Of a stretch of 64,000 bases of DNA, positions 1 through 64,000 are shown one piece after another (within the stretch, counting starts at the first letter, position 1; the number at the start of each line of letters is the position of its first letter). Source of the DNA: Bradyrhizobium sp. Ash2021 (lineage in GTDB: Bacteria > Pseudomonadota > Alphaproteobacteria > Rhizobiales > Xanthobacteraceae); assembly GCF_031202265.1 (NCBI RefSeq), contig NZ_CP100604.1, positions 620,001-684,000 on the forward strand, in the 5' to 3' direction. Both the position numbers and the translations under genes were made by a program. Under the pieces are notes generated by a model that saw only the letters and a list, made by a program, of their open reading frames with translations, was not told the DNA's origin and searched no databases.

Positions 1-283
1 GGTCGGGCGCGACCTCTATCAATTCTGTCGCTGTGCGACGAATGCGCTCGCCATCGTTATGACCAAACCGAACTTCGATCTGGAGGTTTTTGCCCTCGAT
101 CCAACCCAACTCTTGTAGCCTTAGCTTGAGCGCGGCCAACCGCTTCGCGGCTTCAGCGTCCTCTTCAGCCGAATTGCTCAAAACTCCGATACGTCGTACG
201 CGAATAACCGTCTGGGCGCGCGCTGCCACTGGCTACGTCACTAGGGCGCTACCGAGAAGGGCAATAAACTTCCGCCGCCTCAT
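1..283 (-). pseudogene. ABC transporter substrate-binding protein (PF04392 type), in-frame stop, cut by window edge
   Basis: Reading leftward from an ATG at 281-283, the translation opens with MRRRKFIALLGSALVT, a signal segment typical of the PF04392 binding proteins expanded in Bradyrhizobium. It then meets a TAG at 233-235 (codon 17). Past the stop the same frame stays open to the window edge and reads PVAARAQ, RRIGVLSNSAEEDAEAAKRL and LGWIEGKNLQIEVRFGHNDG, the normal family sequence. The intact relative at 23038 has Trp-Pro at the matching position of its leader, so a TGG to TAG change is the simplest explanation. The gene is probably dead, unless a downstream start or suppression is used. 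The 3' part lies outside the window. Confidence 0.75.
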
Positions 284-735
284 CAGGTTTCCCCCAAGGA
301 AAAGAAGGAGAGTGGTATAGCATAGATTGAACGCAAACCATGCGGCGCATCGCAAATGAACCGCCCGCTCGTGTCCGCTCAGGGTCGAAGTCGGAAGTTG
401 GCTCGCTTGAACGGCATGTCCGTTCTACCCTCAACAGCAGACGTCGTCGGACCGCCCCGGCATCCGAAAACCTGCACACAAGCGGATATCGTCGCCTAAC
501 CCGATCATTGGTGGTTGCGGCGATGAGCAACCAACGATCTTAGCCGACGAGAATGCGCCCTGTATAAGAGCCACGATACGTTCCAGAGGATGGATCAAGT
601 GTCAGCATCGCTGACATGCCTCGACAAAAATCTCGGCGCTTTCGATGCGAAGGAAATGCATAGCCGACCCCAAGAAATCGGTCTAATCTTTCGGACGCTC
701 GGGGTCGAAATTCGATGCTGACCTGGAGCCAGATC
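284..735. other. Gene-poor stretch with a degenerate interspersed repeat
   Basis: No convincing coding sequence on either strand. About 385-440 contains a motif (TCGGAAGT, then GCATGTCCG and TACC) that recurs at about 2380-2435 in the same order. Both appear to be copies of a degenerate intergenic family. Confidence 0.4.
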
Positions 736-849
736 ATGATCAAAACGCCAATCGCTCTTGCTGCTACGGTCGCGGTGGGACTTTCGTTTGCGCAACCGGC
801 GTTGGGACAATCGAACTGGAGTCCGACTTCAATACGTTACAACGGTTGA
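736..849 (+). pseudogene. Signal peptide-bearing N-terminal gene remnant, 37 codons
   Basis: An ATG at 736 is preceded by a good ribosome binding site (GGAG about 9 bases upstream). It opens a 37-codon frame with a textbook Sec signal: MIKTPIALAATVAVGL followed by SFAQPALGQ, a likely signal-peptidase I site. Only about 12 residues follow before TGA at 847-849. The stop falls where a beta-lactamase-family fragment on the other strand begins. The likely explanation is the 5' end of a lost secreted or periplasmic protein. A genuine short secreted peptide is the alternative. The parent family cannot be told. Confidence 0.45.
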
Positions 850-1027
850 TATCGTTCCACGCGGACTGCCAGCAGCCTCTCCTGCGCCAGGCGCAAGTAG
901 TTGGCGTTGAAGAAGTCGTAGCCGAGGCCGGCCGTGTGCAGCATCAGCATGCGGGTCGTGATGTCGCGCTTGGGCGCCCGCAGCTTCGGCTTGCCGTCGG
1001 CGCCGAACCCGTAATCGCAACCGCATC
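837..1027 (-). pseudogene. Serine beta-lactamase/esterase family fragment
   Basis: The minus-strand frame ending with TAA at 837-839 reads DYGFGADGKPKLRAPKRDIT, then MLMLHTAGLGYDFFN and LRLAQE. This is the 'L-x-HTAG-x-GYDF-x-N' stretch of class C beta-lactamase-related serine hydrolases (EstB-like), which lies shortly after the catalytic S-x-x-K. The S-x-x-K and everything upstream are missing. The fragment stops at about 1028, where a monooxygenase fragment begins on the opposite strand. It is a remnant of about 60 codons with no start codon. Confidence 0.6.
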
Positions 1028-1031
1028 ATGA

Positions 1032-1355
<324 letters not shown>

Positions 1356-1504
1356 CGGACTCACCTCGGCCATCGTGCCGTCCGTTTGGTGCTAAACTCG
1401 GACTAAAGGGGGCATAGTCCGGATTTTCTATGCGCAAGTTAGCTTGGAAACTCACTTCGTCAGCGTGCGAAAGCCTCTCGAATGGTCTGAGTGCCGCGCG
1501 GCCG

Positions 1505-2194
1505 TTAGCCGGTTCGTCTTGAAGTACTTTTCTGCAACGCGCTGCGTTGCACGAATGCGGCAAGGCATAACAATGGCCCGACGACGGAAAGAACGACGAA
1601 AGGTAAGTATCCTACCAAGTACTTGAAATTGCCAAATTGCGGATATCCCAAAAAGTCCGCCGCAAAAGCGTAGGCTATGTAATTGAGCCCGACCACGCGT
1701 AAGAACCACCAGCCCTTGGACCCAAGCGCTTGTTGAAGGCGACGGATCGAGAACAGTGCCAGAAGGTAGGTCCAGAGGACGGCGACTCCAAAAAAGACAA
1801 AAACCCCGCGAGGTGGGGCGTGTCCTATGTGAGTGAGCCAGGCGACAAGCGCGAGGTGAACAAGGTGTGCTGAAGCAAACGCGAGACCAAATTCACGCGC
1901 ACGCCGTTTGAAGGGCTCGAAAGCTGGTCCGAACAATGCAGTCATCGCACCGGCAGCATAAGCTGGCCAAAACAACAGGAACGAGAACCGCGCGGTCACC
2001 TGTAGTGCTACGTCGGTGCCCCGCTCCCCTGTTCCCAACGCCGCAAGCACCAGAGCGGCCAGACCGAGCGCCGCGCAAAAGGCCGAGCCCATCCACACAG
2101 CGGCAACAGGTATGGCAAAGCTCATAAGGTTCAGAGAGTGTCTCTCCTGCTGACCCATCGTTCTTGCTGCCGATCCGTCGGAACTCTTCGTCAT
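1505..2194 (-). CDS. Polytopic membrane protein of unknown function
   Basis: A 229-residue protein with about six hydrophobic segments (roughly residues 25-55, 65-90, 100-122, 130-150, 165-185 and 190-215). Histidines lie near the membrane edge in the third segment region (SAHLVHLALVAWLTHIGH). The layout resembles ferric-reductase-like or YedZ-like heme membrane domains, but the paired histidines of those families are not clearly present, so no function is assigned. It has no operon partner on its strand. The start may lie at one of several internal Met codons, because the first 25 residues are polar. Confidence 0.6.
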   Translation of the reverse strand: MTKSSDGSAARTMGQQERHSLNLMSFAIPVAAVWMGSAFCAALGLAALVLAALGTGERGTDVALQVTARFSFLLFWPAYAAGAMTALFGPAFEPFKRRAREFGLAFASAHLVHLALVAWLTHIGHAPPRGVFVFFGVAVLWTYLLALFSIRRLQQALGSKGWWFLRVVGLNYIAYAFAADFLGYPQFGNFKYLVGYLPFVVLSVVGPLLCLAAFVQRSALQKSTSRRTG

Positions 2195-2679
2195 CTAGTA
2201 ATGCCACATCCGGCTCTCTGCTGGAAACGGACATTCCCTGGCGTTCGACCGTCACGAATCACATTCTCGTAAGGGCAAGTATCGCACTCGGATAGGACGG
2301 CCATCTGACGAGCCCCATTTGACCAACGAGCCTTTTGCACACTGCTCCGCGCGCGCAACGGCTAATGTCCTAATCGGGTCATCGGAAGTCGCGACGGGTT
2401 CACAGCATGTCCGCTTTACCTTGGCGTGATGTCGCATTTTGGCCCTTTTGCGAAGTGCTGACCGGCTTTGCGAACGTCTGCTAATTCGGGGAAAGCGGAA
2501 GCGACAACGACAGGGTCGAATAGACGCGAATGACCCACTCCGGAAGTCGCCCCTTCCGATGAACCTCCGCTGTCATGTCGCAAAATATTGGGGTCGCAAA
2601 ACATATATTCCACTAAACCGCTGCGCGGTAGGGAGCATGCAGCAACCGTTCGAATAGGGAAGCGGGGGCCGAGGCCGGG
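2195..2679. other. Non-coding stretch with degenerate repeat copy
   Basis: No supportable gene. About 2380-2470 repeats the motif seen near 385-440. It continues with TTTTGGCCCTTTTGCGAAGTG, which resembles the segment near 22838 (TTTGGCCCTTCACGAAATG). Confidence 0.35.
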
Positions 2680-2916
2680 TCAACGATCCTCCCGTGCTCT
2701 TCGGCGTGCCGCTTGGCCGGTGGCCTCGCTGAAGAGGTGGCGTGGGATGTTGATCAGCGCAAAACGTCGCCGTTCTTCAGCGTGCGTTTCAAAATCTGCC
2801 TCCACAAAAATCTCGACGGTTTCCTCGCTGGCATGAATTTCGACGCGTATAGGCGAGTCGCCCAAATCCACTTCGTATCGGCGACCATTCTTTCCCCGCA
2901 TAATCGCGTGCGCCAT
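2680..2916 (-). CDS. Small conserved-looking hypothetical protein
   Basis: A 78-residue soluble protein starting MAHAIMRGKNGRRYEVDLGD, acidic in the middle with a basic C-terminus (GQAARRRAREDR). Its start lies one base after the stop of the upstream frame on the same strand (TGA, then A, then ATG), which suggests translational coupling. The pattern of alternating charged and hydrophobic residues suggests a small beta-rich protein. No family was recognised. The coupling and codon pattern are the main reasons for calling it real. Confidence 0.5.
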   Translation of the reverse strand: MAHAIMRGKNGRRYEVDLGDSPIRVEIHASEETVEIFVEADFETHAEERRRFALINIPRHLFSEATGQAARRRAREDR

Positions 2917-2917
2917 T

Positions 2918-3205
2918 TCAGTTCTGCCTCTGGCCCTGCTTCTTTAGTTTCTTAACCCGATGCTTCTGATACCCGAGAACAGCAGGCACAAGTGGCATCG
3001 CGCGAGCCACCCGAACGTGGGTCAATGAGACGACAAGCGCTTGTCCGGTTTCATCGGAGCGCGACAGATGACACACGATACCGCCCTCGTCACCGGCATA
3101 TGATACGTCCCACACGGTTTGGCGAATGCCGCTCACCGCAGTCACATTCTGCTCCTGGAGATAGTGGATCAGCGCCGGCATCAATTCGACTTCGAACGGC
3201 GCAGC
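2918..3205 (-). pseudogene. Truncated gene of unknown function, C-terminal part
   Basis: The last 85 or so codons read like a genuine protein (MPALIHYLQEQNVTAVSGIR, VWDVSYAGDEGGIVCHLS, then a basic tail HRVKKLKKQGQRQN). It ends one base before the next gene. Upstream of about 3205 the frame runs antisense to a methyltransferase remnant and looks non-coding, so the 5' end has probably been lost in a rearrangement. Met at the start of MPALIHY could serve as a new start. Family unknown. Confidence 0.4.
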
Positions 3206-3229
3206 TGCTTTCAACGCGGCGACAGCCTG

Positions 3230-3553
3230 CCCGCCTCCTCGCTGGATGCCGCCATCCTCGTGCACATGTATCACGAGGTCGCCCAACCCTATGCCTTTCT
3301 CTACAATCTTGCGCCCGCCTTGAAGCGGGGTGCGCGGGTCGGAATCGTCGACCTCGAGCGTCCGACGCCGGAGCACGGCACGCCAATAAAGCTCTTGCGT
3401 TGCGAACTGACCGCCGTGGGCTATCGTGAGATCGCCACGTATCAGCTCGCGGGCGATGGCGGGTACCTCGCCGTGTTCTCTCCGCCGGAGGAAGCGGGCC
3501 GAAAATCTCCCCGGGACATCGTTGCGTGTGGGGATCGTGCCGGCACTCGCTGA
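3230..3553 (+). pseudogene. Class I SAM-dependent methyltransferase, C-terminal remnant
   Basis: The plus frame ending at TGA 3551-3553 reads LDAAILVHMYHEVAQPYAF, LAPALKRGARVGIVDLERPT and GYREIATYQLAGDGGYLAVF. This corresponds to motifs IV to VI of Rossmann-type methyltransferases ('D-x-x-x-x-VHMYHE', then 'L-K-x-G-x-x-x-IVD'). The SAM-binding glycine motif is absent: upstream of about 3230 the frame is antisense to another remnant. The 3' end overlaps the glycosyltransferase gene on the other strand by about 110 bases. It may have belonged to the adjacent cluster before truncation. Confidence 0.55.
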
Positions 3554-4278
3554 TCCCTGACAAACGTCATCGACATGGACCAGGCCGCCTTGAAGCCGGC
3601 GACGGGATTGCCAGAGACCTTCGATACGCCGCCGATCCGGCTCCGCTGCCCGACAGCGATCTCCAGTGCCGGCAAGCGGGCGGCCGCTACCCGCATCAGC
3701 ATTTCCAGGTTCCAGCCATAGGTCTCCTCCTTCATGCCGAGACGTATGAGGACGTCCCGTCGGATGGCGCGAAACGGCGACAGGTCGGTAAAGCTCGCGC
3801 CATAGACGAGGCGCAGGAGCAGCCGGCCGACATGGGCCGCGAGAATCTGCTGCGGCGCCGGGCTACCGGGCTCGCGCCGACCGCGAACGCGCGAGCCGAG
3901 AACGAAGATGGCCCGCCCAGCAACGATCGGCGACACCAGATCAGGGATGAATTCCGCAGGATCGCTGCCGTCGCCGTCGAGGAAGAGGAGAATGTCGGCG
4001 TCATCGCGCAGGGCGGCGATGCCCGCCTGGATGGCGCGACCGTAGCCACGCCGCGGCTCGACAATCACGCGGGCCCCGGCGGCTTCTGCGAACTCGGCCG
4101 TACGGTCTCGCGAACCGCCGTCAACAACGACGACCTCGCCCACATTCTGCGCCAGCACCGCAGTTACGACCTGCCCTATCGCCGTTTCCTCGTCGGGGCA
4201 GGGAATGATCGCGGAAATAACGGGCGTACGGAGCCATGCAGGCCGCCTCGAGCCGGTCTCGTCATTCACCGCGTTCAT
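3442..4278 (-). CDS. Family 2 glycosyltransferase (polyprenyl-phosphate sugar transferase-like)
   Basis: A 278-residue GT-A fold protein of the dolichyl-phosphate mannose/glucose synthase type. Visible landmarks are the nucleotide-sugar start VISAIIPCPDEETAIGQVV, EVVVVDGGSRDRT, and the metal-binding LLFLDGDGSDP (D-x-D). These are followed by the acceptor region FTDLSPFRAIRRD and ETYGWNLEMLMR. The ATG at 4276-4278 overlaps the stop of the radical SAM gene (ATGA), so the start is secure. After about residue 245 (MTFVRDQR) the sequence no longer resembles the family and runs antisense through the methyltransferase remnant. The native C-terminus has probably been replaced by a rearrangement. No C-terminal membrane helix was seen. 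Confidence 0.8.
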   Translation of the reverse strand: MNAVNDETGSRRPAWLRTPVISAIIPCPDEETAIGQVVTAVLAQNVGEVVVVDGGSRDRTAEFAEAAGARVIVEPRRGYGRAIQAGIAALRDDADILLFLDGDGSDPAEFIPDLVSPIVAGRAIFVLGSRVRGRREPGSPAPQQILAAHVGRLLLRLVYGASFTDLSPFRAIRRDVLIRLGMKEETYGWNLEMLMRVAAARLPALEIAVGQRSRIGGVSKVSGNPVAGFKAAWSMSMTFVRDQRVPARSPHATMSRGDFRPASSGGENTARYPPSPAS

Positions 4279-5354
4279 AGGCTCCAGCGCAGGCCACAAT
4301 TGGCGCAGCTCCTGGGCGGCTTGTCCGACAGGAGCGCCGCACGAAAGTCCCGGTACGCGGTCCCGTTCCAGATGTCATGCAAGGACTGCCGCCCTGCATG
4401 GCCCAGCGTGTAGTTGTCGTAGCCATGCTGCGAAAACGGCGCGATACAGCAGGGCAAGGCGCGGCCATTGGCCGTAAAGTACATCAACGACCAGGGCCGC
4501 CGACAGAGCGACCACGGCGAACCGTCGCCACTGCCCTTCAGACTTAACCCCGGCTCGGTCGCCGCGCCCGACGCGCTGAAGGTGACACCGAGGGAGCGCG
4601 CCAGATTCTCGGCCTGTTTCAGATAGATCGCTTCGCCCTCCGTCAGCCGTTCGAACAACGCCTGATCCGGCTGTGCTTTGCCAATGGCTGCTTCGTCGAA
4701 AAAAACGAGCCGTTGCAGATAGACCTCCTTGACACCGATCTCGGCGGCAATTTTCACAAATGTCGGAAGCTCCTCTACAGTCTCTTTCAGGCCTGTGAGC
4801 CAAACGGAAACCTTGGGAGTGGTGAGTCCCTCCCGCTCCTGCAGCTCGCGAAACGCACGCACGTTGCGGATGATGCGACTGAAATAATCCTTGCCGCGGA
4901 TCGCCTTGAAGCTCTCGCGGTTTGACGCGTCGAGCGACACACGCAGCTCATCAAGCCCGGCGTCGATCAGCGCGCGGCCGTTGCGCTCACCTAGCACCGT
5001 TCCATTGGTGTTGAACAGGACGTAAACGCCGCGGTCCTTCAGATATCTGACCATCCGGGGCAGGTTCGCGACTAGCATGGGCTCGCCGACGCCGTGCAGA
5101 ACCGCCCGTGCGAGATCAGGAACCTGGTCGACAATCGACGCGAACAGATCCCAGCTCATGTCTGCCGGCGGCTCGAGCTCCTCGTAGGTGCGAGGACAGG
5201 TGGTGCACAGCAGATTGCAGCGGTTGGTCACCTCCAGATAAAGGCAGACCGGCGGACGCCGGGCGACCTCCGTGCGCTCGCCCGAGACCTGCTCGTGATA
5301 GCGGCGCGGATCGAAGGCCGCGCGAGTGCCTGGCGCTTCGCCTGAAATACTCAT
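4275..5354 (-). CDS. Radical SAM/SPASM enzyme
   Basis: A 359-residue radical SAM enzyme. The 4Fe-4S/SAM motif is CNLLCTTC (C-x3-C-x2-C) in LYLEVTNRCNLLCTTCPR. It is followed by VLHGVGEPML (the 'GGEP' position reads GVGEP), LFNTNGT and LRVSLDAS. A C-terminal SPASM-type region carries CRRPW, ALPCC and SCANCGL, ligands for an auxiliary cluster. The start is fixed by an ATGA overlap at 5351-5354 with the preceding glycosyltransferase stop, and the end overlaps the next gene in the same way, so it is the fourth gene of a coupled operon. Substrate unknown. Its neighbour, a nucleoside phosphorylase, suggests an adenosylated product or a modified small molecule; this is inference. Confidence 0.85.
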   Translation of the reverse strand: MSISGEAPGTRAAFDPRRYHEQVSGERTEVARRPPVCLYLEVTNRCNLLCTTCPRTYEELEPPADMSWDLFASIVDQVPDLARAVLHGVGEPMLVANLPRMVRYLKDRGVYVLFNTNGTVLGERNGRALIDAGLDELRVSLDASNRESFKAIRGKDYFSRIIRNVRAFRELQEREGLTTPKVSVWLTGLKETVEELPTFVKIAAEIGVKEVYLQRLVFFDEAAIGKAQPDQALFERLTEGEAIYLKQAENLARSLGVTFSASGAATEPGLSLKGSGDGSPWSLCRRPWSLMYFTANGRALPCCIAPFSQHGYDNYTLGHAGRQSLHDIWNGTAYRDFRAALLSDKPPRSCANCGLRWSL

Positions 5355-6675
5355 TGCACCAACTCCGCGTCTGCGGTCTGCGAATTGCGGCTTCTCCAGC
5401 TCACCAAGGCCCAAGCCAGCAAGAGACCTCCGAACAGAATTGACTTGGTCACGATTCTCGGAATGTAGAGGTCCCAATCGAGTTGTTCGGACAGCAAGAG
5501 CGCACCGATCGAAACGACCCAGGTCGGCGCGGTGCCACACAGGGCAACGAACGGCGTCACGACGAGAAAATACCAGGGGTAATTCGGCGACAACAACAAA
5601 AGCGTGAGGAGTAACAGCATGTTGATGTCGGCAAGAATCCCTTGAACAGGAGGACCAGCGCAGCCAGTACGAAATAAGCAGCAACATCACCTTGATGCGT
5701 GCCAAACACAAGCCGCCAGAGCGACAACGGCCAGAGATCATAGCCGGCACTGATCCCCTCTTCCGTCAGATAGCCTTTCGCCAGGTATCCGAGAACGCCC
5801 CAACCGATCGATAGATAAGGGAGATAACAAAGCACCACGACGGCGATCACGACCAGCGGCATCTTGAGGTCCCATGGGCGCCAGATCGCAGCCAGCACCG
5901 GCGCCACGTAAGGTTTTACCAGCAGCGAAAATGCGATCAGAACGGATCCGCGGAGAGCGTGGCCGGTCAGGGCAATCCACAGGCCCAGCAGCATCAGCGC
6001 AACCATCAGCGCGTCGACGTGACCGCTGTTGGCGATTTCCCACAACGGAAGCGGATGCCAGAGATAGGCGATCACGCGCGTAATCGGGCGGTTTATCCGC
6101 CGCAGGAAGAGCATGATCAGTACAACAGTGAGAGCCTCGCACCCCAGCATTGCGAACCGCATCATGGTCACGCTTTCACCGAACCGCGTGACAATGAGGA
6201 AGAAAGACTGCGCCACCGGAGGATAGATGGTGACGGCAGAATCGACCCGGTCGATGTGAGGAAAGATCGCCTCGTCGCGCAGAAATGCCAGCGCCTGATT
6301 GGCCGGAAAATAACGGTATGGATTGATGCCGGCGGCTTGAACCTTGCCATCCCAGACATAGCGATAGATATCACTGGACAGAAGCGGATCGAACAGGAGC
6401 ACATAGGCTCTCAGCACGATCGCAATTCCGAAGATAAGCCATAGCGCACGCCCGGTTCGCACGCGCTCGGCCAGGTGCGTTGCCATAATCGTCAGCAGGC
6501 CTGCGGCTACGGTCAGAGCGATGAAGGCATTGTCACCATAAGTCTCGAAAGCAAAAGGGGTCACCAGGGTCAGACCAACCAGGACAGCACCGACGCTCGC
6601 CAACAGATAAAATGGGAGCACCTCGATGGCGTAGCGCATCGGTCGACCGGGTTGACTGGTCATGGACCCTGGCAT
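5351..6675 (-). pseudogene. GT87-like polytopic mannosyl/glycosyltransferase, frameshifted
   Basis: Multi-helix membrane glycosyltransferase related to DUF2029/GT-C enzymes. The loop after the second helix pair has the acidic LLFDPLLSSDIYRYVWDGKV ('DP-x-x-S-x-D-x-x-R-Y-x-W-D-G') and NPYRYFP typical of lipid-linked sugar transferases. The reading frame breaks near 5610-5630: the first frame runs to 5557 with an unlikely Cys-rich tail, while the frame ending at 5351 continues with NMLLLLTLLLLSPNYPWYFL. Joining them needs one extra base, so a 1-base deletion (or a sequencing error) is likely. The ATG at 6673-6675 with AAGG upstream lies 8 bases after the preceding stop. The corrected stop overlaps the radical SAM start by 4 bases. 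Confidence 0.8.
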
Positions 6676-6683
6676 TAGCGGCC

Positions 6684-7388
6684 TTAAGGGCTTATCTGCG
6701 GCGCGGCTGCGTTGAGAAAGGTCCGGCTTGCCGGAGCAAATCCACCAGCACGAAAGCGGGTCGAATCGCCGGCCAGTTCGTCCTGCAACCATCGCAACGT
6801 TTGCATGTCGTCGACATCATACCATTCGGGAAGCAGTGTCGTGGCAAGCCCGATTTCGGCGGCGCGCTCGCATGTAGCCCGAGCCACGGTTTCCGTTCCC
6901 CATGCGATCTGCGTGAACAGATGCTGATGTGGACGTTTCAGGCCGATGAGGTAATAGCCGCCGTCGCTTGCCGGCCCGACCACCATCCTGTCCCCCGGCT
7001 CGCGCAGGGCTTCGACGGCCTGTACCAGGAAGCGGGTTGGCAAGGTCGGGCTGTCGCCATTGACCAGCAGGACACCGTCATGTCCGGCATGCAGGAACGC
7101 GCGCATCGCGCCAAGCAGCACGTACCCCAGATCATCACCGGTTTGCAGCAACAGTCCGAACCCCGCGGGAAGCAACTGATGCATGATGTGTTCGGCTCCC
7201 GCAGGAGCGTAGACGCCGTAGCCGCGCCTGCCGAGCGCCTCCGGTACCGCCTCGATTGCCGCCGCAACATCGCGCAGAAAGCAAGCGGAGAGCTCCGATG
7301 CGGCCACCTCGCCAATGGCGGTCGCGAGCCGCGTCTTTGAGCGGCCGGGCTGCGGCGCCTTGCGTATGATCCCGATCGCCGCGCTCAC
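6684..7388 (-). CDS. TIGR04282/DUF2064-like transferase (CofC-like GT-A fold)
   Basis: A 234-residue protein of the DUF2064 family, annotated in databases as TIGR04282 arsenosugar-type glycosyltransferase. Visible are the N-terminal KAPQPGRSKTRL nucleotide-binding loop, LLVNGDSPTLP (metal/substrate loop) and GPASDGGYYLIGL. The family resembles CofC and MobA nucleotidyltransferases and probably activates or transfers a sugar-phosphate or nucleotide; the substrate is unproven. It starts at GTG 7386-7388, overlapping the stop of the nucleoside phosphorylase (GTGA). It is cytoplasmic and the second gene of the operon. Confidence 0.85.
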   Translation of the reverse strand: MSAAIGIIRKAPQPGRSKTRLATAIGEVAASELSACFLRDVAAAIEAVPEALGRRGYGVYAPAGAEHIMHQLLPAGFGLLLQTGDDLGYVLLGAMRAFLHAGHDGVLLVNGDSPTLPTRFLVQAVEALREPGDRMVVGPASDGGYYLIGLKRPHQHLFTQIAWGTETVARATCERAAEIGLATTLLPEWYDVDDMQTLRWLQDELAGDSTRFRAGGFAPASRTFLNAAAPQISP

Positions 7389-8261
7389 GGCAGGAACCGG
7401 GACCGCAGGCGATCGGCGGCGATCGCAATCAACTGGAGCGCGTCATGGCTGCCGTCCGCTTCACCCTTTTCAAAATCCCCATCAATGCGCCCCATTTGAT
7501 TTGTCACATGGGCAAAACACAGGACGGGCTTTTGTCGGACTTGCGCAAACGCGTAAAGCGCGGCGGCTTCCATTTCGGACTGCCACCAGGTTCCTTTCGC
7601 GCATAGCGTCGATCGCTGGCTGGGTTTCACGGAACGGCGCGTCTGTTGTCCAGGTTGCGCCCGTGAGAACGGGCACGGGAAATCTCTCGAATACGCCATT
7701 GAGCGCCGAGATCAATCCGGGATCGGCATGCGAATAGTCCGACGCGGCCATGTAATGATAGCTGGTGCCTTCGTCGCGCAGCGCGCGTTCGATGATGACG
7801 AAATAGGGCGGCGGGCGTATCGGCACGATCTGTCCGGAGGACGTGACGCTGATCAACAGTTTGCAGCCCGATGCGAACATTTCCTCGGCGATCAGCACCG
7901 CGTAAGAGGCGCCGACGGCGCAGCCGACAATTCCGAAATCAATCCCGTTGCGGCTGAAAGTGTAGAGCTGCGTATGGTAGCAGGCCCACCCCGATTCCAG
8001 CCGGGCCTCGCTGCCGGCAATGAGACTGCGCACCATGTCGCCGTCAGGGTCGAGGATGCAGATGTCCGGGACGCGGGAGTCCGCAATCCGCTTTTGTCTG
8101 CGGGCTTCGCGCAGCAGATTTTCCGGCGTAAATGCGGACGGCTGCGTGTAATGCTTTTGCGCAAGGATGGGCGGCACTCCGCCGTCATTGACCGCCATCA
8201 CCAGACAGACCTCGTTACGCCGTAGCCGGTCATTGGTAGCGTTCTCCACGTCAGTGGGCAA
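7385..8261 (-). pseudogene. Nucleoside phosphorylase (PF01048-like), frameshifted
   Basis: First gene of the operon. The frame from 8261 reads ILAQKHYTQPSAFTPENLLR, ICILDPDGDMVRSL, GIVGCAVGASYAVLIAEEMF and LISVTSSGQIVPI, the phosphate-binding and ligand-site pattern of uridine/purine nucleoside phosphorylases. Near 7600 the frame breaks. The downstream frame (ending 7385) continues GTWWQSEMEAAALYAFAQV, which contains the conserved 'EMEAAALYAF' signature with the ribose-binding Met-Glu. A 2-base loss in a CGCGCG run (seen as CGCGAAA) restores the family sequence. The ends overlap the next gene exactly, which supports the corrected frame. The start at TTG 8259-8261 is uncertain; an ATG at 8196-8198 is another choice. 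Confidence 0.8.
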
Positions 8262-8555
8262 GCGCCGTCAATTGGCTGCCGCTCCGCAGGTTGGAGCCGG
8301 AGACAACAGCGCCTCCGGCATCATGAAAAAACGACCCGAATGATGTAACAAGTGCCTTTCGACGGCTCAATGACTGGGAATTGATCACAAGCCCAATGCC
8401 CGCAGCCACTGCAGGTATGGCTCGGGTTGGCCATGTGCGAAGTTGATCGTGTTGATCCGACGGAACGGATCGCCTAGCATCTGTCTTGAGGAAGGCGGGT
8501 CCGATATTTTCAACGTGGGCAGTGACGTTGTGGCGTAAGGATCTCGAGGGCTGTC
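8262..8555. promoter_or_regulatory. Divergent intergenic region of the two cluster arms
   Basis: A 294-base gap separates the minus-strand operon (starting 8261) from the plus-strand acyl-CoA dehydrogenase (8556), so it must hold both promoters. No clear operator palindrome was recognised. Confidence 0.35.
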
Positions 8556-9701
8556 ATGAATCACGAGACCGCAGTTTCGAATGCCAGGGAAATCGCAGAT
8601 CGGATCCTCGCGCCGGCGGCAAGGCAAAACGACAAGGATGCTCGATTTTCGTCCGAGGCAATCGCGGCGCTCGGTTCGGCCGGATTGCTGGGGATTATGC
8701 TGCCCGCCGAAGTGGGCGGCTCTGCCCTGGGACCGCGGACCCTCGCTGCGGTCGTCACGACGCTCGCAGAAACGGACGCGTCCGCCTCGATGGTCTATTT
8801 GATGCACATGTGCGGCACCGCGACGATCGCGGCGGCCCGTTCGGGCGTCCCGGTGGCGCAGACGCTGAAGGACATTTCGGCAGGCCGGCATCTCACCACG
8901 CTGGCATTCAGCGAAGCTGGATCGCGCAGCCACTTCTGGGCGCCCGTATCGCGAGCGAAGCGCAATGGAGCCAACGTCCGCCTCACAGCCCAAAAATCCT
9001 GGGTTACGAGCGCCGGTCACGCGCAAAGCTATGTTGTCTCGGCCCTCGCTCCTGATGCGACGGGTCCAACCGATTCCACCCTTTACCTGTTGGCCAGCAG
9101 TACGCCCGGACTGTCAGTTGCCGGCCCCTGGGATGGTCTTGGGATGCGCGCCAACGCGTCCGCGCCGATGATCCTCGAGGATTGCGAAGTCGAGCCTGGT
9201 CTGCAACTGACCGACGACGGCGCCGGCTTCAAGGCGATGCTGGAGATCGTGCTTCCACTGTTCAACCTCGGGACCTCCGCGGTCGCGCTGGGTCTTTGCC
9301 GGGCCGCAGTGGCGGGAACTGCGGCTCATCTCAAGAGCGCGCGCTTCGAGCATTTGGGCCAGACCCTTGGAGAGAGCCTGCCGACACTCCGCGCGCAGCT
9401 TGCGACGATGCAGATCGACACTGACGGGCTCGCGGCGCGTGTCGACGATCTCGTCGATCACCTCGAACGCCCCCGAGAGACCACCATGCTGCGTGTGCTC
9501 GAGGCCAAGGCGGCGGCAGGTGACACTGCGATCGCCGTCACCTCAGCGGCGATGCGGGTGTGCGGAGGCGCTGCATTTTCCAGGCATTTGGCCATCGAGC
9601 GATTGTTCCGCGATGCTCATGCCGGCGCTGTCATGGCGCCGACGGGCGATGTTCTGCGCGAGTTCATCGGCAAAGCCGTCCTGGGAATACCGCTGTTCTG
9701 A
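8556..9701 (+). CDS. Acyl-CoA dehydrogenase family flavoprotein
   Basis: A full-length 381-residue acyl-CoA dehydrogenase-fold enzyme. The N-terminal helical domain includes LGIMLPAEVGGSALGPRTLA. The middle beta domain has LTTLAFSEAGSRSHFW (FAD/substrate loop), AQKSWVTSAGHAQSYVVSA and ANASAPMILEDCEV. The C-terminal domain has RVCGGAAFSRHLAIERLFRD ('CGG-x-x-x-x-x-x-x-x-x-E-R-x-x-R-D', FAD contacts). The usual catalytic Glu near the C-terminus is not obvious in ...RDAHAGAVMAPTGDVLREFI, so it may be a monooxygenase-like (DszC/hydroxylase) member instead of a true dehydrogenase. ATG with GAGGG upstream. It is followed 80 bases later by a binding-protein gene, likely in one transcript. Confidence 0.85.
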   Translation: MNHETAVSNAREIADRILAPAARQNDKDARFSSEAIAALGSAGLLGIMLPAEVGGSALGPRTLAAVVTTLAETDASASMVYLMHMCGTATIAAARSGVPVAQTLKDISAGRHLTTLAFSEAGSRSHFWAPVSRAKRNGANVRLTAQKSWVTSAGHAQSYVVSALAPDATGPTDSTLYLLASSTPGLSVAGPWDGLGMRANASAPMILEDCEVEPGLQLTDDGAGFKAMLEIVLPLFNLGTSAVALGLCRAAVAGTAAHLKSARFEHLGQTLGESLPTLRAQLATMQIDTDGLAARVDDLVDHLERPRETTMLRVLEAKAAAGDTAIAVTSAAMRVCGGAAFSRHLAIERLFRDAHAGAVMAPTGDVLREFIGKAVLGIPLF

Positions 9702-9781
9702 GCGCGAGAGCGCTGCGCCGCCAGGGATCGTTCGTTCGCGTTTGATGGCGGTCAAATGGTCAGAGAAAGCGAGAAGCAACC

Positions 9782-10621
9782 ATGAGCCGGACGATCTGGG
9801 TAGGTGCCGTCGCATATGATCCGAAGGTGGTCGGCATCTGGGAGGGCATGCGACGGTATTTTCACGAGGAAGCGCATCTGCCTGTCGAAGTCGTGTTGTT
9901 TCAGAGCTACGAGGCCCAGGTCGCCGCTCTCCTGGCCTTGCCCGGTGAGCCGCTGCCGCACATTGATATCGGGTGGAATACAAACCTCGCCTATATCCAG
10001 TCCGATGCCTGGAGCGACAAGCGCTGCCGACCTATCGCGATGCGCGATACCGACGTGGGCTGGATGACCAAGATCGTCGCCGTCACGGGTGGACCGGTTG
10101 TCAGGCTTGCCGATCTTAAAGGCCGCACCTTGGCCCTCGGCAGCCGCGACAGCGGCCATGCGGCAATCCTTCCGGTTTATTTTCTGCAGCGGGAGGGACT
10201 GGTCGAGGGGAAGGATTACCGATCGCTGCGCTTCAACTCCGACCTCGGCAAGCACGGCGACACGGGGACAAGCGAGTCCGATGTCGTTCGCGCAGTCCTC
10301 GACGGCCGCGCCGACGCCGGCGCAATCGGCAGCCCGTTCTGGAATGCCGTGCACACCGAGCGTCTGGTACCGGAAGGAGCGCTAACCGAGATCTGGACCT
10401 CGCGGCCCTATAATCACTGCATGTTCACGGCCCGGCCCGATCTGGACCCCGCGTTGGAGCAGCAGTTCGCCAAAGCCCTTTTCGGGATGAGCTACGACAA
10501 CCCGACGCATCGTCCGGTGCTCGAGGCGGAAGGCCTGCGCCAATGGATAGCGCCGCAGCTTGAGGCGTATGCTGAGTTGCGGGAAGCGTCGGCGCAGCAG
10601 GGCTTTCTAAAGCGACCCTGA
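9782..10621 (+). CDS. PhnD-like phosphate/phosphonate-type binding protein without signal peptide
   Basis: A 279-residue periplasmic-binding-protein fold of the PhnD/PF12974 class: WVGAVAYDPKVVGIWEGMRR, VAVTGGPVVRLADLKGRTLA, GSRDSGHAAILPVYFL, VVRAVLDGRADAGAIG. The 'S-R-D-S-G' loop and the 'LDGRADAGAI' motif are the usual anion-binding landmarks. There is no N-terminal signal peptide or lipobox, and no transporter permease or ATPase gene is adjacent. It may therefore act in the cytoplasm, for example as a ligand-binding partner or enzyme relative of NMT1/THI5-type proteins. It stops 6 bases before the convergent radical SAM gene ends. Confidence 0.8.
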   Translation: MSRTIWVGAVAYDPKVVGIWEGMRRYFHEEAHLPVEVVLFQSYEAQVAALLALPGEPLPHIDIGWNTNLAYIQSDAWSDKRCRPIAMRDTDVGWMTKIVAVTGGPVVRLADLKGRTLALGSRDSGHAAILPVYFLQREGLVEGKDYRSLRFNSDLGKHGDTGTSESDVVRAVLDGRADAGAIGSPFWNAVHTERLVPEGALTEIWTSRPYNHCMFTARPDLDPALEQQFAKALFGMSYDNPTHRPVLEAEGLRQWIAPQLEAYAELREASAQQGFLKRP

Positions 10622-10627
10622 GCGCAG

Positions 10628-11662
10628 TCAGGCGCAATTGAAGATCATTGCCAACCGGCGCTGATGCTCAGATTCGCGATCGAAGGCGCGGCGCACGGCT
10701 GCGAAGGACTCGGCGAGTGGAAAGATGTCGCGGCTGACCAACAGGTCGTTATCCTCGGCTCCGACCGGATGCCAAAAGACACCTTCTGCCGTAATCGTCA
10801 CCTCGGGAACCAGGTCCGCCCTTGCCAATGCAATGCCCTGCCTAGCGGAGCCCCGCAGCGCAATTCGTCTGATTACGCGATTTTCCTCGCTCACATGATG
10901 GGCGTCAACGAAACTGCGGAATTCCTCGGCCTCCGCGTCAGTCGACACGGTCGCCGCCAACCGCACGCGGAATCCTTCGGCGCGGGCTCGCTCGATTCCC
11001 TCCCAGGTGCGTGCCCATGTCCCCTTTCCACGATGGCTCTCGTGACGTTCCGGCGTCGGGCTATCGAGGCTGATCTGCAGGGTTACGCGCTCGCGCGGCA
11101 AGGCCCGTAGCGTTGCGAGCCGAGCTCCGGCAAACAGCATGCCGTTGGTGAGCACCGTGGTCGACGCCGCCGCAGCGCACGCGGCAAGGATCTCGCCGAT
11201 ATCCGGCAGCACGAACGGCTCGCCGCCGGTCACAAAAATTTCGCTGACGCCGAGCTCAGCCGCCTCGACTGCGATCCGTCGCACCCGCTCGATACCAAGC
11301 GCCCGCCGCGGCGCCTTGGGCGATGAGCGCACGCAGCAATAGTCACAGCTCAGGTTGCAGTCGAAATTGGTGTAAAGCCATAGTCGAGAGCCGACAGGCC
11401 GGTCTCCTCCGACATTCTCGGGAGCCTCTCCGTATCGGAGCACCCATCGGGTGCGACCTTGTTCAATGGCTGTGTCGACCAGGCTGTTGCGGGTGAAGCG
11501 ACACCATGCCTCGAGTTCGGGGCCGATGCCTGGATCGCGGCTGGTCACGGCGACGAGATCGCCCTTACGGCCGCGACGCAGCGCAGCTATCAAATCCGGC
11601 AGGAGGCCCGAGGCAAATGTCTTGGTGCCAGCGTCGAGTTCAACGTTCGCATTCGTCCTCAT
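10628..11662 (-). CDS. Radical SAM enzyme with N-terminal TusA-like domain
   Basis: A 344-residue fusion. Residues 1-75 resemble a TusA/SirA sulfur-carrier fold (GLLPDLIAALRRGRKGDLVA, then DPGIGPELEAWCRFTRNSLV), but the catalytic Cys-Pro of TusA is missing: the position reads TFASGLLP. From about residue 95 comes a radical SAM domain with CNLSCDYC (C-x3-C-x2-C), FVTGGEPFVLPDI, TTVLTNGM and LQISLDSPTPERHE. A lone Cys sits at the C-terminus (FNCA) and no full SPASM motif is visible. The start has no good ribosome site. It converges with the PhnD-like gene. Probably part of the same pathway as the 3442-8261 operon; substrate unknown. Confidence 0.85.
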   Translation of the reverse strand: MRTNANVELDAGTKTFASGLLPDLIAALRRGRKGDLVAVTSRDPGIGPELEAWCRFTRNSLVDTAIEQGRTRWVLRYGEAPENVGGDRPVGSRLWLYTNFDCNLSCDYCCVRSSPKAPRRALGIERVRRIAVEAAELGVSEIFVTGGEPFVLPDIGEILAACAAAASTTVLTNGMLFAGARLATLRALPRERVTLQISLDSPTPERHESHRGKGTWARTWEGIERARAEGFRVRLAATVSTDAEAEEFRSFVDAHHVSEENRVIRRIALRGSARQGIALARADLVPEVTITAEGVFWHPVGAEDNDLLVSRDIFPLAESFAAVRRAFDRESEHQRRLAMIFNCA

Positions 11663-12338
11663 GTATTAATCCATGGTACTCTCAACGTTCGGTCTCTACC
11701 GTACCGGTTTTGCGCCAGAAACGATCTCACCGGAACGCTGTGAACACGACCAATCTCCAACGAAAATGCATGAAAATCAACGATCGTATTCTTTCCTGTC
11801 GCCCATAACGGCTTGGTTGCAGTTCGGTTCCTGCCGAGCCCACCAATGAAACCAGCCAAGCTTTTCTCGGCCGCCCCCTTCGCGGACCGATTGGTTCCAA
11901 ATTGCATCAGAGCTGATGAATCATGCCGACATTATTCCGGTTATCGGTTCGCGGCAGAACTGACTGGGATTCCCAGGTTCTCAATCCTACCGTGACATTC
12001 TACGCAGACTAAGAACGACTCGATTTGAAGTTCTAAAAATGCCTCGACTTCCGCATCCGAGGTAAATTCATTTAATAAATCGATCGACACTCGGTTAGCC
12101 AGAATTCCCAACGGTGAAAAACCCGTTAGGATCTTTTTGTATTTACGGACGCGGCCTTATCGGAAACCGAGTACCGCAATCGCTCTCGAGGCGGCGAGAC
12201 GTCCCTGTGCTTGTCTACTAGAAGCGCTGTGGCGGCTAGTGGATGAACTTTACTCGCGGCGGTTCGCGGTTACTCACTCAACACCAAACAACGGAAGAAC
12301 TGAAAGCACTTAATGATGGACTGGAGGACGTACTTTGC
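11663..12338. other. Non-coding region upstream of the insertion sequence, with a tRNA 3'-end-like sequence
   Basis: Nearly 680 bases, AT-richer than the surroundings, with no supportable gene. At 11815-11845 a 31-base segment ending CGAGCCCACCA looks like the T-arm and acceptor end of a tRNA (GCAG, TTCGGTT, CCTGC), but one T-stem base is missing and no 5' half is present. Confidence 0.35.
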
Positions 12339-12342
12339 CTAG

Positions 12343-13637
12343 CAGTTTGCTGAAGAACCCCCTCGCCACGGTGGGAACTTGGTGATTCACTTTATCATCT
12401 CGAATCGCTGGGGACGAGCATGCGTGGCAGGTTTGCGGATCAGGGCGGGATGTTTTCGTACATTTCGCCGGAGGCCCGGGTGCCTCCCAACCATCCTTTG
12501 CGGAAGATCCGGGTGCTGGTCCGGGATGTCTTGAGTGAGTTAAACCGCAGCCTTGGGAGACTTTACGCCAGCGATGGGCGTCCCTCGATTCCTCCCGAGC
12601 AATTGCTGAGCGCATTGTTGCTGCAGGTGTTCTACGGCATTCGGTCGGAACGCCAGTTGATGGAGCAACTGAACTATAATCTTTTGTACCGCTGGTTTGT
12701 GGGGCTTTCGCCCGACGACCCGGTCTGGGACCCGACCACCTTTACCAAGAACCGCGACCGGCTGCAGAACGGCGAGGTGTTTAAGAAGTTCATGACCAGA
12801 CTTCTGAACCATCCGCAGGTCAGGCCGCTGCTGTCGGACGAGCATTTCTCGGTGGATGGAACGCTGATCGAAGCCTGGGCTTCACAGAAGAGCTTTCGTC
12901 CCAAGGACGGCAGCGGCGACGATGATGACGGCGCGAACTTCCATGGCCAGAAGCGCAAGAACGACACCCACGCGAGCACCAGTGACCCCAACAGCCGGCT
13001 TTACCGCAAGGCGGCCGGGCGGGAGGCGAAGCTTTGCTATATGGGCCATGCCACCATGGAGAACCGGCATGGGCTGGCGGTAGCCGGCATGGTTACACAC
13101 GCCAATGGTACCGCCGAGCGCCGAGCATCGGAGATCATGCTAAAGGCCAAAAGCAAAGCTGCCGGCCACCGCATCACGGTCGGTGAGGACAAGGCGTACG
13201 ATACCACCGATCATGTGGCCAATCTTCGGGCCATCAACGTGACACCGCATGTGACGCAGAACCAGGCCGTCACCAAAACCGGCAAGACCCGCAACAGCGC
13301 CATCGACGAACGAACCACGCGGCATCCAGGGTACGGCATGTCGCAATCGCGCCGGGCGATGATCGAGTGCATCTTCGGCTGGGGCAAGCAGCACGGTACC
13401 ATGCGCAAGACCAAACATCGCGGCATCGGTCGCGTCGCCGCCAACTTCCTGCTCAATCTGATCGCCTATAACCTGATCCGCATCCCCAAGCTGATGGCCG
13501 CCTAGCGGCGCCAACGAGCAGCGCCCGCGTGCAGGTCAACAAAACTGCATCAAGCCAGCCAACACAACACATGAAACCCGGATCGACCGTCCCATTGAGA
13601 CAAAGAAACTCAACTTTCCAAGTTCTTCAGCAACCTG
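12343..13637 (+). mobile_element. IS5-type insertion sequence with terminal inverted repeats
   Basis: A complete 1,295-base element. The left end CAGTTTGCTGAAGAA (12343-12357) and right end TTCTTCAGCAACCTG (13623-13637) are inverted repeats matching at 14 of 15 positions. Both are flanked by CTAG (12339-12342 and 13638-13641), which can be read as a 4-base target duplication or as part of the repeat, since CTAG is its own complement. One transposase gene fills the inside. It sits between two stretches of gene debris, so no intact gene is disrupted. Confidence 0.85.
12420..13505 (+). CDS. IS5-family DDE transposase
   Basis: A 361-residue transposase with an N-terminal DUF772 domain (HPLRKIRVLVRDVLSEL, PPEQLLSALLLQVFYGIRSE) and a C-terminal DDE domain. 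The acidic triad is visible: first Asp in FSVDGTLIEAW, second Asp in ITVGEDKAYDT, and Glu in SRRAMIECIFGWGKQ, matching the R-x3-E-x6-K signature. It is full length and uninterrupted, so the element is potentially active. It cuts and pastes its own ends, located at 12343 and 13637. Confidence 0.9.
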   Translation: MRGRFADQGGMFSYISPEARVPPNHPLRKIRVLVRDVLSELNRSLGRLYASDGRPSIPPEQLLSALLLQVFYGIRSERQLMEQLNYNLLYRWFVGLSPDDPVWDPTTFTKNRDRLQNGEVFKKFMTRLLNHPQVRPLLSDEHFSVDGTLIEAWASQKSFRPKDGSGDDDDGANFHGQKRKNDTHASTSDPNSRLYRKAAGREAKLCYMGHATMENRHGLAVAGMVTHANGTAERRASEIMLKAKSKAAGHRITVGEDKAYDTTDHVANLRAINVTPHVTQNQAVTKTGKTRNSAIDERTTRHPGYGMSQSRRAMIECIFGWGKQHGTMRKTKHRGIGRVAANFLLNLIAYNLIRIPKLMAA

Positions 13638-13702
13638 CTAGGGCCGACCGACGTCGCGGTTTGAAGCTCGCGCTGCGGCTCCTCGTTTCCGTGGATAGCT
13701 AG

Positions 13703-13846
13703 GAGCGCCAGTATCAGCTGATCTTTGCGCTGGAGCTGAACCGGGCCGAGCGCGAATTCTTGACTGGCCAGCTGTTGGTTGCAGACGAGCGATTGACGGC
13801 GCTGTCAAATCGCGCCACGACAACGAGCGCTCCGGCGCCGTATTGA
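13703..13846 (+). pseudogene. Fragment of a large predicted-ATPase/kinase protein
   Basis: A 47-codon frame ending at TGA 13844-13846 reads RQYQLIFALELNRAEREFLT, then GQLLVADERLTALSNRA. This resembles the TPR-like region of the giant protein kinase/AAA ATPase/sensor fusions of Bradyrhizobium ('FAL-E-x-x-R-A-E-x-EFLTG-x-x-x-x-AEERL'). It has no start and is bounded by transposon debris. Confidence 0.4.
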
Positions 13847-13854
13847 CGGATATC

Positions 13855-14085
13855 TCATGCCTCGTCCTCCCCATCCCCGTTCATGTTTTTTTTAAGCAGG
13901 GGGTTCTCCAGGGTGAGATCGGCCACGACCTCCTTCAAGGCGGAGGTCTCACGGCGAAGGTCCTTTACTTCGCCGGAGGTTGCGTCGCGCGCCGTATCGC
14001 CCGCCAGCCGGCGCTTGCCGGCCTCCAGGAACTCCTTGGACCAGCCGTAATACATCGAGGCAGCGATGATGGAGCCAGCACCCTT
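13855..14085 (-). pseudogene. IS3-family OrfA transposase, C-terminal fragment
   Basis: Minus-strand frame reading ASMYYGWSKEFLEAGKRRLA, then GEVKDLRRETSALKEVVADL and LENPLLKKNMNGDGEDEA. The 'YY-x-W-SKEFLEAGK-RLAGDTAR' and leucine-zipper-like 'LRRE-x-x-x-LKE-x-x-x-D-x-x-x-E-N' are typical of IS3 OrfA. The N-terminal helix-turn-helix part is gone: near 14085 the sequence passes into an ISL3-type fragment. OrfB is absent. Confidence 0.75.
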
Positions 14086-14368
14086 CGGCGAAGCGCTCAG
14101 TAAAGATTTGACGCCCGCACAGGACGGCGTCGCCGCGGAATCGGCGGGCAATCACAAGGAGCTGTACGATCCGCCCCGAAAGCGGCAGATCGGTCACGCG
14201 TCGCCGATACCGGCTATGGACACGCCGGGAAACCGTTCCGCACGATGGGCACAGACCAACGATTCCGGATGCCCGGACCGCAATAATGGCTTTATCACCC
14301 TCGTAGTACGCACTCTCTACAACAAACCCACGCGGCACCAGACTGGAGCGGTGGAGTGCCTGCTGCAT
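14085..14368 (-). pseudogene. ISL3-family transposase, N-terminal fragment
   Basis: From an ATG at 14366-14368 the frame reads SLVPRGFVVESAYYEGDKAI, GLCPSCGTVSRRVHSRYRRR and VTDLPLSGRIVQLLVIARRF. It contains the zinc-finger C-x2-C of the ISL3 N-terminal domain and its 'RRF-x-C' counterpart region (here RRFRGDAVLCGRQIF, with one finger Cys altered). The catalytic domain is missing, cut at the join with the IS3 fragment. Confidence 0.75.
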
Positions 14369-14534
14369 GGCACTGATTCTCCCCCAATCAAAGCGCCACA
14401 CATCCCACAAACTGTATCAAAAGTGAGTCAGAGCCATTTTTCGACAGCATTCACACTCAGGTCTGCGAAACCTCATCGAGTGTCCGCTCTATTTGCCGAG
14501 CCTCTGCCGAGGCGCGCTTGCCCGTCAACGGATT

Positions 14535-15998
14535 TCAGAAGTCGACGGTCGCCGTCAACCCGACGACGAAAGTGTTGGGAATGACTCCGGTTCCTCCCGG
14601 CCGCTGGATATATTGCAGATTAGGACGCAGCAGAAACCACGGCGTTACTTGCGCACCATAGTTGATCTCATAGATCGTCTCCTCGGTTGCCACGTTGACA
14701 CTTCCCGGTTTCACGACGTTCAGGCCCTGCTGATACAAGACGGAATTGCCGTTCAGGTGCACACGGGCGACAGCCACGGAGATATAGTCATCGTCGCGAC
14801 TGGCGACGCCCTTTTGCACCAGACCAACTGCTCCTGTCCATGTGTACTGGGACGTTCTCTGGTCGCCAAATGCGATGACGCCGAAAACCGTGACACCGCG
14901 ATTGTGCGAGCCGGGTTCCCGGTAGACCATTTGCTCGCCTTGCAGCCATCCGCCCCAACGTCCGAGGTCGGTCAACATGGGCAGTCCCGTGATGCCCGCA
15001 TTATTGCCATTGATGTCGCGGAGAACGTCGGCGTAGCTGGATGAATCGTAGTAGGCGCCAATTTTGTACTTTCCCGGCAAGCCGCCGAGGCCGCTTGCCG
15101 GCAGCCAGCCGAATTCGATGGGCACAAGGACTCCGGTGCCATGAAAGCCCAGGTCGAAGCCGGACCCCGGACTGCCCGCATTAGGATTAACCTGGTAAAT
15201 GCCGGTTTGAACGTAGGACTCTGAAAAGCCTTGAATCTTGACGCGGCCGCCCCAAGCCCCGGTCGGGTAATTGAACGCTACAATGTTTGTGCTCAGAGCG
15301 GGTGTGTGACCGCAATGCACGCCAGATTGAAAGTAGCAGTAGAGCTCACTGGTGTTGTAGTCGTCACCAACTGGAGAAAATCCCACCTTGAGCTCGATGA
15401 GGTCGGACCACAGTTGCTGAGTATAGTACATTTCGGAGATGCGCGCATTCTGCCCCGCTCCGAAAACCTCCTGGGGCGATTGCAGGCTACCGATAATAGG
15501 CTTCAAATCTGTCCCGACGCGGTCGTTCAGGGTTATGACCGCCTGCGCTCCCTGCAACCCGGCCAGCTTATCGAGATCCAGCTTGGCTCCCAGGGAGACC
15601 TGTTGCGTATACGCGGCCCCCTTATTTTGTCCGCCGATCGGGTTCGCTGCGCTCTCCGAAACGTACTTCAGCTCAACGTCTACGCCCCGATCGTGGAGTT
15701 GCGTACGTAGCCCACCCCAGTCGCCGGTCATCTTGTCTTGATAGGTAACATTTTCCCGCGGCTTACCTGCAGTCCTGGTCGTTCCCGATGGGCTCGGCTT
15801 GAAAACTGGATCCGTTTGAGTGGGGGATTGGGACGGATTGGCAAAGCTACGATTGTCGTCGGCAATGACGTCATTGTCGGCTGACCGCGTTACTTGCGCA
15901 TACGCCATCGTTTCGCCCAATAACAAAATGCCAATAACGATCGACGATGCCGCGGCAATACCGGGTGTGCGAGACCAATTCTGTCGGAATATTTTCAT
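14535..15998 (-). CDS. OprB-family carbohydrate-selective porin
   Basis: A 487-residue outer-membrane beta-barrel. The N-terminal signal peptide (MKIFRQNW..., hydrophobic GIAAASSIVIGILLLGETMA, cut after AYA) is followed by a Ser/Thr/Pro-rich spacer. The OprB landmark TGDWGGLRTQLHDRGVDVEL comes next. Then come repeated amphipathic strands such as GKYKIGAYYDSSSYADV, and a terminal strand ending in Phe (VVGLTATVDF) for BAM assembly. The ATG at 15996-15998 was chosen because GGAG lies 8 bases upstream; longer frames lack this. Probably takes up sugars or similar small solutes. It stands alone on its strand. Confidence 0.85.
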   Translation of the reverse strand: MKIFRQNWSRTPGIAAASSIVIGILLLGETMAYAQVTRSADNDVIADDNRSFANPSQSPTQTDPVFKPSPSGTTRTAGKPRENVTYQDKMTGDWGGLRTQLHDRGVDVELKYVSESAANPIGGQNKGAAYTQQVSLGAKLDLDKLAGLQGAQAVITLNDRVGTDLKPIIGSLQSPQEVFGAGQNARISEMYYTQQLWSDLIELKVGFSPVGDDYNTSELYCYFQSGVHCGHTPALSTNIVAFNYPTGAWGGRVKIQGFSESYVQTGIYQVNPNAGSPGSGFDLGFHGTGVLVPIEFGWLPASGLGGLPGKYKIGAYYDSSSYADVLRDINGNNAGITGLPMLTDLGRWGGWLQGEQMVYREPGSHNRGVTVFGVIAFGDQRTSQYTWTGAVGLVQKGVASRDDDYISVAVARVHLNGNSVLYQQGLNVVKPGSVNVATEETIYEINYGAQVTPWFLLRPNLQYIQRPGGTGVIPNTFVVGLTATVDF

Positions 15999-16407
15999 AT
16001 GAAACTCCAACGAATACTCAAACTGGAAGGGGTTCGCGCGAATTGGAGAGTTCAGCGAGCTTACACCGAAGTGCAAAGCCCGCCAATTGCGGACCTTGCG
16101 AGGGTGGTCGCTGTGGAGATTGCCCTGGCGCTGGAGCGGTGAAACGGCGTCATTCAAAGCCGCGCAAATCGACGAAACCGGTTCCGTTCAACCGACGCCG
16201 GCCGAGCTTTTCGCCGTTAGCGGCGCGCGACCATTATTATTTTGACCACAACAACAGTGCGATCTGGCCGTGGCGCATCGCCAAGACGCTTAGTGCCATC
16301 AAGATCCGTCAGCGATCCGACTCCCCAAGACACTAAACTCTAATTTAATGGCGAGCCCGCAGCGCTTTACTATGTGAAAAAACGGTAATGGCTCTGAGGA
16401 TCGAGAT
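15999..16407. other. Intergenic region between porin and DUF2231 gene
   Basis: About 410 bases between divergently transcribed genes, no supportable ORF. It should carry both promoters. No operator was recognised. Confidence 0.3.
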
Positions 16408-16842
16408 ATGCAGCACGACACGATAAATGAGACGTCCTTCGCGCGCGATGCCAGCACGCAGTCAACGGCCAAAGCCGACAGACAAGCGATTCATCGAATC
16501 TTGCTTCCGTTTTCCGTCGCGTATTTCACGGCCGCTTTTGTGACCGATCTGCTCTATTGGCGGACTGCCGAGGTGATGTGGCAGAGGTTTTCCGTCTGGC
16601 TGATAGTGGCTGGTCTGATCGTGGCCGGCTTTGCGGTGATTGCTGCCGTGATCGACCTTGCACGTGGTACGCAAAGGCCGGCGCGGCTCCACGCGCTCGG
16701 CTACGCAGTTGGTGTCTCGCTCTCACTGATCAATGTCTTCATCCACAGCCGCGACGGGTATACCGCAGTCGTACCGACCGGCCTGATGCTTTCCGGGGTC
16801 GCCGTAGTCATTCTGTTGGCGACGGCCTCGGCTGGAGCTTGA
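16408..16842 (+). CDS. DUF2231-type membrane protein
   Basis: A 144-residue membrane protein with four predicted helices: about residues 32-52 (PFSVAYFTAAFVTDLLYWRT), 58-82 (FSVWLIVAGLIVAGFAVIAA), 95-112 and 120-142. It fits the DUF2231 family, whose members often lie beside PQQ-type or sorbosone dehydrogenases. An ATG with AGGATCGAGAT upstream supports the start. The next gene begins 28 bases later, so they are probably co-transcribed. It may anchor or support electron transfer for the downstream dehydrogenase; that role is inference. Confidence 0.8.
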   Translation: MQHDTINETSFARDASTQSTAKADRQAIHRILLPFSVAYFTAAFVTDLLYWRTAEVMWQRFSVWLIVAGLIVAGFAVIAAVIDLARGTQRPARLHALGYAVGVSLSLINVFIHSRDGYTAVVPTGLMLSGVAVVILLATASAGA

Positions 16843-16870
16843 CGGACCCTCATCGCGTTGGAGCAGACAC

Positions 16871-18235
16871 ATGATGCGCGTCCTCAAGATTGTCCGTTCG
16901 GCGAAACTACGGCGTGGTGTCGCCGTCTGTGTCGCCGTCGCCGGTTTGGGACTCGCGGGCTGCGACGACAACGGCGGTGACCCGAAAAGCGAGATCGGCG
17001 CCCATCCCATGCTCCCCGCGCTGCAGCAATATTTGCTGCCGCCGATCCGGATTGCCAGAGCAGTTGCGTGGGGAAACGATGAAGCGCCGACGGTGCCGCA
17101 GGGATTGCAAATCCATGCATTAGCCACCGGCTTTGAGCATCCCCGATCCCTCTTCGTCCTTCCGAACGGAGATGTGCTGGTGGTCGAGGGCAATGGTCCA
17201 ACAGCGCCGATCTTCCGCCCCAAGGACCTCGTCACCGCCTGGGTAGAGTGGCTCGCCGGCGCGAGGGCAAAAGGCGCAAACCGTATAACGCTGTTGCGCG
17301 ATACCAATGGCGATGGCGTCCCGGAGCTACGAACCGTCTTGCTGGATCATCTTAACTCGCCCTTTGGCGTCGCTTTGGTTGGCAATGATCTTTATGTTGC
17401 CAACACCGATGCCATCATCCGTTATCCCTATCAGGAAGGGCAAACCAGCATCACTGCCCCTGGCACCAAGCTGACCGACCTTCCTGGCGGCCCGATCGAT
17501 CATCACTGGACCAAGGCTTTGTTGGCCCGCCCGGATGGCTCCAAGCTCTATGTCGGTGTCGGATCCAACAGCAACATCACCGAAAACGGAATTGGAGCTG
17601 AGTATGAACGAGCCGCGATCTGGGAGGTCGACCGGGCATCGGGCGCCCATCGCATACTCGCCAGCGGCACGCGCAATCCCACGGGCCTCGCGTGGGAGCC
17701 TGAGACCCGCAAACTCTGGGCCATCGTCAACGAACGCGATGAGATCGGCCCCGATCTGGTTCCGGACTATCTGACTTCTGTGCAGGACGGCGGTTTCTAT
17801 GGCTGGCCCTATAGCTATTACGGCCAGCACCTCGACCCGCGGGTCCAGCCTCAACGCCCCGATCTGGTGGCAAAGGCGATTGTACCGGACTACGCGCTGA
17901 GCTCCCACGTCGCGCCCTTGGGTGTAGCCATGTACACAGGCTCCGGGCTTCCGGCAAACTATCGCAGCGGTGCGTTTGTCAGCGAACACGGAAGCTGGGA
18001 TCGAACGCCTCTCAACGGCTACAAGGTAGTGTTCGTGCCGTTCAGCGGCGGAATACCCAGCGGCCCGGCGCAGGACGTCGTTACCGGCTTCCTCGATGCA
18101 AACAATCACGCGCGCGGAAGGCCGGTTGGTCTGGCAGTCGATCGGACCGGCGGACTGCTGATCGCCGATGACGTCGGAGACACCGTGTGGCGGGTGTCAT
18201 CAAGTAATCCCCATTCTGCGTCGGGCCCCCACTGA
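16871..18235 (+). CDS. L-sorbosone dehydrogenase-like PQQ beta-propeller lipoprotein
   Basis: A 454-residue exported protein. The N-terminus has a lipoprotein signal (GVAVCVAVAGLGLAGC, lipobox LAGC, Cys about residue 31). The rest is a six-bladed propeller of the soluble glucose/sorbosone dehydrogenase type: FEHPRSLFVLPNGDVLVVEG, LNSPFGVALVGNDLYVANTD, ASGTRNPTGLAWEPETRKLW, NERDEIG, GGFYGWPYSYYG, FVSEHGSWDRTPLNGYKVVF, GRPVGLAVDRTGGLLIADD. The NPTGLAW and 'SEHGSW' motifs match the family's PQQ/Ca2+ site. It probably oxidises a sugar or aldehyde in the periplasm. Paired with the DUF2231 gene upstream. Confidence 0.85.
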   Translation: MMRVLKIVRSAKLRRGVAVCVAVAGLGLAGCDDNGGDPKSEIGAHPMLPALQQYLLPPIRIARAVAWGNDEAPTVPQGLQIHALATGFEHPRSLFVLPNGDVLVVEGNGPTAPIFRPKDLVTAWVEWLAGARAKGANRITLLRDTNGDGVPELRTVLLDHLNSPFGVALVGNDLYVANTDAIIRYPYQEGQTSITAPGTKLTDLPGGPIDHHWTKALLARPDGSKLYVGVGSNSNITENGIGAEYERAAIWEVDRASGAHRILASGTRNPTGLAWEPETRKLWAIVNERDEIGPDLVPDYLTSVQDGGFYGWPYSYYGQHLDPRVQPQRPDLVAKAIVPDYALSSHVAPLGVAMYTGSGLPANYRSGAFVSEHGSWDRTPLNGYKVVFVPFSGGIPSGPAQDVVTGFLDANNHARGRPVGLAVDRTGGLLIADDVGDTVWRVSSSNPHSASGPH

Positions 18236-18539
18236 AATGGAATTTAATGGTCCCGGCTGGCTACCAAACTACAATTGGGCGGCGCACTCAGAATGGCAGA
18301 GCCCGCCGAACCCGGACTGGCCGGCCGTGAACCCACCGATCGGCGATCATATGATCTTGAGGCGGCTTGGACCGAGGCGATTCCTGTCTGACCTGTTGAA
18401 CCGGCAAGAGCGGATAAGGCGCAGCAATCCGCGACAAGCACCGCCGCGTTCTGTAGTTACCGTCAGGATGCCTTGCCTCTGGGACAGGCCGAGCATCAAC
18501 GATTTGTTCCAGGCACACCGATTCGCGCAGAGGATAACA
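18236..18539. other. Intergenic stretch after the sorbosone dehydrogenase gene
   Basis: About 300 bases with no supportable gene and no clear terminator. Confidence 0.3.
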
Positions 18540-18935
18540 ATGACCACGCCAACCGACATCGGCAAGAATGTTACCTCTGCGTCCCGCCGACGATTTCTAA
18601 CGGAAGGTGGTGCCTTGTTGGGCGGGGCCGTCATTGCTGGTGGCCTCGCTGGACATGAAGAGCGCCCGCCGCGACCAAAAATACGGGCAACCTCCCTCCC
18701 AACGTACCGGAATGGATGAAGACGCCCGGCGATCTCATGGGAAGCCAGCCATATGGCGCGCCTTCCCCGTTCGAAAAAGACGTCATCAAGAACATCTCGA
18801 AGACGTTGCCCCAGTATCTATCGGCGTCCGGACGCACGCCGTTGCAGGATCTCGACGGCATCCTCACGCCGAACGGTCTATTCTACGAGCGCCATCATGG
18901 TGGCGTTCCCACCATCGATCCTGCACAGCACGCCG
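18540..18935 (+). pseudogene. SoxC-like sulfite dehydrogenase N-terminus, frameshifted and truncated
   Basis: The ATG at 18540 opens a Tat-type leader (ASRRRFLTEGGALLGGAVIA). Near 18660 the family sequence jumps by one base to another frame, which reads PAATKNTGNLPPNVPEWMKT, PGDLMGSQPYGAPSPFEKDV and IKNISKTLPQYLSASGRTPL. It continues to HHGGVPTIDPAQH, closely like SoxC. Soon after, the similarity ends. The molybdopterin-binding core and dimerisation domain are absent. Two lesions (a 1-base loss and a 3' truncation) make this a dead gene. No soxD or other sox gene is nearby. Confidence 0.75.
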
Positions 18936-19026
18936 ACGCTGCTTGCGCAGCGCCTCCATGAGGTCGACCACTCCTTCAAGCGGTGGTGATGGCACGAAGC
19001 GTTGTTGTCGTCTCCTACGCACCCTA

Positions 19027-19045
19027 GATACCCCATGGGGGTATC
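19027..19045. promoter_or_regulatory. CsoR-like operator palindrome
   Basis: A perfect 8-base inverted repeat with 3-base centre, GATACCCCATGGGGGTATC, lies 22 bases before the multicopper oxidase start codon. The 'ATACCCC...GGGGTAT' form matches operators of CsoR/RcnR/FrmR-type repressors, which release DNA on binding Cu(I) or other ligands. It is therefore likely to make the oxidase copper-inducible. No csoR-type gene is in the window. Confidence 0.7.
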
Positions 19046-19067
19046 GTAGCGAGATGGAGTTGATGAC

Positions 19068-20663
19068 ATGCGTGTGCAGCACGCCCCTGTTCCCAATCAT
19101 TCAGATGCCGTCGCGGGCCAAAACTCGCGTTTGCGGGTCGATCCCTTTTCTCGGCGTCGCTTTCTGAAGGCGGCACTCGCCGCCGCGACCCTGCCCATTC
19201 TCCCGGGCGCGGGGCGCGCTGCAGCCTCTCCTGGGAAGCGGCTCGTCGCCGGAACACGGATTATTGAAGTGAATGGTCGACCGGCCAAGGTCTTCGGGCT
19301 CATCGGTCCGGACGGCCGTCCCGGGCTACGCCTCGACCCCGGTGAACGGTTCCGCGTTGACCTCGTGAATGAGACTGGCGCGCGCACCATTGTGCATTGG
19401 CATGGGCAGCTTCCGCCCTGGACGCAGGACGGCTTTCCGTGGCCGGAGAGCCCGCCGATCGCGAACAGCGCGGTTCAAGCCTACGACTATGCTCCGATTC
19501 CGGGCACGTATTGGATGCATTCGCATCAGGACATGCAGGAGCAGAGCCTGATGACCGCGCCGCTCATCGTTCATGACGCCGCGGAACTTCGCGAAGACCG
19601 GCAGGAAGTCGTTCTCATGCTGCACGACTTCACCTTCCGAACGCCGGAGGAAGTGCTCGCCGGCCTCACCGGCACGAACGTAGCCGCGGTACAGGCCATG
19701 CTGCAAAAGATGGAGCAGGCTCCAGGTCGCACAGTCGGCACCAATGCGGTGCATGCAAGCTTGAGCAGCATGGCTGCCGACGTGCCCGACGCGGGCATGT
19801 CAGGAATGGAGATGCCGGCAATGAACATGTCGGGGCCGGGCGGCATGCATATGGATCTGAATGACGTTCAATATGACGCCATCCTGGCAAACGACCGAAC
19901 GCTCGCCGATCCGGAGGTCGTGCGCGTCGAGCGTGGCGGCCGGATCCGGCTCCGCGTCATCAACGGCGCGTCCTCGAGCCAGTTCTGGGTAGATCTCGGC
20001 GAACTCGTCGGCCACGTGGTGGCGACTGACGGCCAGCCCGTACATCCGGTTGCGGGCAGCCGCTTCCCCATCGCGATGGCTCAACGCCTCGATATCCTGA
20101 TTGATCTTCCAGAAGTCGGCGCGTTTCCGATACTTGCGCGGCTGGAAGGCGACGGTCGGCAGACCGGCATCATCCTCGCCACGACCGGGGCGCGCATACC
20201 GCGGATCGCGGAGAGCGCGCAAACCGCGCCGCCGGTCGATCATTCGCTGGAGGCCCGCCTTGCGGCGGTGCAACCGCTGCCGTCACGCCCCGCGGATGCC
20301 ATCCATACGATTGCTCTCGGCGGCGCAATGAAACCTTATGCATGGTCCATGAACGGAGAGTACTGGCCTCAGGTCAAACCGCTCATGCTGGACAAGGGGC
20401 AGCGTATTGAGATCGATCTGGTCAATCGCACGATGATGGCGCATCCGATGCATCTGCATGGCCATGCTTTCCAGGTGATCGCGATCGACAGCCGGCCGAT
20501 CCAGGGAGCCGTCCGCGACACTGTTCTGGTCATGCCAATGGGCCGTGTCCGGATCGCTTTCGACGCCGACAATCCCGGGCGATGGCCGTTCCACTGTCAC
20601 AATCTCTATCACCAGGCCACCGGCATGATGACGGAGTTCAGGTATCAGGGCATTGCCACTTGA
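19068..20663 (+). CDS. Multicopper oxidase (CopA/CueO-like), Tat-exported
   Basis: A 531-residue three-domain cupredoxin oxidase. The Tat signal is SRRRFLKAALAAATLPILPG. All four copper motifs are present: HWHGQ (about 107-111), WMHSHQD (about 146-152), HPMHLHGHAF (about 463-472) and WPFHCHNLYH (about 507-516), with the type 1 Cys and axial Met region. A Met-rich loop (MSGMEMPAMNMSGPGGMHM) between domains resembles the Cu(I)-binding insert of CueO/CopA. The likely role is periplasmic cuprous oxidation and copper tolerance. The upstream palindrome suggests copper control. It stands alone, with no copB beside it. Confidence 0.9.
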   Translation: MRVQHAPVPNHSDAVAGQNSRLRVDPFSRRRFLKAALAAATLPILPGAGRAAASPGKRLVAGTRIIEVNGRPAKVFGLIGPDGRPGLRLDPGERFRVDLVNETGARTIVHWHGQLPPWTQDGFPWPESPPIANSAVQAYDYAPIPGTYWMHSHQDMQEQSLMTAPLIVHDAAELREDRQEVVLMLHDFTFRTPEEVLAGLTGTNVAAVQAMLQKMEQAPGRTVGTNAVHASLSSMAADVPDAGMSGMEMPAMNMSGPGGMHMDLNDVQYDAILANDRTLADPEVVRVERGGRIRLRVINGASSSQFWVDLGELVGHVVATDGQPVHPVAGSRFPIAMAQRLDILIDLPEVGAFPILARLEGDGRQTGIILATTGARIPRIAESAQTAPPVDHSLEARLAAVQPLPSRPADAIHTIALGGAMKPYAWSMNGEYWPQVKPLMLDKGQRIEIDLVNRTMMAHPMHLHGHAFQVIAIDSRPIQGAVRDTVLVMPMGRVRIAFDADNPGRWPFHCHNLYHQATGMMTEFRYQGIAT

Positions 20664-20877
20664 CGATCCGTTTCCGTAGTCACGCTCATTGACGACAATT
20701 TCTGGCAATAGCCGTGACCTGTCCGCGGCATGGCGTACGGCATTGATCTATTATCGGGCCAGCGTGCGATGTTGTCGTATCCGGTCAGATCAACTACGGC
20801 CGCACAATTGTCTGAATGACAGATCACGTTCGCATCAGATGAGTTCTTGAAACCGGGTCAACTCTTGGAGCCGGGGC

Positions 20878-22290
20878 ATGAATTCCTGGAATCCTCTCAT
20901 GCCGAGGATCGGCCGGCGTCGATGGGCGTTGGCGGCGGGCGTGGTTTGTTTGTTTGGCGCATTCAACGAACTAGGGACGAAAGCCTGGGCGCAAGCGCAA
21001 CGGTCGGACAATCCGGCCACGCCGGGCGGGTCATACGCGACTGGTGATTGGGGCGGCGTACGGTCTTATCTAGAGCGCCTCGGCGTTACCTTCACCCTTA
21101 GCTACACCAACGATTTCCTGGCCAATGTGAGCGGCGGTATCAAGACCGGCGCAGTCGGGATCGGGATCTTCCAGCCGCATGTCGACCTCGACTTGCAAAA
21201 GCTTTTGGGGTGGGAGGGAGATAAAATCCATATCCACGGCCTCGTCACCCATGGTCCGTTCTTCAGTTCGACCTATCTCGGCAACATCCTGGCCGTGTCG
21301 AATCTCGAGGCGGGGCCGGTCGCACGGCTCTATGCGCTCTGGTACGAGCACAACGCGCCCGACGACCACTGGTCCGTCCGCGCCGGCCTGATGTTGGCAG
21401 ACAGCCAGTTCTTGCAGAGCGAGACTGCATCCAATTTCCTCAACAACGGCATCAGCTGGCCGACCTTTCTCGCCGGCAACCTGCCGGCCTCGGGGCCCGC
21501 CTATCCGTTGCCCGCCCCCGGCATTCGCGTGCGTGTGAAGCCGCGCGACGATCTGCAGTTCCAGGCCGCGGTGTTCAGCGGCGATCCCAGCGGCGGCGAC
21601 GGCTCCAATCTACCGGGTCCGCTTCCGACCGGGACGGTCTTCAGCTTTCGCGGCGGCGCCTTTGTCATCGCAGAGGCGAGCTACTTGGCCAATCAGGGCA
21701 AGGACGCCAAAGGACTTCCCGGCACCTACCGCATCGGGGCGTGGTACGCCACCAGCTCGCGGTTTTTCGATCAGCGCTTCGACAATACCGGCCTCTCGCT
21801 CGCAAATCCGCAGTCCACCGGCATTCCGCTCAAGCACACCGGGGACGGCGGCGTCTACGGCGTGATGGATCAGACGCTCTATCGCGTTCCCGGCACCGAC
21901 GACCAAGGCCTTTCCGCATTCCTTCGCGCGGGCGGCGTTCCCAACGACCGCAACCTGATCAACTTCTACGCCGACGGCGGCCTGCTTTACAAAGGTCTGG
22001 TGCCGGGGCGTCCCGACGACAAGGTCGGCGTTGCCTTTGCCCACGCGCGCATCGGCGACAACGCGCGCGGGCTGGATGCCGATACCGGACTATTCGGTAA
22101 CTTCTTTTTTCCGGTGCGCAGCAGCGAAACGATGATCGAGATGATGTATCAAACGCAACCGAAACCATGGTGGACGCTGCAACCCGAACTCCAATACATC
22201 ATCCGGCCGGGTGGCGGCGTCCTTAACCCCGATGGCAAGCTCCGACCGAACGCGTGGGTCATTGTCCTTCGCTCAGCGCTGAATTTCTAG
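20878..22290 (+). CDS. OprB-family carbohydrate porin
   Basis: A 470-residue outer-membrane porin, second of its type in the window. Signal peptide at residues 12-40 (RRRWALAAGVVCLFGAFNEL, cut after WAQA). OprB motif YATGDWGGVRSYLERLGVTF, internal signature LPGTYRIGAWYATSSRFFD, late strand WWTLQPELQYIIRPGGGVLN, and final Phe (RSALNF). GGAG 9 bases before the ATG supports the start. It lies 215 bases after the multicopper oxidase on the same strand but looks like a separate unit. Predicted solute uptake; the substrate is unknown. Confidence 0.85.
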   Translation: MNSWNPLMPRIGRRRWALAAGVVCLFGAFNELGTKAWAQAQRSDNPATPGGSYATGDWGGVRSYLERLGVTFTLSYTNDFLANVSGGIKTGAVGIGIFQPHVDLDLQKLLGWEGDKIHIHGLVTHGPFFSSTYLGNILAVSNLEAGPVARLYALWYEHNAPDDHWSVRAGLMLADSQFLQSETASNFLNNGISWPTFLAGNLPASGPAYPLPAPGIRVRVKPRDDLQFQAAVFSGDPSGGDGSNLPGPLPTGTVFSFRGGAFVIAEASYLANQGKDAKGLPGTYRIGAWYATSSRFFDQRFDNTGLSLANPQSTGIPLKHTGDGGVYGVMDQTLYRVPGTDDQGLSAFLRAGGVPNDRNLINFYADGGLLYKGLVPGRPDDKVGVAFAHARIGDNARGLDADTGLFGNFFFPVRSSETMIEMMYQTQPKPWWTLQPELQYIIRPGGGVLNPDGKLRPNAWVIVLRSALNF

Positions 22291-22537
22291 GGCTTTCTTT
22301 GCGGCCTGATCCTCACGGCAGTTGGCCGCGGTATCGATGCTGCTTGTCGCGGTCGACATCCGGCCACGCCAGAATCGCCAGTGCTGGAATGGCGTACGGA
22401 TCTGGGGGCGCGAGGTAGCTCGCGTCCCTACTGCGCAAGATGCTGTTTGCTGCGGTGCCTAGTCCGGTTATGACCCTGGCTGTGTAAGAACTTGGCTGCT
22501 TTTCTATGATTCTCTCGTGATTCTGCGGGGGAAGCTG

Positions 22538-22714
22538 ATGAGGCGCTTCGTTGAGCAGGCGGATCGTGGGCAGTGGACGCTATTGCCCGAATGCCTCGAT
22601 GATTTCGTTGACGAGAGCAACCCTGTTCGCGTGATCGATGTATTTGTTGATGCGCTCGATTTGGCAGAGATGAGCTTTAAAGCCGAGCAGTTTTCTCTGG
22701 ATGATCGAGCATGA
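22538..22714 (+). pseudogene. IS1182-family transposase N-terminal fragment
   Basis: The frame from ATG 22538 reads MRRFVEQADRGQWTLLPECL, then DDFVDESNPVRVIDVFVDAL and DLAEMSFKAEQ before TGA at 22712-22714. This is the conserved opening of IS1182-type transposases ('DDFV-x-E-x-NPVRVID-x-FVDALDL'). The catalytic domain is missing, and the DNA past about 22700 is unrelated. Confidence 0.75.
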
Positions 22715-23037
22715 GTACCTTCTGCGGCGCGAATCGTCTGGAGCACAGAGTAGGGAATATGGCTCAACAGAGCCATCCTCGATGTGTCGCACAATCGCCG
22801 TTTCGCGACGCTGCGAGTCGGGATCACTTCCGCCTTTGGCCCTTCACGAAATGTTGCGCCGCCGTAGGACTTCGGTCGCTAACGGGGCACAGCGGACGCC
22901 GACGGGCGGCCGTATGTTGCAGAGGGGCGACGCTCGTGACCCATCTGCGACATCGGCGACCGAAAATTGCCGCGATGCAGAACGCGACCGTCACGCTACA
23001 ATGCGGTAGGCTGTGACCCTCGACCTGAGGGCGACCC
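22715..23037. other. Non-coding stretch with degenerate repeat
   Basis: No supportable gene. About 22820-22960 contains segments like those near 2420 (TTTGGCCCTT...CGAA) and probably belongs to the same interspersed family. It directly precedes the ABC binding-protein gene. Confidence 0.35.
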
Positions 23038-24018
23038 ATGAGGCGACGGGAATTCATCGCACTTCTCGGCGGCACGGCGGCAGTATGGCCGCTCATCACG
23101 CGCGCACAAGCTTTGAATAAGCCGCCCGTCATCGCTTTTATGAGCCTAGTCGCTCCGGAGCGCAATGTGAGGTTGATGGGTGCGTTTGTGCAGGGACTTC
23201 GAGAGCTCGATTTCGTTCAAGATCGAGATTTTGAGCTTGCGCTGCGTTCGGCTGAGGGTCGACTGGATCGAGCCGCGTCGCTCGCACGGGAAGTGGTTGA
23301 TTTACGACCGGACGTAATTCTGGCCACCGCCACACCGGCCGTCGTAGCCGTGTCGGCACTGACCAAAACCGTTCCCATAGTCTGCCCACTTCTGGCAGAC
23401 CCCGTTCATCTCGGTCTGATTGCCAGCATGTCACATCCGGGAGGCAACGTGACCGGGGTCTTATTCCGTACCGAGGGTCTGGTCGGCAAGCAGCTGGAAC
23501 TCGCATTGCAGCTGATTCCAGGTGCCCGCAGGATTGGATTTCTTGTGAACGTCGCAGGCCCGGTTGTCATTGACCGGGAAGAACTGGAGCGTACCAATCG
23601 GAATCTAGGTGTTGAACTGGACACCATGGAGGTTCGTGTACCGGATGATCTCAATGGCGCCTTTCAGGCGTTAGCGAACAGCGGTGTTCAGGCTGTCGTT
23701 GTGCAGACCGACCCGATGTTCTTCAACGAGCGGGAGCGAATTTCCGCCCTTGCGGCCGCGACGCGGTTGCCGGCGGTCTATGCTTTCCGAGACCATATCG
23801 ATGCCGGTGGACTCATCAGCTACGGAGTTAATCTGGCTGAGTGCTTTCACAGCGCAGCCGGTTATGTCGTAAGAATCCTAAAGGGATCAAAGCCCGGCGA
23901 TTTACCCGTCGAGTTTCCGACCAAACTAGAGTTGATAATCAATCTCAAAGCGGCCAAGGCCCTTGGAATAACGGTGCCGCCAATTCTCTTGGCGACGGCC
24001 GATGAAGCAATCGAATGA
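23038..24018 (+). CDS. ABC transporter substrate-binding protein (PF04392)
   Basis: A 326-residue exported binding protein. The signal MRRREFIALLGGTAAVWPLI is followed by TRAQA. Typical blocks are PVIAFMSLVAPERNVRLMGA, FVQGLRELDFVQDRDFEL, VVDLRPDVILATATPAVVAV, SMSHPGGNVTGVLFRTEGLV, KQLELALQLIPGARRIGFL, and FRDHIDAGGLISYGVNLAEC. The C-terminal LELIINLKAAKALGITVPPI closes the second lobe. The family is greatly expanded in Bradyrhizobium and often lacks adjacent permeases, as here. The ligand is unknown. GAGGG before the ATG supports the start. It is the intact counterpart of the broken copy at the left window edge. Confidence 0.9.
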   Translation: MRRREFIALLGGTAAVWPLITRAQALNKPPVIAFMSLVAPERNVRLMGAFVQGLRELDFVQDRDFELALRSAEGRLDRAASLAREVVDLRPDVILATATPAVVAVSALTKTVPIVCPLLADPVHLGLIASMSHPGGNVTGVLFRTEGLVGKQLELALQLIPGARRIGFLVNVAGPVVIDREELERTNRNLGVELDTMEVRVPDDLNGAFQALANSGVQAVVVQTDPMFFNERERISALAAATRLPAVYAFRDHIDAGGLISYGVNLAECFHSAAGYVVRILKGSKPGDLPVEFPTKLELIINLKAAKALGITVPPILLATADEAIE

Positions 24019-24388
24019 TTCTTCTACATGTCGCCTACTGGCACTTCTCGGACCTGCCAATCGTTAAACGAATGTCTGCTCTGCGGAGAACAGGGGACGT
24101 CGTGACCAACTCGGATGATAGCCCGCATCCTGAATCAGGGATGCCCTCCCAACGGACAAGGTGCTACCACGTTGCCGTTGCCAAGCTAGCCAGTGCCTGA
24201 CGCTGCCCTAACATCAAGCGCGGGAGGGTTCTAGCGTTTCACCTTTGCACTGTTGCTCAATCAGTTCACCCGTTCGACGCCCGGCTGGGAAGGAAACGTG
24301 GTGGCAGCGACTGGGTCGTGAGCGTGCAGTCGTCTTGTTACCTGAAATTTTCCTTCGCCGTCGGCACGCTGACCGCCCGGCGAATTGC
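24019..24388. other. Non-coding boundary region left of the integrated element
   Basis: About 370 bases without a supportable gene. 24020-24110 resembles the degenerate repeat family. The left boundary of the integrated element should lie in this region, but I found no convincing copy of the right-end sequence here. Confidence 0.35.
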
Positions 24389-24592
24389 TCAGTTAAGCGT
24401 CTTGTGCCGGACTGCGGCCCAAACGATCTGATACTGCTGAGAGCGCTCAGACCATCTCCTTTTTCCGGTATCATATATCAAACCCTGCCTGACCAGCCTT
24501 CGAAGCGCTGCCTCAATTTCAAGTCGTGCCTGATCCGGTTCGGTGGTTACAAAGTCCTCAAGCCAGCGGGGGCTTATAGATATCTTGCTCAT
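24389..24592 (-). CDS. Small hypothetical protein, last gene of the element
   Basis: A 67-residue protein starting MSKISISPRWLEDFVTTEPD and ending YQIVWAAVRHKTLN. The central segment (ARLEIEAALRRLVRQGLIYD, TGKRRW) looks like a small winged-helix or replication-associated fold with two helices and a turn, but no family was recognised. The ATG at 24590-24592 lies 13 bases after the preceding stop, with AGAAAG upstream, so it belongs to the same transcript as the two genes before it. Confidence 0.55.
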   Translation of the reverse strand: MSKISISPRWLEDFVTTEPDQARLEIEAALRRLVRQGLIYDTGKRRWSERSQQYQIVWAAVRHKTLN

Positions 24593-24605
24593 CGGCGAAC
24601 TTTCT

Positions 24606-25145
24606 CTATTTGGACCTTGCCAATTGCTCAAAATGGGCTCTGGCCTCAACCCGATGGGGGCATGACCGCCAGTCAATTTCAGGATCAGGAAGCCACGATA
24701 GGCCATCTTCGATCGGTTTGAAGTTTGGATAGTAGTCGAGCAGATGAGTATCGGCGGCACGCTGCGCCTCTTCGCTCGTGGCGAAAAATGCGGGCTCGCC
24801 ATCATGCAGCATCGGGTAGTCATCGCGATACGCCAACCAGTTGCCCCGTTTATCTCGCTCAACCCGTAGGAGCGCGAACTGCGTAAGCTTCACGAACCGC
24901 GCCGCACCTTGGCGCTGCCATCTTGGCGGGTTTCGCTCATAGTATGCGGCAAGTACGGGGATGGCATCGACAAGTGATTGAACGACGGCGATTTCGCTAT
25001 CGCACTCATCAGGTGCAAGGTCGGCTTCCACGCTAAAGGGGCCTTCACGCCCGTTGAGCGGACGAACGCGGCCAACGATGAAATCTGCATCGTCGTTGAC
25101 GATAGCGTAGTGGTCGTAATTCCTAAAAAGAAGATAGTTTTTCAT
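24606..25145 (-). CDS. Hypothetical protein of the integrated element
   Basis: A 179-residue acidic, soluble protein beginning MKNYLLFRNYDHYAIVNDDA. No transmembrane segments or recognised domain. Aromatic and charged residues dominate (PPRWQRQGAARFVKLTQFAL, LPDPEIDWRSCPHRVEARAH). The ATG at 25143-25145 overlaps the upstream stop (ATGA), so translation is coupled. It is element cargo of unknown role. Confidence 0.65.
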   Translation of the reverse strand: MKNYLLFRNYDHYAIVNDDADFIVGRVRPLNGREGPFSVEADLAPDECDSEIAVVQSLVDAIPVLAAYYERNPPRWQRQGAARFVKLTQFALLRVERDKRGNWLAYRDDYPMLHDGEPAFFATSEEAQRAADTHLLDYYPNFKPIEDGLSWLPDPEIDWRSCPHRVEARAHFEQLARSK

Positions 25146-25489
25146 GGGATCATCCCTTCTCTGTGACCGGCCGCGCCGGTCGGCTTGATCGTGGGGGACG
25201 ATCTGTTTTCGCGAATGGGACGAGCCCAGCCGCGGGTGATAGTATTTCCGGCTCGGCCGCCCGGCATCAAGCGGCGGCTCTTGATCGGAATGAAATGTAG
25301 GTCGCGCATGACGGTGGCGAGGCGGCGCGCTGTACCGGTCGTCTTCGGCTCGCCGATCAAATCGAGCACGGCCGCGGTGCTGATCGCAAACTTGCCGCGC
25401 ATGGCCGCCTCCACCTTGTCTCGAAAAGGGTCAGCATCACGCTTGGCCAATTCATACTTGGCACGTTCTAGTCTCGCCATGAAACTCAT
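25142..25489 (-). CDS. Hypothetical protein of the integrated element
   Basis: A 115-residue basic protein, MSFMARLERAKYELAKRDAD at the N-terminus, with an HTH-like central part (KFAISTAAVLDLIGEPKTTG, TARRLATVMRDLHFIPIKSR). The middle helix pair with 'TARRLATVMRDL-x-F-x-P-x-K-S-R' resembles a winged-helix DNA-binding module. The C-terminal 40 residues are low-complexity. ATG 25487-25489 was chosen over an upstream in-frame Met because of the AGGGGG run before it. It overlaps the next gene by 4 bases. Confidence 0.6.
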   Translation of the reverse strand: MSFMARLERAKYELAKRDADPFRDKVEAAMRGKFAISTAAVLDLIGEPKTTGTARRLATVMRDLHFIPIKSRRLMPGGRAGNTITRGWARPIRENRSSPTIKPTGAAGHREGMIP

Positions 25490-25768
25490 AAGCCGCCCCC
25501 TGCGGTGATCTTCGACCTTTTCGACGGTTGGTCCCGCCACACGAATTTATCGCCAAAGATTTGACGCCGAACCGTAAATGAGTGGCTAACGATATGGTGA
25601 TCCGACCGCGCACCTGAACGACACCCGGGTGGCGCCACCACAACGGTGTGAAGGTTACAATGTGGGGCTGAGCGCGGGGATGGGGCGGCTGACGTCTAAG
25701 GGGAGGCCGGCGGCGTCGTGGCGCGGTGGGACCTTGCTCAACGGGCGACACGACGATCGTCAGACGGA

Positions 25769-28189
25769 TTATGTGTCCGCAGTTGTGCCACCCCCCGCAC
25801 TCCCCCCACACCCCCCTAGCGGTGCGGGGGACCCGCAGGGCTGGTCCCGCACCGGACAAACCGCAGTGCCCGCAGATACAACTGCGGTAGTTTGCGGGGA
25901 CTGTGGGGCTTCAGCAGCTTGCTGGACGAATATTCGGCCAAGGGCGGTAAGAACGAGCCCATTGGGTTCGTAGGGCCCCTTTCCGGGCCGGTGGATTTTG
26001 ACTGGCTTAACCTCAAGCAATCCCGCGTCGATCAGGTGGTCTAGGATAGCCTTCCCGTCTTGTTCGGAGGCCATGCCGCTGCGGTGCGGGGCGATCGCCC
26101 TGGCAATCACCGGCGCGGCCTTGCGGGTCTTGGCTTGGCTCGCGTTGCTGAGCGGTGGGCTTGCACGGTCGATGGCTTCCAGCGCCGATTTAATTAGTCC
26201 GTCGGGGTAGGCTGGGCCGGAGGTGCCAGGGGTGAATGTTTCCACCACAGCCACCTTGTCGCCGTTCGGGTACGTCGGCGGCTGCTGGTTTTGAATTTCA
26301 ACACTTGTAGTTCGATACCACCTGTCGTCTGTGTTCGGTGGGCTGAAATTTTGCTTTGTGCCTATAACTCGAAACACCGATTTGGCTTCCCAGGGCGGCA
26401 GTCCAAGCCGACCAGCGTCCTTTTCCGCCAACGGCTCAATACCGAGGGCAATTCGACACAAATTTACGAAGGACGCAGCGCCCATGGCGCTCTCCGCTGA
26501 TTTTGGATCGCGCCCCTTCGCCGCGTGATGGGCAACCATGATCGCCATGCGTCGTCTGGCCGCTAGAGCGGCCAGCTGCCCCATTAACAGGGCCGCGGCA
26601 GAGTTGTCGTTCGCGTCGACGCCGCCCATGAAGTTGATCAACGGGTCAATGATAAGGACGTCCGGCTTGAAGTGATCTAGCTCGGCGTTCAAAGCGCTCC
26701 AGCCCGGGTCATCAAGGATCGGCGCCGGCCCTACCGAGCGCAGAAGTGGTAGGCCCCATTTCTCTCCCCCGATGACCTGGTATGAAGCTACGTCAGCGTC
26801 ACTAAGGCCATGGTGCTGCATGGCGGCCCGGAGGCGGAGTGCGATCTCGTTGGTCGGGTCCTCAGCGCTTATGTACAAGACGCTCAGAGGGCCACCAAAG
26901 ACGTGAGCGCCTAGCAGAGGGCGGCCCGATGCGCATGCCAAACCACACGTTAGCAGCCAAGTGCTCTTTGCCTTGCCTCCAGGCGCAACCAACATGGAGA
27001 CTGCGCTGCGCATTAGATCATTTCCGTGCAGCCATTGCCGCTTCGGTGGAACGAGAGGAAGACTGGCTACGGGAACCGCCCGCGGCGAATTTGGCACTGC
27101 TGCGATGGAAGGTGCGATCTCGGCGGCGGACCAGCCCTGCCATCCGTGCTTGTGGGCAAGGTAGTACACAGTGGCTATAGTGATTGGATTGTCATCATTG
27201 AATGCCTCGCTTACGTATCGGTCCCAACGCTTTCGGTTGTCCGATAAGTCGTACCCTGGCGCTTGGCTGGAGGCTGTGTCTAAAATCTGCCAAAGCTGCT
27301 CGGCCTGCGTCTTGTGGATGGCAGCCTCGTGAGCCAGTGCACGGGCCACCTCGAGCCAACCTTGCTCATCGGCAATCGCCGCAGCAGGAATTGCCGCCAC
27401 GGCAGAGCGGATTTCTTCGACGTCGGTGTAGAGACCGTCCGACAGGCTCGTCACTGTCAAATGTCCGAACAGCTTTTGGAGACGCTGACGAGCTGCGTCG
27501 GTGAAGTTTGCGGCATTGCACCAGCGTCCGCTTGGTGTCGGCACCGCGGCCGGCGACGACGCCGACGTCATGACCGGGGACAGCTCCAATTTGCTGGCCA
27601 ATTCAGACAGCTTCCAACGGTGGGCGGACGTGCCTAGCTTTTCGAGCTGTACCAGCCGCGGCTCAATTGGATTTTTAAGGTGTAGCGTGCCAGGAAGCCG
27701 CATCACGCGCGGAAGGTCCTTGATCGCCCGATCGGTTCCCAACTTGTCGAGCAGCATTTCCTGCCATTCACGAAACTGGTCGCGAGGGACTTCGGTAAGA
27801 AAATAATAGTGAGCACCTCTGCCGGTCTTCACGACCATGCTTGGGGTGATGTCGCACGCTGCAAAAATCTGGCCGCAACGCTCAACCTGCTCATCGCTAT
27901 CTGCGTCGACATACAGAGCTCGTACCCGAATGATATTCTTGGTACTTCGACCTCGAAAATCAGTCTCGTTGATTGTTACGAAGATGCCGGCCCGCCGCTC
28001 TGGCGTGTTGAGCGTCTCGACCCTCGGCCACACCTCATCAAGGGTGCCGTGGAAAATCTCGGCGTAGCCGTCATCGCCGTCGCCGAAAAACTGGAACGTA
28101 AATCTAGTTGCGCAAGGATCCAGACAGGCCAGGAATTCTCTCGCCATGTCCTTATCGAGCGCGGGCGTGGTTAGTGTGAGCTCGCTCAT
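25769..28189 (-). CDS. Primase-helicase replication protein (AEP primase plus RepA-like ATPase)
   Basis: An 806-residue multidomain replication protein. Residues about 25-210 form an archaeo-eukaryotic-type primase (RepB-primase class): TFQFFGDGDDGYAEIFHG, GIFVTINETDFRGR, RALYVDADSDEQ, VVKTGRGAHYYFL, LPRVMRLPGTLHLK. A PriCT-like module follows (WLEVARALAHEAAIHKTQAE, QAPGYDLSDNRKRWDRYVSE). The C-terminal half is an AAA/RecA-fold helicase with Walker A APGGKAKSTW, Walker B DVLIIDPLINFMGG and AIMVAHHAAKG. The last 40 residues are Gly/Pro/Cys-rich. The start at 28187-28189 is supported by the G-rich segment upstream but is not certain. It should drive autonomous replication of the element after excision. 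Confidence 0.85.
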   Translation of the reverse strand: MSELTLTTPALDKDMAREFLACLDPCATRFTFQFFGDGDDGYAEIFHGTLDEVWPRVETLNTPERRAGIFVTINETDFRGRSTKNIIRVRALYVDADSDEQVERCGQIFAACDITPSMVVKTGRGAHYYFLTEVPRDQFREWQEMLLDKLGTDRAIKDLPRVMRLPGTLHLKNPIEPRLVQLEKLGTSAHRWKLSELASKLELSPVMTSASSPAAVPTPSGRWCNAANFTDAARQRLQKLFGHLTVTSLSDGLYTDVEEIRSAVAAIPAAAIADEQGWLEVARALAHEAAIHKTQAEQLWQILDTASSQAPGYDLSDNRKRWDRYVSEAFNDDNPITIATVYYLAHKHGWQGWSAAEIAPSIAAVPNSPRAVPVASLPLVPPKRQWLHGNDLMRSAVSMLVAPGGKAKSTWLLTCGLACASGRPLLGAHVFGGPLSVLYISAEDPTNEIALRLRAAMQHHGLSDADVASYQVIGGEKWGLPLLRSVGPAPILDDPGWSALNAELDHFKPDVLIIDPLINFMGGVDANDNSAAALLMGQLAALAARRRMAIMVAHHAAKGRDPKSAESAMGAASFVNLCRIALGIEPLAEKDAGRLGLPPWEAKSVFRVIGTKQNFSPPNTDDRWYRTTSVEIQNQQPPTYPNGDKVAVVETFTPGTSGPAYPDGLIKSALEAIDRASPPLSNASQAKTRKAAPVIARAIAPHRSGMASEQDGKAILDHLIDAGLLEVKPVKIHRPGKGPYEPNGLVLTALGRIFVQQAAEAPQSPQTTAVVSAGTAVCPVRDQPCGSPAPLGGCGGSAGGGTTADT

Positions 28190-28217
28190 TGTTGCCGGCC
28201 CCCCCTCCGTAATCGCT

Positions 28218-28970
28218 TCAACCTTCCACATCCGCTTCTTTGCGGTCCGTCTGCTTCGGCTTTGTTCCTTCGGCACGTTGTTCGGACGGAATTGTGCCGT
28301 CGCTTGCAGGCGGGATTGGCCAGGACGCACGGGACTTCTTCAGGTCCGCAATCTCAGTCAGGAGCTTCCCCAATTGGTCAAGAATGCTCGCCTGCACATA
28401 AGTTTTGGCGAAGCGGTCGGGCGGCTTCTTGTTAGTTATGCGATCGAGTTCCAGCACGAGCCTGGTGAAATTGAATTCCGTATCATCCCGCGGGTTGACC
28501 CTGCTACGCGGCTTTGCGAGCTCTGGTACGCTGCTGGCGGCGCTTATCTGGGGTTCAGCTTCGTTCGCAACCAACTCCTCCATTGCCTTCTCGATGATCT
28601 CTTTAGCTTCATCACTTCCGAGACGTTTTTCCTTCGCGGCTTTGATGACTGCTTCCGTAGCCTCGCGCCGGCAGCGCCCTTCGCCCCAGTAGCTATCCTC
28701 TGAGAGAAGGTAGAGCGCCGAAGGGCTGAGGTTCAAATCCGAACCGAGTTCGTTTTTGGCTGCGAAGTCGGCGGCCTTGATGTACTTCTGGGCGCTCCGA
28801 TCCGACATGGAGAACTCGACCTTCAACCACGACAACCATACACCGTGTTTCACATGCGTCTTGGCCTCGGCGAGCAAAGCTCCGATAGTGAGGATGTTGC
28901 CGGTCTCGCGTTTAATGGCGACGCGTAATTCGTCAGTGACGTCGGCTAGCGTGCGATTGGGCAGCGTCAT
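28218..28970 (-). CDS. DUF3102-domain protein
   Basis: A 250-residue protein with an N-terminal DUF3102 segment: AIKRETGNILTIGALLAEAK, THVKHGVWLSWLKVEFSMSD and RSAQKYIKAADFAA. This is a helical module seen in plasmid and island proteins that resemble a ParB/KfrA-type DNA-binding fold. The central part is Ala/Glu-rich and likely coiled coil, and the tail is basic and disordered (AEGTKPKQTDRKEADVEG). The ATG at 28968-28970 overlaps the upstream regulator's stop (ATGA). It is likely a replication or partition accessory protein of the element. Confidence 0.8.
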   Translation of the reverse strand: MTLPNRTLADVTDELRVAIKRETGNILTIGALLAEAKTHVKHGVWLSWLKVEFSMSDRSAQKYIKAADFAAKNELGSDLNLSPSALYLLSEDSYWGEGRCRREATEAVIKAAKEKRLGSDEAKEIIEKAMEELVANEAEPQISAASSVPELAKPRSRVNPRDDTEFNFTRLVLELDRITNKKPPDRFAKTYVQASILDQLGKLLTEIADLKKSRASWPIPPASDGTIPSEQRAEGTKPKQTDRKEADVEG

Positions 28971-29185
28971 GACACGGCTCCTCGCTCTCGTCTGGCAGGC
29001 TGCGCCGTGATCGACGGAAGCGACTGCACCCACCGCCGCAGATCGTCGTCGAGTACTAGCGTGCGCCGTCCACGTTTGACTGCGCGCAGAGCGCCAGACC
29101 GAATAGCTTCATAGATTGCTGTACGCCCCGCGCATGCGATCAAGCATGCTTCGGGAACACTGTAGGCAAGTGGGGAATGGTTCAT
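28967..29185 (-). CDS. AlpA/excisionase-like helix-turn-helix protein
   Basis: A 72-residue MerR/AlpA-type winged helix: LAYSVPEACLIACAGRTAIY, then EAIRSGALRAVKRGRRTLVL and DDDLRRWVQSLPSI. The 'G-R-T-x-I-Y-E-A-I-x-x-G-x-L-x-A-x-K-x-G-R-R-T-L-V-L' motif is typical of excisionase-type DNA-binding proteins, which regulate P4-like elements and direct integrase to excise. A strong ribosome site (GGAGG, 6-base spacing) precedes the ATG. A 15-base palindrome lies just upstream (29205-29219). First gene of the replication module. Confidence 0.85.
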   Translation of the reverse strand: MNHSPLAYSVPEACLIACAGRTAIYEAIRSGALRAVKRGRRTLVLDDDLRRWVQSLPSITAQPARRERGAVS

Positions 29186-29204
29186 CGTCGACCTCCGTGG
29201 CTGG

Positions 29205-29219
29205 CCGGGATCATCCCGG
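29205..29219. promoter_or_regulatory. Palindrome upstream of the AlpA-like gene
   Basis: CCGGGATCATCCCGG is a perfect 7-base inverted repeat around one base, located 20-34 bases before the AlpA-like start codon. Its position suits an autoregulatory operator. A short transcription-termination hairpin for the upstream genes is possible, though no T-run follows. Confidence 0.45.
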
Positions 29220-29308
29220 AGAACACGCGAGGGAATGTACGGATCGAGAGTTGCGCAATTATTCGGACCAAATATCCGGCTAATTCTGATCCACCACGAC
29301 GATCGTCA

Positions 29309-30091
29309 TTAGTTGTCGAGGTCGGCGTTGATTTTATCGCGCCGCGTTTTCAGCCGTTGAAGAGTAAAGACGGGCAAAGGTTTCGGCACAAAATCGGGGG
29401 GTAAATGGGGCACCAACAGACGGATGGCGTCGACAAAGGTGCCAAATCGACCGTTCTTCTCGAGTGTCAACTTCCCGCCGACAGTCGTTGTGGAATTGTA
29501 CAGATCAAAAGCGAAATCTTGAAATATTATGTCCTTCACTCCACCGGGTTTCTTGCCCCGCTTGCGTGGCTGTGACTTCTGATGGAGAAGTCGTGGCTGA
29601 GGCTTGCACGCTACGAGGCTGAACAGGGAAGCAAATTGGTATGCTGTTTCTCGCAAGCCGGCCAGCCCTCCGCTGGATATGCTGCCAAAGATGAACTGCC
29701 CCTCACCGTTCAAAACGCTCTCTATTAGCTGACGTTCCTTAGGAGTCAGCTCGTCGAGTGCGTAATGGACGTCCAGAGCAGCACGCAGCAGCGTTGCGCC
29801 TCTCTTATTTGCCAGTCCCCCGTTAGCCAATCCATTCCGATCGTGCGCAGTCTGCACGTCCATACAGACACTATCGAAAAAGAACTGGTACTGTTCTGCC
29901 GGCACGTGAGCCATCTTAGCCAGCCGTCGAAGTACTGCATCCGGAACTGGCAATGCCTTTGTCGAAGGCGCTTTCTTCTTCGACATGCGACCAGTCAACC
30001 GTAGCTTAACGCTTGCTGCGAAGCCGACGCTGGTGGGAAGCGCAGGCATCGACCGCCATGCATGGATGGAACATTCTTCAATTGTTTTCAT
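29309..30091 (-). CDS. Hypothetical protein coupled to the integrase
   Basis: A 260-residue soluble protein with no recognised domain. Features seen: VPDAVLRRLAKMAHVPAEQY, FFFDSVCMDVQTAHD, LDVHYALDELTPKERQLIES, a basic linker QKSQPRKRGKKPGGVKDIIF and LTLEKNGRFGTFVDAIRLLV. The ATG at 30089-30091 overlaps the integrase stop (ATGA). The opening 35 residues look less protein-like, so an internal Met (MSKKKAPSTKALPV) may be the true start. The fold cannot be assigned; the position suggests a recombination or regulation accessory role. Confidence 0.6.
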   Translation of the reverse strand: MKTIEECSIHAWRSMPALPTSVGFAASVKLRLTGRMSKKKAPSTKALPVPDAVLRRLAKMAHVPAEQYQFFFDSVCMDVQTAHDRNGLANGGLANKRGATLLRAALDVHYALDELTPKERQLIESVLNGEGQFIFGSISSGGLAGLRETAYQFASLFSLVACKPQPRLLHQKSQPRKRGKKPGGVKDIIFQDFAFDLYNSTTTVGGKLTLEKNGRFGTFVDAIRLLVPHLPPDFVPKPLPVFTLQRLKTRRDKINADLDN

Positions 30092-31275
30092 TGCTTCCGT
30101 CGGAACAGAATGATCCTATCGGTTTTTGAAGGCGAGCAATAGTCAGCCCAAGCATCCATTAGCTTCCGACGCTTCTCTAGGGCGTCACTTCGACGGTAAG
30201 CCTGCTCCGCCTTGTCCCCGATGACGTGAGCCAGCGCCGTCTCGGTGACCTCACGTGGGAAGCTAGATACGTTTCCCGCCCAATCGCGGAAGCTGGAGCG
30301 GAAGCCGTGGACGGTGGCGTTCTCAATCTTCATCCGCCGCAATATCATTTCCATCGCCATGTTTGATAGCGGCTTGCTGCGATTCTGCCCGGGAAACACA
30401 AAATCCCCCGTTTTGACCTTGGCCAATTGCTTGAGGATCGAAACGGCGCGGGGGGACAAAGGCACACGATGCTCGCGACCGGCTTTCATCCGATTGGCAG
30501 GCACCGTCCAGATTTTCTTGTCCAGATCGATTTCCGGCCACCGCGCACCCAATACCTCGCCGGATCGTGCCGCCGTCAGAATGCAAAACTCCAGGGCGAG
30601 TGCAGCAGTGGCTTCCCGCTCCCGCAATTGGCCAACGAAGGCTGCAACATCCTCATATGGCATTGCGGCGTGATGACCGCGCGCCAGCTTGGAAGGCTTT
30701 GGTAGTAGATGGTCGAGATGGCCCCGCCACCGAGCCGGGTTCTCGCCGGCCCGGAAGCCCTTGGCCTTCGCAGCGTCCAGAACCTTTTCAATCCGCCCGC
30801 GAAGCCGAGAAGCCGTTTCGGCCTTTTCTGTCCAGATCGGCTTGAGGACCGCCAGCACATCATCGGTCGCGATGCTGTCCACTGGCTTGGCGCGCAAGGG
30901 CGCGGCATAAGTCTCCAGCGTCGTTTTCCATTGGGCTTTATGCTTCTCGTTTCGGAAACCAGCAGATAAAGATTCGCGAACGCTATCCGCGATTGCCCCG
31001 AAAGTCGGAATGCCACCGTCCCGCTTGCGGTCATCAATGGGATTGATGCCTTTAGCCACTTTCCGACGGGCGGCGGCGGCCCGATCGCGCGCATCTGCAA
31101 GGTCCACGGCCGTCGCGCTGCCAAGGCCCATCTCCTTGGCTTTGCCGCGCCATGTGAAGCGCAGGACCCATTTGCGGGAGCTGGTGGGCGAGACAATCAA
31201 ATAGAGGTTGCCGCCGTCGCTGTATTTGCCCGGCTTTGCAGTTTGAACCTTGCGCGCCGTGAGATTGCCAGCCAT
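30088..31275 (-). CDS. P4-type tyrosine integrase
   Basis: A 395-residue tyrosine recombinase with the N-terminal DUF4102 arm-binding domain (NLTARKVQTAKPGKYSDGGN, LYLIVSPTSSRKWVLRF, GLGSATAVDLADARD), a SAM-like core domain (KAQWKTTLETYAAPLRAKPV) and the catalytic domain. Catalytic residues visible: Arg in ILTAARSGEVLGARW, H-x-x-R in VHGFRSSFRDWAG, His in LAHVIGDKAEQAYRRSDA, where AEQAYRRSD carries the Tyr nucleophile. It is complete and should be active. Its 5' end faces the presumed attachment site at about 31441-31453. Confidence 0.9.
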   Translation of the reverse strand: MAGNLTARKVQTAKPGKYSDGGNLYLIVSPTSSRKWVLRFTWRGKAKEMGLGSATAVDLADARDRAAAARRKVAKGINPIDDRKRDGGIPTFGAIADSVRESLSAGFRNEKHKAQWKTTLETYAAPLRAKPVDSIATDDVLAVLKPIWTEKAETASRLRGRIEKVLDAAKAKGFRAGENPARWRGHLDHLLPKPSKLARGHHAAMPYEDVAAFVGQLREREATAALALEFCILTAARSGEVLGARWPEIDLDKKIWTVPANRMKAGREHRVPLSPRAVSILKQLAKVKTGDFVFPGQNRSKPLSNMAMEMILRRMKIENATVHGFRSSFRDWAGNVSSFPREVTETALAHVIGDKAEQAYRRSDALEKRRKLMDAWADYCSPSKTDRIILFRRKQ

Positions 31276-31440
31276 TGCCTCGCTCCGTTAGTCCCCAAAC
31301 CGGTCCCCAAAAATAGCACGGCTCGGGACGAATTGAAACGGACGATGGCGAGCGGTAGTGAAAGAAAGTCCTATATTCACTCGGCTATTCTAATCAGCGG
31401 CGACTGTCGGCGAACGTCCAGAAGCAATAGTTAGTCGGAC

Positions 31441-31453
31441 ACTCTCTCCGCCA
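31441..31453 (+). other. Possible attachment site: tRNA-Ser 3'-end match
   Basis: ACTCTCTCCGCCA, 166 bases from the integrase start, equals the typical last 13 bases of alphaproteobacterial tRNA-Ser genes, including CCA. P4-type integrases usually recombine into tRNA 3' ends, and the integrase 5' end faces this spot. No complete tRNA is here, so this may be the distal att copy. The match is from memory of the family. Confidence 0.4.
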
Positions 31454-32009
31454 GCTCCCATTGATTCTAATAATATTTTTGACTTAGGATTAGCCCTCAA
31501 ATGCGTGCCATCTTCTTTGTTTTTTATCTTCACGCCATGAGATACAGCGCGCAGATCAATTGATACAGGTCGATCCGATGCGCGTCGTAAAATAGGATAT
31601 CAGGGCGAGCAAAACGGACTCTCTGAGGAGACGCCACGGTGGTTTGTGCTTAGTTTGTTGGCGGACCGGCTAGGTCATTGACACGCGCGGCGTCAGCTGG
31701 CTGCAGAGCCGGAATATTCGGGTCGGGGGCTCGAGTCGCTCCCCCGCTACGCTTTCCCACAATTTCCTACGCTGGCTTACGATCTCCGACGATTTGGTAC
31801 TCCCGGTCTTAACGGTCTGCGCAATCCCCGCGTATTGCGCTTGGCTGCGGCCAGATCTGACGATCGACAGCTTTTGGCGCGCAAAGCGGATGTCCGGCGC
31901 GAGTTGTAAATCGCAGATGGGCCAGAAGCCGGCCTCCAACGGCGATCGACGTGTCAAGGCGAGCGGTCAAGCGGGATTGCGGCGCCATCAGTCGCACGCA
32001 GGTATTTTG
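31454..32009. other. Non-coding stretch outside the element
   Basis: About 550 bases of mixed composition with no supportable gene and nothing recognisable. Confidence 0.3.
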
Positions 32010-32302
32010 TCAAATTCCGTCCAGAATAACCAGGCTGCCGCTCGTGCTATTGAGTCTAAGACCAATTATCTTTTGGTAGGCGGGCGATTCATACCAGCAT
32101 TCTGCGGATTCTCGTGACGGGAATTCAACGATCACGGTGCCGGGATGCTCCCACTGACCTTCGAGCACTGTCGCCTTACCACCAGCAGCGAGAAACTGAC
32201 CTCCAAACGGTTTGGCCGTGTCCCCTACCCTACTTGCTTTCGATACTCTGTAAACATCGCTTCATCGTGAACCGTCAACGTTACTATCAGGTAGGCTTTC
32301 AA
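32010..32302 (-). pseudogene. DUF1330 protein disrupted by a 5-bp tandem duplication
   Basis: A strong ribosome site AGGAGGAG and TTG start (32300-32302) open KAYLIVTLTVHDEAMFTEYR, then KQVG and a TAG stop. The correct family continuation (DTAKPFGGQFLAAGGKATVL, EGQWEHPGTVIVEFPSRESA, ECWYESPAYQKIIGLRLNST) is two frames away. The break is a direct repeat: TAGGG occurs twice in tandem (plus-strand CCCTA at 32223-32227 and 32228-32232). Removing one copy gives a 95-codon frame, the usual DUF1330 length. Downstream partner of the SRPBCC and NmrA genes on the same strand. Confidence 0.8.
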
Positions 32303-32344
32303 CTGAGACTCCTCCTAATACTCAACTAGTTGCCAAGCAAACGC

Positions 32345-32845
32345 TCAACGTGCGACGCGCATACTCGCCGCATAAGTGACCGCGCTCTGCGTATGTTGCC
32401 CCGCGGCGTTCCGCGCTTCGATAGCCTTGACCGAGTTTTCGAAGGCCCTCTCCAGCACGCGCCTTCCGATTGTTCCGAGCACGAAACCCAGCATTCGTCC
32501 CTTCAAGTTCTTGCCCTCCCGAATGACGACTACGTCAATATCGGTCGTGCCATTTGGCTGACGTGTGAAGGTGTAGGTGTGGCTCGACGCCCCGCCCCAG
32601 ACATTGGAGTCGGTCGTCGTTAGGACGACGCGGTTGAGATCAGACCAATCGTAGTGCAGGCGTTCCCAAATCCCGCCAGAGCCCTCCGTGACGTCGGCTC
32701 CCGTGTGACTCCTGCGATGCACCTTGAGGTACTCGTCGGCGCTATTGCCAAAAAGTTTCGAACGTCCTGGTCCGAAATCGGTGAGCCCTTGGACGTATTG
32801 CTCGGGCGTCAATGTGCTTCTCTGATGGAGGTGAATTGTAGACAT
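32345..32845 (-). CDS. SRPBCC/polyketide-cyclase fold protein
   Basis: A 166-residue protein with the START/SRPBCC layout: QRSTLTPEQYVQGLTDFGPG, GIWERLHYDWSDLNRVVLTT, SHTYTFTRQPNGTTDIDVVV, and a long C-terminal helix (GRRVLERAFENSVKAIEARN). Such proteins bind hydrophobic ligands in a helix-grip cavity; the ligand is not predictable here. AGGAG 8 bases before the ATG supports the start. It lies 75 bases after the NmrA-like gene and before the broken DUF1330 gene, so it is probably under the same TetR-controlled promoter. Confidence 0.8.
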   Translation of the reverse strand: MSTIHLHQRSTLTPEQYVQGLTDFGPGRSKLFGNSADEYLKVHRRSHTGADVTEGSGGIWERLHYDWSDLNRVVLTTTDSNVWGGASSHTYTFTRQPNGTTDIDVVVIREGKNLKGRMLGFVLGTIGRRVLERAFENSVKAIEARNAAGQHTQSAVTYAASMRVAR

Positions 32846-32920
32846 GTGTTGCTCCTTGTTGACAGCTTTCTGATGCCCCTCGCGGCGACTTGAAGAACCA
32901 AAGAAAGCGCTCGGCTCGTG

Positions 32921-33874
32921 CTAAGGGTTGGGGACAAGAGGTTCGGGAGCCTTGCGCGCTACCAGCGCAGCCCCCGCCCGCTGCGGGGTTGAGTTCCGAA
33001 AGATCTCGATATTTTCGGCAAGCCATTGCGGCAGCGTTCTTGGAGACTTGCCGGTCAATGCCTCGACAGTCGACGTGGTCTCTCCAAGAGCGGATTCGCG
33101 GAACATCTGGTCCAACCCGACCAACAAATCGGCGACTAGTGGCGGGAGGCCGTCAGCTAACAGCGCGGCTCGCTGTTCCTCGGTCGATCGATGGTTGTAG
33201 ATGACCGGGTGGCCAAGCAGGCTCGACAGTTGCTCAGCAACCTGCAGCATGGTCCAAGCCCGTGGCCCAGTCAGATGATAGGCGCGCTGCGACTCCGGGC
33301 TGAATTCCTCGAGCAACGCCACGCGCGCTACGTCGGCAATGTCGCGCGTATCGATAAAGTTCACGCGCCCCTCGCCAGCCGCGCCCGCCCAGGAGCCGGC
33401 GGCGATTTGGCCTGCCGAACGTTTGAGGATGTCGACGTATGCCGAGGGCCGCAAGACGGTCGACGCCACCGGCTGCTGAGCCAAATGTGCCTCGATCTGC
33501 ATATGCCAGGCAAAGGGATTGAGGCGAGATGCCGGCCCCAAGGCGGAGAGTTTGACAATATGGCGGACGCCGGCAGCGACGGCGGCGTCGATCAACGCGA
33601 TCTCGTTGGCCACTTGCTGTGGCGACGTGCCATGCGAAACGAACAGCCGATCGGCACCACGAAGTGCCTCCTGAAGCGAATGCGGCTGATCGAAATCGAT
33701 CGCGGCGATGCTGATACTTGCGGGCAGTTGAGCCGCGTCAGGCCGCCGGGTCAGCACGACGATATCGACCGGATCGGGAGCAAGGAGGCCGGTCAGCGCC
33801 GAGCCGACGCGCCCCGTTGCACCCGCTATGGCGAGGCGCGGCTTGCGCGGTGTCGATTGGATTTTCCTGGACAT
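32921..33874 (-). CDS. NmrA-like/SDR NAD(P)-binding protein
   Basis: A 317-residue atypical short-chain dehydrogenase. N-terminal nucleotide motif LAIAGATGRVGSALTGLL (G-x-x-G-x-x-G), then IVVLTRRPDAAQLPA, LQEALRGADRLFVSHGTS, and GVRHIVKLSALGPASRLNPF, where the usual Tyr-x3-Lys is absent. VASTVLRPSAYVDIL and FIDTRDIADVARVALLEEF complete the NmrA pattern. The ATG at 33872-33874 was selected because the family begins there. It faces the TetR gene across an operator region and is likely repressed by it. Similar to the gene at 35680, which sits in a parallel arrangement. Confidence 0.8.
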   Translation of the reverse strand: MSRKIQSTPRKPRLAIAGATGRVGSALTGLLAPDPVDIVVLTRRPDAAQLPASISIAAIDFDQPHSLQEALRGADRLFVSHGTSPQQVANEIALIDAAVAAGVRHIVKLSALGPASRLNPFAWHMQIEAHLAQQPVASTVLRPSAYVDILKRSAGQIAAGSWAGAAGEGRVNFIDTRDIADVARVALLEEFSPESQRAYHLTGPRAWTMLQVAEQLSSLLGHPVIYNHRSTEEQRAALLADGLPPLVADLLVGLDQMFRESALGETTSTVEALTGKSPRTLPQWLAENIEIFRNSTPQRAGAALVARKAPEPLVPNP

Positions 33875-33895
33875 GTCAAAGCTACCCTTGTATCT

Positions 33896-33934
33896 TGGAA
33901 CGATCAGTCCAACATATGTGGAATGATCGTTCCA
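33896..33934. promoter_or_regulatory. Twin TetR operators in the divergent promoter
   Basis: Two 16-base near-palindromes centred on GATC lie 23 bases apart: TGGAACGATCAGTCCA (33896-33911) and TGGAATGATCGTTCCA (33919-33934). Their outer halves also form an 11-base perfect inverted repeat (TTGGAACGATC / GATCGTTCCAA). The layout suits cooperative binding by the adjacent TetR protein, controlling both divergent genes. Confidence 0.7.
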
Positions 33935-33953
33935 AGATGTCAAGGAGGTGTTT

Positions 33954-34541
33954 ATGAGCGGCAAGCCGCAATTCGATGAAGTTGCCGTGATCGCTGCGGC
34001 AATCGAGGTTTTCTGGCGCAGTGGTTATGCGGCCGCTGCTGTCAGCGATCTGACGGAGGCTACGGGTTTGTCGCGTTCCAGCCTCTACCGGCGATTCCAC
34101 GACAAAGACGGCTTGTTCCAGGAAGCCCTTGAAGCTTATACGCAGCGTGTCTTGCGGCGCATGAATTCGGCCAAGGCTGATACCGCGCGCGGGCGATTAA
34201 AGGCGTTGCTGCGTGCGTTCTTGCCGGACAGATCCCGGCCCGCTGGCTGCCTGATCGGGCGAAGTTGTGCCGAGATCTCGGCGCTATCCAAAGAAGGACA
34301 GGCCGCCACGCTGGCAGCAGCGGCACGTCAGCGTGAAATTTTGGCAGGCCTTCTGCGTGAAGGCGTGGCGGCGGGCGAGTTGGCCGAAGAAACCGATATC
34401 GATGCGATGGCGTGGTATTATCTGGGTGTGCTGCAGGCCGTACTGAACTTCCCGCAAGCGGGTGCTGATCCGAGCATGCTCGATCGTATGATCGACGCCG
34501 CAATGTCGGTTTGGCCTGGCACTCCTCTCAGCGACTCCTGA
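33954..34541 (+). CDS. TetR/AcrR family regulator
   Basis: A 195-residue repressor. The N-terminal helix-turn-helix reads VIAAAIEVFWRSGYAAAAVS, DLTEATGLSRSSLYRRFHDK and DGLFQEALEAYTQRVLRRMN, a canonical TetR DNA-binding domain ('LSRSSLYRRFHDKDGLF'). The helical ligand domain follows (GCLIGRSCAEISALSKEGQA, DAMAWYYLGVLQAVLNFPQA). The ATG at 33954 with AGGAGG 7 bases before is preferred to the GTG at 33948. It probably represses itself and the divergent NmrA-SRPBCC-DUF1330 unit through the twin palindromes. Confidence 0.85.
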   Translation: MSGKPQFDEVAVIAAAIEVFWRSGYAAAAVSDLTEATGLSRSSLYRRFHDKDGLFQEALEAYTQRVLRRMNSAKADTARGRLKALLRAFLPDRSRPAGCLIGRSCAEISALSKEGQAATLAAAARQREILAGLLREGVAAGELAEETDIDAMAWYYLGVLQAVLNFPQAGADPSMLDRMIDAAMSVWPGTPLSDS

Positions 34542-34737
34542 CCTGAAGATCACGGATTCACCTCCGGTCTGCTTGCAAATCTCGGACGGGGTCAAAAGCG
34601 AACGGGCGGGGAGGGGACCTTTCGGCGCGACGCGGGCATTCGGCGAAACGTGATTTCCGAAAAGGACAAGGGCGACATCCCACGATCGGATTGGAGCCGA
34701 GGCCTTTGTTCCAAGGGTGCATAGTCCACTTCGGAGG

Positions 34738-35289
34738 CTATTTCCCCTGCCGCGCGCTTTCGAGCAGCGTCATGCAGGCCTCGAGACAGGCTGCGGCGAT
34801 CGCGCGTCCAAGCGGACTCGGCTTCTTGTTCAACAGCCGATGCATCACCACTCCGTGCAGCATCATCATGACCGGGTAGGCGACCTGCGCGGCCCTGCCT
34901 TCATCCACTCCAGCGCGCACGATATGAGCGGTGTATCGTTCGATTTCGCTCCCCTGCGCATCCTTTGTGACTCGCTCCATCCAGCCGCGCCCGTACAGCA
35001 ATTCGTAATCTCTGGGGTGGCAGGTGCCGAACTCGAGATGTCGCGCACAAGCGTCCCGGAAATCTCGCGATTTTGCGAGGTAAGCCGAGAAACGCTGAAA
35101 GGCGAGAGTGCGCAGGGCCGCCAGCAACGCCTCCCGATCCGCGTAGTAACTATAGACCGTCGGCGTCGTCGTGCCCGCTTCCGCCGCCACGCCGCGGATC
35201 GTGACGGCCTCCTCGCCGCCCGACTGCCACAGAGCGTCGGCGGCCTTCAAGATCCTGTGAGGCAGTTCGGGATCGGCGGTTCGCGGCAT
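34738..35289 (-). CDS. TetR family regulator
   Basis: A 183-residue TetR protein: RILKAADALWQSGGEEAVTI, RGVAAEAGTTTPTVYSYYAD and REALLAALRTLAFQRFSAYL give the DNA-binding domain. The ligand domain includes HPRDYELLYGRGWMERVTKD and VAYPVMMMLHGVVMHRLLNK. It is transcribed away from a DUF2798 gene 72 bases away, with a palindrome in the gap. Likely controls that operon (DUF2798, NmrA-like, efflux adaptor). Confidence 0.85.
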   Translation of the reverse strand: MPRTADPELPHRILKAADALWQSGGEEAVTIRGVAAEAGTTTPTVYSYYADREALLAALRTLAFQRFSAYLAKSRDFRDACARHLEFGTCHPRDYELLYGRGWMERVTKDAQGSEIERYTAHIVRAGVDEGRAAQVAYPVMMMLHGVVMHRLLNKKPSPLGRAIAAACLEACMTLLESARQGK

Positions 35290-35311
35290 CGAGCCCCTTT
35301 GCTTTTACGTT

Positions 35312-35324
35312 GTATAAGTTATAC
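35312..35324. promoter_or_regulatory. Palindromic operator GTATAAGTTATAC
   Basis: A perfect 6-base inverted repeat about one base, in the 72-base gap between the TetR gene and DUF2798, with looser symmetry extending outward (ACGTT / GTCGT). TetR repressors typically bind such sites over the -10/-35 region. The AT-rich spacer could also supply a -10 element. Confidence 0.55.
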
Positions 35325-35361
35325 GTCGTCTAAATAATATCCCGTTTCCAGGAGCAAGCAA

Positions 35362-35604
35362 ATGGCCCTTCCGCCGAAACTGATCGGACCTGTTATCTCA
35401 ATGATCACTGGCCTGATTACCTCGACCAGCATGTCGTTCGTTGGTCTCGCGATGAACTATGGCTTCCAGGCCGATTTCGCGGTGCGCTGGCTGAGGGCCG
35501 CGGCAACGAGCTACGTCCTGGTCGTGCCGATGTTGGTGATCGTCATCCCGCGGATCCAGCGCTTCGTCATGCGGCAGGCCGGGTTGCAGCCGCGCCAAGG
35601 TTAG
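35362..35604 (+). CDS. DUF2798 small membrane protein
   Basis: An 80-residue protein with two membrane helices, about residues 8-30 (IGPVISMITGLITSTSMSFV) and 46-66 (AAATSYVLVVPMLVIVIPRI), and a short basic tail. It matches the DUF2798 layout. AGGAG lies 9 bases before the ATG. Function unknown; members often sit in TetR-controlled efflux or oxidoreductase operons, as here. Confidence 0.75.
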   Translation: MALPPKLIGPVISMITGLITSTSMSFVGLAMNYGFQADFAVRWLRAAATSYVLVVPMLVIVIPRIQRFVMRQAGLQPRQG

Positions 35605-35679
35605 CTCGCCGCACGGCAAGAAACACCGGCGCAGGCCGAAACCGCAACTTGTCTTTTGAAATAACCCGAGGTCAGCGAT

Positions 35680-36612
35680 ATGACGATGAAACAAAAGCAT
35701 GACAACCCCATTCTAGTGACCGGTGCAGCCGGCGCTGTGGGCGGCATCGGCCGCAACCTCACCGAATTCCTGCTCGCAAGGGGACACAAGGTGCGCGCCT
35801 TGGTTCGGCGTGAGGACAAGCGCGCCGAAGCCCTACGGCAGCTCGGCGCAGACGTCGTACAGGGCGATCTGACTGACCTCGCCTCGATGCACCGCGCCGT
35901 CGAAGGTTGCAAGCGCATCTATTTCGGAATGTCTGTGTCGGCGGCTTACCTGGAAGCCACGATCAACACCGCCGCGGTGGCGCGCGACCACGGCGTCGAG
36001 GCTTTCGTGAACATGTCGCAGATGACGGTCTCGCAGATGAGTATCAGCGAGACCACCGACAGTCCGCAGCACAAGCTGCACTGGCTGGCGGAGCAGGCTC
36101 TGTCCTGGTCGGGGCTGCCGGTCGTAACGATGCGGCCCACCGTCTTCCTCGAGGGCTTTTTTCTTACGCTCGCCGGCGGCGTGCGGGCTTCCGACGAGTT
36201 GGCGCTCCCGATGGGCGACGGCAAGACGTCGCCCATATCGGCAGTCGATGTGGCCCTTGCGGTTGCAGCAATCCTCGACGACCCGGCACCGCATATCGGA
36301 CAAATCTACGATCTGACGGGACCCGAATCGGCCGATCTGGACCACTATGCGCGCGCTTTCTCAGAGGCGCTCGGCAGGCCCATCCGATATCGCGATGTCC
36401 CGCTCGCGGCGTGGAGCGAAGGCCTTCGGCGGATGCGGTTTCCCGAACACGTCGTCAACCATCTCTCGGCCATGACCGAGTTGAACAGGCAGGGGCGTTA
36501 CGACCGCTTGACGGACACCTTCTACAAGCTCACCGGCAAAGCGCCGACGAACATGCGCGATTTCGTGAAGCTCCATGCCGCCGAGTTCGAGCAGCGGGGC
36601 ACGCCTGAGTAA
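35680..36612 (+). CDS. NmrA/SDR-family NAD(P)-dependent oxidoreductase
   Basis: A 310-residue atypical short-chain dehydrogenase: ILVTGAAGAVGGIGRNLTEF (Rossmann glycines), KVRALVRREDKRAEALRQLG, ADVVQGDLTDLASMHRAVEG, FVNMSQMTVSQMSISETTDS, VTMRPTVFLEGFFLT, ISAVDVALAVAAILDD, YDLTGPESADLDHYARAFSE. It resembles quinone reductase QorB and NmrA relatives. ATG 35680, or the Met six bases later, is the start; GAGG lies upstream. It follows DUF2798 by 75 bases in the TetR-controlled unit. Probably reduces quinones or other electrophiles. Confidence 0.8.
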   Translation: MTMKQKHDNPILVTGAAGAVGGIGRNLTEFLLARGHKVRALVRREDKRAEALRQLGADVVQGDLTDLASMHRAVEGCKRIYFGMSVSAAYLEATINTAAVARDHGVEAFVNMSQMTVSQMSISETTDSPQHKLHWLAEQALSWSGLPVVTMRPTVFLEGFFLTLAGGVRASDELALPMGDGKTSPISAVDVALAVAAILDDPAPHIGQIYDLTGPESADLDHYARAFSEALGRPIRYRDVPLAAWSEGLRRMRFPEHVVNHLSAMTELNRQGRYDRLTDTFYKLTGKAPTNMRDFVKLHAAEFEQRGTPE

Positions 36613-36697
36613 TGCCGTTCCTAGAAAAGCGCCACCGGACAGACGAAAAATATCCTCTATCGACCAGGTCAGCCGCTTCCATGACAGGATCACCGAG

Positions 36698-36970
36698 ATG
36701 AACGCTCCCAAATTATGGATTGCGGGCCTATCTGCGGCCGTGCTGGCGGTATCCGGCAGCTATCTGTGGCTCGAGGGCATGCCGACGAGCGTCATGAAGC
36801 CAGCCGCGAATAATCCCGCCGCCCGCCCCGTGCCTGTGACGACCGGTGTGGTGAAGGATCAGGAATTCGCGATTTCGCGCGTAGGATTAGGCACTGTCCA
36901 GGCCTACAACACCGTGACTTTAAGAGCGCGCGTCGATGGTGAGGTGCAAAAGATAGCGATCGCGGCCTGA
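36698..36970 (+). pseudogene. RND efflux periplasmic adaptor (MdtA/AcrA-like), N-terminal fragment
   Basis: A 90-codon frame from ATG 36698: an N-terminal membrane anchor (APKLWIAGLSAAVLAVSGSY), a linker, then ARPVPVTTGVVKDQEFAISR, VGLGTVQAYNTVTLRARVDG and EVQKIAIA. This is the first beta-barrel strand and the start of the lipoyl domain of adaptor proteins ('V-x-L-G-T-V-x-A-x-N-T-V-T-L-x-A-R-V-D-G-E'). It ends abruptly where the 'GQ-x-V-x-x-G' hairpin should begin. No pump gene remains. Probably inactivated by deletion. Confidence 0.75.
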
Positions 36971-37084
36971 GACCGAACGGGTCCCGGCTTCTCACCGCGC
37001 TCCCGGGGAAAGTGTTTTTACACGGCCAAGACCCGTTGCGGACATTCCGAGGAAAACCGAATCCCCCGTTTCCGGCATACGGCC

Positions 37085-38167
37085 TCACAGCAGCTTTGCC
37101 AGCACCGCGACCAGTTCTGCCTGCCGATGCGCGCCGGTCTTGGCAAAAATGCTCTTGAGCTGGCTCCGCGCGGTTTCCTTTGCGATCCCCAATTGATCGG
37201 CGACTTTTTCCAGGGACTCGCCGAAAGCCAGTTGAGTCGCAAGCCGGGCTTCCGCCTCGGTCAGGCGAAATGCCGACCGCAGGGTCATTTCAGGCGTTCG
37301 AGGTCTGGTATCGGGATCGATCAGGATCACCATGGCCTGGCAATCGGCCAGCGCATTGGCAGTCGAATTCGAAAGTCTCGCCGGGTACGCAAGCAGCGGT
37401 CGGCGTGACGCACGAGGCAACATGATCGGAGCGGAAAGCCCGCCTGCCGAACGCCACAACAGCCCCTGAATGGCACGGTTCAAGGCCGTCGTCGCCCGCG
37501 TGTCTTTTGCAACCAGCTTGCCCCTTACAATCTGGACATCATCGACCAGGAGGAGTTCAGCCGACCGATTGGCCTTGAAGACGTTGCCATGGCGGTTGAC
37601 CAGAACCACCGCAGTGCCGCTCATCTCAAAAGCTTCCAAGGCACCGGCGGCGGCGGAAGCGCCCAGTGCGCGAGCAATTGCGGCGCCGGTCGAAAGCCGG
37701 CTTGATAATCGCGCCAACTCGTCCTTCTCCTCTGCCGAAAACGGTCCTTGATCGATCGTTCGCTGGATTGCCACAGCCCACAGATCATCGCCGCAAGCGA
37801 CCTTGACGCCGGCGTACCAGCGCAGGCGATGTGGCGCGAGGAATTCCTGGTAGAATGGATGTTTGGCTATCGCATCTGCGCTATGGCCGTCGAAGTCATC
37901 CGCGACCCCGCGCTTCGTAATGATCGGAATGGCGCGCATTCGCTCATCCCGCAGATGCCATCCGTCCCGAAAATACTCGTCCATCGCTCCGGAAATCGTT
38001 TCGGTAAACGGGACGTTCCGAAGTACTCCGCCCGTGATGGGCATCATGAGCGCGCCGCGGCTCCCGGTGGCGAAAGCAACGGAATCGAGCGCCTTCACCC
38101 AGCGCATGGGGTCAAGCCCTGCCTCGACGAATTCCCGCTCGGCGGGCTCAAAATTCCAAGCGGGCAA
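37085..38167 (-). CDS. LuxR-type helix-turn-helix regulator
   Basis: A protein of about 360 residues with a large N-terminal sensor region (HLRDERMRAIPIITKRGVAD, FYQEFLAPHRLRWYAGVKVA, a PAS-like core) and a C-terminal LuxR/GerE domain (FRLTEAEARLATQLAFGESL, EKVADQLGIAKETARSQLKS, IFAKTGAHRQAELVAVLAKL). Similar proteins in Bradyrhizobium are solitary regulators. The start is uncertain: TTG 38167, with GGGAG nearby, gives LPAWNFEPAEREF as N-terminus, while an ATG at 38293 adds 42 residues of unlikely composition. No partner gene; the target is unknown. Confidence 0.75.
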   Translation of the reverse strand: MPAWNFEPAEREFVEAGLDPMRWVKALDSVAFATGSRGALMMPITGGVLRNVPFTETISGAMDEYFRDGWHLRDERMRAIPIITKRGVADDFDGHSADAIAKHPFYQEFLAPHRLRWYAGVKVACGDDLWAVAIQRTIDQGPFSAEEKDELARLSSRLSTGAAIARALGASAAAGALEAFEMSGTAVVLVNRHGNVFKANRSAELLLVDDVQIVRGKLVAKDTRATTALNRAIQGLLWRSAGGLSAPIMLPRASRRPLLAYPARLSNSTANALADCQAMVILIDPDTRPRTPEMTLRSAFRLTEAEARLATQLAFGESLEKVADQLGIAKETARSQLKSIFAKTGAHRQAELVAVLAKLL

Positions 38168-38344
38168 GGGATCTCCCGTACAACGAGCGTGAATCCGTAG
38201 CCTCCCAGAAATACCCTTGAGTCGACTGGTTGGCAATAAACCATCTCGAAATTGCGGCCCCCTCCTTAACCCAAACGGGTGAAGACTTCGCAATGGCCGC
38301 AGGTATCATCCGAGCCGAAATTTCATATATTTGAGGGTTGGAAA

Positions 38345-38626
38345 ATGCCTTTCGTAAATTGGAATAAATATCGCTTTGTCTCGATTAGCCGTGCTTCTGC
38401 GGTTGCGCTTGCCGGTTTCATTGGCTTGGCAAGTTCAGCAGATGCAACCACTATCTTCACCGATATAGGCCCAGGCGTCCATGACGGAGGTGGCGTAAAC
38501 GTAGTTGGCCCAAACCTAGGTTTTGGTGATCATGCCGGAATAGGCTCGCCGTTCACAGCGGCCGTATCCTCCCACATTCAAAATTTCTGCAACCAACGAT
38601 TCAGGAGCAAATCTTCAGTTTTTTGA
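38345..38626 (+). pseudogene. Secreted protein, probably frameshifted
   Basis: From ATG 38345 comes a signal peptide (ISRASAVALAGFIGLASSAD, cut after ADA). The mature part is TTIFTDIGPGVHDGGGVNVV, GPNLGFGDHAGIGSPFTAAV, then HIQNFCNQRFRSKSSVF and a stop. Another frame from about 38580 reads ISATNDSGANLQFFEWINQG, ALFTRSNG, which looks more natural after the Gly-rich part, so a 1-base change near 38580 probably broke the gene. Function unknown. It lies 262 bases before the giant repeat protein and has a surface-protein-like composition. Confidence 0.45.
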
Positions 38627-38887
38627 ATGGATCAACCAAGGAGCTCTATTTACTCGTTCGAATGGCGCAATGCGATGCGCGTTAATAAGTTTCGGTGAGC
38701 GGAATTCCAACAGTTGTTTGTTTTGGCCTTGACGCGATTGGTTTGCTCATGAAGATTATCGAAAATTTCGAAATCACCATCCGTTATTAACTCGATCCAT
38801 CTGGCGCAAAAATTTCAGCGCCGATCATCAGCAAAACCGAACTAACCGCGATCGACGGACCAATAAATTTTGGGAGAGGGGACCAGT

Positions 38888-41800
38888 ATGTCTAATTCAG
38901 CCGCTATTATAGGTACGCCCACGGTTTCGACCATAACCGAGGACACTAACAACTTGCAGACGCTGGTTGCGGCTGGATCGATTTCGATTTCAGACGCGAA
39001 TGCAGGCCAGGCGGCTTTTAAGACGACGGTCAAAGCCGCTTCCGGCGATCTCGGCTCCCTCACCATCGCCGCCAACGGCGCTTACGTCTACTCCGTCGCC
39101 GACAGCAAGGTGCAATATCTCGGTGCCGGCGACACCAAGGTCGACACATTCACGATTACATCGCTCGACGGCACCACCAAGCAGGTGTCATTCACCATCA
39201 TCGGCGTCAACGACGCTGCCGTGATCGGAACACCGACGGTGGTTGACGTCACCGAGGACGCCACCAACCCGACGCTGAAAGCGACCGGATCGATCTCGAT
39301 CTCCGACGTCGACCAGAACCAGGCCGCGTTCAAGACCACCGTCACACCCGCCGCCGGCGACCTCGGCACTCTGGTGCTGCATAGCAATGGCAGCTACACC
39401 TATTCGGTCGCCGACAGCGCCGTACAATTCCTCGGAGCCGGCCAGGTCAAGACCGACACCTTCACGGTCACAGCGCTCGACGGCACCACCAAGCAGATAT
39501 CCTTCAACATCCACGGCACCAACGATGCGGCCGTGATCGGAACGCCGACCGTCCACGACGTCACCGAAGATGCCACCAGTCCGACGTTGACGGCGGTGGG
39601 GTCCATTTCGATTTCCGATGCGGACCTGGGTCAGGCGGCGTTCAAGACGTCGGTAATTTCGGCTTCCGGCAATCTCGGAAATCTCGTCATAGCGGCCAAC
39701 GGCACCTACACCTATTCGGTCGCCGACAGCGCGGTGCAGTATCTCGGGGCCGGACAGACCAAGGTCGATACCTTCACGGTGACGTCTCTCGACGGCACCA
39801 CCAAGCAGGTCACCTTCACCATCCACGGTGTCAATGATGCCGCGGTGATCGGCACCCCGACGGTCCACGACGTCACCGAGGACGCCACCAATCCGCTTCT
39901 GTATGCGATCGGCACGGTGTCGATCACCGACGCCGACCAGGGCCAGGCCGCGTTCCAGCCGGCGCTGCTGGCCGGAAACGGCAACCTTGGTGTGCTCGCC
40001 ATCGGCAGCAACGGCGCCTACATCTACACCGTCGCCGACAGTGCGGTGCAGTATCTCGGCGCGGGCGACACCAGGGTCGACACCTTCACGCTGACCGCGC
40101 TCGATGGCACCACCAAACAAGTCACATTTACCATTCACGGGACCAACGATGCCGCCGTCATTGGCACGCCCACCGTCCACGAGGTCACCGAGGACGTCAA
40201 CGTCTCGTCGACCGGAAACCTGACCGCGGCCGGCACGATCTCGATCGCGGACGCGGACCAGAACCAGTCGTCGTTCCAGACCTCGGTGATGGCCGCTCCA
40301 GGCACCCTCGGCCACCTGACCATCGCCTCGAACGGCGCCTATTCCTACACCGTCGCCGACAACCTGGTGCAGTATCTCGGCGCCACCGACACCAAGATCG
40401 AAACCTTCACCGTCACCGCCTTCGACGGAACGCAGAAGCAGGTTTCCTTCACCATCCACGGCGCCAACGACGCCGCGGTCATCGGCGATCCCACGATCCA
40501 TGACGTGACCAAGAACGCCTCGCCGGTGACGCTGACAGCGGTCGGTACGATCTCGATCTCGGACGTTGACCAGAACCAGTCCTCGTTCCAGACATCCGTA
40601 ATCTCGGCCGTCGGCAACCTTGGGAATCTGACCATCGCAGCCAATGGCGCCTACACCTATTCGGTGGCCAACAGCGCCACCCAATCGCTCGGCGCGGCCG
40701 ACGTCAAGGTCGACACCTTCACGGTCACCGCGCTCGACGGCACGACCAAGGCGGTCTCCTTCACCATCCACGGCGGCAGCGGTGCGAACAACCCGGCCGT
40801 GATCGGCGATCCGACCAACGCCGTCGTTACCGAAGACGTCGGCGGCGCGACGCTGACCGCATCGGGAACGATTTCGGTCACGGATCCGGACGCCGGCCAA
40901 GCCGCCTTCCAGACCACGACGACGCCGGGTGCCGATAACCTCGGCACCCTGGTTCTGCAGAGCAACGGCAGCTACACCTATTCGGTCGCCGACAGTGCGG
41001 TACAGTACCTTGGCCTCGGCGACACCAGGGTGGATACCTTCACCATTAAATCGGTCGACGGCACCTCCAAAGTCGTCTCCTTTACGATCCAGGGCGCCAA
41101 CGACGCAGCCGTGATCGGTGATCCCGTCGCCCACACCGTTACGGAAGATTCCGGCGGGGCTACGCTCACGGCGACCGGCAAGCTGACGATTTCCGACGTC
41201 GATCAGAACCAGAGTTCGTTCCATCCGGGCAGCGTTGCCGACGCCAGCAATCTCGGCGCCCTGACGCTCGCCGCCGACGGCACCTACACCTATTCGGTCG
41301 CCAATTCCGCCACCCAGTTCCTAGGTGCCGCCGACACCAAGGTAGACACCTTCACCGTCACGGCGCTCGACGGCACCACCAAGGTCATCTCTTTCACGAT
41401 CCAGGGCGTCAACGACGCCGCGGTGATCGGAACGCCGACCGTTCACGATGTCACCGAAGATTCCAATGTCTCGAACGGCAATCTGACGGCGTCGGGCACG
41501 ATCTCGATTTCCGATGCCGATCAAGGCCAGGCCTCGTTCCAAACCGGCGTGACCGGAGCGATCGGAAATCTCGGCTCGCTGACGCTGTCGGCGAACGGTG
41601 CCTACATCTATACGGTCCCCGACAGCGCCACCCAGTATCTCGGCGCCAGCGATACCAAGACCGATACCTTCACGGTGACGGCGCTCGATGGCACCACCCA
41701 GCAGGTGAGCTTCGCAATTCACGGCGCGCAAGATGCTCCCACGCTGACGGTCGGATCCACGGCGTCCGGCTTGGACAATGCCAATATATCTTTGTCCATC

Positions 41801-44800
41801 GCGGTCGGTCTGATCGATACCAGCAACACCCTGGCTGTCTCGATCAGTGGCGTGCCATCGGGCTACACGTTGACCCATGGGACGATATCCGATGACGGGT
41901 CGACCTGGACCGTCGCGCCCGCAGAACTCGGCACATTGGCGCTCGTCCCCGTCGGTGGGCTTGCCCAGGCAGGAAACTTCAATCTCCACGTGGTCGCGTC
42001 CTCGGGCGACGGCACGCACACCGCATCGACCAGCGCGCATATTGCCGTCACGGTGTCCGCAAATCCGAGCGAAATGAGCGGCCTGGCCGAAGACGGATAC
42101 ATCGCCGGCGCCACGGTCTTCGCCGACGCCAACCACAATGGCATTCTCGATCCCGGCGAAGCCCACACGACCACCAATGCTGACGGCAGTTTCACCCTCA
42201 GCGGCGGGAGCGGGCCGCTTGTCATGTTCGGCGGCACCGATATTTCAACCAATCTGTGCTTCACCGGCGTACTGTCGGCGCCGGAAGGGTCGACCGTCGT
42301 AACGCCGTTGACGACACTGATTGCCGCGATTGTGGCGACGGGCACGGTGGACCATCCTATTTCCGCCACCGACGCCGCAAGTCAGGTTGCTGCGGCCTTC
42401 GGCCTGGATCCGGGCACGGTCCTTACGACCTTCGACCCGGTTTTGGCCGCCATTTCGGGCAATGCCGCCGAATCGGCGATCGGATCGGCAATTCTTTCGG
42501 CGGGCATCCAGGTGCAGAGCACGGTGGCTCAGGTATCGGCCGTCGGCGGCTCTTCCGGCGCGGTTTTCGCCGCGATCGCCAACACCGTGACGACCAGCGT
42601 CACCAATTCCACCACGGTTGACCTCAGCGCGCATTCCACCGTCCAGAACATCGTTTCGAACTCGCACGTCAGCGCCGTTGCCGCCTCGGCGGTGACCGAC
42701 GTGGTATCCGCGGCGAACGCCAGCATCCAGTCGGCGGGCGCCGATTTGACCGCGCTGGCGCAGGCGGCCGTCGTGGCCCAGGGCGCCGCGACGACCCAAT
42801 TGGCTAACACCAACTTCACCGACATGGCTCAGCTGACGGCACTACATGACACTTATGTCACCGATCTCGGCGCGCAGGTTTCCGCTGCTGTGGTCGGAGT
42901 CACCGGTCTTGCTCTGCTCGGAACGCTTGGCGCCGATGTCCTGACGGGAGGTGCCGGTAACGATGCTATCGATGGCCTGGACGGTAACGACACGATCAAT
43001 GGCGGCGCCGGCAACGACCTTCTCTACGGCAACAACGGCAACGACACCCTGATCGGTGGCGCCGGAGACGACCGTCTCGACGGCGGCGCGGGCTACGACC
43101 GCGCAAGCTATGCGGACGCGGCTGCCGGAGTCACCATCGACCTGACGGCAGGCACGGTGCACGGCACCGCGGCAAACGACGTTGCCAATGTCGGCAACGA
43201 CACCCTGGTGTCGATCGAAGCGGTGACCGGCAGCGCCTTTGCCGACAGCTACAACGCCGCGGGATTTACCGGATCGACGGGTCTGCCCGGCAGGCCGGCC
43301 GGGTTCAACGAATTCGAGGGCGGCGGCGGCGACGACACCATCATCGGCACGGTCAATGCGTCCGGTGAAATCCTCACCCGCATCTCCTATGTCAGCGCGT
43401 CCGCCGGAGTCACGGTCGATATCGCGGCCGGCACGGGGCATGGCACCGCCGCCGGCGACGTCGCCAACGTCGGCAACGACACCTTCACCAACGTCAACTC
43501 CATCGTCGGGTCGGCCTATGACGACGTCCTGCTGGGCAGCAACAATCCAAATGGTACGTTCGAGCAGTACGACGGCCGCGGCGGCAACGACCTGATCAAC
43601 GGACGCGGCGGCTACGACTTCGCGGTCTACAACAACGACCCGGCTACGACGTCGGGAATCACGGTCCATCTGGCGGCGGGCACCGTTACCGGCGATGCGA
43701 CGATCGGCACCGATACGCTGCTTTCGGTCGAGGCTGTCCGCGGCACCAACTTCGCCGACACCTATGACGCGACCGGCTTTAGCGGGGCCAGCGCCAACGC
43801 CGGCTCGTTGGGCACCTTCAACAACTTCGACGGCGAAGGCGGCAACGACACCATCATCGGCAACGGCAACACGCGAATCCAGTATTCGCAGTCATTGGCC
43901 GCCGTGACCGTCGACATCGCCGCCGGCACCGCGCACGGCACGGCAGCAGGCGACGTCGCCAACGTCGGCACCGATACCTTCTCGGGCGTCAACGCCGTGA
44001 TGGGCTCGATGTTCGACGACACCCTGCTGGGAAGCAACGGCAATGAAACCTTCATGGGCCTTGCCGGGAACGACTACATTGACGGCCGGGGCGGTTTTGA
44101 CGTCGCCCAGTACAGCAACCTCACTTACACCACCGGCGCGATCAGCGTCGACATGGCCTCGGGCACCGTGATTGGGGACGCCTCGACAGGCACCGATACG
44201 CTGCGATCGATCGAAGGCGTCCAGGGTACGATCTTCGACGATACCTATGTGGCGACCGGATACGGCGTGGCGGGCGCCCTCAACGTCGGCAACAACGGTA
44301 CCTTCAACCAGTTCGAGGGCATGGGCGGCAACGACACCATCACCGGTAACGGCAATACCCGCGTCATCTACGCCAACGCCGCGGCCGCGGTCACGGTCGA
44401 CTTGTCGCTCGGAACCGCCCACGGAACCGCAGCAGGAGACGCAGCGGGTGTCGGCACCGACACCTTCACTGGAGGTGTTTTCAGCATCACCGGCTCGGCT
44501 TTCGGCGACACGCTGATCGGCGACGGAAACAGCAACATGTTCGTCGGCGGCGGCGGCAACGACACCATCGACGGCGGCGCCGGCGGCGACATAGCAATCT
44601 TCTCGGGAACAAGGGGCCAGTACACGATTTCGACCAACGGCGCCGGCCAGACGACGGTCACGGACACCGTGGCGGGACGCGACGGCACCGACACCCTCAC
44701 CAACGTCGAGGTGCTGCAGTTCACCAACGCCAACGTCCTGATCGCCTCCGGAAGCTCGGCGAATCCGGTCGACCTTTCCGACAACCGGCTCTTCTTCAAT

Positions 44801-47800
44801 GCCGCCTCCAACCCGTTCACCTCGCTGACCGGATCGGCGGACGATTTCATCAAGATCAACCAGTCGCTTTCGAACCATCTGGTCGACCTCGGCGGCGGCG
44901 CCAACGATACCGTCATGCTCGGCGTCACCGGCGGCTACAATCTCAACCTCGCAAACGTCGAACACCTCGTCGGCACGGCCGGCAACGACTTCGTGGGCTT
45001 GCTCTCCAACGTCAACGGCATGTCGATCGACATGGGCGGGGGCAACGACACCGTCAACCTCGCTAACGGCTCGAACTCGGTAAGCGTGACGAATGTCGAG
45101 AACCTCAACAGCAGCGACTTCGCCGCCGGAAGCGTCTCCAACGACATGTTGACGCTTCTGAATGACGTGAGCGGTCTGTCAGTCAACCTCGGCAACGGCA
45201 TCAACACCCTGAACCTCGCGGCCGGCGTCAACTCGTTCTCCAACGTATTCAACGTCGACACCATCAACGGCACCGCATCCGACGATACCCTCTCGGTCGG
45301 CAACGGCCTTTTCACCAACACCAACGACCTCTCGATCGACCTTGGCGCCGGCAACGACACGCTACAGATCGGCTCGACGTTTCTCAATGCCGCGCTCCAT
45401 AACGTCGAGCACCTGGTCGGCAGCGGTGGCGACGATTTCTACACGCTGACCAACGACGTCACCGGACTGAGCGTCGACCTCGGTGCCGGCAACGACAACC
45501 TCACCCTTGCCAACGGCACCAACTCGGTCAGCGTGTCAAACGTAGAAAGTATCCAGACCAACGACTTCAACGGAGCGCCCTCCGACGACACGCTGACCCT
45601 CCTCAACGACGTCTCGGGCGTCAACGTCAACATGCAGCAAGGTATCAACACGCTGAACCTCGCAGCTGGTGTCAATTCGCTCGGCAATGTCTTCAACGTC
45701 GACACCATCAACGGCACCACTTCCGACGACACCCTCAGCATCGGCGGCGGGCTTTTCACGACCACCAACGACCTCTCGATCGACCTCGGCGGCGGCGACG
45801 ATACACTCCAGTTCGGCGGGCAGTTCCTCAGCGCCGCGCTCCACAATGTCGAGCACCTGGTTGGAAGCGCCGGCGACGACTTCTACTCGCTGACAAACGA
45901 CCAGAACGGTTTGACCGTCGACCTTGGCGCAGGAAACAATAACCTGCAGATAGCGGCCGGCGCCAACACGCTGAGCCTGACCAACGTCCAGAGCATCGGT
46001 ACCAACGATTACGTTGGAGGAACCCCATCGTCGGACGACACGCTGACGCTGCTCGACGACGTCACCGGCGTGACGGTCAACCTGCAGCAGGGCGACAACA
46101 CGCTGAATCTCGCGGCAGGCACCAATTCCATCACCGCCTACAACGTCGAGCACATCAACGGCAGTGCTTCCGACGACGTGCTGACCATGCTCAACGACGC
46201 CGGTGGCGACACCATCGACCTCGGCGCCGGCAACGACACCTTAAATCTTACCGGATTTACGGGAGGCGTCACGGTCGCCAACGTCGAACACGTCAACGGC
46301 AGCGCCGCGACCGACTTCATCACCATCGCCAACACCACCGGAACCACCACCGTCACCGGCGGCGGGGGCGCGGATTTCATCACCGCCAGCGCCGCGAGCG
46401 ACATCATCGGTTACACGGATGCGTCAGAATCTTCCGCGGCCACGGGGGAAGACACAGTCACCAACTTCGACGCCGCGCACGACCAGTTCCTGCTCGACGG
46501 CGTCGCCGGCCTTGCCGGCTCCGTGCACTTCATGGCCTCCGGTGTACTCGATGGGTCGCCGGCAACGCCGCATGCCGAAGCCATTCTCGTCAATTCCGGC
46601 GGGCAGGAGCAACTCCAGATCGACGTCAACGGTGACGGCGTGATCGGCGCGGGCGACATCACCGTCGTCCTGAACAACCTCGTCGGCACCCTCAGCGACG
46701 CCAATTTTTCGGTCGTCACCGCCAACCACGCGCCGACCGACATCGGGCTGTCGAACGCGACGGTTGCGGAAAATAGCCCAGCGAACACCGTCGTCGGGAC
46801 TTTATCGGACACCGACCCTGACGCTGGCGATACCGCAAGCTACGTACTGACCAACGACGCCGGAGGCCTGTTCGCAATCTCGGGGGGTAATATCGTCACG
46901 ACCGCACCGCTCGATTTCGAGCAGGCGGCTTCCCATCAGGTCACCGTGCAGGTGACGGATTCGGCCGGCGCCACCTTCAGCAAGAACATCCAGATCGGTG
47001 TCACCAACGTCAACGAGGCGCCGACCGACATCACCCTGTCCAACGCATCGGTCCCGGAGAACACCCCGAACGGCATCGTCATCGGCAACCTTGCCGCGGT
47101 TGATCCGGACGCCGGAGACACCGCGACCTTCTCGCTGACCAACGACGCCGGAGGTCTGTTCAGCCTGATCGGCAACCAGGTCGTCGTGGCTGGTCCGCTC
47201 GACTACGAGCAGGCGACTTCGCACCAGATCACGGTACGCGTCACCGACAGCGGCGGCCTCACCTTCGACAAGACGTTGACCATCGCCACCACCAACGTCA
47301 ATGAGGCGCCGACGGCGGTCCTGTTGTCCAATGCATCGATCGCCGAAAACAGCCCCGCAAACACCGTGGTCGGCGCGCTGTCAGCGGTCGATCCGGACGC
47401 GGGCGACACCGCGACCTTCACGCTGACGAATGATGCCGGCGGGCTGTTCACGATCTCCGGCGGCAATCTCGTCACCACCGGTCCGCTCGACTTCGAGCAG
47501 GCGGCTTCGCACCAGGTGACGGTGCGGGCGACCGATTCGGGCGGGCTCACCCACGACACGACCTTTACGATCGCTACCACCAACGTCAACGAGGCCCCGA
47601 CCGCCATTTCGATCTCGGGTTCGACGATCGCGGCGACGAGCGCCATCGGAACCGTCGTCGGCGCCTTGTCGGGAGTGGATCCCGATGCCGGCGACACCGC
47701 GACGTTCACCCTCCTGGACAACGACGGCGGCCTGTTCGCGGTCTCCGGCGGCAATTTGGTCGTGGCCGGCAGCCTCGCCGGCGTCACGGTAGCAACCCAG

Positions 47801-50800
47801 AATGTCACCGTACGCGACACCGACGCCGGAGGTCTGACCTTCGACAAGGTGCTGGCGCTCACCGTGACCGGCATCCCGGGCAACACCTTCGCCGGCGACA
47901 GCGGCGACAACGTCCTCAACGGGACGCCCGGTAACGACCGGTTCCAGGGTTTTGCGGGCAACGACACCATCAATGGCGGGCTCGGGTTCGACCGCGCCAT
48001 CTACACGGATGCGACCGTCGGCATCGCCTTCAATCTCGCCTCCGGCACGGTCACCGGCGCGGGCGTTGGTACCGACACCCTGACGGGCATCGAGGGCCTC
48101 ATCGGCACCAACTTCGCCGATACCTTCGATGCCACCGGATTCACCGGCAGCACGGGTGTTCCCGGCACCCCGGTCGGCTTCAACGAATTTGAGGGCATGG
48201 GCGGCGACGACGTCATCACCGGCCTCATCAACAGCCAGGGCGCCGCGCTCACCCGCGTCTCCTATCTCGATGCGACCGCAGGCGTCACCGTCAATCTCAC
48301 CACCAGGACCGCTGATGGCGACGCGTCCGTCGGACACGACACCTTCACCACCACGATCTCGAACGTTCTCGGCTCGAGCTTCGCCGACACCCTGATCGGC
48401 AGCAACAACCCGTTCGGCACGGTCGAGGTGTTCGAAGGCCGCGGCGGCAACGACATCATCAACGGCGGCGGTGGCTTTGACCGTGCCGATTATATCAACG
48501 ACCTGACCGAGACGACGGGCATCACCGTCAATCTCGCTGCCGGAACGGTCACCGGCAGTTCCGTTGCGGGCAACGATACGCTGATTTCCGTCGAAGCCGT
48601 GCGCGGAACGGCCTTCGCCGACACCTACAACGCCGTCGGCTTCAGCGGCACCAGCACCAACGCCGGATCGCTCGGTACGTTCAACGAATTCACCGGCGGC
48701 GGCGGCAACGACACCATCATCGGCAACGGCAATACCCGTATCAGCTTCAACAACGCGACCGCGGGGGTCACGGTCGACATCGCTGCCGGCACTGACAGCG
48801 GTGATGCATCGGTCGGTAACGACACCTTCACCGGCGTCAACGCGGTCCAGGGGTCGATGTTCGCCGACACCATGCTCGGAGACGCGAACAACAACACCTT
48901 CACCGGCAACGGCGGCGACGATTACATCGACGGACGCGGCGGCTTTGATGTTGCCAGCTACAACAACATCTATCTTTCGACGGGCAGCATCACGGTCCAT
49001 CTTGCCGCAGGCATCGTGACAGGAGATTCTTCGATCGGTACCGATACGCTGCGCTCGATCGAGGGCATCCAGGGCACCGTCAACGCCGACACCTACGACG
49101 CGACCGGATACGGCTCGGCCGGCGCCCTCAACGTTGGTAACAACGGCCTCTTTAACCAGTTCGAGGGCCTCGGCGGAAACGACACCATCACCGGCAACGG
49201 TAACACGCGCGTCATCTACGCCAATGCGGCGGCTGCAGTCACGGTCGACCTGTCGCTCGGGACGGCGCACGGCACCGCCGCCGGAGACGCGGCCGCCATC
49301 GGAACCGACACCATCATCGGGGGCGTCAACAGCATCACCGGCTCGGCCTTCGGGGATGCGCTGACCGGAGACGGCAACAGCAACACCTTTGTCGGTGGCG
49401 GCGGCAACGACACCATCGACGGCGGCGGCGCCGGCGACATCGCGATCTATTCCGGGGCGCGCGCGAATTACGCGATCTCGACCGTGGCCGGCCAGACCAC
49501 GGTTGCGGACTCCGTTGCAGGCCGCGACGGAACCGACACGCTCACGAATGTCGAGGTGCTGCAGTTCAGCGACACCAATGTCCTGATCGCTTCCGGGAGT
49601 TCCGGAAGTCCGGTCGACCTTTCCGACAACAGGCTCTTCTTCGGTCCGACGACGAGTTCCTTCACGACGTTGACGGGATCTGCCGACGATTTCATCAAGA
49701 TCAGCCCGAGCCTGTCGGGACACCAGATCGACCTCGGCGCGGGCAGCAACGATACCGTCATCCTCGGCGTGACCGGAGGGTACAATCTGAATCTCGCCAA
49801 CGTCGAGCACCTGGTTGGCACCGGCGGCAACGACTCCGTCAGCCTGGTCAGCAACGTCAACGGCCTCACCATCGACATGGGCGGCGGCAACGACAGCATC
49901 AGCCTCGCTAACGGCTCGAATTCGGTGAGCGTGACCGGCGTCGAGATCCTCAGCGGTAGCGATTTCGCCGCCGGTAGCGTCTCCAACGATACGCTGACGC
50001 TTCTGAATGACGTCAACGGCCTGTCGGTCAACCTCGGCAATGGCATCAACACCCTGAACCTGACCGGCGGGGTCAACTCGTTCACCAACGTGTTCAACGT
50101 CGACACCATCAACGGCACCGCATCCGACGACACGCTCACGATCGGCAACGGACTTTTCACCAGCGCCAACGACCTCTCGATCGACTTGGGTGCCGGAAAC
50201 GACACGCTCAGTTTCGGATCGCAGTTCCTTACCGTAGCGCTCCACAACGTCGAGCACCTGGTCGGCAGTGGGGCGGATGACTTCTACACGCTGACCAACG
50301 ATGTAAGCGGCTTGACCGTCGACCTCGGCGTCGGCAACGACAACCTCACCCTGGCGGGTGGGGTCAATTCGATCGCCGTCACCAACGTCGAAAACATTCA
50401 GGCCAACGACTTCAACGGGGCGCCGTCCAACGACACGCTGACCCTCCTCAACGACGTCTCGGGCGTCAACGTCAACCTGCAACAGGGCGACAACACGCTC
50501 AATCTCGCCGCCGGAACCAACACGTTCGGGGACATCTTCAACGTCCAGCACATCAACGGAACCGCCTCCGACGACGTCCTGACCCTGACCGACGGCGCCT
50601 TCACCCCGGACAACAACCCTGTCATCGACCTCGGACCGGGCGACAATACGCTGAACTTCGGCGCCCAGGGCGTGTCGCTGACCGCGCTCAATATCGAGCA
50701 CATCAACGGCAGCGCCGCGGACAACAATCTGACGCTCAACAACGACGTCAGCAACGTCGCGATCGACCTCGGGACCGGCAACGACCATCTCAGCCTCGCT

Positions 50801-51577
50801 GACGGCGTCAACTCGGTCTCAGTCACGAACGTCGAGAGCATCAGCAGCAGCGACTTCACCGGCGGCACCGCGCCGTCGGATGACACCCTGACGCTGCTCT
50901 CCGACGTCTCCGGGGTTTCCGTCGACCTCGCAGACGGCAGTAACACGCTGAATCTAGCGGCGGGGACCAACTCGCTCGACAACCTCTTCAACATCAACCA
51001 TCTGAACGGAAGTTCGTCGGACGACGCACTGACCGTGACTCAGCAGTCCTTCGCCACGGTCTTCGACATGGGCGCAGGAAACGACGTCATCAACTTCGGT
51101 GCGCAGGCCAACGGCGTCACCGTGGTCAACGCCGAGACGGTGAACGGCAGCGACGGCAACGACTTCATCACCATCGGAAACACGTCGGGGAGCACGACGA
51201 TAACCGGAGGTCTTGGGGCGGATACCGTGGTCGCCGGTTCCACTCCGGTCAATTTCAACTTCACTGCCGCCGCCCAGTCCCAGACCGGGAACGGCGACAC
51301 CATCCTCAACTTCAACGCCGACAGCGACACCTTCACTTTCACGGGCATGTCGGGATCGAACGGCTTCACCGGACCGATACACTTCGTGGACACGGCCGCG
51401 TTCGACGGATCGGTGGGATCGCCGCACTCCTCGGCGCGGTTGGATGCGGTGGTGGGAGGAAACGCGACGCTTCAGATCGACGTCAACGGCGACGGCGTGA
51501 TGGGTGCAAACGATATCGAAATACACCTGACCAACTACACTGGAACACTGCACGACTCGAACTTCCTGGTGATTTAA
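38888..51577 (+). CDS. Giant VCBS/RTX/cadherin-like repeat protein, 4,229 residues
   Basis: Layout by residue. About 5-950: nine VCBS repeats of about 104 residues ([56 protein letters not shown]). 950-1350: bridge with an SdrD B-like segment ([20 protein letters not shown]). 1350-1405: RTX calcium nonapeptides ([20 protein letters not shown]). 1405-2608: long beta-repeat block. 2613-2996: four cadherin-like repeats ([20 protein letters not shown]). 2998-3035: short RTX. 3035-4229: second copy of the block. No N-terminal signal. The C-terminus ([20 protein letters not shown], ending FLVI) is of type I secretion kind. Likely a calcium-stiffened surface adhesin or biofilm protein. No secretion genes adjacent. 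ATG 38888 with GAGAGGGG upstream. Confidence 0.9.
38903..41735 (+). repeat. Nine tandem VCBS-type repeats
   Basis: Nine units of about 310-318 bases, each encoding 'AAVIG-x-P-x-x-x-x-VTED' to 'FTI-x-G-x-ND'. They differ at many synonymous and some coding positions, so they are old and selected for protein sequence, not recent copies. Most vary in the first 25 residues (insert DVNVSSTGN in unit 5). Confidence 0.85.
43090..46711 (+). repeat. RTX-associated block, copy A
   Basis: About 3.6 kb, homologous to 47987-51577. It opens with [20 protein letters not shown] and closes with [32 protein letters not shown], the same closing signature as the protein's true C-terminus. Parts match copy B at nearly every residue but differ at synonymous positions. 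Confidence 0.85.
46726..47875 (+). repeat. Four cadherin-like tandem repeats
   Basis: Four units of about 290 bases: '[21 protein letters not shown]', '[20 protein letters not shown]', '[20 protein letters not shown]'. The last is divergent. They sit exactly between block copies A and B. Confidence 0.85.
47987..51577 (+). repeat. RTX-associated block, copy B
   Basis: Second copy of the 3.6-kb block, starting [20 protein letters not shown] and ending at the protein's C-terminus. A sub-block with [18 protein letters not shown] and LTLLNDVSG motifs recurs inside both copies. Confidence 0.85.
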
Positions 51578-52143
51578 GCAGGTCCGCGACAAATCTTTCG
51601 TCACGCGCGTGATGATCGAGCCCCTGGAGGATAGTGCATCCGTCCATCCTCTGTGCAGCGACGAAAGGCTGATCGGAAAACCTCAGTTGATTCGAACAGT
51701 CTCGGTCCACTCGACCGACGTCGGGTTCTGGCGGGCGCAAAGCGGACATTTGTGCGCGCTCAGACCGTCCGAGCCGGTGAATGATCGAGCATAGAGTTGA
51801 GGCCTTGTCAGAGCTTGCGGCGATGTTCCATAGCGCCTAACGCGCGATTTTCAGTGTCCGGTGCTCGGCTGATAGCGAGGTTCGGGAAATCCCGTCTGAC
51901 GTGTTGCCGCCATTCGTCAGCTCGCGTCGAAAGGACTAATGTGCCGGGCATAGTTTGGCATGTCCTCTCACTACGGCGCCCGATGCATGGTGTAACCAAA
52001 GAAGTATGTTCGTCCACCCGTCCGCTCGTTAACTCTGGTGCGAAACTTTTCTACTATGCGATGAAATTCCTGCGCGGCTGCCCCTTAAGTGCCTGATTCA
52101 GTCCTAAGCTCAGAGTCAATTCGCATACTCGGATCATGCGGGG
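51578..52143. other. Non-coding stretch after the giant gene
   Basis: About 570 bases without a supportable gene. TCACGCGCGTGA (51600-51611) is a short palindrome just past the stop, without a T-run, so a terminator is only possible. 51720-51790 has a segment (GCGCAAAGCGGACAT) like the interspersed repeats elsewhere. Confidence 0.35.
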
Positions 52144-52629
52144 TTGGCCGTGATCAGGACACTGTGGCTTGCGGTTCTTTGTTCGAGTGGCGTAGGTGCA
52201 ATGGTCGCTATTGGCGCCGGAACTTCGACGCCTCCGCCGACCGTGGGAGCTTCACCGGAGCAAGCGACCGTCGGCAAAACCTTTTCACAGGATACGTTGA
52301 CCAAGGCAGACAAGTTGGAAATTGCATACGTTGGTGACGCCGTCGCCGTGGAGCCAGCCATGCTGGTTGCGAAGGCGCCTGACGAGCCTGTACCACAACG
52401 TCCTAGCCCAACAGCGACGCCCAAGATTGTGAGCCGGCATTGGCACGATCCCAACGCCAAGAAGTCCGCAGCCGTGTCTCTCGGCCGACGCATCAAGGTT
52501 CAAGAGCCGAAGAAGAGTAAGAATGTCGACCATGGGAAAGCAACCGTCGATCTCAGGGCCTGTCGGCGCCCGGAGGGCTTTGCGGGGTTGTTAAGGGCAT
52601 TGAACCTCTCGGCAGGATGCGACACGTAG
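52144..52629 (+). CDS. Secreted hypothetical protein of Bradyrhizobium type
   Basis: A 161-residue protein with an N-terminal signal or anchor (TLWLAVLCSSGVGAMVAIGA), a Pro/Thr-rich spacer, KADKLEIAYVGDAVAVEPAM, and a conserved basic tail SRHWHDPNAKKSAAVSLGRR, then KATVDLRACRRPEGFAGLLR. The tail's Cys pair (LRAC..., ...GCDT) may form a disulfide. TTG 52144 or GTG 52150 is the start; no strong ribosome site separates them. Similar small exported proteins of unknown role are common in this genus. Confidence 0.6.
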   Translation: MAVIRTLWLAVLCSSGVGAMVAIGAGTSTPPPTVGASPEQATVGKTFSQDTLTKADKLEIAYVGDAVAVEPAMLVAKAPDEPVPQRPSPTATPKIVSRHWHDPNAKKSAAVSLGRRIKVQEPKKSKNVDHGKATVDLRACRRPEGFAGLLRALNLSAGCDT

Positions 52630-52717
52630 TTGGCTTTGGTCGGCGCCCCCTTTAATCACAACTGCGATAGTCGTGCGATTGTCCTGCCCACCGACAACTG
52701 GTCGACAAGGCGAGGCT

Positions 52718-53188
52718 TCAATGCAGGTTGAATAGGTTTCTCACCAGCTGCCCGGAAATGATATCCGCGAAGGATAATCTGGTCGGCGGAATGGTCGTCG
52801 CTGAGCTGCGGCTCGCGACCGCAGGCGTGCTCGCCAATGGCGGTTGGTTAGCCGCAACCTGAGGACCCTGCCGTTTAATGACCTTCCGCCTTTTTTTATC
52901 AACGTCGACTACTGGCGGAGGCGGAAGCGCTGACGCGTACGACTGCGGTGGGGATGGTTCGCCTGTCATTGCGAGCCCGACCAGCGCTGGTGGCGGGACG
53001 ATGGTGGGCTGGCTGGTGTCAATGACAACACGTTCGGGGGGCTGCTGAACCGAAGCTATCCGAATGACCGGCCTGTTGATTGGGTCACCCGCTGTTTCGG
53101 GCAAAGATTTGGGCAGGAACCAATCTGCTGCAAACAGTAACGCAAGAAGCGATGCGCCAACCCAGGCTATGTACCGTCCGATAGGCAT
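52718..53188 (-). CDS. Membrane-anchored hypothetical protein
   Basis: A 156-residue protein with an N-terminal helix (GRYIAWVGASLLALLFAADW, residues 4-23) followed by a Pro-rich extended region (SQPTIVPPPALVGLAMTGEP, SALPPPPVVDVDKKRRKVIK), probably periplasmic. The ATG at 53186-53188 was chosen because GAGAGA lies about 7 bases upstream; the longer in-frame extension has no signal and looks non-coding. Its companion at 52144 has a similar basic/Pro style. Function unknown. Confidence 0.6.
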   Translation of the reverse strand: MPIGRYIAWVGASLLALLFAADWFLPKSLPETAGDPINRPVIRIASVQQPPERVVIDTSQPTIVPPPALVGLAMTGEPSPPQSYASALPPPPVVDVDKKRRKVIKRQGPQVAANQPPLASTPAVASRSSATTIPPTRLSFADIISGQLVRNLFNLH

Positions 53189-53499
53189 AACCATCTCTCG
53201 CCGCAATACTGACGTGACGAGCAAATGCCGTAATTCCTGATAGTTCGTAACCGCGGCGCGGTTCCTTGAACGATCTTGCAACGTGGTTACTGCTGGAATT
53301 GCGTAAGGGCCGCTGACGCACCGCAGTCGCAAACAGATTATTACGCTGTTAAGTCGCGTTCGAAGGCTATAGAGCCGTGCAGCGGCAGAGTTACTTGGAA
53401 ATTGGCGTTCGCGAGAATTTCGGAGCCGCTCGATTTTTGACTTTTTCAACAGTATCGGCGCAAATCGTGACTTCTCTAAACGGCGGCGACACGCCGGGC

Positions 53500-53676
53500 T
53501 TAAAAATGCCTGCCGGCCAGAAGGGCGAGCAGTACCGCGCCCGAGGTTGTACTGACCGCGACCATATTGATCAGGTTTTGCGTTGCCACCGATGCCATTG
53601 ATGCTGCGCGGGCCGGCGCCGGGCTGGTCTTTGATTTTTTGCGTTTCGCCGTTTGTGGTCTTGTCTTCGCACCCAT
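53500..53676 (-). CDS. Small membrane protein, 58 residues
   Basis: An ATG at 53674-53676 opens a 58-codon frame: a basic, Ala/Pro-rich first half (KTRPQTAKRKKSKTSPAPAR), then NLINMVAVSTTSGAVLLALL, a membrane helix, and a short AGRHF tail. Positive-inside charge suggests an N-in single-pass topology. The frame is clean and the composition protein-like, but no homologue is recalled. Upstream GGGG suggests a weak ribosome site. Confidence 0.45.
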   Translation of the reverse strand: MGAKTRPQTAKRKKSKTSPAPARAASMASVATQNLINMVAVSTTSGAVLLALLAGRHF

Positions 53677-53900
53677 TGCATTCCCCGGAGATGGCGGGTC
53701 AGGCCGCTTGGCGGCCTGACCCTGACGCGTTCCCTGTCGAGGTTCGTCCCCGATCTGGAAGCCACCATGTCATGGGCCCGGCCGTGAAAGCTTAAGGGGG
53801 CTGGTAAATCAAAGCTGACCCAGGCTGATGGTTTACGAATTCGCGAGCACGGTGTTCCGAACCAGGACCGCTGTAGTCAGCGCAATAGATTTCGAGCGAC

Positions 53901-54095
53901 TTAGGTGCCGCCCTTCTTCACGATCTGATATCCGTTAGCCGCCAGATCCAGAAGGATGGCCTTGGCGATGTGGGTGCTTTGGTCCGGCGCAATCCACTCA
54001 TAGTCGAGGTTTGGGCCGCCGTCGCCCTCGGGATATTTGATGAAGGCGGTGTGAATTGCGTTCGTGATCAAAAGTTCTAGTGCATCGGCTGACAT
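53901..54095 (-). CDS. Small conserved hypothetical protein
   Basis: A 64-residue soluble protein: MSADALELLITNAIHTAFIK, then GGPNLDYEWIAPDQSTHIAK and AILLDLAANGYQIVKKGGT. A GGAGAG ribosome site lies 6 bases before the ATG at 54093-54095, favoured over a longer frame from 54176. The helix-loop-helix pattern and 'EW-x-x-P-x-x-S-x-x-x-A-x-x-I-L-x-x-L' look conserved, but no function is known. Confidence 0.6.
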   Translation of the reverse strand: MSADALELLITNAIHTAFIKYPEGDGGPNLDYEWIAPDQSTHIAKAILLDLAANGYQIVKKGGT

Positions 54096-54344
54096 GATGT
54101 CTCTCCAATATTGAGCAAAGCTATCGCATTGTTTGGGGCAATATCGCCCAGATTTCCTGGGGTTAGGCAAATACAATTCGACCGTTCGGACGCCTCGCCC
54201 AACGCGCCGCGGGGTTAGTTTTCCGCAATCTCTCGTTAGCGGCGTACTACCGGCAACATTAGCCCCACGATTCTTGACCCTTGCGGTTACTGCGCCCGCC
54301 CACCATCATTGGTGCCAATTCTTTATCGCAGCCAGGTGGTAATC

Positions 54345-55181
54345 ATGCTGGGCACGAGTAGTTGGCAGCTCCGCGACGGTGAACAAATCATTGCTTGCAA
54401 CAGAAGCCTCTTGGGTCATAGGCACTTTTTGATCGGAATCACCCGCATTCGCAATGAAGCACTTATTCTCCGAGATACACTGGACTACGTCGGCAAGCAC
54501 GTAGATGCGATAGTCGCCTATGATGACGCGAGTACGGATCGAACGCTGGAGATTCTTGGCGGGCACCCAAAAGTCGCTCTGATTGTGACAAATCGGTCGT
54601 GGGAAGCGGACATCGAGGCGCGACGGATTGCCGAGGGTCGACATCGCGGACTTTTGCTGCAGACGGCGCGCGAACACTTGCAGTTCGACTGGATGTTTTG
54701 CTTCGATGCGGACGAGCGCGTTACCGGAGATCTACGCGGATACCTGGAAGGAACTCGTTCTGGCGATTACGACGGCGTGCGGGTTCAACTGTTCGACGCC
54801 TATATGACTCCTGGCGATCATGCACCCTATCAAGCCGATTGCGAACTATTGGGCTTTCGTCGTTTCTTCGGCCCGGAACGGCGAGACATTCTGATGTTGT
54901 GGCGAAATCGGCCTGAGGTCATCTTCGCAAAGTACCATGGGCGAGAGCCGGCCGGCGTAGAACGCGTGGCGACCGGTCTGTATTGCCAACACTATGGTAA
55001 GTCGTTGTCGGTCGAACATTGGGAAGAGACTTGCGAATACTACATGCGACACTTTCCGTTCGATACCTACGGGCGAAAATGGCGCGATCGCAAAGGTCGG
55101 GCAATCCACACCCAATCTGACTTCATGCGGCCCTTGTACGAGTGGGGTGACACGCTCTTCGCGAATGCGGTCAAGATGTGA
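54345..55181 (+). CDS. Family 2-like glycosyltransferase
   Basis: A 278-residue GT-A-like protein of the PF13704/PF13641 kind: HFLIGITRIRNEALILRDTL, DAIVAYDDASTDRTLEILGG, FDWMFCFDADERVTGDLRGY (D-x-D metal motif as DAD), then DYDGVRVQLFDAYMTPGD and CQHYGKSLSVEHWEETCEYY. It is intact and lone, so the acceptor is unknown; extracellular polysaccharide or cell-surface sugar is a possibility. ATG 54345 with AGGTGG 5 bases upstream is preferred to ATG 54309. Confidence 0.8.
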   Translation: MLGTSSWQLRDGEQIIACNRSLLGHRHFLIGITRIRNEALILRDTLDYVGKHVDAIVAYDDASTDRTLEILGGHPKVALIVTNRSWEADIEARRIAEGRHRGLLLQTAREHLQFDWMFCFDADERVTGDLRGYLEGTRSGDYDGVRVQLFDAYMTPGDHAPYQADCELLGFRRFFGPERRDILMLWRNRPEVIFAKYHGREPAGVERVATGLYCQHYGKSLSVEHWEETCEYYMRHFPFDTYGRKWRDRKGRAIHTQSDFMRPLYEWGDTLFANAVKM

Positions 55182-55296
55182 CTTGTCCGAAAATCGAGCG
55201 CGCCTTCCGCCCGGTGCCAATGTGGCCGCTTGGCTGACAGGCTCACGCCGAGTTTCTCACGCAGAGTGCCGGAATATTTTTGGGCAAAACGGTCAA

Positions 55297-56490
55297 CTAG
55301 ATCAGCGAATGCAAAGCCCTGACCGCGGCCTCGCGGCTCTCGACAGGAACAAATAAATTCATCGAATGCGGCGACAAAACATATTTGTCGGCGATAATCC
55401 CCTGGCGTTGCAGAATCTGAATCGCCTTGAACGGCAAGTCCGAAGAAACGCCGCCGAAGCAAGTGAGGCTCACCGAACTTAAAGCCTCACGCTGTTGACG
55501 CAAGTCTTTGCTGCTTTCCAGCGTGCGCAGCAAAGCGTCGAGCGACTCCGAATCGGAAGTCATCATAATGCGCGTTTTTCCGCCGGTAAAAGCCGAGGCG
55601 AGGAGCTGCGGCCAGGATAGGCCGCTTTGTTTAAGATGCTGCGCGAATTTCTCAAAGCCCTGATTGAGATCCGCCGAATCGATCTCCACATGCTCAATGC
55701 GAGCCATTGAGTTAACGGCCAAAACTTTTCCGCTTTCCATCCCCATCACCTCTCTTATCACTTGCGTGCTGTGTCCAGCGCCGCCCAATTTTTTCAGAAC
55801 CAAAGGAACGTTTTGGCTTTGTGCCAGCTCAACGCTGCGAAAATGCAAGACCTTGGCGCCCCAAAAACACATTTCGGATAGCGATGTAAAATCCAGCTGA
55901 CGCAAGGGTTTTGAATCGGCCACGATGCGCGGATCGGCCGAGCAAACTCCGTCGACCTCTTTGATGATCTCACAGCACTCGGCTTTTAGCGCCGCCGCCA
56001 TGGCGACCGCAGTGGTATCGCTGCCACCTCGGCCCAGCGTGGTGATTTCTTTGGTCGCCGGGTTCACGCCCTGAAAGCCGGCCAAAACCACGATGCGTCC
56101 GCGGTCGAGTTCTTCGCGCACGCGAATGGGCCGCACATCCAAAATGCGTGCGGAAGAGTGGGATTCGTCGGTCATCACTCCGGCTTGACTGCCGGTAAAA
56201 CTAATCGCCGGCACGCCGAAATCGGACAGCGCCATGCTCATTAGAGACATACTGATGCGCTCACCGGTGGTTAGCAACATATCGAGTTCGCGGCGATTGG
56301 GATGCGAGCTTACTTGATAAGCCATTTTAACGAGTTCGTCGGTGGTCTTACCCATCGCTGAAACGATCGCTACGACCCGATGACCACGCTTGTGCAGGTC
56401 GGCGAGACTGCTCGCGACCGCGCGGATTTTTGCCGGCGTTTCAAGACAGGTGCCGCCGTATTTTTGCACGATGATGGGATTGTTGCGCAT
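55297..56490 (-). CDS. Aspartate kinase, likely acquired
   Basis: A complete 397-residue aspartokinase: [20 protein letters not shown] (ATP site), [100 protein letters not shown], then two ACT domains (from about 265). It phosphorylates aspartate in Lys/Thr/Met synthesis. The KYGGTC start and the Met/Ser-rich style resemble deltaproteobacterial (Bdellovibrio-like) enzymes more than the usual KFGGTS of rhizobial LysC. It is AT-richer than its neighbours, with a weak ribosome site. Probably horizontally acquired, with a core copy elsewhere. Confidence 0.85.
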
Positions 56491-56958
56491 TCTACTTACA
56501 GAAATACCCCGAGCGAGCCCTGCGCGCCAGCACGAACAAACCGCGACACGCGCGGCTGCGCGCCCGTATCAGGAAGACAGTCCGCTTTGGGTCCAAAAGC
56601 GCCACTCTGACAGTCGGCCTTCACTTCCGGCCTACCCCAATAATCGGACGTACTCGGTGCCGGCTGCCATCTGGCAAAAGTGCCAAGAACGAAAGCCAGA
56701 GAGCTTCATGCGCCTACTCAGTCGACTGCTATTGCGAGTTCAAGAATCGAGCCGTCGGCGTCCGACTTGACGGGCCGCAATTTGCCTCTGCGCGCGCCAC
56801 GCGAGCGGCCATATCGCAGTGATGCTGAGTCCTGCAATAAACCCGCCGGCGCACGTGCCCCTCCCTGTAAGGACATGCCCGTCGGACGGAAAGCCCAGCA
56901 CTGTGTTGCGGACCTGTGAGCGGTTGGATGCTCGTTCGTTCGGGTAGAAGGATCGGTC
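56491..56958. other. Gene-poor gap
   Basis: About 470 bases with no supportable gene on either strand. It should contain the promoter for the aspartate kinase. Confidence 0.3.
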
Positions 56959-57480
56959 CTAGTGGCGACCACTGTGGCGAAGGTGGTGGCGTGGGGCAGG
57001 AGCCATGGCCATTGAGGATCCGAACATTGCCAACGGACGCATGACGTCCTCCGTCGGCTGGAAGAACAGCGGCATGGCTGCCGCAGCGACGGAGCGTTGA
57101 CGGCCTCGACTGGCGACGGCGGTCTCGCCGGATCCCATTTGCACGACCGTCGCGGTCACGTCGCGATGGGTGCAGCGGCAGCCGAGCGCGCTCGCGGCCG
57201 CCGGCGATAGATCCAGGAACGCGCCGGTGAAGGGACCGCGATCAGTCACCGTGACCTGGATCGACCGGCCGCCGCTCTGGACCGTCAGTACCGTGCCGAA
57301 AGGCAGCGTCGGGTGTGCGGCCGTCAATGCGCCGCAGTTAAATGCCGCCCCGGAAGCCGTGCGACGTCCGCACAGGCGGTCGCTCCCGCCGTAGTAGGTG
57401 GCAGTCCCGGAGAGACGGTGCGCCTCGGCCACGGAGGAGAGCGAGAGAACGACGATGGCGGTCGCGACAATCCGTTTCAT
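56959..57480 (-). CDS. RlpA-like double-psi beta-barrel protein
   Basis: A 173-residue exported protein: signal MKRIVATAIVVLSLSSVAEA, then the RlpA/DPBB domain SGTATYYGGSDRLCGRRTAS, GAAFNCGALTAAHPTLPFGT, VLTVQSGGRSIQVTVTDRGP, FTGAFLDLSPAAASALGCRC. The 'TA-Y-Y' opening and 'TDRGPF-x-x-x-x-x-x-D-L-S' active-site strand match RlpA-type lytic transglycosylases, where the Asp in 'TDRGPF' is catalytic. The SPOR domain of classic RlpA is absent and the tail is Pro/Met/His-rich and disordered. Periplasmic peptidoglycan role likely. Confidence 0.85.
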   Translation of the reverse strand: MKRIVATAIVVLSLSSVAEAHRLSGTATYYGGSDRLCGRRTASGAAFNCGALTAAHPTLPFGTVLTVQSGGRSIQVTVTDRGPFTGAFLDLSPAAASALGCRCTHRDVTATVVQMGSGETAVASRGRQRSVAAAAMPLFFQPTEDVMRPLAMFGSSMAMAPAPRHHLRHSGRH

Positions 57481-58452
57481 GCTGGATCCTCGGGTGTTGC
57501 GAAAGAGGCGGCCGCGACGGCTTCAAGCTGCCGCTAAGTCTAATCCGGACGTCCTACGGACGGACCAGCGCAAAAAAAGGCGTCGAGAAAGGTCGATGAT
57601 CCCTCGAGCCCACAAGCAATCGTAGCTTTGTTGATCGGCAATCGTGCCGGAAATTGGACAGGGTGGAACCCTGTGCATCGCAACGCCGTTCAAGAGTGGC
57701 CCGGCTAGCGACTGTATCCGGCATTTGAATCGCAGCGCGGACTGACTTCAGGAACCCTGAGGTGACACCGACGTCGACAGTTCTGACCAAATCGTTCCCA
57801 GAGGACAAGCTGCCCACCGCCAAGACGGCCGTCGAGGTTGCCGGCTACGGTCCGCCTATGCTGGCGGCTGCGCGGCCGCGGCCCGGCTTTATACCCGGTT
57901 CGGGGTGTGGTGTTTCGTTGTTCCGCCAATCATGTCGGGCATCACCGTTTCGTTCAGTGGCTCGCGAAGCGTGAGTTGTGAACGGCTTCGTGCGGGCTTT
58001 AGACTGCCTGCGATTTGGGCAGGCAGTCAGGCATTGGGAAATTGGATCCCTCTAGGCCGCCGCCCGGCACTGCCGGCTGTGGGGTCCGGACTCCATAGAC
58101 CAATCTGTGCTACACGGAGCAGGTTCGATCCCAGTTCCTCTCCCTGCAACAAATGATTGATATTATTTAGTTATTTGGTATAGTCCCCCGGACAAACCCC
58201 GATCCGGCCCGTGTCACAAGACCCCTTGCCCGGCCAACAGCTCCGGACGGCCAGCTCTCGGCGACTGGGACGGCTTTGGGCCGGGACAAGCCACAGGGCC
58301 GGAAGGCAGGACGGGAGCAGGGCCGCTTGCGCTACATCAAGATCGCCGTCATGCAACTTTTATAGAGTACATGTTGCTTTCATCCGCATCACTCGGGTCC
58401 CAAACGACCCGACCGAGACGCCCTTGTAAGTGCTTCGGAAGTCACGATCGCG
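57481..58452. other. Long non-coding stretch
   Basis: About 970 bases. No plausible coding frame, tRNA or insertion-sequence remnant was recognised, though parts near 58090-58150 superficially resemble a tRNA T-arm. It may hold decayed gene DNA and regulatory sequence for the flanking genes. Confidence 0.3.
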
Positions 58453-58716
58453 ATGTCTGACCAATTTCCAGCCTTTGAAGTGGTGTTGAAGCGGCGCGGC
58501 CGAACATGGAACTGGCGCGTGTGCACAACCGAAGGGGATGTCGTCATGCTGGGTTCGGAAAGCAGCCGAGCCGCTGCCAAATACAAAGCTGACAGGGCAC
58601 TCTTCCTACTGCTGATGTCCGCCCCGTATCGATCGAAAGGTCGGCGCTGGTGGCAATCGTCACCATCCGGCGGTGGCAGGATCGCACCGGCAAGCGCGCC
58701 AAAATATACCAGATGA
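58453..58716 (+). CDS. Small hypothetical protein of Bradyrhizobium type
   Basis: An 87-residue protein starting MSDQFPAFEVVLKRRGRTWN, WRVCTTEGDVVMLGSESSRA, AAKYKADRALFLLLMSAPYR. The first 60 residues look like a compact beta-beta-alpha domain ('F-x-V-x-L-x-R-R-G-R-T-W-x-W-R-V' strand pair, then helix 'SSRAAAKYKADRALF'). The C-terminal 25 residues look like run-on. Function unknown. Confidence 0.6.
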   Translation: MSDQFPAFEVVLKRRGRTWNWRVCTTEGDVVMLGSESSRAAAKYKADRALFLLLMSAPYRSKGRRWWQSSPSGGGRIAPASAPKYTR

Positions 58717-59030
58717 AACTGTATTGATGGACGTCGAGATACAAGCATCTCTTTTTCTTTATACAACGACTAATTGAAACTTAAAATATCTAGATGTAGA
58801 CCGATTCGAATCTTGAAACCGGGTCTGGGGTCAAATTGGAGTTACCCCGGAAGAATGGGCCTGAGCGCTTTTGCCTTCACTCGTTCGTATTTGCGATGCT
58901 TTAATCTTCACTTGCGATTTGATTGTCGAGCATCACTTGAGAGACCGCCTCAATCGCGACTTTCTTGTCTCTCCCAATATCCAAGCAGATTAGCAGGGCT
59001 TGTCCGCGTATCTACTTGTAAAAGGTCAGT
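58717..59030. other. AT-richer intergenic stretch before the NYN gene
   Basis: About 310 bases without a supportable gene. It should contain the promoter of the NYN-domain gene. No operator was recognised. Confidence 0.3.
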
Positions 59031-59657
59031 ATGCCATCTTCCTCCAACAAGATTGCGTTGTTCATCGATGGCGCCAATCTCTACGCGACATCTAAGGCGC
59101 TCGGTTTCGACATCGATTACAAGCGTCTGCTCAAGGAATTCCAAAGTTGCGGAACGCTGTTGCGCGCGTTCTACTACACAGCAATCATCGAAGATCAGGA
59201 ATTCTCGTCGATCCGCCCCTTGATCGACTGGCTGGACTACAACCGCTACACCGTCGTCACCAAGGCGACCAAGGAATTCTTCGACGCCAGCGGCCGGCGC
59301 AAGGTGAAGGGTAACATGGACATCGAGCTTGCGGTCGACGCCATGGAACTCGCCGAACACATCGACCAGATGGTGCTGTTCTCCGGCGACGGCAACTTCC
59401 GCTCGCTGGTAGAGGCGATGCAGCGCCGCGGCGTCCACGTCACCGTGGTCTCGACCATTTCCAGCCAGCCGCCGATGATTGCCGACGAACTGCGGCGCCA
59501 GGCCGATGTCTTCACCGACCTCGCGGAATTACAGTCGAAGATCGCCCGCGATCCGTCCGAGCGCCCGGCCCCGCGCGAACCGCGCCATCACACGCTGCAA
59601 TTCCTGCATCGTGCGACCACGACGGCGCCGAGGGATGACGACGATTTCAACGAATGA
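59031..59657 (+). CDS. NYN-domain (LabA/DUF88-like) putative RNase
   Basis: A 208-residue PIN/NYN-fold protein: ALFIDGANLYATSKALGFDI (first acidic site), RAFYYTAIIEDQEFSSIRPL, KVKGNMDIELAVDAMELAEH (second Asp), IDQMVLFSGDGNFRSLVEAM, QRRGVHVTVVSTISSQPPMI, ADELRRQADVFTDLAELQSK. The Asp set (FIDGAN, 'MDIELAVDAM', 'SGDGNF') matches the NYN metal site of LabA-type proteins. The C-terminal tail is disordered. AGG before the ATG supports the start. Likely RNA-processing or regulatory. Confidence 0.9.
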   Translation: MPSSSNKIALFIDGANLYATSKALGFDIDYKRLLKEFQSCGTLLRAFYYTAIIEDQEFSSIRPLIDWLDYNRYTVVTKATKEFFDASGRRKVKGNMDIELAVDAMELAEHIDQMVLFSGDGNFRSLVEAMQRRGVHVTVVSTISSQPPMIADELRRQADVFTDLAELQSKIARDPSERPAPREPRHHTLQFLHRATTTAPRDDDDFNE

Positions 59658-60440
59658 CAGAGGCCGACGCTGTCGCCGCGCGGTATTGTTTTCGGCCGAT
59701 TTTAAAATGAAGCAGCTTTGCCCGTCGATGTGCGGCCATGAAAAGGGCCGCCGACAGTATGGCCAGCGGCCCGACCGGGCTCAAAATAGTTTCCGAAACA
59801 ACCCAGAACTCTCAGCCCCGGAGCGACATTCTAACCATCATTCGCCGGGACCGCCTAGCCGAAATATAATTCAGGCCCGAAGAGCATGACGGGCGTTTTA
59901 GCCTGCCGCCCGATCTTCCTTGTCAGTCCCCCGCGTCAGATCGAGCGGCTTGTCGGCGACCTGGCAATGGCCGTCGAGCGCGGCGATGCCAGGTCAGACA
60001 AGGTATTCAAGGGTCGCGTCCAGGCCGTGGCAGATCGGCTGCTGATCTTGATCGCTGATGATGATCGCGGGGCGCTCAATTGAAAACCCGCTTTGCCAAT
60101 TCATCGAATGGGACAGCCGTGCTGGCTTGAAGAGCATCGCCGCCAGTCACATGTCACAAGGATCGGGGATCGTTGGCTCGACACACTGGCAACGCACCCA
60201 CCGCCTCATTGAAGGTCGCGTGCGTCCAAATAAGAGCGAGCACGGGCTGCGTTCGAGCACCGCTCGACACAGTACCTCTACGCAAACGCAACGGCACGAG
60301 CCGTCGAGGGAGACCTTGGCGGCTTTTTGCGTGTGGCCAGATATGCGCAAAAAAGACCCCTTGGGGAAAGTCGGCCAGGATTTCGTCGACCTGCCGAGAC
60401 GTCAGCGGGCTGTAAAGCTATCGCGTTTCAACAGGTGGGC
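59658..60440. other. Gene-poor region with GC-rich hairpin
   Basis: About 780 bases, no supportable gene. GGGCCGC and GCGGCCC near 59745-59772 form a 7-base stem; read on the minus strand it is followed by TTTT, as a terminator for minus-strand transcripts would be. A 65-codon frame at 59886-60083 (plus) has no family support. Confidence 0.35.
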
Positions 60441-60632
60441 TTAGATGATCTTGGCTTCCTTAAAATGCTGTCCCGTCGCGCACGCCTCGAGCAATTTGCC
60501 GCTGCTACCTGATCCCGGCTTGCCGCCAGACACTCGGGACAATTCTTCTTCGCTCAGTTCGATGTTGGTATCATTGAGTGCGCCTTCGGCGGGCTTTTCT
60601 GTTTTTGCCAATTCGACTTTTCTGTTGTCCAT
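60441..60632 (-). CDS. Double-glycine leader peptide (bacteriocin-like precursor 1)
   Basis: A 63-residue peptide. The leader is acidic and amphipathic and ends in a GG site: TNIELSEEELSRVSGG, matching the 'LS-x-x-E-L-x-x-V-SGG' pattern cut by peptidase-containing exporters. The predicted core after GG is KPGSGSSGKLLEACATGQHF, then KEAKII, with one Cys. AGAGAAG upstream supports the ATG at 60630-60632. It lies downstream of the exporter genes on the same strand. Likely secreted after leader removal; the activity is unknown. Confidence 0.65.
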   Translation of the reverse strand: MDNRKVELAKTEKPAEGALNDTNIELSEEELSRVSGGKPGSGSSGKLLEACATGQHFKEAKII

Positions 60633-60815
60633 GGTGGGTGCTTCTCTTTGGTGTGTTCTCCTCTTTGCAGCAGCATTGATATCACTTTCAGCAATTCCTA
60701 GAAAGTGCGCAAGATCACACGGGCCTCAGTGTGGTTGAGTCGATCGGTCTCGCGCGAAAGACGAGGATTGACATCGCCAAGCCGGCGGACGCGTTTTCAC
60801 CTTCGCGCATTGCGA

Positions 60816-60841
60816 AACGCGCCGGCGTGAACCGGCGCGTT
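60816..60841 (-). terminator. Strong hairpin after precursor 2
   Basis: AACGCGCCGG and CCGGCGCGTT form a perfect 10-base stem around a 6-base loop, 27 bases past the stop of precursor 2 on its strand. There is no long T-run, so it may attenuate instead of fully terminating. Confidence 0.55.
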
Positions 60842-60867
60842 CCGTGCAGGCACTTGATATTCCGAAC

Positions 60868-61095
60868 TCAGTTGCCCCAATTTCCCGCGCCGGGAAGGTT
60901 GCCATTCACGACACCCCATGAACCGTCTCCAGGCGCGCCGCCCCACGGGATTCCGTCGATCGTATCGCCGCCGCCGACGGTGCCGCCCTTGCTGATGGTC
61001 GGCCCATGGTAGCCCGGATCGTTGGCGAGGTTGCGCATTCCGCCGCTGACAGCTTCGAGGTCATTGAGGTTCAGTTCATTGCTGAAGTTGGTCAT
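60868..61095 (-). CDS. Double-glycine leader peptide (Gly/Trp-rich precursor 2)
   Basis: A 75-residue peptide. Leader MTNFSNELNLNDLEAVSGG ends in the GG motif. The core is unusual: MRNLANDPGYHGPTISKGGT, VGGGDTIDGIPWGGAPGDGS and WGVVNGNLPGAGNWGN, rich in Gly, Asn and Trp, without Cys. GGAG 7 bases before the ATG (61093-61095) supports the start. Nearby exporter and cNMP genes strongly suggest secretion by the same system. Core composition differs from precursor 1, so the two may have different roles or form a two-peptide pair. Confidence 0.7.
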   Translation of the reverse strand: MTNFSNELNLNDLEAVSGGMRNLANDPGYHGPTISKGGTVGGGDTIDGIPWGGAPGDGSWGVVNGNLPGAGNWGN

Positions 61096-61292
61096 GGCAC
61101 TTCTCCGTTTGATCTGAGGACGAGCGGCCATCGCCCGTCATGACCGCAAGCTAGCCGTCGTTTCGAAATACGACCGTGCGCGGAATCACACAGAAAAAAC
61201 CACCGGCACGGACCAGAAAGGCGCGCCAAGTCGCGGTCGGCCTGGTTGGGATGACGGCGCAAACCCGCGATCCAGAGGTGAGGACAGAGTTC

Positions 61293-61838
61293 CTAGCTGG
61301 AAATCCTGTTGTTGCTCAAGGTCCTCAACATTCGGCTGAATCGCTCTCCGGCAGCCGATACACGATCAAGGATACCGACGTCGAGTTCGTCTTCCGAGAT
61401 ACCCATCTCGTCCGAGATGGCGGAATTTCCAGCCGAGCTTCCGCGCGCCTCTCGAAGTCGGTCGGCAAGAAACACCGCGAGGGCCCGGTAGAACCGGCTG
61501 CCAAAGCCGGCATCATTGTCGAGCTTATGCATCAGCTTTGTCTTGTCGAGGAAGAGTGCCAGGCCGTTTCCGCTGGCCGTGATCGTGGCCGACGGCGGCG
61601 CCGAATCCACCAGCGATATTTCGCCGACGACCTCGCCGACACCCAGCCGCGCGATTTGTCCCAGCCGCCGGGTTGTCACCAGCAATTCCCCTTCGAGCAT
61701 AAAGATCAGGAAATCGGTGCTCTCGCCCTCCCGGATGATGACGTCGCCATCGCCTAGACGCCGCCGAACTCCCGTCTGCGCCATCCACGCGACGTCGGCA
61801 TCGCTGAGTATTCCAAAGATGTACAGGACTTTTCGCAT
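61293..61838 (-). CDS. Bacteriocin-export-associated cyclic nucleotide-binding protein (TIGR03896-like)
   Basis: A 181-residue protein: MRKVLYIFGILSDADVAWMA, QTGVRRRLGDGDVIIREGES, TDFLIFMLEGELLVTTRRLG, QIARLGVGEVVGEISLVDSA, PPSATITASGNGLALFLDKT. This is a complete cNMP-binding jelly roll ('GEVVGEISLVD-x-x-P-x-x-ATI', with Ser/Thr where classic phosphate-binding Arg sits), lacking a DNA-binding domain. It matches proteins that accompany NHLM-type exporters. The start is 15 bases after the ABC gene stop, so it is in the same operon. Its ligand may not be cAMP. Confidence 0.8.
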   Translation of the reverse strand: MRKVLYIFGILSDADVAWMAQTGVRRRLGDGDVIIREGESTDFLIFMLEGELLVTTRRLGQIARLGVGEVVGEISLVDSAPPSATITASGNGLALFLDKTKLMHKLDNDAGFGSRFYRALAVFLADRLREARGSSAGNSAISDEMGISEDELDVGILDRVSAAGERFSRMLRTLSNNRISS

Positions 61839-61853
61839 GATTGTCCTCTTCGG

Positions 61854-64000
61854 CTAAAGCAACTGCCGCTGCGCGAAGGCGGCGAACATTCCGGGCGTCT
61901 TGCTGAGCTCCGCATAGCTCCCGGTTTGCACGACCTTGCCATCGACGAGCACGATAATGCGATCGGCCTCGCGCACGGTGCTCAGCCGATGCGCGATGAC
62001 GATCCGTGTTACGTTGAGGTTACCGAGCGATGCGCTTACAATCGCCTGCGACTGGTTGTCCAGTGAACTCGTCGCCTCGTCAAACAGCAGAATACGGGGC
62101 CGGCGGGCGATCGCGCGGGCAATCATGATTCGCTGTCGCTGTCCGCCGGACAGCGTGTTCACGCCCTCTGCGATCACGGTATGCATGCCCATCGGCATGC
62201 GCTCGATGTCGGCATCGAGACCGGCAAGCCGCGCGGCCTCCCACGCGTGCTCGAGCGGCAGTTGGACGCCGCCGCAAATATTGTCGTAGAGGCTACCTGT
62301 CGCCAGTTTTCCATTCTGCAATACCACGCCAAGCTGCCGCCGTACCGCGCTGATGTCGAGCGTATCGAGCGCCTTTCCATCGAGGAACACGGCGCCGGAC
62401 TCCGGCCGTTCGAAGCCCAGCAATAATCGGAACAGCGAGGATTTTCCGCTACCTGACGGGCCCACAATCGCGACATATTCGCCTTGCGCGATCCGCAGAG
62501 TGACGTTGTCGAGGACGGGCGGGCCGCTCGGCAGGTAGCGGAAGGTCAAGCGGGAGAGCTCAACCGCTCCGGACAGTTCACCCGGAGGCTTGCGATCCTC
62601 GGAAACCTCGACCACCGCCGAGATCAGCGGTCGAAGGCGGGTGAGATGAGGGATTGCGATCAGCGATTCACTCACGCCCGACGCCCACGCACCGACCGAT
62701 GCCATCGATTGGCCGAAGGCAGTGAAGAATGCGAAGAAGCCGCCGATATCGATTAGCAGCTTGCTGTTTGTAAACGACGCCGCTGCGAAAATGATGAGCG
62801 TGGCGATAGTTGGAAACGAAGTCTCGAAAACACCGAGGGCGTTGGCGGTCCGCTGGGAGGCCATGAAATACTGTTTCTGGATCGCGAACTGTCTCGACCA
62901 CACCGCGAGCGCGCGAAAGGTTGCGGCTGCGACGCGGAGCTTGCTGATTCCGGAGATGAGCTGCAGCACGAAGCCGCCGATCTTGCCCTGCAGGTTGAAG
63001 TGGTCGTTCTCGTGATAGAGACGTATCGCGCTGGTGGCGATGATCAGGATCGCCCTGACCATCGTCAGCACAAACGCGACCAGCCCCAGCCTGAGATCGT
63101 AGTAAAACATCAGACCTATGCTGAACCAGCAGAACAAACCGGCCATCATCCCGCGCAGTGCGCGTCCGGTGAATATCCGACGTGCAGCATCGATTCCCAT
63201 CGAGCGATCGACAAAGTCGCCAACGGTGTACTCGCGAAACAGGGACGCGGGCAGCCTGAGCAGACGGTCGATCACCGCCGCCTGCAGCTTCCAATCGATC
63301 AGGCCTTCGAGCCTGAGCATCGCGAGTCCTTCCATCGCCTGGACACTGGCCATGGCGACGGCCGTCACGGCGAGCGCGAGGGCGCAAAACGCGAGCTGGT
63401 CGAGCTCGGTGCGGGGTATGACCGAACTGATGAGAAGATTAGTAATGAGCGGGGCGACCAATGACAGCAGGCCTATCGCAACGACGGCGAGTGCGATGCG
63501 ACCGACATTGCCGCTGGAATGGCGAATCGAGAATGTGAGCAGATCCCGAAATCGAACCGGGCGCGACGGCAACGCGGGATAGAACGTCACGGCGTCCGGG
63601 GCCAGCTCCATTGCAAGCGAACGGTCGACCGGGCGGTGCGTCCCGGTTCCCGGCTCGATCATGGTGTAACGATGTCTCGGGCCGCGGATCAGCGCGACCG
63701 GATTGCGCTCCTCACCGTGCCAACCCACCAACGGGCCCACGTCCTGCTGCCACCATTTGCCCCGCAACAGCGTCTGGCGAACGCGCAGTCGTGCGGTTCG
63801 GGCGATCTCGACAACGTCGGCAAATTCCTGCCGAGCCGAGGCGGCTCGGGCAGGAACGATAAACGGCGCTCGAATCGCTTCCGCGACCATCCGGCAGGCG
63901 GCGAGCAAGGGATCCGACGGGTCGGCTTCAATCTTTGCGCGGTTGGAGCGCTGCACGACGACCGCGGAGAGGCGTTCGAAGGTTTCGAACGTCTGCGCTG
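61854..64000 (-). CDS. NHLM-type bacteriocin ABC exporter, 5' end beyond window
   Basis: The C-terminal 715 residues of a fused permease-ATPase. After a soluble N-terminal region (FADVVEIARTARLRVRQTLL, VALIRGPRHRYTMIEPGTG) come six membrane helices (about residues 165-440 from the GTG at 63954-63956: VGRIALAVVAIGLLSLVAPL, LFCWFSIGLMFYYDLRLGLV). The nucleotide-binding domain has Walker A VGPSGSGKSSLF, signature LSGGQRQRIMIARAI, Walker B ILLFDEATSSLD and an H-loop AHRLSTV. No N-terminal C39 peptidase is visible in this part. The frame stays open to the window edge (AQTFETFERLSAVVV), so the true start lies outside. Confidence 0.85.
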   Translation of the reverse strand, partial: AQTFETFERLSAVVVQRSNRAKIEADPSDPLLAACRMVAEAIRAPFIVPARAASARQEFADVVEIARTARLRVRQTLLRGKWWQQDVGPLVGWHGEERNPVALIRGPRHRYTMIEPGTGTHRPVDRSLAMELAPDAVTFYPALPSRPVRFRDLLTFSIRHSSGNVGRIALAVVAIGLLSLVAPLITNLLISSVIPRTELDQLAFCALALAVTAVAMASVQAMEGLAMLRLEGLIDWKLQAAVIDRLLRLPASLFREYTVGDFVDRSMGIDAARRIFTGRALRGMMAGLFCWFSIGLMFYYDLRLGLVAFVLTMVRAILIIATSAIRLYHENDHFNLQGKIGGFVLQLISGISKLRVAAATFRALAVWSRQFAIQKQYFMASQRTANALGVFETSFPTIATLIIFAAASFTNSKLLIDIGGFFAFFTAFGQSMASVGAWASGVSESLIAIPHLTRLRPLISAVVEVSEDRKPPGELSGAVELSRLTFRYLPSGPPVLDNVTLRIAQGEYVAIVGPSGSGKSSLFRLLLGFERPESGAVFLDGKALDTLDISAVRRQLGVVLQNGKLATGSLYDNICGGVQLPLEHAWEAARLAGLDADIERMPMGMHTVIAEGVNTLSGGQRQRIMIARAIARRPRILLFDEATSSLDNQSQAIVSASLGNLNVTRIVIAHRLSTVREADRIIVLVDGKVVQTGSYAELSKTPGMFAAFAQRQLL

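Follow-up and report, generated by a model that had tools for sequence, protein, structure and literature searches.

Gene arrangement at the locus

The window, a 64,000-nucleotide stretch of DNA from Bradyrhizobium sp. Ash2021, carries a block of eight genes next to the remnant of a ninth. Window proteins were assigned by Pfam and NCBIfam profile scores against the family cut-offs, and gave the following features.

2462..22942, no strand: duplicated segment (megablast); repeated in this genome at an offset of 621,349 bp, with a single mismatch across the pieces compared
3227..3550, + strand: methyltransferase gene remnant, last 108 of 250 codons (tblastn with the protein of the unbroken copy)
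3556..4308, - strand: GT2 glycosyltransferase, polyprenyl-phosphate sugar synthase-like, AglJ-like (PF00535 and TIGR04182); a 31-base deletion alters the 3' end
4275..5354, - strand: radical SAM/SPASM enzyme, open, 359 aa; 89% identity to the unbroken copy, dN/dS 0.08
5354..6615, - strand: GT87-like membrane glycosyltransferase, frameshifted, with 27- and 13-base deletions (frames 5635-6615 and 5354-5635)
6684..7388, - strand: DUF2064/TIGR04282 CofC/MobA-like nucleotidyltransferase, open; 157 bits against a cut-off of 134
7388..8267, - strand: NP-I family nucleoside phosphorylase-like gene, one-base frameshift near 7578 (frames 7578-8267 and 7388-7576)
8556..9701, + strand: Rv1679/FadE16-like acyl-CoA dehydrogenase homologue, open; NF049984 430 bits, below the cut-off of 600
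9782..10621, + strand: Rv1680-like protein of solute-binding protein (SBP) fold, open, no signal peptide by eye; NF049985 310 bits, below the cut-off of 400
10628..11662, - strand: radical SAM protein of the Rv1681 family, open, its N-terminus weakly TusA-like; NF049973 486 bits, above the cut-off of 380

All eight gene families named in an earlier note on this DNA are present, the GT87-like protein and the Rv1679- and Rv1680-like proteins scoring under cut-off. The SPASM enzyme exceeded the Pfam cut-offs for both PF04055 (64.5 bits) and PF13186 (54.7 bits), and its start most likely lies at 5354, not 5750. The DUF2064 protein passed TIGR04282 at 157.4 bits, as did one of two scanned relatives (L119, 152 bits), the other falling just under the cut-off of 134 (L038, 123 bits). 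The GT2 protein matched PF00535 at 84 bits and the AglJ model TIGR04182 at 98 bits, the latter under cut-off, and the GT87-like protein reached 21.5 of the 25 bits needed. Matches to PNP_UDP_1 and Phosphonate-bd were obtained for the phosphorylase gene and the SBP-like protein, respectively. The earlier note counted three sugar or nucleotide transferases; one of them, the DUF2064 protein, is probably a nucleotidyltransferase rather than a glycosyltransferase.

In the window copy three of the eight genes (phosphorylase, GT87 and GT2) are broken; the earlier note mentions neither this nor the methyltransferase remnant. At another site the genome carries an unbroken but diverged copy of the block, with 78-81% nucleotide identity. 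The proposed operon with 4-base overlaps is seen in the window at two junctions, phosphorylase/DUF2064 and GT87/SPASM; the unbroken copy shows such overlaps at three junctions. Moreover, approximately 20.5 kb around the block is duplicated near-exactly 621 kb away, and an IS5-family transposase is found at 12420-13505. The window block is a partly decayed copy of a conserved, uncharacterised block. CcdA as a neighbour of Rv1681 shared by the unbroken copy and Mycolicibacterium was discarded, the match being weak and spanning only 29 residues.

Conservation and distribution

Both radical SAM genes were present in exactly the same 16 of 98 Bradyrhizobium genomes, and the order of trio, DUF2064, GT87, SPASM and GT2 was kept in 15 of 15 further Bradyrhizobium loci. 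On account of this shared occurrence and order, the block is a real unit, as the earlier note had proposed, and not a set of chance neighbours. A full-length phosphorylase was found in 4 of these 15 loci, i.e. the gene is not constant there. Beyond the genus, the core DUF2064-GT87-radical SAM/SPASM-GT2 was found in most of 80 loci, chiefly from Alphaproteobacteria, and is conserved over many genera, Actinomycetota included. Scattering of the radical SAM genes, named beforehand as counting against a single block, was not seen: among the 80 loci, the SPASM gene has DUF2064 nearby in 71 and a phosphorylase in 21. The block genes show low dN/dS. Still, the block is rare and patchy in wider samples. 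Samples of the phylum and class to which the window belongs were searched at E 1e-60: the Rv1681 family occurred in 3 of 398 genomes, including that of the window, whereas the SPASM gene was confined to the window's genome among 289.

A phosphorylase, in the block or elsewhere, was present in 17 of 18 block carriers vs 2 of 14 non-carriers; at one locus (L155) it is encoded in trans. This phylogenetic profile links the phosphorylase to the block, in agreement with the original proposal.

Family tests on the radical SAM enzymes and the phosphorylase

Neither radical SAM enzyme fits the families with established 5'-deoxyadenosine or arsenosugar chemistry. Against HpnH (TIGR03470, cut-off 225) the SPASM enzyme scored 33.5 and the Rv1681-like protein 53.5 bits. 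The latter reached 39.2 bits against ArsS (TIGR04167, cut-off 300), and ArsS was absent among the best 25 of 41 families matching the SPASM enzyme, the lowest of those 25 scoring 33.5 bits. The statement that the block is not simply the arsenosugar set is upheld. The Rv1681-like protein had also been described as a TusA-radical SAM fusion. TusA (PF01206, cut-off 28.6) gave 15-26 bits in four of four N-termini (window protein, 18.8 bits), and the CPxP cysteine motif, a feature of TusA, was not seen in the window protein; a role as TusA sulfur carrier is therefore rejected. A peptide (RiPP) substrate was considered as well; a precursor peptide in cis is unlikely because, across 30 loci, conservation of any short ORF (25-95 aa) never extended beyond two.

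For the phosphorylases, HpnG (TIGR03468, cut-off 187 bits) gave no match at E 0.001 in L095 and L156, and none at 1e-8 in L001 and L097. The genome has its own separate HpnG gene (L165, 233.5 bits), and a further radical SAM match sits roughly 1 kb from it. In adenosine phosphorylases, DeoD R87 is the phosphate-binding Arg and D204 the base-binding Asp. Sequence alignment of 17 members of the block phosphorylase placed Ser (16) or Asn (1) at the former position and Asn (17/17) at the latter. The block phosphorylase does not fit an adenosine-specific DeoD/MTAP-type enzyme on these two residues, neither of which is found in any of the 17.

Partner modules around the core

Three partner modules alternate around the core: SelD with a selenate-type transporter, a molybdenum enzyme, and the Rv1679-Rv1681 set. 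Among the 80 loci, 9 have SelD at a distance of up to about 10 kb from the block; the phosphorylase is present in 8 of these, and 7 have permease and ATPase genes plus a relative of the L064 solute-binding protein. The L064 protein passes TIGR04553 (putative selenate SBP), which is also the second-best family of the Rv1680-like protein (87 bits). In Miltoncostaea, selB-selA-selD adjoins the block, and three genomes with SelD in the block locus hold a second SelD match (G771/L071, G786/L097, G793/L111). DoxD-like, MsrP-like, rhodanese and cysteine-desulfurase-like partners occur at some loci.

SelD was found in 27 of 50 block genomes vs 57 of 289 in a class sample, the 50 having been hand-picked from 80 and including all 9 loci with nearby SelD; minus these, the count is 18 of 41 (p 0.001, without kinship correction). 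Within Bradyrhizobium, SelD occurs in 2 of 16 block carriers vs 2 of 82 other genomes (p 0.12). The raw table for phosphorylase (PNP) and SelD gave p 5e-5; on the tree, the PNP-SelD, PNP-MPT and SelD-MPT associations were not significant, with too few independent pairs. A strict selenium dependence is rejected, SelD being missing from 23 of 50 block genomes and 14 of 16 Bradyrhizobium carriers. Of the 80 loci, 43 have an MPT oxidoreductase close to the block and 40 a cytochrome b561. None of the 8 Rv1681 loci and one of the 9 SelD loci showed the molybdenum enzyme.

Proposed pathway and alternative readings

The block probably serves to turn a nucleoside into an unusual sugar product. The best explanation as a whole, to which we assign a probability of about 0.4, is that a conserved sugar-modifying pathway, encoded intact elsewhere in the genome, is present in the window as a recently broken copy, and that its product is a lipid-carried, radical-SAM-modified, nucleoside-derived pentose moved on by GT87. 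It builds on the DUF2064-GT87-SPASM-GT2 core, phylogenetically linked to the NP-I enzyme and, in 15 further Bradyrhizobium loci, to the Rv1679-Rv1681-like trio. The NP-I enzyme would cleave a nucleoside to a pentose or pentose phosphate, DUF2064 would couple the pentose to a nucleotide, and GT2 would put the sugar onto polyprenyl phosphate. The SPASM enzyme may oxidise, epimerise or otherwise change the sugar, which the GT87 membrane enzyme would pass to a periplasmic acceptor. A sulfur, selenium or redox part of the product is probably provided or processed by whichever of the alternating modules is present: SelD and its selenate-type ABC transporter, a SUOX-fold molybdenum enzyme of the periplasm with cytochrome b561, or Rv1679-1681.

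A rather unlikely alternative is a heteroatom sugar resembling an arsenosugar with Se or S in place of As, in which a reduced Se or S species would be coupled to a nucleoside-derived ribose, the NP-I enzyme would remove the base, and DUF2064, GT2 and GT87 would glycosylate the product. The SelD-bearing loci with their transporter genes, the Miltoncostaea arrangement, the second SelD matches, the TIGR04553 kinship and the sulfur-related partners all point this way, as does the SelD excess over the class sample. Against it count the hand-picked choice of genomes, the many block genomes lacking SelD, the scarcity of SelD among block carriers of the genus and the loss of significance of the PNP-SelD link once the tree is considered. 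Its more specific form appears less likely again: a new Se- or S-bearing glycoside whose chalcogen would come from SelD or, in Bradyrhizobium and Actinomycetota, from the Rv1679-Rv1681 trio. The radical SAM and NP-I enzymes would build the chalcogen-sugar from a nucleoside, and DUF2064, GT2 and GT87 would place it on a lipid or cell-surface acceptor.

The scheme of the earlier note, in which a radical SAM enzyme adds 5'-deoxyadenosine, a phosphorylase removes adenine and the ribosylated product is then glycosylated, is unlikely, its specific chemistry finding no support here. Radical SAM, NP-I, TIGR04282 and GT2 genes do share one locus and the NP-I gene tracks the block, but the HpnH, ArsS and HpnG models were all missed, both DeoD residues are replaced, and HpnG is encoded separately. 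Slightly less credible still is maturation of a periplasmic enzyme or carrier, e.g. a SUOX-fold molybdenum lipoprotein, through glycosylation and radical modification. Metalloenzyme maturases are the nearest NCBIfam models of the SPASM enzyme and oxidoreductase genes are frequent near the block, yet the molybdenum enzyme is nearly absent from the Rv1681 and SelD loci. Finally, the near-exact duplication, the transposase, the decay of the window copy and the patchy distribution would suit unrelated genes co-carried on a mobile or duplicated segment. This is very improbable, because the core is conserved over many genera and into Actinomycetota, with low dN/dS.

Comparison with known systems

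Should the lipid-linked, nucleoside-derived pentose be real, it would constitute a new envelope sugar route, and a confirmed chalcogen-sugar would add a class of selenium metabolites. With the unbroken copy of this genome and with Methylobacterium relatives whose cluster includes SelD, the selenium question is directly testable. If the chalcogen-glycoside reading holds, the orphan mycobacterial Rv1679-Rv1681 genes would be part of the same chemistry; if the pathway is one unit, this unexplained trio would be tied to a conserved glycosylation core of soil bacteria and open to knockout. By title, publications naming Rv1681 mostly concern tuberculosis diagnostics, antigens or proteomes.

The likeness to the mycobacterial Rv1678-Rv1681 set is that the window radical SAM protein passes the Rv1681 model (485.7 bits) with Rv1680 and Rv1679 homologues flanking it. 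On a Mycolicibacterium plasmid, the NF049986, NF049984, NF049985 and NF049973 models all pass. Conversely, the window Rv1679- and Rv1680-like proteins fall under their cut-offs, and in 15 further Bradyrhizobium loci the trio comes together with the DUF2064-GT87-SPASM-GT2 core, whereas this core is not annotated in the 21 kb stretch around the Mycolicibacterium set. A Rhodococcus plasmid gives a partial Rv1681-like match, but neither an acyl-CoA dehydrogenase nor a PhnD-type SBP is annotated near it.

Arsenosugar gene sets comprise ArsS, TIGR04282, TIGR04283 and a nucleoside phosphorylase. The window resembles them in having TIGR04282 above cut-off alongside radical SAM, NP-I and GT2 genes, and differs in that neither radical SAM enzyme is ArsS and that its GT2 is nearer to AglJ than to TIGR04283 (54 bits, cut-off 182). 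The hopanoid HpnH/HpnG pair likewise combines a radical SAM with an NP-I enzyme, but the block enzymes lie outside both families. Among sugar-modifying radical SAM enzymes of the BtrN/DesII/BlsE type, BtrN is the nearest solved sequence to the SPASM enzyme and has a similar fold; identity is, however, only 24% across an alignment of 222 residues, and enzymes acting on peptides also match.

Gene content and conservation of the block

All eight gene families that an earlier note had claimed for this DNA are present in the window, where they occupy approximately 3442–11662 and are joined by a ninth, truncated gene:

3227–3550, methyltransferase remnant, ninth gene, last 108 of 250 codons kept
minus strand, GT2
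minus strand, radical SAM/SPASM enzyme
minus strand, GT87-like enzyme
minus strand, DUF2064/TIGR04282 protein
minus strand, NP-I nucleoside phosphorylase-like protein
plus strand, Rv1679/FadE16-like acyl-CoA dehydrogenase homologue
plus strand, 9782–10621, Rv1680-like SBP-fold protein
minus strand, after the Rv1680-like gene, Rv1681-family radical SAM protein

The block is one unit, composed of a core (DUF2064, GT87, SPASM, GT2), a trio (Rv1679-, Rv1680- and Rv1681-like genes) and the phosphorylase. By protein names, near relatives fall in Bradyrhizobium. Among 98 genomes of this genus the Rv1681 family exceeds its cut-off in 16, the SPASM gene (E 1e-60) occurs in the identical 16, and the order of trio, DUF2064, GT87, SPASM and GT2 is kept in 15 of 15 fetched loci. 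Scanning of genome contigs with a SPASM alignment gave 248 relatives, the best 80 of which were kept as loci. DUF2064, GT87 and GT2 were found within ~10 kb in 71, 68 and 74 of these 80, respectively; several contigs are short, and presence was scored within each locus's own DNA stretch. As the loci were picked by closeness to a single query, such counts are not unbiased frequencies.

Outside Pseudomonadota, a Miltoncostaea plasmid (Actinomycetota) carries DUF2064 fused to NUDIX, a GT87–GT2 fusion and the SPASM gene. It also encodes counterparts of the trio, each scoring under its family's cut-off: an Rv1679 homologue at 378 bits, an Rv1680 homologue at 234 bits and, at 225 bits, an Rv1681-like protein of shorter length; selB-selA-selD adjoin this block. 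Thus, both halves of the block, core and trio, co-occur in two phyla. In two Methylobacterium plasmids, the stretches viewed contain the core but no trio, and none of the three plasmid records that gave an Rv1681-like match is a Methylobacterium plasmid.

The Rv1680-like protein has no signal peptide apparent by eye, and its nearest other family is TIGR04553, a putative selenate SBP; it may thus represent a cytoplasmic enzyme or ligand carrier.

Decay and duplication of the window copy

The window's copy of the block is decaying. Compared with L001, the locus of an unbroken, diverged copy in the same genome, the phosphorylase gene has a one-base frameshift, the GT87 gene 27- and 13-base deletions, and 31 bases are missing close to the 3' end of the GT2 gene; the reading frames of DUF2064, the SPASM enzyme and the trio are open. 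The dN/dS between both copies is 0.08 to 0.18 across the eight genes, apart from a short piece of the phosphorylase whose dS is saturated. As these low values include the broken genes, the breaks probably arose recently.

The segment 2462–22942 (20.5 kb), with an IS5-family transposase inside, recurs in the same genome as a near-exact repeat 621,349 bp away (1 mismatch in the pieces compared). By eye, two more of its proteins resemble porins and one a multicopper oxidase. An own-genome search revealed a third, diverged pair of both radical SAM genes, and the block genes of this third copy, which is L001, are open (78–81% nucleotide identity).

Partner modules of the core

Partner modules around the core alternate. 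A SUOX-fold molybdenum oxidoreductase (nearest model MsrP, score below cut-off) lies near the core in 43 of 80 loci; the corresponding counts are 9 for SelD and 8 for the Rv1681 gene, and 21 loci have none of these; SelD and the Mo enzyme overlap in 1 locus, the other two pairs in 0 and 0. One selenium variant, from Methylobacterium (L064), combines SelD with a second radical SAM protein, a HAD phosphatase and a TIGR04553 SBP that passes its cut-off (349 > 250); another (L119) has a SelD fusion and PhnE- and PhnC-like transporter genes. ModA-like solute-binding proteins recur close to the core (10 of 80 loci, e.g. L066, 5607–6335), in several cases together with the Mo enzyme.

SelD occurs in 27 of 50 block genomes vs 57 of 289 genomes of a class-level sample (Fisher p 1.4e-6), the 50 being hand-picked from the 80 and taking in all 9 loci with SelD nearby. 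Removal of those 9 gave 18/41 (p 0.001), and both comparisons ignore kinship. Within Bradyrhizobium, SelD is found in 2 of 16 carriers vs 2 of 82 others (p 0.12), and none of the tree-based tests of module association was significant.

Distribution and family of the phosphorylase

The phosphorylase was found within ~10 kb in 21 of the 80 loci kept; in Bradyrhizobium it is full length in the block in only 4 of 15 loci, plus L001. On a SPASM tree of 62 rows, made up of the window, L001 and the loci > 11 kb, the state of the gene (present or absent near the block) switches at least 12 times. Anywhere in the genome, the family is present in 17 of 18 Rv1681 carriers, 7 in the block and 10 elsewhere as a homologue of ~58% identity (in G091 as two contig-edge pieces); the sole exception, G057, has none. 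Among 14 control genomes without the block, the first non-carriers in the list rather than a random draw, two have the family (G001 and G007; Fisher p 5e-6), and both lack the SPASM gene.

Around 14 phosphorylase copies outside the block, we found an ArsR-rhodanese regulator (8), an MBL-fold protein (9), an MFS transporter (9) and, in 6 cases, a class V aminotransferase resembling cysteine desulfurase. L151–L159 are Bradyrhizobium loci with the homologue among such neighbours.

By sequence and model the family is NP-I, scoring far under all listed NCBIfam phosphorylase cut-offs; it is not HpnG, to which the members scanned gave no match. In 17 of 17 members, the DeoD Arg that binds phosphate is replaced by Ser or Asn, and the Asp that binds the base by Asn. 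These substitutions make phosphorolysis of adenine nucleosides less likely.

Proposed route and comparison with related systems

The least strained reading of the block is a sugar route, all catalytic steps of which we infer. A nucleoside would be cleaved, DUF2064 would carry out nucleotidyl transfer, GT2 would load the sugar onto polyprenyl phosphate, the radical SAM enzyme would modify it, and GT87 would transfer it. The GT87–GT2 and DUF2064–NUDIX fusions are consistent with this sequence of events, and the alternation of S, Se and Mo partners suggests that the product route includes a chalcogen or redox component; in the boldest and rather improbable version, the product would be a selenium- or sulfur-bearing glycoside. 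The chemistry proposed earlier, in which the radical SAM enzyme adds 5'-deoxyadenosine and the phosphorylase removes adenine as in the HpnH/HpnG or arsenosugar pathways, is a poorer fit than the sugar route.

Near the unbroken block, a Tes/TrsS-like radical SAM protein (L001, 501–1913), absent from the other 15 Bradyrhizobium loci read, shares 52% identity with one adjoining an Rv1678–1681 set on a Mycolicibacterium plasmid, and is a third radical SAM protein common to different phyla. The Mycolicibacterium plasmid differs from the block in that, over the stretch viewed, its Rv1678–1681 set stands without the core.
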